A DNA stretch of 64,000 nucleotides from Streptomyces sp. NBC_00236 (GTDB taxonomy: Bacteria > Actinomycetota > Actinomycetes > Streptomycetales > Streptomycetaceae): NCBI RefSeq assembly GCF_036195045.1, contig NZ_CP108100.1, positions 5,952,001-6,016,000 of the forward strand. Reading direction: 5' to 3'. Of the stretch, positions 1 through 64,000 are shown one piece after another. The number at the start of each line of letters is the position of its first letter. Within the stretch, counting starts at the first letter, position 1. The translations under genes were made by a program, and so were the position numbers. The notes beneath the pieces are model-generated. The model was not told the DNA's origin. It was given only the letters and a program-made list of their open reading frames with translations, and searched no databases.

Positions 1-1
1 T

Positions 2-610
2 CACCGTGAAGATCTCCTGGAAGGCGCGAAGCGCTGTCTGCTGGAGAAGGGCTTCGCCCGAACGAGCGCCCGGGACATCGTGGCGGCATCCGGAACCGCC
101 CTGGCGTCCATCGGGTACCACTACGGTTCCAAGGACGCCCTGCTGGTTCAGGCCTACGTGCAGGCGATGCAGGAGTGGGCGGACGAGTTCGGTCCGGGCA
201 CCGCGATCGGGGCCGATCTCGAATCCGCGTCGTCGCCGATCGAGCGCTTCGAGCTGGTCTGGAACCGCATCGTCGAGATCTTCCCCGAGCGCAAACCCCT
301 CTGGGCGCTGAGCGTGGAGGTCGCCGTGCATGCGGAGGACCTGCCGCAGATGCGCGAAGGTCTCTCCAGGGCCCAGCCGTTCGGCTGGTCGGCGCTGGTG
401 GCGCTCTTCCATGGCGTGGACGAGAGCGAGGTCGACGAGCAGATGGCGGTCACCCTCGGCCGGTTCTACGCCGCCCTGCTCAACGGTGTGATGTCGCTGT
501 GGCTGTTCTCACCGGAGACCGCGCCCTCGGGGCGTGACCTGGCCGAGGCGATGAGGGCGATCCTGGTACTCCATCAGGGTGCCGCGGCCGGTGCGGGCCC
601 GGCTGTCTGA
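2..610 (+). CDS. TetR-family transcriptional regulator, 5'-truncated by window edge
   Basis: The reading frame is open from base 2 and ends with TGA at 608-610, so the start codon lies outside the window. The visible N-terminal part has the TetR helix-turn-helix: a helix ending EKGFARTSARDIV, then a recognition-helix region with GTALASIGYHYGSKDALL, where the YHYGSKDAL stretch is the family signature (usually YxHFxSKxxL). About 200 residues are visible, close to the usual TetR length, so only a few N-terminal residues are missing. The remainder is an all-helical ligand-binding domain without recognisable specificity. It is convergent with the PqqD-like gene. Such proteins are usually local repressors; the target cannot be read from the protein, although a dyad at 1125-1151 is a nearby operator candidate. 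Family assignment is secure, role is inference. Confidence 0.9.
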   Translation, partial: HREDLLEGAKRCLLEKGFARTSARDIVAASGTALASIGYHYGSKDALLVQAYVQAMQEWADEFGPGTAIGADLESASSPIERFELVWNRIVEIFPERKPLWALSVEVAVHAEDLPQMREGLSRAQPFGWSALVALFHGVDESEVDEQMAVTLGRFYAALLNGVMSLWLFSPETAPSGRDLAEAMRAILVLHQGAAAGAGPAV

Positions 611-654
611 ACGGGGCGGGCCGCAACGGGCGGGAAGGGGCGGTGGGCCGGCGC

Positions 655-684
655 CCGGCGGCGCGGGCCCCGCGTCGCCGCCGG
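655..684. terminator. Hairpin between convergent TetR and PqqD-like genes
   Basis: Bases 655-663 (CCGGCGGCG) pair perfectly with 676-684 (CGCCGCCGG) across a 12-base loop. It lies between the TetR stop (610) and the PqqD-like stop (688-686), where a bidirectional terminator is expected. There is no T tract, which is common for Streptomyces terminators. The surrounding sequence is almost pure G+C, so chance pairing is possible. Confidence 0.5.
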
Positions 685-685
685 C

Positions 686-994
686 TCAGGGCTCGTCGCG
701 GACCAGGCCGGCGTCCCGCAGTTCGCTGACCCAGATGTCCATGTCGGTACGGGTGTTCTCCGGGTCCGTGCACCACAGTTCGGCCAGCATCTCGGCCGCC
801 GGGCCGAGTTGGCCGTTGTGCTGGCGCAAGGCGATCCACATGGCTGCGGCGACGGGGCTGCACCGGTAACTGGCGCCGTCCGCCGCGGTGAGGAATTCGA
901 GGTACCCGTCCTCGGTGACGCGTGACGTGACGCCGTTCTCTGGTCGTACCGGCACTCTGGCCTCCGTAGTCGATAGCCGGTCGGTGACGGCCAA
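686..994 (-). CDS. PqqD-family small protein
   Basis: A 102-residue protein. Residues 30-100 fit the PqqD fold (winged-helix-like; in RiPP and PQQ pathways it binds the precursor peptide or serves as a peptide chaperone): GYLEFL, SYRCSPVAAAMWIAL (the usual 'Y-L-N-x-x-A-x-x-I-W-x-x-L' core), then a helix and the C-terminal WVSELRDAGLV. It stands alone: no radical SAM enzyme, precursor peptide, lasso cyclase or leader peptidase gene is visible nearby, so a RiPP role is not supported here. It starts with ATG at 994. The upstream intergenic DNA holds the 1125-1151 dyad, which may control it. Family call is good; function in this cluster is unknown, and it may belong to a neighbouring locus rather than to the macrolactam pathway. 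Confidence 0.75.
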   Translation of the reverse strand: MAVTDRLSTTEARVPVRPENGVTSRVTEDGYLEFLTAADGASYRCSPVAAAMWIALRQHNGQLGPAAEMLAELWCTDPENTRTDMDIWVSELRDAGLVRDEP

Positions 995-1124
995 CCATGG
1001 GAAGGAGGCGTGACCGTATACACGGGGCGGGGATGGGGGTGTCTGTCCGGGCGGGGTGTTTGCGGGTTCCGACCGGGACTGCCTCGCACATCGGCTCTTG
1101 AGGGCGGACTGCCCGATGCCGCGA

Positions 1125-1151
1125 TAGACGTTAGTCTAGTACGGTCGTCTA
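1125..1151. promoter_or_regulatory. Imperfect dyad, possible TetR-type operator
   Basis: TAGACG at 1125-1130 and CGTCTA at 1146-1151 form inverted half sites 15 bp apart, with inner GT and AC also symmetric. GTCTAG also occurs as a direct repeat at 1134 and 1147. It sits in the 347-bp gap (995-1341) between the PqqD-like start and the thioesterase stop. That gap holds this dyad, the terminator at 1209-1240 and no credible gene. Size and symmetry fit TetR operators; the TetR gene at the window edge is a candidate binder. No clear -35/-10 pair was identified. Confidence 0.4.
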
Positions 1152-1208
1152 GATTCTGGTGAGGGAAGCACAACTCTGTCCGGAATGCATTGCCCGGTAC
1201 ATGAAGTA

Positions 1209-1240
1209 CGCCTGCCCCGGAGGTGATTCCGGGGCAGGCG
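1209..1240 (-). terminator. Strong hairpin downstream of the thioesterase gene
   Basis: CGCCTGCCCCGG at 1209-1220 pairs perfectly with 1229-1240 across an 8-base loop, a 12-bp G+C-rich stem. It lies about 100 bases beyond the thioesterase stop and probably ends the leftward carboxylase-thioesterase operon. No T tract follows. Confidence 0.75.
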
Positions 1241-1341
1241 GGAGCGGTTCCGGGGAGGGATGCCGGCCGTCGGCGTCCCGTACGGGAATCACCCGGGTGT
1301 GACCGGGAGGGAAGGGCGGACGGAGCGCCGCTCCCCGCCGT

Positions 1342-2106
1342 TCACGTTCCGACCGTCAGCGCGCTCGTGCGGGCGCGGATCAGGTCGAGGACCGGGGACA
1401 CTTGGGAGTCGAGGAAGAAGTGGCCGCCGGGGAACACCTTCAGCTCGAACGAGCCCGTGGTGTGCTCGCGCCACGCAGCCGCCTCGTCGACCGTCACCTG
1501 CTGATCGGTGTCACCGACGAGCGCCACGACGTCCAGACCGAGCGGCGGCCCCGGCCGGTAGCGGTAGGTCTCCGCGGCCTTGTAGTCGCTGCGGATCGCC
1601 GGAAGGATCATGCGCAGGATCTCGGGATCGCCGAGCACCGCGGCGTCCGTGCCGCTCAGCTGGGTGATGTCGGCGATCAGGCGGTCGTCGTCCGCCAGAT
1701 GCACGCGCTCGTCGCGCACCCGGGAGGGTGCCCGGCGGCCGGAGGCGAACAGCGTCCCCGGTGAGGTCCCCGCGGCCTCCAGCCGGCGGGCCACCTCGAA
1801 CGCGAGCGTGGCTCCCATGCTGTGGCCGAACAGGGTCAGGGGCAGGTCCTTCCAGGGGCCCAGCTCCTCCACGACCAGATCGGCGAGTTCCTCGATGTCC
1901 TCGACGCAGGGTTCCTGCCTCCGGTCCTGGCGGCCCGGGTACTGGATCGCGAGAACGTCGATCGCCGGGGACAGCGCACGGGCCACCGGGAAGTAGTAGG
2001 TGGCCGATCCGCCCGCGTGCGGGAAGCAGACCAGGCGGGTGCGTGCCCCGGGGGCCGGATGGAAACGCCGGATCCAGGGTCCGGTCTCCCGTGAGTCGTC
2101 CCTCAT
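1342..2106 (-). CDS. Type II thioesterase (stand-alone, PKS editing)
   Basis: A 254-residue alpha/beta hydrolase of the type II thioesterase family that accompanies PKS and NRPS systems and removes wrong or stalled acyl groups from carrier proteins. Seen in the sequence: LVCFPHAGGSA near residue 27 (oxyanion region), the nucleophile elbow GHSMGA with Ser96, a GDTD motif for the acid, and PGGHFFL with the catalytic His near the C-terminus. Length is standard for the family. The ATG start overlaps the stop of the preceding micro-ORF frame (TGATG), and an AAGGA site lies about 12 bases upstream, so it is probably co-translated with the carboxylase subunits. It acts in trans and is not expected to release the macrolactam, which would need a C-terminal thioesterase on the last PKS. 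Confidence 0.93.
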   Translation of the reverse strand: MRDDSRETGPWIRRFHPAPGARTRLVCFPHAGGSATYYFPVARALSPAIDVLAIQYPGRQDRRQEPCVEDIEELADLVVEELGPWKDLPLTLFGHSMGATLAFEVARRLEAAGTSPGTLFASGRRAPSRVRDERVHLADDDRLIADITQLSGTDAAVLGDPEILRMILPAIRSDYKAAETYRYRPGPPLGLDVVALVGDTDQQVTVDEAAAWREHTTGSFELKVFPGGHFFLDSQVSPVLDLIRARTSALTVGT

Positions 2107-2216
2107 CAGTGCTCTACATCCTTCTTCTGCGGCTGTGACTGCGGCTGTGACTGCGGCTGTGACTGCGGCTGTGGTCGTCGGGTCGGGTCCGGCGGGGGCC
2201 GGCGCCCTCGTCTCAT
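2106..2216 (-). CDS. Possible 36-residue low-complexity micro-ORF
   Basis: ATG at 2216-2214 overlaps the epsilon-subunit stop (ATGA) and the TGA at 2108-2106 overlaps the thioesterase start (TGATG). The frame exactly fills the gap between these two genes. The product would be basic at the N-terminus (MRRGRRPPPDPTRR), followed by a Pro-Gln-Ser-Gln repeat encoded by the 12-bp repeats at 2127-2174, and would end KKDVEH. It has no recognisable domain. It may be a real small protein, a translational bridge that carries ribosomes from the epsilon gene to the thioesterase gene, or a chance open frame in repeat DNA. The double stop/start overlap is the only argument for translation. Confidence 0.3.
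   Translation of the reverse strand: MRRGRRPPPDPTRRPQPQSQPQSQPQSQPQKKDVEH
2127..2174. repeat. Four tandem 12-bp repeats
   Basis: CTGCGGCTGTGA occurs at 2127, 2139, 2151 and 2163; the last copy ends GTGG instead of GTGA. The unit length is a multiple of three, so copy number changes keep the micro-ORF frame open. It lies between the epsilon subunit and thioesterase genes. Confidence 0.97.
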
Positions 2217-2458
2217 CGCGCCGCCCAGCTTCCGGGGGGCCGGTAGTGCAGCGGCGTGTTCTGCCAGGGGGCCACGCCCCGCCCGGCTTCCGGGCGGTCC
2301 GCCGGAGCGCGGCGCAGGCTCAGCAGCGCGGCGGTCACCGCGGCGATCTCCTCGGCGGACGGCGCACCACCGAGGAAGCGCAGCACCGGTCCGGCGTGGT
2401 CCGGGTCCGCGGCTCCGGACACGGGGGAGCAGGGGGCAGTGGTCATGGGTTCGGTCAC
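2213..2458 (-). CDS. Acyl-CoA carboxylase epsilon subunit
   Basis: An 81-residue protein directly downstream of the carboxylase beta gene, 12 bases apart. The conserved epsilon region is visible: VLRFLGGAPSAEEIAAVTAALLSL (longer motif at residues 25-48; key features are the L-x-G-x-P-x-x-x-E-x-A-A-x-x-A-x-L pattern), and a C-terminal W. Actinobacterial acyl-CoA carboxylases use this small subunit to stabilise the alpha-beta complex and raise activity. The frame starts with GTG at 2458; an ATG at 2446 is an alternative start with GAGGAG about 11 bases upstream, shortening the protein by four residues. The matching alpha (biotin carboxylase) subunit is not in the window and is normally shared from the chromosome. 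Confidence 0.85.
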   Translation of the reverse strand: MTEPMTTAPCSPVSGAADPDHAGPVLRFLGGAPSAEEIAAVTAALLSLRRAPADRPEAGRGVAPWQNTPLHYRPPGSWAAR

Positions 2459-2470
2459 TCCTCACAGGAC

Positions 2471-4081
2471 TCAGGTCGGGGGGTTGCCGTGCTTGCGGGC
2501 CGGGACGGGCGCGTCCTTGGTCCGCAGCATCGCCAGGGAACGCACCAGCACCGCGCGGGTCTCGGCCGGATCGATCACGTCGTCGACCAGGCCGCGCTCG
2601 GCCGCGTAGTACGGGTGCATCAGCTCCTGCTGGTACTCCTTGATCCGCTGCTCGCGAGCCGCCGCGGGATCCGGCGCGGCGGCGATCTCCCGGCGGAAGA
2701 CGATGTTCGCCGCGCCCTCCGCGCCCATCACCGCGATCTCGTTGGTCGGCCACGCGAAGGACAGGTCGGCTCCGATGGAACGCGAGTCCATCACGATGTA
2801 CGCCCCGCCGTACGCCTTGCGCAGGATGACCTGGACGCGGGGGACGGTCGCGTCGCAGTAGGCGTAGAGCAGCTTCGCGCCGTGCCGAATGATGCCCTGG
2901 TGCTCCTGGTCGGTGCCCGGCAGGAAGCCGGGCACGTCGACGAGGGTGATCAGGGGGATGCTGAACGCGTCGCAGGTCTGGACGAACCGCGCCGCCTTCT
3001 CCGAGGCGTGGATGTCCAGCACTCCGGCCTGCGACGCGGGCTGGTTCGCCACGATGCCGACCGTGTGGCCGTCCAGCCGGGCGAGCGCACAGATGATGTT
3101 GGTGGCCCACTGGGCGTGGACCTCGAAGAAGTCCTCGTCGTCGACGATCTCCCGGATCACCGCGCGCATGTCGTACGACTGGTTGGCATGATGCGGAACC
3201 AGGCTCAACAGCGCTTCGCACCGCCGGTCCGCGGGGTCGTCGGTCGGTGCCTCGGGCGGGAGTTCGCGGTTGTTCGCGGGCAGCAGGGAGAGCAGGTGCC
3301 TGACTTCGTCCAGGCACTCCGCCTCGTCGTCGTACACGAAGCCGGCCGCGCCGGAGACCGTCCCGTGGACCTCCGCCCCACCGAGCTGCTCGTGCGTCAC
3401 GCGTTCGTTCGTGACGGCCTGGACCACATCCGGCCCGGTGATGTACATCTGCGAGATGTCCCGCACCATGAAGACGAAATCGGTGAGCGCCGGCGAGTAG
3501 GTGGCACCACCCGCGCACGGCCCGAGGATCACGCTGATCTGGGGGATCACCCCGGAGGCCCGCACATTGCGGCGGAAGATCCCGCCGTATCCGGCGAGCG
3601 CCGTCACGCCCTCCTGGATCCGGGCCCCGGCACCGTCGCTCAGCCCCACCAACGGCGCGCCGGACGAGATCGCCAGGTCCATCACCTTGTGGATCTTCTG
3701 CGCGTGCGCCTCGCCCAGCGAGCCACCGAAGACCCTGAAGTCATGCGCGTACGCGAACACCGTACGTCCGTGCACCAGGCCCCATCCGGTGATCACCCCG
3801 TCCCCGCTCGGCCGCCGGTGCTCCAGGCCGAAGCCCGTGGACCGATGCCGCCGCAGCGACTCCACCTCCTGGAACGTCCCCGCGTCGAAGAGCAGCTCCA
3901 GCCGTTCGGGGGCGGTCAACTTGCCCCGTGCGTGCTGCTGTTCCGTGGAGCGCGGGCCCATCCCCTCGCGCGCCGCCCTCTTCAGCTCCGCCGCCTGCGC
4001 CACCAGTGAGCGCAGATCGGGCTGGGACTCCGGGGCGTTGTCACCACCGTTGTTCGACGGGGCGTCCTGAATCACTGTCAT
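2471..4081 (-). CDS. pccB: Acyl-CoA carboxylase carboxyltransferase (beta) subunit
   Basis: About 536 residues, the usual length for actinobacterial PccB/AccD. Two crotonase-like halves are evident. The N-terminal half has GLVHGRTVFAYAHDFRVFGG and a glycine pair in GAGARIQEG; the C-terminal half has DVPGFLPGTDQEHQGIIRHG and the AYGGAYIVM loop. It transfers carboxyl from biotin to acetyl-, propionyl- or butyryl-CoA, giving extender units. A methylmalonyl-specific AT occurs in PKS 5, so propionyl-CoA carboxylation is plausible, but substrate cannot be fixed by eye. Two start codons are in frame; ATG at 4081 (MTVIQD) follows GGTGGGACC and is preferred to the ATG at 4093, which lacks a good ribosome site. 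It leads the operon with the epsilon subunit and thioesterase and is divergent from the acyltransferase gene. Confidence 0.93.
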   Translation of the reverse strand: MTVIQDAPSNNGGDNAPESQPDLRSLVAQAAELKRAAREGMGPRSTEQQHARGKLTAPERLELLFDAGTFQEVESLRRHRSTGFGLEHRRPSGDGVITGWGLVHGRTVFAYAHDFRVFGGSLGEAHAQKIHKVMDLAISSGAPLVGLSDGAGARIQEGVTALAGYGGIFRRNVRASGVIPQISVILGPCAGGATYSPALTDFVFMVRDISQMYITGPDVVQAVTNERVTHEQLGGAEVHGTVSGAAGFVYDDEAECLDEVRHLLSLLPANNRELPPEAPTDDPADRRCEALLSLVPHHANQSYDMRAVIREIVDDEDFFEVHAQWATNIICALARLDGHTVGIVANQPASQAGVLDIHASEKAARFVQTCDAFSIPLITLVDVPGFLPGTDQEHQGIIRHGAKLLYAYCDATVPRVQVILRKAYGGAYIVMDSRSIGADLSFAWPTNEIAVMGAEGAANIVFRREIAAAPDPAAAREQRIKEYQQELMHPYYAAERGLVDDVIDPAETRAVLVRSLAMLRTKDAPVPARKHGNPPT

Positions 4082-4513
4082 GGTCCCACCCATCCAAGGC
4101 TCGACGGTGCGCGGTGGATGCTCGCACCGGCGCCGGAATCGGGATAACCGTCCCTCATTGAAGACCCGGTGCGATCCCCGTGCCCTCCCCTAAGTTGTCC
4201 GGCACCCCCCTAAGGGCTGTCCCGACAGCCGTCGCCCTCTCGCGGCCCCCACCCGCCGGCCCGGCCGCTCCGGACCCAGGACCCTTAGGGGCTCTACGGG
4301 GCCTCGCCGGGTGGAGGCGAAGTGCCTTTACACCGCCTGGTCGACGAGGTGTCCGGTGTCCAGTGCGGCCTGCTGTCAACGGAATTGGGACCCGGGAACC
4401 TTAGGGGTTTTGGCGGCGGCGGGCAGACCTCAGCCTGGATCCCGACCGGTTCGGAAACGAAGCGCCCGACGGGCTGATCGCTCAGGGAACGACGTGCTGA
4501 AGGGCAGGACACC
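4082..4513. promoter_or_regulatory. Divergent promoter region with repeated TTAGGGG sites
   Basis: 432 bp without a gene between the carboxylase and acyltransferase starts. It contains four copies of a CCCTTAGGGG-like element. Two point left toward the carboxylase gene (4216-4207 and 4195-4187, 20 bp apart). Two point right: 4282-4291, followed at once by CTCTACGGGG at 4292-4301, and 4399-4407. Similar elements occur before PKS 1, PKS 3 and the ACP operon. The arrangement suggests binding of one activator on both sides. The two small open frames across this region (4155-4379 and 4180-4404) have no protein-like features. Exact -10/-35 boxes were not assigned. Confidence 0.55.
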
Positions 4514-5461
4514 ATGAGACACGACTTCCGCACCGGCGGTGCGCTGGTCTTTCCCGGCATGAGCCCCACGCGCTTCCAGGACTCGGCCAAGTTCATGCTG
4601 ATCAACCCGGTGGCCCGGCGGCTCGTCGCCGAGGCCGACGACGCGCTCGGCTACTCGCTCGTCGACCGTTACCGCGACACCGAAGGTGACTACAGCGAAT
4701 ACGCCCAGGTCGCCTTCCTCGTCAACTGCCTGGCCCTCGCCGCCTGGGCGCAGGACCGGTTCGACCCGCAGCCCGGGCTCTGCGTCGGCCCCAGCTTCGG
4801 CGGCAAGACCGCGGCGGCCCACACGGGCGTCCTGGACTTCGCCGACGCGGTCCGCCTGACCGCCGGCTGGGCCAGGCTCCTGGAGTCCTGGTTCGCCGAG
4901 AACCACCGCGATGTCGTCACCCACTCCTTCACGCGCGTCCCGGGCTCCGAACTGGACCGGGTGCTCGCCGAACTCGACGAGCGCGGTGAGTGGTACGAGA
5001 TCGCCTGCCACGTCGACGAGGACTTCTACATGGTGTCGTTGCGCGAGTCCGTGCTGGAGTGGCTCGGCAAGCGGCTGCGTTCGGTGGGCGGGCTGCCGCT
5101 GTACACGATGCGGCCGCCCATGCACGCGAGCGTCTTCGCCCCTCTGCGCCGGCGGGCCGAGGAAGAGCTCTTCGCCCCGCTGACCTTCCACGATCCCCGG
5201 ATACCGGTCGTCGCCGACCAGGACGGCACCCTGCTGACCACGGGCGACCAGGTCCGCACCATGCTGCTGGACGGCTTCGTCCGTCCGGTCCGTTGGCCCG
5301 CCGTCGTCGACGCCCTGCGCCGCAACGGCGTCGGCAAGCTGTACGTCGCAGGCCCCGACAGCCTCTTCGGCCGCGTTCCCGTCACCACCGGGAACTTCGA
5401 CGTCGTCGCCGTGGACCCGAGGACGGCGCTCCAGCCCGTCCGCCGCAGCCTGGCCGCCTGA
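4514..5461 (+). CDS. Discrete acyltransferase (VinK-like, starter transfer)
   Basis: A 315-residue stand-alone acyltransferase of the malonyl-CoA:ACP transacylase fold. Visible features: N-terminal GALVFPGMSP (the usual FPGQG with Gln replaced), nucleophile elbow GPSFGG with Ser94 instead of the common GHSxG, and His204 in PPMHASVF, where extender-unit ATs have HAFH or YASH. The missing His before the Ser and altered pocket argue against a normal malonyl transferase. In vicenistatin-type macrolactam clusters the equivalent enzyme (VinK) moves an aminoacyl-beta-amino acyl group from a stand-alone ACP to the loading ACP of the first PKS. The window holds both ACPs, which supports that role. ATG 4514 follows AGGACACC. 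It heads the rightward run with the isomerase-like and P450 genes. Family is secure; the donor is inferred. Confidence 0.85.
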   Translation: MRHDFRTGGALVFPGMSPTRFQDSAKFMLINPVARRLVAEADDALGYSLVDRYRDTEGDYSEYAQVAFLVNCLALAAWAQDRFDPQPGLCVGPSFGGKTAAAHTGVLDFADAVRLTAGWARLLESWFAENHRDVVTHSFTRVPGSELDRVLAELDERGEWYEIACHVDEDFYMVSLRESVLEWLGKRLRSVGGLPLYTMRPPMHASVFAPLRRRAEEELFAPLTFHDPRIPVVADQDGTLLTTGDQVRTMLLDGFVRPVRWPAVVDALRRNGVGKLYVAGPDSLFGRVPVTTGNFDVVAVDPRTALQPVRRSLAA

Positions 5462-5578
5462 GGCGAGGCCCGGTCACCCCGGACCCGACGCACCTCCGGT
5501 GGGACGCGCCCAGGCCGGCGCCGCGCCCCTGCCGCCTCCATCAGGACCGGCCGAGGACTTTCGAGCGAGAGGTACACC

Positions 5579-6442
5579 ATGACCCTTCTGACCAGGACCG
5601 ACCTGGGATTTGCCTATCTGCACCTGACCGGGTCGGTCTGGCAGGAGCCGGTGCGGTACACGCTGGAGGAACGGCTGGCGGCGCTGGCCGAGAACAACTG
5701 CGTCTCGATGGGAATGAGCGTCGAGGAGCTGGAGGCGTTCCTCGCCGACCACTCGGCGGACAAGCTGCGTGGCCTGCTCTCCGAGTACGGGGTCCGGCTG
5801 CACGAGCTGGAGGTCCTGTTCGGCTGGAACGCCGGACCGGAGGAGAGCGGCCCCGCCCTGGAGTCGGAAACCCGTCTCTTCGAGCTGGCGGGGCTGGCCG
5901 GCATTCCCGCAGTCAAGTCCTGCGCCGTCTACCCGACCGGCGTGGAGATGCCGCCCACCGAGGTCCTCGCCGAGCGCTTCGGCGCGATGTGCGACCGCGC
6001 GGCCGCACGTGGGCTGAACGTCTCCCTCGAAGCGATGGCCGTGATGCCCGGCTTCACCTACCAGGTCGCCTCCGACGTCATCGTCGCCGCCGACCGCCCC
6101 AACGCCGGTCTGCTCATCGACATGTGGCACCTCTTCCGTGACCCGACGGGCGTCGGCTCGGTCGATCAGCTCACGGGCGCGCAGATCGCGGGCGTGGAAT
6201 TCGGCGACGCCCCGCGCACCCCGTCCCCCGACGTCATGAACGAGGTACTCAGCGGCCGCCTGCTGCCCGGTGACGGCGATTTCGACATCACCGGACTGCT
6301 GCGCACGCTGGACGCCAAGGGCGTCGACGTCACCCCGTCCGTGGAGGTCCTCTCCGCCGACCTGCGCGACCTGCCGCTCAGCGAGAACATCGCCCGCACC
6401 GCCGCCGCCGTGCGCGCCGCCCTCGAGAAGGCCCGTGGCTGA
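5579..6442 (+). CDS. Sugar-phosphate isomerase/epimerase-like TIM-barrel protein
   Basis: A 287-residue protein of the xylose-isomerase-like TIM-barrel superfamily. Likely metal ligands are present in the usual order: Glu151 (SLEAM), Asp181 and His184 (LLIDMWHL), the VEFGDAPR strand, and Glu256 (PSVEVLS). It should therefore be a metal-dependent isomerase, epimerase, aldolase or dehydratase-like enzyme rather than a degenerate copy. No sugar biosynthesis or glycosyltransferase gene is visible, so a sugar substrate is not indicated by context. It lies 117 bp after the acyltransferase and 48 bp before the P450, with GAGAGGTACACC upstream of its ATG, and is probably co-transcribed with them. No role for such an enzyme in beta-amino acid macrolactam assembly is obvious; a tailoring or precursor-rearranging role is possible but unsupported. 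Confidence 0.8.
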   Translation: MTLLTRTDLGFAYLHLTGSVWQEPVRYTLEERLAALAENNCVSMGMSVEELEAFLADHSADKLRGLLSEYGVRLHELEVLFGWNAGPEESGPALESETRLFELAGLAGIPAVKSCAVYPTGVEMPPTEVLAERFGAMCDRAAARGLNVSLEAMAVMPGFTYQVASDVIVAADRPNAGLLIDMWHLFRDPTGVGSVDQLTGAQIAGVEFGDAPRTPSPDVMNEVLSGRLLPGDGDFDITGLLRTLDAKGVDVTPSVEVLSADLRDLPLSENIARTAAAVRAALEKARG

Positions 6443-6490
6443 GTGCGCCACCCCCACCCACCGAGCGCAGAGACCTCTGGAGAAGGAACC

Positions 6491-7720
6491 ATGTCCGATC
6501 TCGTCGACGCATGTCCGCACGCCCAGCCCCGCCCCTTCCCCCTGGAGCGCACCGGCTGCCCCCTGGACCCCGCACCGGAGTACGCGGTGCTGCGGGAGAC
6601 CGAGCCGGTCTCCCGGGTCAAGCTCAGGTTCAACGGCCGTGAGGCCTGGCTCCTCACCCGGTACGAGGACGTCCGGCAGATGCTGGTCGACCCCCGGTTC
6701 AGCTCCAACATGGCCGACCCCGGCTACCCGCTCCAGTTCCACTTCCCCATGGAACTGCTCGGCAAGGTCAAGCCCGCGCTGCTCCACATGGACCCGCCGG
6801 AGCACACCGCGCACCGCATGATGCTGATGCCGGAGCTCAGTGTGAAGCGCGTCGAGGCGATGCGGCCGCGCACCCAGGAGATCGTCGACGAGTGCATCGA
6901 CGCGATGCTGGAGCGGGGCGGCCCGGTCGACCTGGTGTCCATGCTGTCGATGCCCGTGCCGTCCATCGGCATGTGCGAGCTGACCGGCGTCCCGCACGAG
7001 TCGCGCGACCTGTTCCACCGCTGGGTCACCCTCCTCGTCACCCAGGGCAGCGCCGAGGAGCACGCCACGGCCAATGCCGAGGTCGAGGTGCTCCTCTACG
7101 AGCTCATCGCCGAGCGCCAGAAGAACCCCGGGGACGACCTGATCAGCAGTCTGCTCCAGCGCAACGGGGAGAAGAACGAGCTGGAACCGGCCGACATCAG
7201 CGCACTCGTACGGGCCATGATCGCCGCCGGCCACGAGAGCACCGTCAACGGCATCTCCATCGGCGCCCTCGTTCTCCTCCAGCACCCCGAGCAGGCCGAC
7301 TGGCTCCGCGAGCACCCCGAGCTGTCGGGCCAGGCCGTCGACGAGCTGTCGCGCTACTCCAGCATCTCCGATCACGGCACCGTCCGCGTCGCGCTGGAGG
7401 ACGCCGAGATCGGCGGCCAGCTGATCCGCAAGGGCGAGGGCGTCATCTGCTCGCTCTCCGCCTCCAATCACGACCCGGCGGTCTTCAAGGACCCCAACAC
7501 CCTGGACCTGACCCGCCGCGAGGCACGCCACAACGTGGCGTTCGGCTTCGGACGCCACCAGTGCGCGGGCCAGATGCTCGTCCGCATGCAGCTGGAGGTC
7601 GTCTTCACGACCCTGCTGCGGCGCATCCCCGGACTGCGTCTCGACGCGGCCCTGGGCGAACTGCCCTTCAAGGCCAACGCCCTCATCGACGGCGTCCACG
7701 AGCTGCCGGTGACCTGGTAA
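6491..7720 (+). CDS. Cytochrome P450 monooxygenase
   Basis: A 409-residue soluble bacterial class I P450, typical in length for actinomycete tailoring hydroxylases. Motifs: I-helix AGHEST with Thr251 (proton relay), K-helix ExxR at Glu285 and Arg288, and the heme loop FGFGRHQCAG with Cys358 as thiolate ligand. The ATG at 6491 follows AGAAGGAACC; an in-frame GTG at 6443 has no comparable ribosome site and adds a non-conserved tail. The ferredoxin gene follows 11 bases downstream, and a ferredoxin reductase sits at 34450, giving a full electron chain inside the cluster. The likely role is hydroxylation or epoxidation of the macrolactam or its polyene. Site of oxidation cannot be predicted from sequence alone. 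Confidence 0.96.
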   Translation: MSDLVDACPHAQPRPFPLERTGCPLDPAPEYAVLRETEPVSRVKLRFNGREAWLLTRYEDVRQMLVDPRFSSNMADPGYPLQFHFPMELLGKVKPALLHMDPPEHTAHRMMLMPELSVKRVEAMRPRTQEIVDECIDAMLERGGPVDLVSMLSMPVPSIGMCELTGVPHESRDLFHRWVTLLVTQGSAEEHATANAEVEVLLYELIAERQKNPGDDLISSLLQRNGEKNELEPADISALVRAMIAAGHESTVNGISIGALVLLQHPEQADWLREHPELSGQAVDELSRYSSISDHGTVRVALEDAEIGGQLIRKGEGVICSLSASNHDPAVFKDPNTLDLTRREARHNVAFGFGRHQCAGQMLVRMQLEVVFTTLLRRIPGLRLDAALGELPFKANALIDGVHELPVTW

Positions 7721-7731
7721 AGGAGTTTTCC

Positions 7732-7926
7732 ATGCGTGTGATCGTCGACAAAGAGCGTTGTGTCGCGGCCGGTTCCTGTGTGATCACCTCGCCCGCCGTC
7801 TTCGACCAGAACGACGAGGACGGCAAGGTCGTACTGCTGATCGAGACCCCGGACGAGAAGCTGCGCGAGGAAGTCCTGGAGTCCGTCAACGTGTGCCCGG
7901 TCGCGGCGCTGAGCGTCGCCGACTAG
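7732..7926 (+). CDS. [3Fe-4S] ferredoxin, P450 partner
   Basis: A 64-residue ferredoxin. Cysteines at 10, 16 and 55, with Pro after the last (NVCPVAAL), fit the single [3Fe-4S] type common beside Streptomyces P450 genes; the position that would hold a fourth ligand is not Cys. The acidic middle (DQNDEDGKV) is typical of P450-docking ferredoxins. ATG 7732 follows AAAGGAGTTTTCC, 11 bases after the P450 stop, so the two are surely one transcript. It should pass single electrons from a flavin reductase, possibly the one at 34450, to the P450. Confidence 0.95.
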   Translation: MRVIVDKERCVAAGSCVITSPAVFDQNDEDGKVVLLIETPDEKLREEVLESVNVCPVAALSVAD

Positions 7927-7962
7927 CTCCTCTCGTTTGGGATTCGACCACCCCCCCCGGAA

Positions 7963-8003
7963 GCCGGGGCACGGGCCCACCCCCTCCGGGCCCGTGCCCC
8001 GGC
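7963..8003 (+). terminator. 16-bp perfect hairpin after ferredoxin
   Basis: 7963-7978 pairs base for base with 7988-8003 across a 9-base loop (ACCCCCTCC). The stem is nearly all G+C. It lies 37 bases past the ferredoxin stop and 92 bases before the next start, so it should end or attenuate the acyltransferase-to-ferredoxin transcript and imply a separate promoter or controlled read-through for the starter-unit genes. A second, shorter palindrome (CCGTCGCGCGACGG) lies at 8039-8052. Confidence 0.75.
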
Positions 8004-8095
8004 CGCACCGGGGTCTCACCACCCCGAAGAGCCCGGCCCCGTCGCGCGACGGCGTGGCCCGCTCGCCACCCACTCCCGAAAGCGACGTTGGAACC

Positions 8096-9631
8096 GTGGA
8101 GAATCCGAACACCACCTGCGCGCCGACGGCGCACGGGAACGGCGGGACGGTCCATTCCCTGCTCGACGACGCGGCCGCGGACACCCCGGACGGGCAGTGT
8201 CTGCGCGACGCCGCCGGTGAGGTGACGTACCGGCGGATGGCCGAACTCAGTCACGGCTTCGCCGTCTGGCTCAGCGAGCAGGGCGCGGCACGCGGTGACC
8301 GGCTGCTCGTGCAGATCCCCAGCCGGCGCGAGCTCGTGGCCATGGTCTACGGGGCCTCGCGCCTCGGTGTGATCCTGGTACCGCTCAACCCCGCGATGAA
8401 GGAGTACCACCTCCGGTCCGTCATCGAGGACGCCGAACCCTCCCTGATCATCGGCGACGGCCCCACCACCGAGGTCCTCGGCCGGGCCGCCGCTCTCCCC
8501 GTGCACGACCTCACGGCGATCTGGCCGCACGTCGAGGAGGCCGCGGGACGCCCGGCGCCCCCGCCCCTCGGCATCAGCGCGGACGACACCGCGTTCCTCG
8601 TCTACACCTCCGGCAGCACCGCCGCCCCCAAGGCGGTCGTGTGCCCGCACGCGCAGGTCACCTTCGCCTCCCGCGCCATCCAGGAGGTGCTGGGCTACCG
8701 CCCCGACGACGTCGTCTTCTGCCGCTTCCCGATCTCCTGGGACTACGGCCTGTACAAGGTGCTGCTCGCCTGCCTCGGACGCTCCCAACTGGTCCTGGAC
8801 GGCGGCGAGTCCGACCTCGTACTGCTGCGGCGGATGCGCGAGACCGGTGCCACCGTGGTCCCCATCGTGCCGTCGCTGGCCACGATGATCGGCACCCTCG
8901 CCGCGCGCGACGCCCAGGACCCGCCCCCCGTGAGGATGTTCACCAACACCGGCGCGGCGCTTCCCGACCACGCGGTCACCGCCCTGCGCGAGGCGTTCCC
9001 CGGAGTGCAGGTGGTCCGCCAGTTCGGCCAGACCGAGTGCAAGCGCGTCAGCATCATGCCGCCGGACGAGGAACACCAGCGCCCCGGGTCGGTGGGGCTG
9101 CCGCTCCCCGGCACCACCGTCCTGATCCTCGACGCCGAGGGCCGGCCCCTCCCGGCGGGCGAGACCGGCGAGATCGTCGCCGCGGGACCGCACGTCATGC
9201 CCGGCTACTGGCGTCGCCCCGAACTCTCGGCGCGCACCTTCCGCCCCGACCCGGACAGCGGGGCGCTGCGGCTGCACACCGGCGACTACGGCCGGCTCGA
9301 CGAGGACGGCTACCTCTACTTCGAGGGCCGCCGCGACGACATGTTCAAGCGCAAGGGCATCCGGATGAGCACGGTGGAGATCGAGGCCGCCGCCATGGAC
9401 ATACCCGGCGTGCGCACCGCCACGGCGCTGCCGCCCACCGACACCCGCGACCTGGTCATCTTCGCCGAGACGGATCTGGCTCCCCACACCGTTCTCAAGG
9501 AACTGGCCGAGCGTCTGGAGTCGGCCAAGGTGCCCGCCCTGTGCCGCGTCCTGGACGAACTGCCGCTGAGCCTGCACGGGAAGAACGCCCGGCAGGCACT
9601 GACCGAGATGATCGACGGGGAAGGGCGATGA
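8096..9631 (+). CDS. Beta-amino acid AMP ligase (VinN-like, 3-methylaspartate)
   Basis: A 511-residue ANL-family ligase. The P-loop is YTSGSTAAPKAV, the A5-like motif is FGQTECKRVS, and the later HTGDYGRLDEDG and FKRKGIRMS motifs are intact. The enzyme should adenylate a beta-amino acid and load it on the stand-alone ACP. From memory of VinN (vicenistatin), Asp230 binds the amino group and Lys330/Arg331 the extra carboxylate of 3-methylaspartate. Here Asp216 (SWDYGLYK) and Lys316/Arg317 (TECKR) occur with exactly the same 100-residue spacing, so 3-methylaspartate is the favoured substrate. The GTG at 8096 (MENPNTT) is chosen because the upstream in-frame extension to 7937 crosses the terminator and is proline-rich. 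Its stop overlaps the decarboxylase start (ATGA). Confidence 0.9.
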   Translation: MENPNTTCAPTAHGNGGTVHSLLDDAAADTPDGQCLRDAAGEVTYRRMAELSHGFAVWLSEQGAARGDRLLVQIPSRRELVAMVYGASRLGVILVPLNPAMKEYHLRSVIEDAEPSLIIGDGPTTEVLGRAAALPVHDLTAIWPHVEEAAGRPAPPPLGISADDTAFLVYTSGSTAAPKAVVCPHAQVTFASRAIQEVLGYRPDDVVFCRFPISWDYGLYKVLLACLGRSQLVLDGGESDLVLLRRMRETGATVVPIVPSLATMIGTLAARDAQDPPPVRMFTNTGAALPDHAVTALREAFPGVQVVRQFGQTECKRVSIMPPDEEHQRPGSVGLPLPGTTVLILDAEGRPLPAGETGEIVAAGPHVMPGYWRRPELSARTFRPDPDSGALRLHTGDYGRLDEDGYLYFEGRRDDMFKRKGIRMSTVEIEAAAMDIPGVRTATALPPTDTRDLVIFAETDLAPHTVLKELAERLESAKVPALCRVLDELPLSLHGKNARQALTEMIDGEGR

Positions 9632-10890
9632 GCCGATACCAGGCACTGGCCGAACGCTTCGGCACACCTCTGTACGTGTACGACCTCGACGAGGTCGACG
9701 CGGCACGTCAGCAGCTGCTCGAAGCCCTGCCCGAGGAGTTCACCCTCTTCTACGCCCTCAAGGCCAACCCGCACCCGGACCTGGTCCGGGCCCTGCGCGA
9801 GGGCGAAGGCCGCCACTGCCGGCCCGAGATCAGCTCCACCGGCGAACTGGAGTCCGCCCTCGCCGCAGGGTTCCGCGGCGAGGACTGCCTCTACACCGGC
9901 CCCGGCAAGACCCCGGGCGAGCTGGCCGAGGCGATCCGGCTGGGAGTCCGCGTCTTCTCCACCGACTCGGTCTCCGACGTCCGCCACGTGGCCGACGCGG
10001 CCCTGGCGAACGGTGCGACCGCCGACTGCCTGCTGCGCGTCAACAGCGCCACCGCCAGCGCCACCAGCAGCATCCGGATGACCGGCACCCCCTCGCAGTT
10101 CGGCTTCGACAGCGAGACCCTGGCCGGTGTCCTCCCCGAACTGCGCACGATCGCGGGCATCCGCATCACGGGGATGCACTTCTTCCCGCTGAGCAACGCC
10201 AAGGACGAGGAGAGCCTCGTCGGCGAGTTCCGGCACACCATCGAGCTGGCCGCCCGCCTCCAGGACGAACTGGACCTCCCCCTGCGCTTCCTCGACATCG
10301 GCGGAGGCTTCACCGTGCCCTACGCCGTTCCCGGTGGCCGGGGCGCGTACCCCAAGCTGCGCGGCGAACTCGCGGCCGCGCTGGACACGCACTTCCCCCA
10401 GTGGCGGACCGAGGGCCCCGAGCTCGCCTGCGAGTCGGGCCGCTACCTCGTCGGGGCGAGCGGCACGCTGGTCGCCTCGGTCAGCAACGTCAAGGTCAGC
10501 CGCGGCCGCAAGTTCGTCATCCTCGACGCGGGCATCAACACCTTCGGCGGCATGTCGGGCCTCGGCCGGCTGCTGCCCGTCGCCGTCGGGACCGAATCGG
10601 GGGAGTGCGTCGAATCCGCCAGTCTGGTGGGCCCGTTGTGCACCCCCGGTGACATCCTCGGCCGCGAGATAGACCTGCCGGCCCTCGCCCCGGGCGATCT
10701 GGTGACGATCCCCAACGCCGGTGCCTACGGGCCGACCGCCAGCCTGCTGATGTTCCTGGGCCGCCCGGCCCCCACGGAGGTGGTGGTGCGGGGCGACACG
10801 GTGCTGTCCGTCTCCCGGATCGAGCACAGCCGCTCCTACGCGGCCGTGGACGGAACGTCCGCGCGCACCGCTGCGGGAGAGGCGGAGTGA
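9628..10890 (+). CDS. PLP-dependent decarboxylase (VinO-like)
   Basis: A 420-residue fold-type III PLP enzyme of the diaminopimelate/ornithine decarboxylase family. An alanine-racemase-like barrel begins with FYALKANPHP, whose Lys is the PLP anchor; the phosphate-binding glycines are in DIGGGF; the C-terminal beta-domain has ESGRYLVGASG and the late GAYGPTAS motif. In vicenistatin-type pathways the relative VinO decarboxylates 3-methylaspartyl bound to the ACP, giving the 3-aminoisobutyryl starter. Its location between the ligase and the mutase genes, overlapping both (ATGA, GTGA), supports that step rather than free amino acid decarboxylation. GGGAAGGG lies just before the ATG. Confidence 0.9.
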   Translation: MSRYQALAERFGTPLYVYDLDEVDAARQQLLEALPEEFTLFYALKANPHPDLVRALREGEGRHCRPEISSTGELESALAAGFRGEDCLYTGPGKTPGELAEAIRLGVRVFSTDSVSDVRHVADAALANGATADCLLRVNSATASATSSIRMTGTPSQFGFDSETLAGVLPELRTIAGIRITGMHFFPLSNAKDEESLVGEFRHTIELAARLQDELDLPLRFLDIGGGFTVPYAVPGGRGAYPKLRGELAAALDTHFPQWRTEGPELACESGRYLVGASGTLVASVSNVKVSRGRKFVILDAGINTFGGMSGLGRLLPVAVGTESGECVESASLVGPLCTPGDILGREIDLPALAPGDLVTIPNAGAYGPTASLLMFLGRPAPTEVVVRGDTVLSVSRIEHSRSYAAVDGTSARTAAGEAE

Positions 10891-11387
10891 GCGCCGGCCT
10901 GATGCACGGCGCCACGGACACCGTGAGCCCGGCGGGCGGCCGACGCGGCACCGTGGTCGTCACGACCGTGGCCTCCGACTCGCACACCTGGAACCTCGTC
11001 TTCCTCCAGCTGCTCATCGAGGAGCTGGGCTACGAGGTCATCAACCTCGGCCCGTGCGTCCCGGACCAGGTCCTCATCGACGCCTGCCGGGAGACGGCCC
11101 CCGACCTGGTGGTGATCAGCAGCGTCAACGGGCACGGCCACCAGGACGGCCTGCGCGTCATCGACGCGCTGCGCGCCTGCGGTGAACTGGCCTCGACCCC
11201 GGTGGTCATCGGCGGCAAGCTCGGCGTCGCGGGGCAGCAGAGCGACGCGGCGATCGGCGAGCTGATGTCCGCCGGATTCGATGCCGTCTTCGACGACTCC
11301 TCCACCACCACGCGGGAGTTCAGCCGGTTCGTCGGCGCGCTGCCCGCGGCCGCCCGTCCCCTGGAACGTACCGAGGTCGTGGCGTGA
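10887..11387 (+). CDS. Methylaspartate (glutamate) mutase S subunit, B12-binding
   Basis: A 166-residue cobalamin-binding protein, the small subunit of glutamate mutase, which converts L-glutamate to (2S,3S)-3-methylaspartate with adenosyl-B12. The cobalt-ligand motif is present as Asp31-x-His33 in ASDSHTWN; Asn36 stands where the classic DxHxxG motif has Gly. Further B12-binding segments follow: VVISSVNGHG and PVVIGGKLGV. The GTG start overlaps the decarboxylase stop, and the GTGA at its own end starts the E subunit. The first 20 residues are not conserved; ATG at 10902 is an alternative start. It works only as a complex with the next gene product. Confidence 0.92.
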   Translation: MSAGLMHGATDTVSPAGGRRGTVVVTTVASDSHTWNLVFLQLLIEELGYEVINLGPCVPDQVLIDACRETAPDLVVISSVNGHGHQDGLRVIDALRACGELASTPVVIGGKLGVAGQQSDAAIGELMSAGFDAVFDDSSTTTREFSRFVGALPAAARPLERTEVVA

Positions 11388-12742
11388 GACCGGGCGCGCA
11401 CCCGCTCCGGCGGACGGCCGAGGGCGCGCGCCCGGTGGACTTCGGAGCCTTCGTCCGCGCGAGAAGCCGGACCGGCGACCTGGTGGTCCAGCCCCGCATG
11501 GGGTTCAGCGACCCCGGCACCATGCGCGCGGGGCTGGCCGCCACCCGCGCCGCCGACGCCACGACGGTCGGCACCATCACCCTCGACAGCTATACGAGGG
11601 TCGGTGAACTCGCCTCCGTGGACTCGGCCCTGAGATCCGGTGCGAAGCTCAACGGATACCCCATCGTCACCTACGACCGGGCCGTGACCGGGCAGGTCCT
11701 CGCGGGCATCAGGGACGAGACGTTCCCGGTCCAGGTCAGGCACGGATCGGCGGTTCCCGGGGACATCTTCGCCGCGCTGCGCAGGACGCTGATCAATGCC
11801 ACGGAGGGCGGCCCCGTCTCCTACTGCCTCCCCTACGGACGGACTCCGCTGGACGAGTCCGTACGGAACTGGGTCCGCTGCACCGAGGATTTCGCGCAGC
11901 TGCGGGAATCGGGAGTGGAACCCCATCTGGAGACGTTCGGCGGCTGCATGCTGGGCCAATTGTGCCCACCCAGTCAGCTGGTGGCGATCAGTCTGCTCGA
12001 AGCGCTGTTCTTCTGCCAGCACGGAATACGCAGTGTGTCGCTCAGTTATGCCCAGCAGACCCATCCGGGCCAGGACCGGGAAGCGGTCGCGGCTCTGCGG
12101 AGGCTCTGCGGCGAATTGCTTCCGACACCCAACTGGCACGTGGTCATCTACGCCTACATGGGCGTGTACCCGACCACGGACGAGGGGGCCTACCGGCTGC
12201 TCGACGAGGCGGCACGGCTCGCTGTCACCTCCGGGTCGGAGCGGCTCATCGTGAAGACCGTGGCGGAGTCCCGCCGGATCCCGACCGTCGCGGAGAACGT
12301 CGCCGCACTCGAGGCGGCGGCCCTGACCGCGAGGGCGGCGCGGGCCGGCGCCCCTGCCCCCGCCGAGTCCGACTCGCAGACATACCTGGAGGCCAGAGCG
12401 CTGATCGAGGGCGTACTCGAACTGTCCACCGACATCGGGCACGCATTCGAACTCGCCTTCAGGCAGGGGGCCCTGGACATCCCCTACTGCCTGCACCCGG
12501 ACAACCACGGCCGGGCCCGCAGCTACATCGACGGCGACGGCCGGCTGCGGTGGGCAGGCATCGGGAGGCTGCCGCTGGCCGGGCTCGTCGGCCCGGCCCG
12601 CACCCGGGAGGTCACCGCGTCGGGACTGATCGCCGACCTCTCCTACGTACAAAGGGCGTTCGACAGGACGGCGCTGGAATCCGGTGGTGTCCGGGACCGT
12701 GACCGCGCGGATATCGCGCCGGCGGATTCCGGTTCCTCTTAG
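11384..12742 (+). CDS. Methylaspartate (glutamate) mutase E subunit
   Basis: A 452-residue catalytic TIM-barrel subunit of glutamate mutase. Typical family segments are visible: QPRMGFSDPG near the start, DSYTRVGE, LNGYPIVTYD (substrate loop), RHGSAVPGD, ETFGGCMLGQLCPPS, and IPYCLHPDN near the end. With the S subunit it makes 3-methylaspartate, the precursor of a 3-aminoisobutyrate starter, as VinI does in vicenistatin. The GTG start overlaps the S stop, so the two subunits should be made in equal amounts. It is the last gene before PKS 1, 110 bp away. The C-terminal 30 residues are acidic and not conserved-looking. Annotation as glutamate mutase for primary metabolism is unlikely in this setting. 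Confidence 0.92.
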   Translation: MRPGAHPLRRTAEGARPVDFGAFVRARSRTGDLVVQPRMGFSDPGTMRAGLAATRAADATTVGTITLDSYTRVGELASVDSALRSGAKLNGYPIVTYDRAVTGQVLAGIRDETFPVQVRHGSAVPGDIFAALRRTLINATEGGPVSYCLPYGRTPLDESVRNWVRCTEDFAQLRESGVEPHLETFGGCMLGQLCPPSQLVAISLLEALFFCQHGIRSVSLSYAQQTHPGQDREAVAALRRLCGELLPTPNWHVVIYAYMGVYPTTDEGAYRLLDEAARLAVTSGSERLIVKTVAESRRIPTVAENVAALEAAALTARAARAGAPAPAESDSQTYLEARALIEGVLELSTDIGHAFELAFRQGALDIPYCLHPDNHGRARSYIDGDGRLRWAGIGRLPLAGLVGPARTREVTASGLIADLSYVQRAFDRTALESGGVRDRDRADIAPADSGSS

Positions 12743-12852
12743 GGGGGCTCTAGGGGCTGTGCGCGGCCCTTCGCCTTCATAGCGTGACCCGCAGTGGTGC
12801 GGTTCCTTGGTGAATTCAGTCCGGTGACGGGCGACAATTGTGTGGAGTGCAG
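12743..12852 (+). promoter_or_regulatory. PKS 1 leader with tandem TAGGGG sites
   Basis: TTAGGGG overlaps the end of the mutase gene (TAGGGG at 12740-12745), and TCTAGGGG follows at 12749-12756, an 11-bp repeat, about one helical turn. CTTCATAG near 12775 is a possible -10 region placed about 20 bases later; a similar CGCCTTCATAG occurs next to the tandem sites before the ACP operon. The PKS start ATG at 12853 has GGAG five bases upstream. This gap probably holds a regulated promoter, although read-through from the starter genes is possible. Confidence 0.5.
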
Positions 12853-29181
<16,329 letters not shown>

Positions 29182-29188
29182 GGACATC

Positions 29189-32100
29189 ATGGAAGCATCT
29201 GTAGAGCAGCTGGTCGCGGCCCTCCGCTCGACCATGGTCGAGAACGAACGCCTGCGGTCGGCCAACGACCGCCTCACCGGCGACGCCACCGAGCCGATTG
29301 CGATCGTGGGGATGGCGTGTCGTTTTCCGGGTGGTGTGGGTTCTCCGGCCGAGTTGTGGGATCTGGTGGTGGAGGGCCGGGACGGTGTGTCGGGTTTTCC
29401 GGTGGATCGTGGGTGGGATGTGGAGGGTCTTTACGATCCGGAGCCGGGGAAGCCGAATCGTACGGTGACGCGTGAGGGTGGGTTTCTGTACGAGGCGGCT
29501 GATTTCGATGCCGGGGTGTTCGGGATCTCGCCGCGTGAGGCGTTGGGGATGGATCCGCAGCAGCGGTTGTTGCTGGAGGCGTCCTGGGAGGCGGTGGAGA
29601 GCGCGGGCATCGATCCCCTCTCCCTGAAGGGCAGCCGGACCGGCGTCTTCGCCGGTGTCATGTACCACGACTACGGACCGGGTACGAGCGACGGCAGCCT
29701 CGTCACCGGCCGCGTGGCCTTCACGCTCGGCCTCGAAGGCCCCGCCGTCACGGTGGACACCGCATGCTCTTCGTCCCTCGTCGCCCTCCACTGGGCAGGA
29801 CAGGCACTGCGCCGAGGCGACTGCTCGATGGCGCTGGTCGGTGGCGTGACGGTGATGACGACGCCGGACATGTTCCTCTACTTCAGCCATCAGCGGGGTA
29901 TGGCCAAGGACGGCCGTTGCAAGTCCTTCTCCGCCGAGGCGGACGGCACCGGCTGCTCGGAGGGCGTCGGCGTCCTCATGGTCGAGCGCCTCTCGGACGC
30001 CCAGCGGAACGGTCACCCGATTCTCGCGGTGGTCCGGGGAAGCGCGATCAACCAGGACGGCGCGTCGAGCGGGATGACCACCCCCAACGGTCCGTCGCAG
30101 CAGCGCGTGATCCGCGCGGCGCTGGAGGACGCCGGGATCACGACCACGGACGTGGATCTGGTGGAGGCGCACGGGACCGGGACGCGGCTGGGTGATCCGA
30201 TCGAGGCGCAGGCGTTGTTGGCGACGTATGGGCAGGGGCGCCCGGAGGGTGATCCGTTGTGGCTGGGCTCGCTGAAGTCGAACCTGGGCCACACCCAGGC
30301 GGCTGCGGGTGTGGGCGGGGTGATCAAGGCGGTGCAGGCGATCCGGCACGGTGTGCTGCCCAAGTCCCTTCACTCCGAGACACGTTCGCCGCATGTGGAC
30401 TGGGACGCGGGTGCGGTGGAGTTGTTGACGGAGTCGCGGGTGTGGCCGGTGCGGGATCGTCCGCGTCGGGTGGGTGTGTCGTCGTTCGGTCTGAGTGGGA
30501 CGAATGCGCATGTGATTGTGGAGCAGGCTCCGGTGGTGGAGGAGCCGGGGTCGGAATCTGTGGTGGAGGTTCCGGTGGTGCCGGTGGTGTTGTCGGCGCG
30601 GAGTGAGGCGGGGTTGTCCGCCCAGGCGGCGAAGCTGCTGGAGCAGTTGGGGGAGTCCTCTTCCGCGTTGTTGGATGTGGGTTTTTCGTCGGTGGTGTCG
30701 CGTGCGGTGCTGGAGCATCGTGCGGTGGTTGCGGTCGCTGACCGTGCGGAGCTGGTGCGGGGTCTGACCGCGTTGGCCGGGGGTGAGCTGTCACCTTCGG
30801 TGGTACGGGGGGCTGCGCGGCCGGCGGGTGCTACGGCGTTCCTGTTCACGGGCCAGGGTGCGCAACGACTCGGGATGGGCCGGGAGTTGTATGAGGCCTA
30901 TCCGGTGTTCGCGGAGGCCTTCGACGCGGTCGTGGGGGAGTTGGATGGCCGGCTGGGGCGTTCGTTGCGTGAGGTGGTGTGGGGTGAGGATGCGGAGCTG
31001 CTGAGCGGGACGATGTTTGCCCAGGCGGGGTTGTTCGCGGTGGAGACGGCGTTGTTCCGGTTGGTGGAGTCGTGGGGGGTGCGTCCGGACTTCCTGGTGG
31101 GGCATTCGGTGGGTGAGATTGCGGCTGCGCATGTGTCCGGGGCGTTGTCCCTGGCCGATGCGGCTGAGTTGGTGGTGGCGCGTGGTCGGTTGATGCAGGC
31201 GTTGCCTTCTGGTGGGTCGATGGTGGCGGTGGAGGCGACGGAGGCTGAGGTGCTTCCGTTGTTGAACGGTGAGGTGGGGATCGCGGCGGTCAACGGGCCG
31301 CGTTCGGTCGTGGTCTCGGGTACGGAAGCGGCGGTTGCTGATCTGGTGGGGAAGTTTGCCGGTCAGGGGCGCAGGACGAGTGTGCTGCGGGTGTCGCACG
31401 CCTTCCACTCGCCGTTGATGGAGCCGATGCTTTCCGACTTCGGGGCGGTGGTCGCCGGGCTGTCGTTCGGTGTTCCGTCGATTCCTGTGGTGTCGGGTGT
31501 GTCGGGGGATCTGGCGTCGGGTTGGGGTTCGGCGGAGTACTGGGTGCGGCACGTCCGTGAGGCGGTCCGCTTCGCGGATGCGGTGTCGTTCGTTGCGTCG
31601 CGGGGTGTGACGTCGTTCGTCGAGATCGGTCCGGACGGTGTGCTGAGTGGGATGGCGCAGCAGTCGGTGGAGGCGGAGTCGGCGGTCTTCGTTCCGTTGG
31701 TGCGCAAGGGGCGTCCGGAGGTCGCCTCCACTGTGTTGGCGTTGGGGCAGCTGCACGTGAGTGGCACTTCGGTGGAGTGGGCGCGGTTCTTCGAGGGTTC
31801 GGGTGCTCGTCGTGTTGATCTGCCGACGTATGCCTTTCAGCGTGAGCGGTTTTGGTTGGAGTGTGTGGGTGGTGGGGATGCGGGTGGTTTGGGGCAGGTG
31901 GTGGTTGATCATCCGGTGTTGGGTGCGTCGGTGGAGTTGCCGGATTCGGGTGGTGTGGTGTTGACGGGGCGGTTGTCGGTGGAGGGGATGGGGTGGTTGG
32001 CGGATCATGTGGTGTTGGGGTCGGTGTTGTTGCCGGGGGCGGCGTTTGTGGAGTTGGTGGTGCGGGCTGGGGATGAGGTGGGTTGTGGGGTGGTGGAGGA

Positions 32101-34375
32101 GTTGACGTTGCGGGCGCCGTTGGTTGTTCCGGAGCGTGGTGGTGTGGCGTTGCGGGTGGTGGTGGGTGGTTTGGACGAGGTGGGTTCTCGTTCGGTGCGG
32201 GTGCATTCGCGTCGGGAGGGTGCGGGTTCGGGTGCGGGGTGGGTGTTGCATGCGGATGGTGTGGTGGGTGCGGGTGAGTCCGTGCCGGCGTTCGACCTCA
32301 CCGAATGGCCCCCGCCCGGCGCGACCGCCGTACGAACGGACGACGCCTACGAGCTGCTCCACAAACAGGGTTACGTCTACGGCCCCGTCTTCCGGGGGCT
32401 CAAAGCCGCGTGGCGGCGAGGGGACGACGTCTTCGCCGAGGTCGAGCTGCCCGAGCAGGCGCACGGAGACGCCGAACGGTTTGGTCTCCACCCCGCCCTG
32501 CTCGACGCGACCATGCACGCGCTGGGAGTCGGTGAGGACGTCACGGGCGACGAGCCGACCGAGCTTCCCTTCACCTGGACGAACGTGTCCCTGCACGCTG
32601 CCGGGGCCCGCTCGCTGCGGGTGAGGCTCTCCCCTCAGGGCGTCAGCAGTCGCACGCTGAGCCTGGCGGACCAGGACGGCGCCCCTGTGGCCACGATCGG
32701 CGGACTCATGTTCCGTCCGGTGTCGGTGGAGCAGTTGGCTGTTGGGTCGGGTGTGGGTGGTGGGTTGCATGAGGTGGTGTGGCGGCCGTTGGTGGCGGCT
32801 GGGGTTGCTGGTGGTGATGTGCCGGTGTCGAGGGTGTTTGAGGTGCCGGTTCCGGTGGTGGGTGTGGATCCGGTGGTGGGTGTGCGGTCGGTGTTGGGTG
32901 GGGTGTTGGAGGCGGTTCAGGGGTGGTTGGGGGCTGATGAGGCGGGTCGGTTGGTGGTGGTGACGCGGGGTGCGGTGGCGGTTGCGGGGGATGTGGGTGT
33001 GGATGTGTGTCAGGCGCCGGTGTGGGGGTTGGTGCGGGCGGCTGAGGCGGAGAATCCGGGTCGGTTTGTGTTGGTGGATGTGGATGCGGGGGGTGGTTCG
33101 TTCGCGGATGTGGCGGGTGTGGTGTTGGGGTCGGGTGAGCCGGAGGTTGCGGTGCGTGGGGGTGAGGTCCTGGTCCCGCGTCTGGTCGAGGTGTCTGCCG
33201 GTGGCGCGACGGTGGAGAGGGTGCCGGACGGTGTGGTGTTGGTGACGGGTGGTACGGGTGGTTTGGGTGGGTTGGTGGCGCGGCATTTGGTGGAGGTGTA
33301 TGGGGTGCGTCGTTTGGTGTTGGCGGGGCGTCGTGGTCCGGGGGCTCCTGGGGTTGATGAGTTGTGTGGTGTGTTGCGTGGGTTGGGTGCGGAGGTGTCG
33401 GTGGTGGCGTGTGATATGTCGGACCGGTCTGCGGTGGTGGGTCTGGTGGAGGGTGTGGGTGCTGGTCTGGTGGGTGTGGTGCATGCGGCGGGTGCGGGTG
33501 ACAACGGTTTGGTGGGGTCGATGGATGGGGCCCGGTTGGATCGGGTGTTGGGTGCGAAGGCGGATGGTGCTTGGTATGTGCATGAGTTGACGCGTGAGCG
33601 GGATCTTGCGTTCTTCGTGATGTTCTCGTCGGCGGGTGGTTCGGTGCTGGCTGCGGGTCAGGGGAACTATGCGGCGGCGAATGTGTTCCTGGACGCGTTG
33701 GCGGTGCAGCGGCGGTCGGAGGGTTTGCCGGCCACCTCCCTCGCCTACGGGTTGTGGGACGTCGCCACAGGCCTGACCGAGGCCATCGAAGACGATGCCC
33801 GTCTCATGGCCGCACGCGGCCTGCCCGCTCTCGCTCCCGCCGACGCGCTGCGGCTCTTCGACGCGGGCCTGCGTTCCGGACGGCCGGCGCTGGTGCCGCT
33901 CGCCGTCGACGTACCGACCCTGAAGGCGAAGCCCGGTGCGCTGCACTCCCTTCTGCGGGACCTGGTCCTCACCGAGGCCGGCCCCGTGGTCCGGAGCCGC
34001 ACGAAGAGCGCCGATCCCGCCGCGCTGGTCACCCGTCTCGCCGGGCTGAGCACCGAGGACCGCGAACAGGCCCTTCTCGACCTGGTACGGAGCCACGCTG
34101 CCGCCGTTCTGGGGCACTCGGGCGCCGAAGCGGTCCCGGCCGAGCGCGGATTCCTCGACATCGGATTCGACTCGCTCACCGCACTGGAACTCAGGAGCCG
34201 CCTGGGCGAGGTGACCGGCTGCCGACTGGCACCGACCCTGATCTTCGACTACCCGTCCGCCGCCGAGCTCGCCACGCACCTGCGGCAGGCGCTCTTCGGA
34301 GAGGACACCCCCGCGGACGACCTCAGCGCGGCCACCGCGGACGAGCTGTTCGACATTCTCGACGGCGAAGCGTAA
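29189..34375 (+). CDS. Type I PKS 2: module 4 (KS-AT-DH-KR-ACP)
   Basis: 1728 residues, one module. N-terminal coiled-coil docking helix ([17 protein letters not shown]); KS Cys193; AT Ser640 with GHSVGE and HAFH, so malonyl; DH His940 in [10 protein letters not shown] with DATMH; KR Tyr1494 with the LDD position changed to GDN and no A-type Trp; ACP Ser1662. Expected product is a double bond. The C-terminus is short, ending [11 protein letters not shown] straight after the ACP, without the dimerising helix seen in PKS 3 and PKS 4. ATG 29189 follows GAGGACATC, seven bases past the PKS 1 stop. Much of the gene (29291-29620, about 30170-32280 and 32720-33735) is written in a different codon style, with TTG, GGT and GTG codons, and shares near-identical stretches with PKS 1, 3 and 5. 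Confidence 0.97.
29291..29655 (+). repeat. KS 5'-segment repeat, other copy at 41693-42057
   Basis: The first 365 bp of the PKS 2 KS match the first KS of PKS 3 with no indel and about three differences by eye, at a constant offset of 12402. The flanking KS sequence diverges at normal levels. The block is poor in C-ending codons, unlike the DNA after it. Confidence 0.9.
30391..30618 (+). repeat. KS-AT linker repeat, other copy at 63693-63920
   Basis: 228 bp appear identical between PKS 2 and the second module of PKS 5, running from the KS C-terminus through the post-KS linker. A less perfect third copy is in PKS 3 at about 42800-43025. The similarity continues at a lower level on both sides. 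Confidence 0.88.
30839..31584 (+). repeat. AT-domain repeat shared by PKS 1, 2 and 3
   Basis: The 746-bp AT core here aligns without indels to 20026-20771 (module 2) and 43256-44001 (module 5), with long identical runs, for instance around the GHSVGE motif. Weaker relatives are in module 3 (about 25020-25720) and module 7 (about 53810-54530), which resemble each other more closely. Confidence 0.9.
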
Positions 34376-34449
34376 TGCCCTCCGGGCAGACCTCGTCGGT
34401 CATGGCACCAGCTGTTGACGTGAGTACGGACCGGAGACGAGGAGCGAGT

Positions 34450-35652
34450 GTGCTGAACCGGATAGTCGTCGTGGGCGCGGCGGCCGCAGGACTGACCGCG
34501 GTGGAGACGCTGCGCGCCAAGGGGTACGAGGGAGAGCTCACGCTCGTCGGCGACGAGCGCCATCCGCCCTACGACCGGCCGCCCCTCTCCAAGGAGTTGC
34601 TGAACCCTGGCTGGGAACCCCCGAGCACATGGTTGCGGAAGGAGGACGTGCTGGCCGCCGTCGATGCCGATCTGCGGCTCGGTTGCCGGGCCACCGGCCT
34701 CGACCCCGCCGCCCGTACCGTCACCCTCTCCACCGGCGAGCGGCTGCCCTACGACGCGGCGATCATCGCGACGGGACTGCGGCCGCGCCGACTTCCCTGC
34801 GGGGACGGCCTCCGCGGTGTCCATGTCCTGCGGTCACTGGACGACGCGGTCCGACTGCGTGAGGCGCTCGCGACAGGTCCCAGGGTCGCGGTGATCGGAG
34901 CCGGCTTTCTCGGTGCGGAGATCGCCGCCACGGCGCGTGGGGCCGGGCTCGACGTGACACTGATCGACACGAACGCCCAGCCGCTCGCGCGCCAGGTCGG
35001 CGCCGAGATCGGCGGGCTCGTGGCAGGCCTCCATCGTGACCACGGGGTGCGGCTCGTTCTCGGTGCCGATGTGGTGGGAATGGCGCGGGACGGCGCCGGT
35101 GTCAGGGGGGTGCTGCTCGCCGACGGCACCACCGTCGACGCCGACCTGGTCGTCGTCGCGATCGGCTCCGAGCCCGCCGTGGACTGGCTCGCCGATTCCG
35201 GACTGCCCCTGGGCGACGGGGTCCTGTGCGACGCCTACTGCCGGGCCGCCCCCGGAGTGTGGGCGGCGGGAGACGTCGCCAACTGGCCCCACCCCATGGT
35301 GGCCGGGGCCCGGGTCAGGCTCGAACAGCGGACCAACGCCGCCCAGCAGGCCATGGCGGTCGTCGCCAACCTGCTGGCCGGCGACGGGGGAGCGCGGCCG
35401 TACACTCCCGTGCCCTTCGGCTGGACCCACCAGTTCGGGGAGAAGATCCAGACCGTCGGCTGGTGCCCTCCCGATGCACGGACGGAGATCATCAGCGGGT
35501 CCACCGCGGACCGCGAGTTCGTCGCCGCGTACCACCGCGACGGGGTCCTCGTCGGCGGGCTGGGCTGGAACAGTGCGCGTGGTCTGCGGCAGTGCCGGCA
35601 GCTGCTCGGCCGGCCGTCGTCGGAGCTGTCCGCCACGACGGCGGGCGTCTGA
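34450..35652 (+). CDS. NAD(P)H-dependent ferredoxin reductase (FAD)
   Basis: About 400 residues, typical of the rubredoxin/putidaredoxin reductase family. It has an N-terminal FAD dinucleotide fold (RIVVVGAAAAGLTAVE), the PYDRPPLSKELL motif, a second nucleotide fold for NAD(P)H (VAVIGAGFLGAEIA), and the late FAD motif (VWAAGDVAN). It reduces ferredoxins and is likely to feed the [3Fe-4S] ferredoxin and P450 at 6491-7926. GTG 34450 is chosen because GAGGAG lies five bases upstream and the FAD motif then falls at the N-terminus, as usual. The frame also has an ATG at 34375 that overlaps the PKS 2 stop (TAATG), which would add 25 non-conserved residues and couple translation to PKS 2. Confidence 0.93.
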   Translation: MLNRIVVVGAAAAGLTAVETLRAKGYEGELTLVGDERHPPYDRPPLSKELLNPGWEPPSTWLRKEDVLAAVDADLRLGCRATGLDPAARTVTLSTGERLPYDAAIIATGLRPRRLPCGDGLRGVHVLRSLDDAVRLREALATGPRVAVIGAGFLGAEIAATARGAGLDVTLIDTNAQPLARQVGAEIGGLVAGLHRDHGVRLVLGADVVGMARDGAGVRGVLLADGTTVDADLVVVAIGSEPAVDWLADSGLPLGDGVLCDAYCRAAPGVWAAGDVANWPHPMVAGARVRLEQRTNAAQQAMAVVANLLAGDGGARPYTPVPFGWTHQFGEKIQTVGWCPPDARTEIISGSTADREFVAAYHRDGVLVGGLGWNSARGLRQCRQLLGRPSSELSATTAGV

Positions 35653-35826
35653 CGTCCCCTGCCAGGGGGTGGGAGCGGACCGCACGGTACGGCACCGCGC
35701 TCAGTGTCGTACCGTCTCTCCACCTCGGTCTCACACCGGCTCCGCGTACGGCGGACCCGGGGCGTATACGATGCTCTATGCGTGCGTGGTACGCATGGAA
35801 GGGCTCCTGATGAAGGCAGGCACGAG
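35653..35826 (+). promoter_or_regulatory. Leader of TetR gene with short palindromes
   Basis: The gap holds CGTATACG (35763-35770), whose TATACG could act as a -10 box, and TGCGT(N7)ACGCA just downstream (about 35779-35795). Overlap of a promoter-like element with a dyad suggests autoregulation by the TetR protein encoded next. This is inference from symmetry only. Confidence 0.3.
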
Positions 35827-36588
35827 ATGACTACTGGCGAAGGAACGAGCACGGAAGGCGTCGGCCTGCCGAACAGCATCGCGGTGCTCTGGGAACTGCG
35901 GAACCGGGAGCAGCGCACCGCGCGCACCGGTCTGAGTGTCGAGCGCATCGTGACGGCCGCGATCGAGTCGGCGGACGCCGACGGTCTGGCCGGCCTGTCC
36001 ATGTCCCGTGTCGCCAAGAGCCTCGACTTCGGCACCATGTCGCTGTACCGCCACGTGTCGAGCAAGGACGAGCTGCGGCAGCTGATGCTGGACATGGCCT
36101 ACGGCACCCCGCCCCGCATCGACACGGCCGAGGGCGACTGGCGGGACGGGCTGGAGCAGTGGGCCCGAGCCTTCCAGGAGGTCTTCCACCGGCATCCCTG
36201 GATGCTGCAGATCTCGGTCAGCGGGCCGCCCCTGGAGCCGGGCCAGCTCAGCTGGCTGGAGTCCGGCCTGCGCACCCTGGGAGGTACCACCCTCCGGCCG
36301 GACGACAAGCTCTCCGTGATGATGCTCATGATCGGCTATGTGCGCAACAACGTGCAGATGTCGCTCGGTGTCGTCACCCAGGACATCAGCGAGGCGGACC
36401 TGATGGCCAACTACGGCCGCGCGCTGGCCAAGTACGCCGACTCCGCGTCGTTCCCCGCTCTCGCCGAGCTGCTGGAGGCCGGCGCGTTCGACGAGCCCGA
36501 GGACGACTTCACGTTCGGCCTCCAGCGGGTCCTGGACGGTATCGAAGTGCTGATCCGCATTCGCAACGGTGAGGAGCCGCTCACCTGA
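35827..36588 (+). CDS. TetR-family regulator convergent with MFS exporter
   Basis: 253 residues. The helix-turn-helix is at about residues 38-85: LSVERIVTAAIESADADG, LSMSRVAKSLDFGTMSLYRHV and SSKDELRQLMLD, the arrangement of TetR proteins with a TetR_C ligand domain. The C-terminal domain is helical, with GYVRNNVQMSLG in the region that often lines the drug pocket. Start ATG 35827 is preferred: AGG lies six bases upstream, and the frame's upstream GTG starts add unrelated sequence. It converges on the MFS exporter gene with a strong palindrome between, so it does not share a promoter with it. A TetR next to an efflux pump commonly represses it until its ligand, often the product itself, is present; the link here is inferred. 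Confidence 0.92.
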   Translation: MTTGEGTSTEGVGLPNSIAVLWELRNREQRTARTGLSVERIVTAAIESADADGLAGLSMSRVAKSLDFGTMSLYRHVSSKDELRQLMLDMAYGTPPRIDTAEGDWRDGLEQWARAFQEVFHRHPWMLQISVSGPPLEPGQLSWLESGLRTLGGTTLRPDDKLSVMMLMIGYVRNNVQMSLGVVTQDISEADLMANYGRALAKYADSASFPALAELLEAGAFDEPEDDFTFGLQRVLDGIEVLIRIRNGEEPLT

Positions 36589-36599
36589 CGGGCGTTCCG

Positions 36600-36671
36600 G
36601 CCGCACGCGTGGAAGGGGGCTGGTTGCCCACCCGGCCGGGTGGGCAACCAGCCCCCTTCCACGCGTGCGGC
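36600..36671. terminator. Perfect 72-bp palindrome, bidirectional terminator
   Basis: 36600-36635 is the exact reverse complement of 36636-36671, with no spacer and the centre at CCCGGCCGGG. It lies 12 bases after the TetR stop and 13 bases before the MFS stop, so it would terminate both convergent transcripts. RNA from either strand would form a stem of more than 30 bp. No T tract follows on either side. Confidence 0.9.
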
Positions 36672-36684
36672 GCCCCGGACCGGC

Positions 36685-38280
36685 TCAGCCCGCGGTGGGC
36701 TGCATGCGCTTGGGGGAAGGCACGGTCGCCGGTGCGTCGATGTCGTACGGGTCGATCGGCTCGCCCGTCTCGATCGGTACCTTGCGCAGCAGCACGGCGA
36801 CGATCGCGGCCACTACGACCATGGCGGCTGCCCCGGAGAGCGCTGCCACCTGCAGACCGTGGGTGAAGGCCTCGCGGCTGGTGGCGAGCAGTTCGGCGCC
36901 GACCGCGGCAGGCTGCTGGGCGGCGACGGTGGCGGCACCGCCGATCGTGTTGCGTACCGCGTCCAGCGCCTCGCCGCCGAGACCGGCCGGGTTCACCGCG
37001 TCCATGTCATGCCGGTAGATGGCGGAACCGATGCTGCCGATGACGGCGAAGCCGAACGCGCTGCCGAACTCGGTGAACGTCTCCGAGGTGGCGGTGGACG
37101 ACCCGGCGTGCTCCTTCGGCGCGGAGGTGACGACGATCTCCGCCGTGAGCGTCTTCGAGGCTGTCATGCCGGCTGCCATCAGCCCCACGCCGACCAGCAG
37201 GACGGCGACGCTCGAATCCACCGTGAGGCGGCTGAGCACGCCGAATCCGACGGCCATCACGAGCATGCCGCTGGCGACCAGGTAGACCGGCTTGACCTTG
37301 CGGGACAGGGCCGAGACGAGGCCGACCGCGATTCCGATCGCCGGCATCACCGCCATGGACCACAGGGCCGCCCGGAAGGGAGTCATGCCCAGCACCATCT
37401 GGAGGAACTGGTTGGTGAGGATGCTGACGCCCATGAACGAGAACATCACCATCAGGTTGGTCAGGATCGCTCCGGTGAAGCCGCCGTAGCGGAACAGCGA
37501 GATGTCGATGAGCGGGTGGGACGTCATGCGCTGGCGCTGCACGAAGGCGACGAGCAGGACGGCGCCGACGCCGGCCCAGACGGCGGACTCGACGGACCAG
37601 CCGTCGACGGCCAGCTCCTTGAGGCCGTAGATGAACGGCATGATGCCCGCGATCGACAGGAACGCACCGAGGACGTCCAGCTTGCCGCGCGAGGGGTCGC
37701 GCCGCTCCGGAAGCAGGATCGGGGCCAGGATCAGCACCAGCACCATGACCGGGGTGTTGATCATGAAGACCGAACCCCACCAGAAGTTGTTCAGCAGCAG
37801 ACCGCCGACGACCGGGCCGAGGGCCGCCCCGGTGGCGAGGGTGCCGCTCCAGGCGGCGATGGCCGACTTCCGCTGCTTGGAGTCGTGGAACATGTTGCGG
37901 ATCAGGGCCAGGGAGGTCGGCGTCAGCGTCGCGGCACCGAGCCCCAGCAGGGCGCGCGAGGCGATGAGCATCTCGGGGCTGTCCGCCGTCGCGGCGAGTG
38001 CGGACGCGACGCCGAAGACCAGGGCGCCGATGATCAGCAGCTTCCGCCGTCCGAAGCGGTCGCCGACCCAGCCCATCGTGATCAGTGCACCGGCCAGCAC
38101 GAAGCTGTAGATGTCCATGATCCACAACAGCTGGGTGGCGCTCGGCTTCAGTGACTCGCTGATGGGCGTGATCGCGAAGCCCAGTACCGAGATGTCAATG
38201 GCGATCAGCAGGGTGACCAGGACGATCACCACGAGGCCGAGCCATTCCTTGAGCCCCGCCCGGGGCTTGATTTCTGTCAT
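36685..38280 (-). CDS. MFS drug efflux transporter, DHA2 type (14 TM)
   Basis: 531 residues. The N-terminal half has the drug:H+ antiporter pattern: a first helix (VVIVLVTLLIAIDISVLGFA), motif A as GDRFGRRKLL in the loop between helices 2 and 3, and the motif C-like GAALGPVVGGLL in helix 5. Length and hydrophobic spacing fit 14 membrane segments. The last 90 residues carry a periplasmic-type segment (AIYRHDMDAVNPAGLGG), a final helix, and a soluble tail. Likely role is export of the macrolactam and self-protection. It is the last gene of the leftward set after the AMP ligase (130-bp gap), so it may be on that transcript or on its own promoter. It converges with the TetR gene. Confidence 0.95.
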   Translation of the reverse strand: MTEIKPRAGLKEWLGLVVIVLVTLLIAIDISVLGFAITPISESLKPSATQLLWIMDIYSFVLAGALITMGWVGDRFGRRKLLIIGALVFGVASALAATADSPEMLIASRALLGLGAATLTPTSLALIRNMFHDSKQRKSAIAAWSGTLATGAALGPVVGGLLLNNFWWGSVFMINTPVMVLVLILAPILLPERRDPSRGKLDVLGAFLSIAGIMPFIYGLKELAVDGWSVESAVWAGVGAVLLVAFVQRQRMTSHPLIDISLFRYGGFTGAILTNLMVMFSFMGVSILTNQFLQMVLGMTPFRAALWSMAVMPAIGIAVGLVSALSRKVKPVYLVASGMLVMAVGFGVLSRLTVDSSVAVLLVGVGLMAAGMTASKTLTAEIVVTSAPKEHAGSSTATSETFTEFGSAFGFAVIGSIGSAIYRHDMDAVNPAGLGGEALDAVRNTIGGAATVAAQQPAAVGAELLATSREAFTHGLQVAALSGAAAMVVVAAIVAVLLRKVPIETGEPIDPYDIDAPATVPSPKRMQPTAG

Positions 38281-38410
38281 GGCAAACGTCCATGCCTTCC
38301 TGCGTCATGACCATGGGTACGTAACACGCTGAGCGTATCAGGTACGCGTCGGCGTGTCGCGTACTCATCAGGGGCCGCCCGGGGCCCCGGGGGCCCGTCC
38401 CGCCGAGGCT
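38281..38410 (-). promoter_or_regulatory. MFS leader with 11-bp dyad
   Basis: ACGCT-G-AGCGT at 38326-38336 is a perfect dyad about 45 bases upstream of the MFS start, flanked by GGTACG-type sequences (38317 and 38341) that also appear in the TetR leader near 35790. It is a candidate operator for the TetR protein encoded at 35827. No gene is credible in this gap. Confidence 0.3.
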
Positions 38411-39961
38411 TCAGCGCGGCCGGCCGAGCAGTTCCAGCGCGCGGTGCAGCAGTTCCCGGCGGTCGATCTTGCGATTGGAGTTGAGCGGGAATTCCGCGAT
38501 GTGGAAGAAGTGCTGGGGGAGTACGGCCCGGGGGAGCGTGCGGCTCAGCTCGCGGGCCAGGGCGACGGGCGGCACGCGCTCGCCGGAGTGGAACGCCGCC
38601 AGCGTGATGCCCTGTTCGGAGGGCACCGGCACCGCGACGGCGTCCTCCACGCCCGGGCATCGGCGCAGCGCCTCGTCGATCTCCGCCAGTTCGATCCGTA
38701 CGCCACGCACCTGAACCTGCTGATCCAGCCGGCCGAGGTAGAGCAGCTGGCCGTCCTCGCCCAGCCGGATCCGGTCGCCCGTCCGGTAGTAGCGGGCTCC
38801 GTCCCGGTCGAGGAACCGGCCCTCATCATCGGCCGGATCCAGATACCCGGCGGTGAGTTGCGGGCCGGAGACACACAACTCCCCTTCCAGCGGGTCCGGT
38901 TCGCCGTCCGCGCCGAGGAGCATCCACGCGTGCCCCGCGTGCACCGGCCCGATCGGGACGACACCGGCGACGGCGATCCCGGGCGACCTCCCGGGCGACC
39001 AGCGATGCCGGGTGATGGTGATCGTCAGTTCGGTGGGGCCGTAGAGGTTCTCGATGGCCGAACCCGGCGCCGCGCGCTGCCAGTCCGTGACGTCCTGGCA
39101 CGTCACCGCCTCGCCCGCGAAGAAGCTCCAGCGCAGGGAGGGCAGCGCCTCGTCCGTCAGCTGTCCCGTGCGACGGATCAGGCCGATCACACTGGGGGTG
39201 GAGAACCAGACGGTGACGCCCCGTTCGGCGACGAAACCGGGGAGGTCCCGGTACGCAGCCGCCGGAACGGCCACCAGCGTCGCGCCGGCGCCCCACGCGC
39301 AGAACAGGTCGAACATCGCGCAGTCGAAGTTCAGATCGAAGTTCTGGGAGAACACATCGTGCGGACCGAAGTCGTACCGTGCGTCGAGCAGGCCGAAGTA
39401 GTGGGCTCCGTTGGCGTGCGTGACCGGCACACCCTTGGGGCGGCCCGTGGAACCGGAAGTGAAGAGCATGTACGCGATGTCGTCGGGGGCGACCGGGCGG
39501 GGACGCGACAGACGTGATGCCGGATCGGGGGCGATCACCCCGTCGGTACCATTCACGGCCCCGTCCAGCAGCGCGGGAAGCGCGACGCCTTCGGCACGCA
39601 GCTTCTCCAGCGCCGTGACCGCCTCGGCGTCGACGATCAGCGCCCCCACCTCCGCCGCTTCGAGCATCTGGAGGGTACGGAGCACCGGGAAGGAAGGCTG
39701 GAGCGGAACCATCGGCACACCGGTGAACAGGCAGGCCAGGATGCCCGTATAGGCGTCGAGGCCCTTGCCCGCGAGCACGCCCACCGCGGCCGGGCGCTCC
39801 GGGAGCGCGGCCAGCAGCGAGCCCGCCCAGGTCAACGCCCGGTCGTGCAGCTCCCGGTACGTCAGCGAGGCGTCGCCGACACGGATGGCCACCCCCTGCG
39901 GGGACCGCGCGAGTCCGCGCAGGAATCGGTCATAGAGGGCGTGGGCCGACGTCTGGTCCAT
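38411..39961 (-). CDS. Stand-alone amino acid adenylation enzyme (VinM-like)
   Basis: 516 residues, an NRPS-type A domain without a carrier protein. The core motifs run in order: LTYRELHDRA, MLFTSGSTGRPKGV (P-loop), NFDLNFDCAMFDLF (A4 region, with the amine-binding Asp of the code), ENLYGPTELT, YRTGDRIRLGEDG, LGRLDQQVQVRG, and NSNRKIDRREL near the end with the catalytic Lys. In vicenistatin-type pathways VinM adds alanine to the amine of the ACP-bound starter as a protecting group that is removed later. The adjoining stand-alone ACP gene supports that function. ATG 39961 follows GGGGAACACTC and lies inside the 3' end of the transposase-like gene, which overlaps it by 32 bases. The amino acid cannot be assigned with confidence by eye. 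Confidence 0.9.
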   Translation of the reverse strand: MDQTSAHALYDRFLRGLARSPQGVAIRVGDASLTYRELHDRALTWAGSLLAALPERPAAVGVLAGKGLDAYTGILACLFTGVPMVPLQPSFPVLRTLQMLEAAEVGALIVDAEAVTALEKLRAEGVALPALLDGAVNGTDGVIAPDPASRLSRPRPVAPDDIAYMLFTSGSTGRPKGVPVTHANGAHYFGLLDARYDFGPHDVFSQNFDLNFDCAMFDLFCAWGAGATLVAVPAAAYRDLPGFVAERGVTVWFSTPSVIGLIRRTGQLTDEALPSLRWSFFAGEAVTCQDVTDWQRAAPGSAIENLYGPTELTITITRHRWSPGRSPGIAVAGVVPIGPVHAGHAWMLLGADGEPDPLEGELCVSGPQLTAGYLDPADDEGRFLDRDGARYYRTGDRIRLGEDGQLLYLGRLDQQVQVRGVRIELAEIDEALRRCPGVEDAVAVPVPSEQGITLAAFHSGERVPPVALARELSRTLPRAVLPQHFFHIAEFPLNSNRKIDRRELLHRALELLGRPR

Positions 39962-40832
39962 GAGTGTTCCCCGGATGGCGGTGAATGGATGAGAGGGAGC
40001 GGTGCCCGGGACCCGCGAGCCGCAGGATGACCTCGGTGAGATCGGCCCAGGAACGGGTGGCCGGCGCATGGTGCACGGAGACCCGGGGATTTCTCGCCAG
40101 CCACTCGCGTACGCCCCTGGAACGCACCGCACCCGTTCCGTTCAGGAGCACGTGCAGCCTCGGGTAGGGGTGGGCCTGTGCGACCGCGTCCAGGAGGTGC
40201 AGAAAGGCGGCCGGTGCGGAGGTGCGGTCTGCGCCCGGCCCGGCCCGGTCGACCAGCAGGGGACGGAACCGCTCCTCGGCCCGATGTCCCGTCCGCTCGT
40301 CCGCCCGCAGGACCACGGCGTTCCACGACGACGCGCGAAAGACACCGACGACCCCGCGATGGATACCCGGCGGCAGGGGTGGCACGGACGGCAGTTGAAA
40401 GGTCTCCGGGCGATGCGGCCGCACTCCCCACTTGCGCCACACGCGCGCCACTGTGGAGTGGGCGATGCCCAGCTCGTCGGCGAGCAGCCGCGACGACCAG
40501 TACGGGGCCCGCAGCCGGGTCGGAGGCCTGGCGCCGTCAGCGAGCGTGGCGACGAGCACCGCCACCTCGTCCACCGTTGCGGGACGCCCGGGCCGGGGCA
40601 GATCACCCAGCGCCGCGATACCCGAATCCGCGTACCGCGAACGCCACTTGATGACGGTCGGACGGGAGACCCGCAACTGGGCGGCCACCTCCGTGTTCGA
40701 GGCACCCCCCGCGGCGAGCAGGACGATCCGCGCCCGCCGGACGAGCCCGGCGGGCGCCGTCGACATCCGGGTCAGAGCCTCCAACCGGGCCCGGTCGCCC
40801 TCGTGCAGTCGCAATGCCGGGACGCTACGCAT
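39930..40832 (-). CDS. IS630-transposase-like protein with degenerate DDE site
   Basis: 300 residues. The N-terminal half is an intact helix-turn-helix pair of the IS630/Tc1 type: SNTEVAAQLRVSRPTVIKWR at about residues 45-64 and SSRLLADELGIAHSTVARVW at 113-132. The C-terminal half aligns with the IS630 DDE domain, but the first Asp region reads VVGVFRASSW, the second (usually VLDN) reads VLLNG at residues 228-232, and only the third acidic residue remains as Glu267 in SWADLTE. Two of three metal ligands are lost, so transposition is not expected. No terminal inverted repeats were noticed at its edges. It begins 11 bases after the ACP stop, overlaps the AMP ligase start and keeps a full-length frame, so it looks retained, perhaps as a DNA-binding regulator. 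Confidence 0.75.
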   Translation of the reverse strand: MRSVPALRLHEGDRARLEALTRMSTAPAGLVRRARIVLLAAGGASNTEVAAQLRVSRPTVIKWRSRYADSGIAALGDLPRPGRPATVDEVAVLVATLADGARPPTRLRAPYWSSRLLADELGIAHSTVARVWRKWGVRPHRPETFQLPSVPPLPPGIHRGVVGVFRASSWNAVVLRADERTGHRAEERFRPLLVDRAGPGADRTSAPAAFLHLLDAVAQAHPYPRLHVLLNGTGAVRSRGVREWLARNPRVSVHHAPATRSWADLTEVILRLAGPGHRSLSSIHRHPGNTHGPDVGPRPL

Positions 40833-40843
40833 GTCACCGGCCC

Positions 40844-41080
40844 TCAGCGCAGACGTTGCAGTGCGTTCCAGAGGACGTCCGGGGTCTCGAATATCTCCAG
40901 GGAGAGCGCCTCGTCGCGGAAGCGTACGTCGTAGGCGGCTTCGAGGCCCGCGAGCAGCTCGATCATGCCCAGTGAATCGAGACCGAATTCGCGCATTCTC
41001 ATGTCCCCCGTGATCGGCTCGTCCGGGGAAAGGAAGGACAACTGCTTCCGAAGGAGAATGTCGAACTGTTCATCCCACAT
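40844..41080 (-). CDS. Stand-alone acyl carrier protein (VinL-like)
   Basis: 78 residues. The phosphopantetheine site is Ser36 in FGLDSLGMIELL, followed by the usual helices II-IV. ATG 41080 has GGAG five bases upstream. It probably carries the starter amino acid during adenylation, decarboxylation and amino acid capping, before the discrete acyltransferase hands it to PKS 1. It is the first gene of the leftward set with the transposase-like protein, AMP ligase and MFS pump. Confidence 0.93.
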   Translation of the reverse strand: MWDEQFDILLRKQLSFLSPDEPITGDMRMREFGLDSLGMIELLAGLEAAYDVRFRDEALSLEIFETPDVLWNALQRLR

Positions 41081-41590
41081 GATGACTCCGGTTTCAGGCG
41101 TGAAGGGGTGAATGGTGTTCCGGGATCGCCTGACCGCCGGCCGGGCCGGAACGGAGGCGAGACAGCCGGCCGCCCACGTGCCCGGCCGGAATGGGATACC
41201 GGGGCCCGACGCTAGTCCCGGCGAGCCCGAACCAGTACCCCTACCCGCCCCTATGAAGGCGTCGTGCGAGGGGTGTTCCCGGCAGCGGGTACGGGCCGAG
41301 CCGTCCGCGGCCGCGCCCTCCCTCGCAGGTGGGAGCGGTAGGCCGACCCCTGCCCCACCGTGCGCCGCCCGCCGGGACGGTCCGGTGACCCCACCCCGGC
41401 TCTGGGGTGACCGGGGTGGAGCAGGGGCCCGATTGTGGGGACCCAGGGCACGACTAAGGGGTGGGCAACAGGTCCGCGGGCCACGTAATTTTCCGAGTGA
41501 CCCCACGCTTCATTCTCTTCATTCCGCTCATTCCGTCATTTGCTCGGGTCCGCGGTCCGCTGAACGTCATGACACAGGAGGGCATGCTCG
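41081..41590. promoter_or_regulatory. Divergent promoter region between ACP operon and PKS 3
   Basis: 510 bp with no credible gene. On the ACP side, TAGGGG occurs twice on the minus strand (41253-41248 and 41243-41238), 10 bp apart, next to CTTCATAG, which resembles the PKS 1 leader. On the PKS 3 side, ACTAAGGGG is at 41453-41461, followed about 25 bases later by TAATTTT, a possible -10. Nearer the gene, CATTC-type 9-base repeats start at 41511, 41520 and 41529, with a partial copy at 41537. A long frame at 41112-41594 across the region lacks protein features. Confidence 0.5.
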
Positions 41591-52147
<10,557 letters not shown>

Positions 52148-52166
52148 CGCCCCCACCGACAAAGCC

Positions 52167-52193
52167 GCGGGGCCGGGCTCCGCCCGGCCCCGC
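52167..52193 (+). terminator. 12-bp hairpin between PKS 3 and PKS 4
   Basis: CGGGGCCGGGC and its exact complement flank a TCC loop, extended by one outer G-C pair. It lies 20 bases past the PKS 3 stop and about 97 bases before the PKS 4 start. It could attenuate or partly terminate transcription inside the PKS operon. No T tract. Confidence 0.5.
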
Positions 52194-52289
52194 CACCGAC
52201 ACGCACCGCCCGTTCGCGCACCCCACCGGTCACGGCACCGGTCCCGCCCGGCACGGCCGACACCCGCACCGAGATTGGTTGAGGTACAG

Positions 52290-57149
<4,860 letters not shown>

Positions 57150-57198
57150 CACGGGCACGCTGCCGTCATCTGACCCCAAAGGACCCGGTGAGACCGAT

Positions 57199-64000
<6,802 letters not shown>

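Follow-up and report, generated by a model that had tools for sequence, protein, structure and literature searches.

The stretch of DNA analysed here (the window; 64,000 nt of Streptomyces sp. NBC_00236, NZ_CP108100.1, positions 5,952,001-6,016,000) contains most of a gene cluster that we assign, with a probability of roughly 0.92, to the piceamycin/bombyxamycin/weddellamycin type of polyene macrolactam clusters, equipped with a starter relay of the vicenistatin type. Its gene content and assembly logic are those published for weddellamycin and thus the cluster adds to a type already described and does not represent a new starter pathway. Genes, motifs, module order and the residues of the ligase pocket were established directly and the features are listed in Table 1, with coordinates counted from window position 1. 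We traced the remainder of the cluster, i.e. the end of PKS5, PKS6 and an amidase gene, past the window end.

Table 1. Features of the macrolactam cluster and the evidence used to assign them.
Feature	Coordinates	Strand	Evidence
TetR regulator (WdlB counterpart)	80..610	+	TetR_N on open frame 2-610
Type II thioesterase	1342..2106	-	PF00975
Acyl-CoA carboxyltransferase subunit	2471..4093	-	PF01039
VinK-type discrete acyltransferase (WdlE counterpart), dipeptidyl starter to PKS loading ACP	4514..5461	+	Pfam VinK_C 110.9 bits; best PDB 5czc 434.3 bits
Sugar phosphate isomerase/epimerase-like TIM barrel (WdlF counterpart), proposed ring-forming enzyme	5579..6442	+	PF01261
Cytochrome P450 (WdlG counterpart); start codon is our choice	6491..7720	+	PF00067, PDB P450s
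Ferredoxin (WdlH counterpart)	7732..7926	+	Fer4 domains
VinN-type 3-methylaspartate ACP ligase (WdlI counterpart)	8096..9631	+	Best PDB 3wvn 641.9 bits; pocket tests; tree
VinO-type PLP decarboxylase for ACP-bound 3-methylaspartate (WdlJ counterpart)	9628..10890	+	Orn_Arg_deC_N, Orn_DAP_Arg_deC (on longer ORF 8641-10890)
VinH-type glutamate mutase S, B12-binding subunit (WdlK or WdlL counterpart)	10887..11387	+	PF02310
VinI-type glutamate mutase E subunit (WdlK or WdlL counterpart)	11384..12742	+	PF06368, 259 bits
PKS1: loading ACP and modules 1-3, each KS-AT(mal)-DH-KR-ACP	12853..29181	+	Domain BLAST, motifs
PKS2: module 4, KS-AT(mal)-DH-KR-ACP; true start probably inside ORF	29132..34375	+	Pfam, domain BLAST, motifs
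Ferredoxin reductase	34372..35652	+	Pyr_redox_2, Reductase_C
TetR regulator (WdlO counterpart)	35704..36588	+	TetR_C_1, TetR_N
MFS transporter	36685..38280	-	PF07690
VinM-type aminoacyl ligase adding protecting amino acid (WdlQ counterpart)	38411..39961	-	Best PDB 8k4r, 635 bits
IS630-transposase-derived ORF, altered DDE motifs	39930..40832	-	HTH_23/29/32; neighbours; alignment; dN/dS
VinL-type stand-alone ACP, 78 aa, LDSL motif (WdlS counterpart)	40844..41080	-	PP-binding
PKS3: modules 5 and 6	41591..52147	+	Domain BLAST, motifs
PKS4: module 7, without DH	52290..57149	+	Domain BLAST, motifs
PKS5: modules 8 (methylmalonyl AT, YASH) and 9; continues to 67923	57199..64000	+	Domain BLAST, motifs
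VinJ-type amidase, ~15 kb past window end	79228-80172		Proline iminopeptidase family genome search; match to 3wmr

Across the whole cluster six PKS genes encode a loading ACP, 11 modules and a terminal thioesterase, the last of these in PKS6. KR6 in PKS3 has neither the Tyr and Asn residues nor the NADPH motif and is dead. In modules 5, 8 and 9 the DH does not fit the strict motif HxxxGxxxxP; when aligned, the His and Pro are present and the Gly stands one place early. Judged against the published weddellamycin text, the methylmalonyl AT8, the inactive KR6 and the absence of DH7 agree with a cluster of the piceamycin/bombyxamycin/weddellamycin type, as do the genes for the P450, the ferredoxin and the isomerase. 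The available parts of that text describe for the wdl cluster of Streptomyces sp. DSS69 a loading module plus 11 modules, an AT8 with YASH, a KR6 without Tyr and no DH7, as well as a P450, a ferredoxin, an isomerase, two TetR regulators, a LuxR regulator and an amidase (PMC11051340). All of these are common to both clusters, as are the six PKS genes and the starter enzymes, by published text and not by sequence alignment. The match is one between paper text and the ORFs read here. The wdl cluster also has a GntR gene, wdlU.

The wdl authors note a high similarity between their cluster and the piceamycin and bombyxamycin clusters, and report for weddellamycin the formula C27H29NO4, a calculated [M+H]+ of m/z 432.2175 and activity against MRSA (PMC11051340, in part). 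The piceamycin and bombyxamycin clusters (SD53, AmelAP-1) are described in the available text as homologous and syntenic with each other, the piceamycin cluster of AmelAP-1 (GCA_009865135.1) having its type II thioesterase in duplicate and 12 modules (PMC7889971), compared to the 11 found here. None of DSS69, SD53 and AmelAP-1 occurred among the 80 related ligase loci or the 42 proteins of the isomerase search. Four other genomes of the same genus (G166, G092, G005 and G158) carry the same cluster with 62-98% protein identity; G005 and G158 were read with gaps, some PKS frames or domains being split, doubled or missing. The carboxyltransferase, which probably serves extender supply, is syntenic in 5 of the 80 related loci and among the genomes sharing the cluster no counterpart was found in G005 and G158.

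From the assembly-line order the sequence-only reading had suggested that the product may be a polyene macrolactam other than vicenistatin. This is supported. All eight enzyme types of the vicenistatin relay (VinH-O; PMC11284099 and PMC5785472, both in part) are encoded here too, whereas the PKS differs. As a further contrast to vicenistatin, no sugar or glycosyltransferase gene was seen among those ORFs from about -3 to 80 kb that were scanned. A competing product would be sceliphrolactam, a 26-membered frame with the same 3-amino-2-methylpropionate starter that is hydroxylated at C10 and C12 and has no C8-C12 ring. The predicted carbon skeleton comes close to it. However, the available description of the sce cluster gives ten modules, two methylmalonyl ATs, KRs that are all called active, two P450 genes and another gene order (PMC5785472), whereas here the 11 modules include a single methylmalonyl AT and an inactive KR6, and an isomerase-like gene and one P450 were found among the annotated ORFs. 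These differences make sceliphrolactam a very improbable product.

The genes of the starter pathway are arranged as the sequence-only reading had described them. Ligase, decarboxylase, mutase S and mutase E form an overlapping operon with 4 bases shared at each junction, and PKS1 starts 110 bases further on, opening with an ACP. The glutamate mutase genes thus adjoin the ligase, as in a 3-methylaspartate relay. The NCBIfam models for methylaspartate mutase S match the S subunit with scores under their cut-offs. Homologues of the VinO-type decarboxylase (56-96% identity) were found in 79 of the 80 related ligase loci. The discrete acyltransferase, the second ligase and the stand-alone ACP were also confirmed; the ACP was matched in 60 of the 80 related loci, in 6/7 of a smaller locus set and in 4/4 of the genomes sharing the cluster. 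The same reading saw the relay as complete except for the final amidase. The other relay genes were confirmed, and the amidase does belong to the cluster: a proline iminopeptidase family genome search located it past the window end, and it matched 3wmr. The VinO decarboxylase, VinL ACP, VinM ligase, VinK transferase and VinJ amidase are therefore all present.

The ligase was compared to solved structures. VinN scored 641.9 bits, a match well beyond chance, the next molecule 242.8, HitB 157.1, IdnL1 139.6 and CmiS6 115.9; the ligases for 3-aminobutyrate, 3-aminononanoate and beta-Phe are hence far below VinN. In the alignment to 3wvn, which is ungapped, Asp216, Lys316 and Arg317 coincide with D230, K330 and R331 of VinN, as had been proposed from their spacing, and sit within the described VinN pocket; the beta13-beta14 loop is short, as in VinN. 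The numbering of the solved VinN chain is offset by 16, with which D230, F231, S299, K330 and R331 are all consistent. The proposed equivalence therefore held, though not its use as an argument for 3-methylaspartate. Every one of the 80 related ligase loci has the D/K/R triad, also the 10 in which the available DNA shows no glutamate mutase gene. Taken alone, the triad therefore does not tell 3-methylaspartate from aspartate, and we rejected it as proof of the substrate.

Other pocket positions were more informative. At residues 211, 215, 221, 309 and 312 the window ligase agrees with the 70 mutase loci. Seven of the ten loci without a mutase, which we used as a proxy for FlvN, differ from it there. 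The other three of the ten are like the window at these positions; L034 (4.1 kb contig), L087 (14.7 kb piece) and L063 (full flanks) were left out of the mutase-less comparison after their resemblance to the mutase group was seen. Among the seven, L078 lies on a contig of 15.8 kb, and there a mutase gene may be located farther away. In VinN itself two of the five positions, 225 and 323, are Met, and hence we propose only 229, 235 and 326 as markers. Trp215, Lys221 and Gln312 (VinN W229, K235 and Q326), together with the overlapping mutase genes, point to 3-methylaspartate and favour the starter that had been suggested earlier. In the ligase tree the window ligase falls inside a 7-member clade with a support of 1.0 that is composed of mutase-bearing loci. 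Gene by gene, identities within the clade are 79-98%. When the tree was rooted on the seven mutase-less loci, these were not isolated, and the clade of the other 74 was present with a support of 0.38.

A beta-alanine starter made from aspartate, as with FlvN, would leave the mutase unrelated to the pathway. The triad shared with mutase-less loci and the weak acceptance of L-Asp by VinN would allow for it. It is nevertheless hardly credible: an FlvN-type route has a decarboxylase without a glutamate mutase, whereas here the mutase genes overlap the ligase operon, the five pocket positions follow the mutase loci and the supported clade of the ligase is made of such loci.

From these genes we infer the substrates, the chemistry and the end product of a 3-methylaspartate pathway as follows. 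Glutamate mutase would convert glutamate to 3-methylaspartate, which the VinN-type ligase would load onto the VinL-type ACP. For comparison, a vinI mutant makes 18-desmethylvicenistatin. The VinO-type enzyme would then decarboxylate the ACP-bound form to 3-amino-2-methylpropionyl-ACP, the VinM-type ligase would cap the starter amine and the VinK-type transferase would hand the capped starter to the loading ACP of PKS1. Acting in gene order, ten of the 11 modules are predicted to extend the chain with malonyl and module 8 with methylmalonyl, which would place a CH3 at C8, with a ketone at C13 due to the dead KR6 and a hydroxyl group at C11 due to the missing DH7. The VinJ-type amidase would take the cap off and the PKS6 thioesterase would close a 26-membered ring (N + 25 C), with methyl groups expected at C8 and C24. 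The P450, the ferredoxin and the isomerase-like protein would then oxidise the product and probably close a five-membered ring between C8 and C12. For the C8-C12 ring of cremimycin and hitachimycin P450 and sugar-isomerase-type enzymes have been proposed, and the available text lists isomerases of two types along with two additional oxidoreductases (PMC11284099); here a single gene each was found for an isomerase, a P450, a ferredoxin and a ferredoxin reductase. A protein from the cremimycin strain MJ635-86F5 shares 44% identity with the isomerase-like protein.

A side finding, which may be new, is the conserved ORF between the VinL and VinM homologues. Considered as a candidate amidase, it was rejected as it is transposase-like. 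It is kept at this place in six genomes, with its DNA-binding half better conserved; the alignment took in the window, L096-L100 and L101, with L102, L103, L105 and L109 left out. Tentatively, it could be a domesticated IS630-family transposase that has become a fixed cluster gene, its DNA-binding half under purifying selection and its catalytic half drifting, and that may regulate the cluster; we regard this as possible, though somewhat doubtful. An orphan or decayed cluster without a product, for which one could cite this ORF inside the cluster, is highly unlikely, as the PKS genes and 19 other genes read without a single internal stop, the cluster is conserved in the four other genomes and the ORF itself has 54-76% identity at the same position in genomes sharing the cluster.

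With this piceamycin/bombyxamycin/weddellamycin-type cluster a small antibiotic family gains a complete and apparently intact member. The D/K/R triad is no fingerprint of 3-methylaspartate ligases, for which Trp229, Lys235 and Gln326 (VinN numbering) are candidate markers. The single set of isomerase, P450 and ferredoxin would be a compact system for studying the formation of the C8-C12 ring.

For the starter-specific ligase the closest solved relative in the PDB was VinN (3wvn, 641.9 bits; shorter chain 3wv4/3wv5, 497.8 bits), described in the part of PMC11284099 consulted as a 3-methylaspartate enzyme studied by experiment, and the next-best molecule reached 242.8 bits. Beta-amino acid ligases of other classes scored at most 157.1 bits (HitB 7dq5, 157.1; IdnL1 5jjq, 139.6; CmiS6 5jjp, 115.9; names from a table in a section of PMC11253843), so the ligase is nearer to VinN than to the 3-aminobutyrate-type enzymes. 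Ligase residues Asp216, Tyr217, Thr285, Lys316 and Arg317 align without gaps with VinN D230, F231, S299, K330 and R331, which the same section lists as pocket residues. The sequence-only reading had based its comparison with VinN on the spacing of Asp216 and Lys316-Arg317. That spacing is true but not diagnostic: in the best 80 of 135 loci encoding a ligase relative (70 with a glutamate mutase gene, 10 without one in the DNA covered) D, T, K and R occupied ligase positions 216, 285, 316 and 317 in all 80, including the 10 mutase-less loci.

The two groups are separated at five positions. Every one of the 70 mutase loci has Phe211, Trp215, Lys221 and Gln309, and 69 of them have Gln312, whereas seven of the 10 mutase-less loci carry Leu/Ser, Phe, Gln, Met and Ile/Val/Thr, respectively; the other three (L034, L063, L087) resemble the mutase group. 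At each of these positions the window ligase agrees with the mutase group. VinN has Trp229, Lys235 and Gln326 in common with this group, and Met at 225 and 323. The FastTree phylogeny places the window ligase in a seven-member clade (support 1.0), and all six other members have mutase genes.

Coordinates and layout of the features (window numbering continued past 64,000)
Feature	Coordinates	Strand	Content or context
Ligase	8096-9631	same as next three	4-base overlap with decarboxylase
Decarboxylase	9628-10890	same	4-base overlap with mutase S
Mutase S	10887-11387	same	4-base overlap with mutase E
Mutase E	11384-12742	same	110 bases before PKS
PKS1			loading ACP, modules 1-3
PKS2			module 4
PKS3			modules 5-6
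PKS4			module 7
PKS5			modules 8-9
PKS6	ends 79172		modules 10-11, thioesterase
Transposase-derived ORF	39930-40832	-	HTH domains of transposase type
Amidase (VinJ-type)	79228-80172		past window end; 55 bases after PKS6; 480 bits to 3wmr

The PKS that follows mutase E has an ACP as its first domain. The starter relay had been described as visible except for the amidase, and this holds for the window: the VinK-type transferase (VinK_C domain; 5czc, 434.3 bits), the VinM-type ligase (8k4r, 635 bits) and the 78-residue VinL-type ACP were matched, and the amidase lies beyond the window end. The PDB listings give generic names; we take 5czc, 8k4r and 3wmr to be VinK, VinM and VinJ. In a search of the whole genome (8.33 Mb, single contig) against the proline iminopeptidase family the amidase scored 252.8 bits and the next place 73.8. 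With these four proteins found the relay is complete, and we judge the proposed 3-methylaspartate-type starter pathway to be right.

Where the B12 motif DxHxxG is expected, mutase S reads D-S-H-T-W-N; of the 70 loci in which VinH was matched, 68 have D[SA]HTWN. For the ligase and decarboxylase (8096-10890) the top NCBIfam models were the exosortase-A-associated pair TIGR03098/TIGR03099, below cut-off; as a guess, that pair might likewise decarboxylate an ACP-bound amino diacid.

The order of the PKS was read by domain BLAST and motifs. The AT motif is HAFH in ten domains and YASH in that of module 8. In KR6, which has the sequence TGAVSATG, the catalytic Tyr and Asn are missing, and no DH is present in module 7. 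In modules 5, 8 and 9 the DH falls outside the strict HxxxGxxxxP pattern; when aligned, His and Pro are kept and Gly lies one place earlier. By ordinary collinearity these modules would give a 26-membered lactam with methyl groups at C8 and C24, a hydroxyl at C11, a ketone at C13, a tetraene over C2-C9 and a pentaene over C14-C23. AT5, AT9 and AT10 are 95-97% identical to the AT of module 4 (29132-34375) and AT11 88%, KR10 and KR11 are 95-97% identical to KR4, and long DNA repeats (76-98%) occur in both module 10 and module 11. The duplicated-domain regions are 29132-34375, 43256-44185, L003:141-1070 and L003:3920-15172 (L003 being the stretch past the window end), and we read them as the outcome of gene conversion or a recent duplication.

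The ring size, the ketone at C13, the C11 hydroxyl and the C8 methyl had been predicted before the comparison with the weddellamycin (wdl) cluster of Streptomyces sp. DSS69, for which the passages of PMC11051340 consulted describe exactly the module features read here. Sceliphrolactam, our first choice as closest product, was given up on that module description. Matched by the functions stated there, not by alignment, counterparts exist for WdlA (LuxR), B (TetR), E (acyltransferase), F (isomerase), G (P450), H (ferredoxin), I (ligase), J (decarboxylase), K/L (mutase), M1-M6 (PKS), O (TetR), Q (ligase), S (ACP) and T (amidase), and the order of these genes agrees with the Wdl lettering. According to the same passages, wdl closely resembles the clusters of bombyxamycin and piceamycin, and its product was lost when wdlF, wdlG or wdlH was deleted. 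Excerpts of other papers give 12 modules for the AmelAP-1 piceamycin cluster against 11 in the published one (PMC7889971) and 435 genomes with macrolactam clusters in a survey of their own (PMC10662134); PMC5785472, PMC9230918 and PMC11212599 were also drawn on in part. The expectation of a product other than vicenistatin was correct, but the cluster is of a described type; novelty is low.

A C8-C12 bond in the product may be suggested by analogy. A protein of Streptomyces sp. MJ635-86F5, the cremimycin strain (PMC11253843, in part), shares 44% identity with the isomerase-like protein, and for cremimycin and hitachimycin isomerase-type enzymes and a P450 have been proposed for this bond (PMC11284099, in part). 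PMC11051340 (in part) places the ketones of weddellamycin at C10 and C13 and describes piceamycin's 2-cyclopentenone, and 11-OH appears in a piceamycin NMR table (PMC7889971, in part). P450 oxidation would provide an acceptor (C8=C9-C10=O) for attack by C12, a carbon flanked by two carbonyls, with assistance from the isomerase.

Five of the 80 loci (L015-L018, L020) showed the same order at 79-98% for ten gene types (homologues of thioesterase, carboxyltransferase, VinK, isomerase, P450, ferredoxin, VinN, VinO, VinH and VinI); in L019 the run is ended by a contig boundary. From a 246-genome sample of the genus we picked G166, G092, G005 and G158 and read more than 100 kb in each. All four have a cluster with the same module order, genes except the transposase-derived ORF matching at 62-98% (VinL 73-88%). 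In G005, PKS1 was read as two frames, and in its PKS5 as read the module 9 ACP was not found and the module 9 KR seemed incomplete. Some domains are doubled in G005 and G158, no carboxyltransferase was found in the stretches read from these two, and the LuxR match of G158 lies at the opposite end.

The transposase-derived ORF, by its sequence probably of IS630 origin, has a relative at E <= 1e-20 in 87 of the 246 genomes; among the matches listed only six genomes, its own included, reach at least 71% identity. VinL and VinM flank the homologue in six of seven neighbourhoods checked (L095, the window's own locus, to L101), L101 being the one without them. The assignment of the catalytic triad positions is presumptive. 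Against the L101 copy, whose motifs look ordinary, the second Asp is absent in the window and L096 and the first in L099 and L100, whereas L097 and L098 keep the catalytic letters but not their context. Five pairs with the window gave a dN/dS of 0.10-0.25 over residues 1-140; over the remainder it was 0.24-0.46, and as this stays below 1, the catalytic half is still under some constraint. In six genomes (window, L096-L100) the ORF is seen fixed between VinL and VinM homologues, with the HTH half better conserved than the catalytic half. Only this transposase-derived gene and the marker residues of the ligase may be new.
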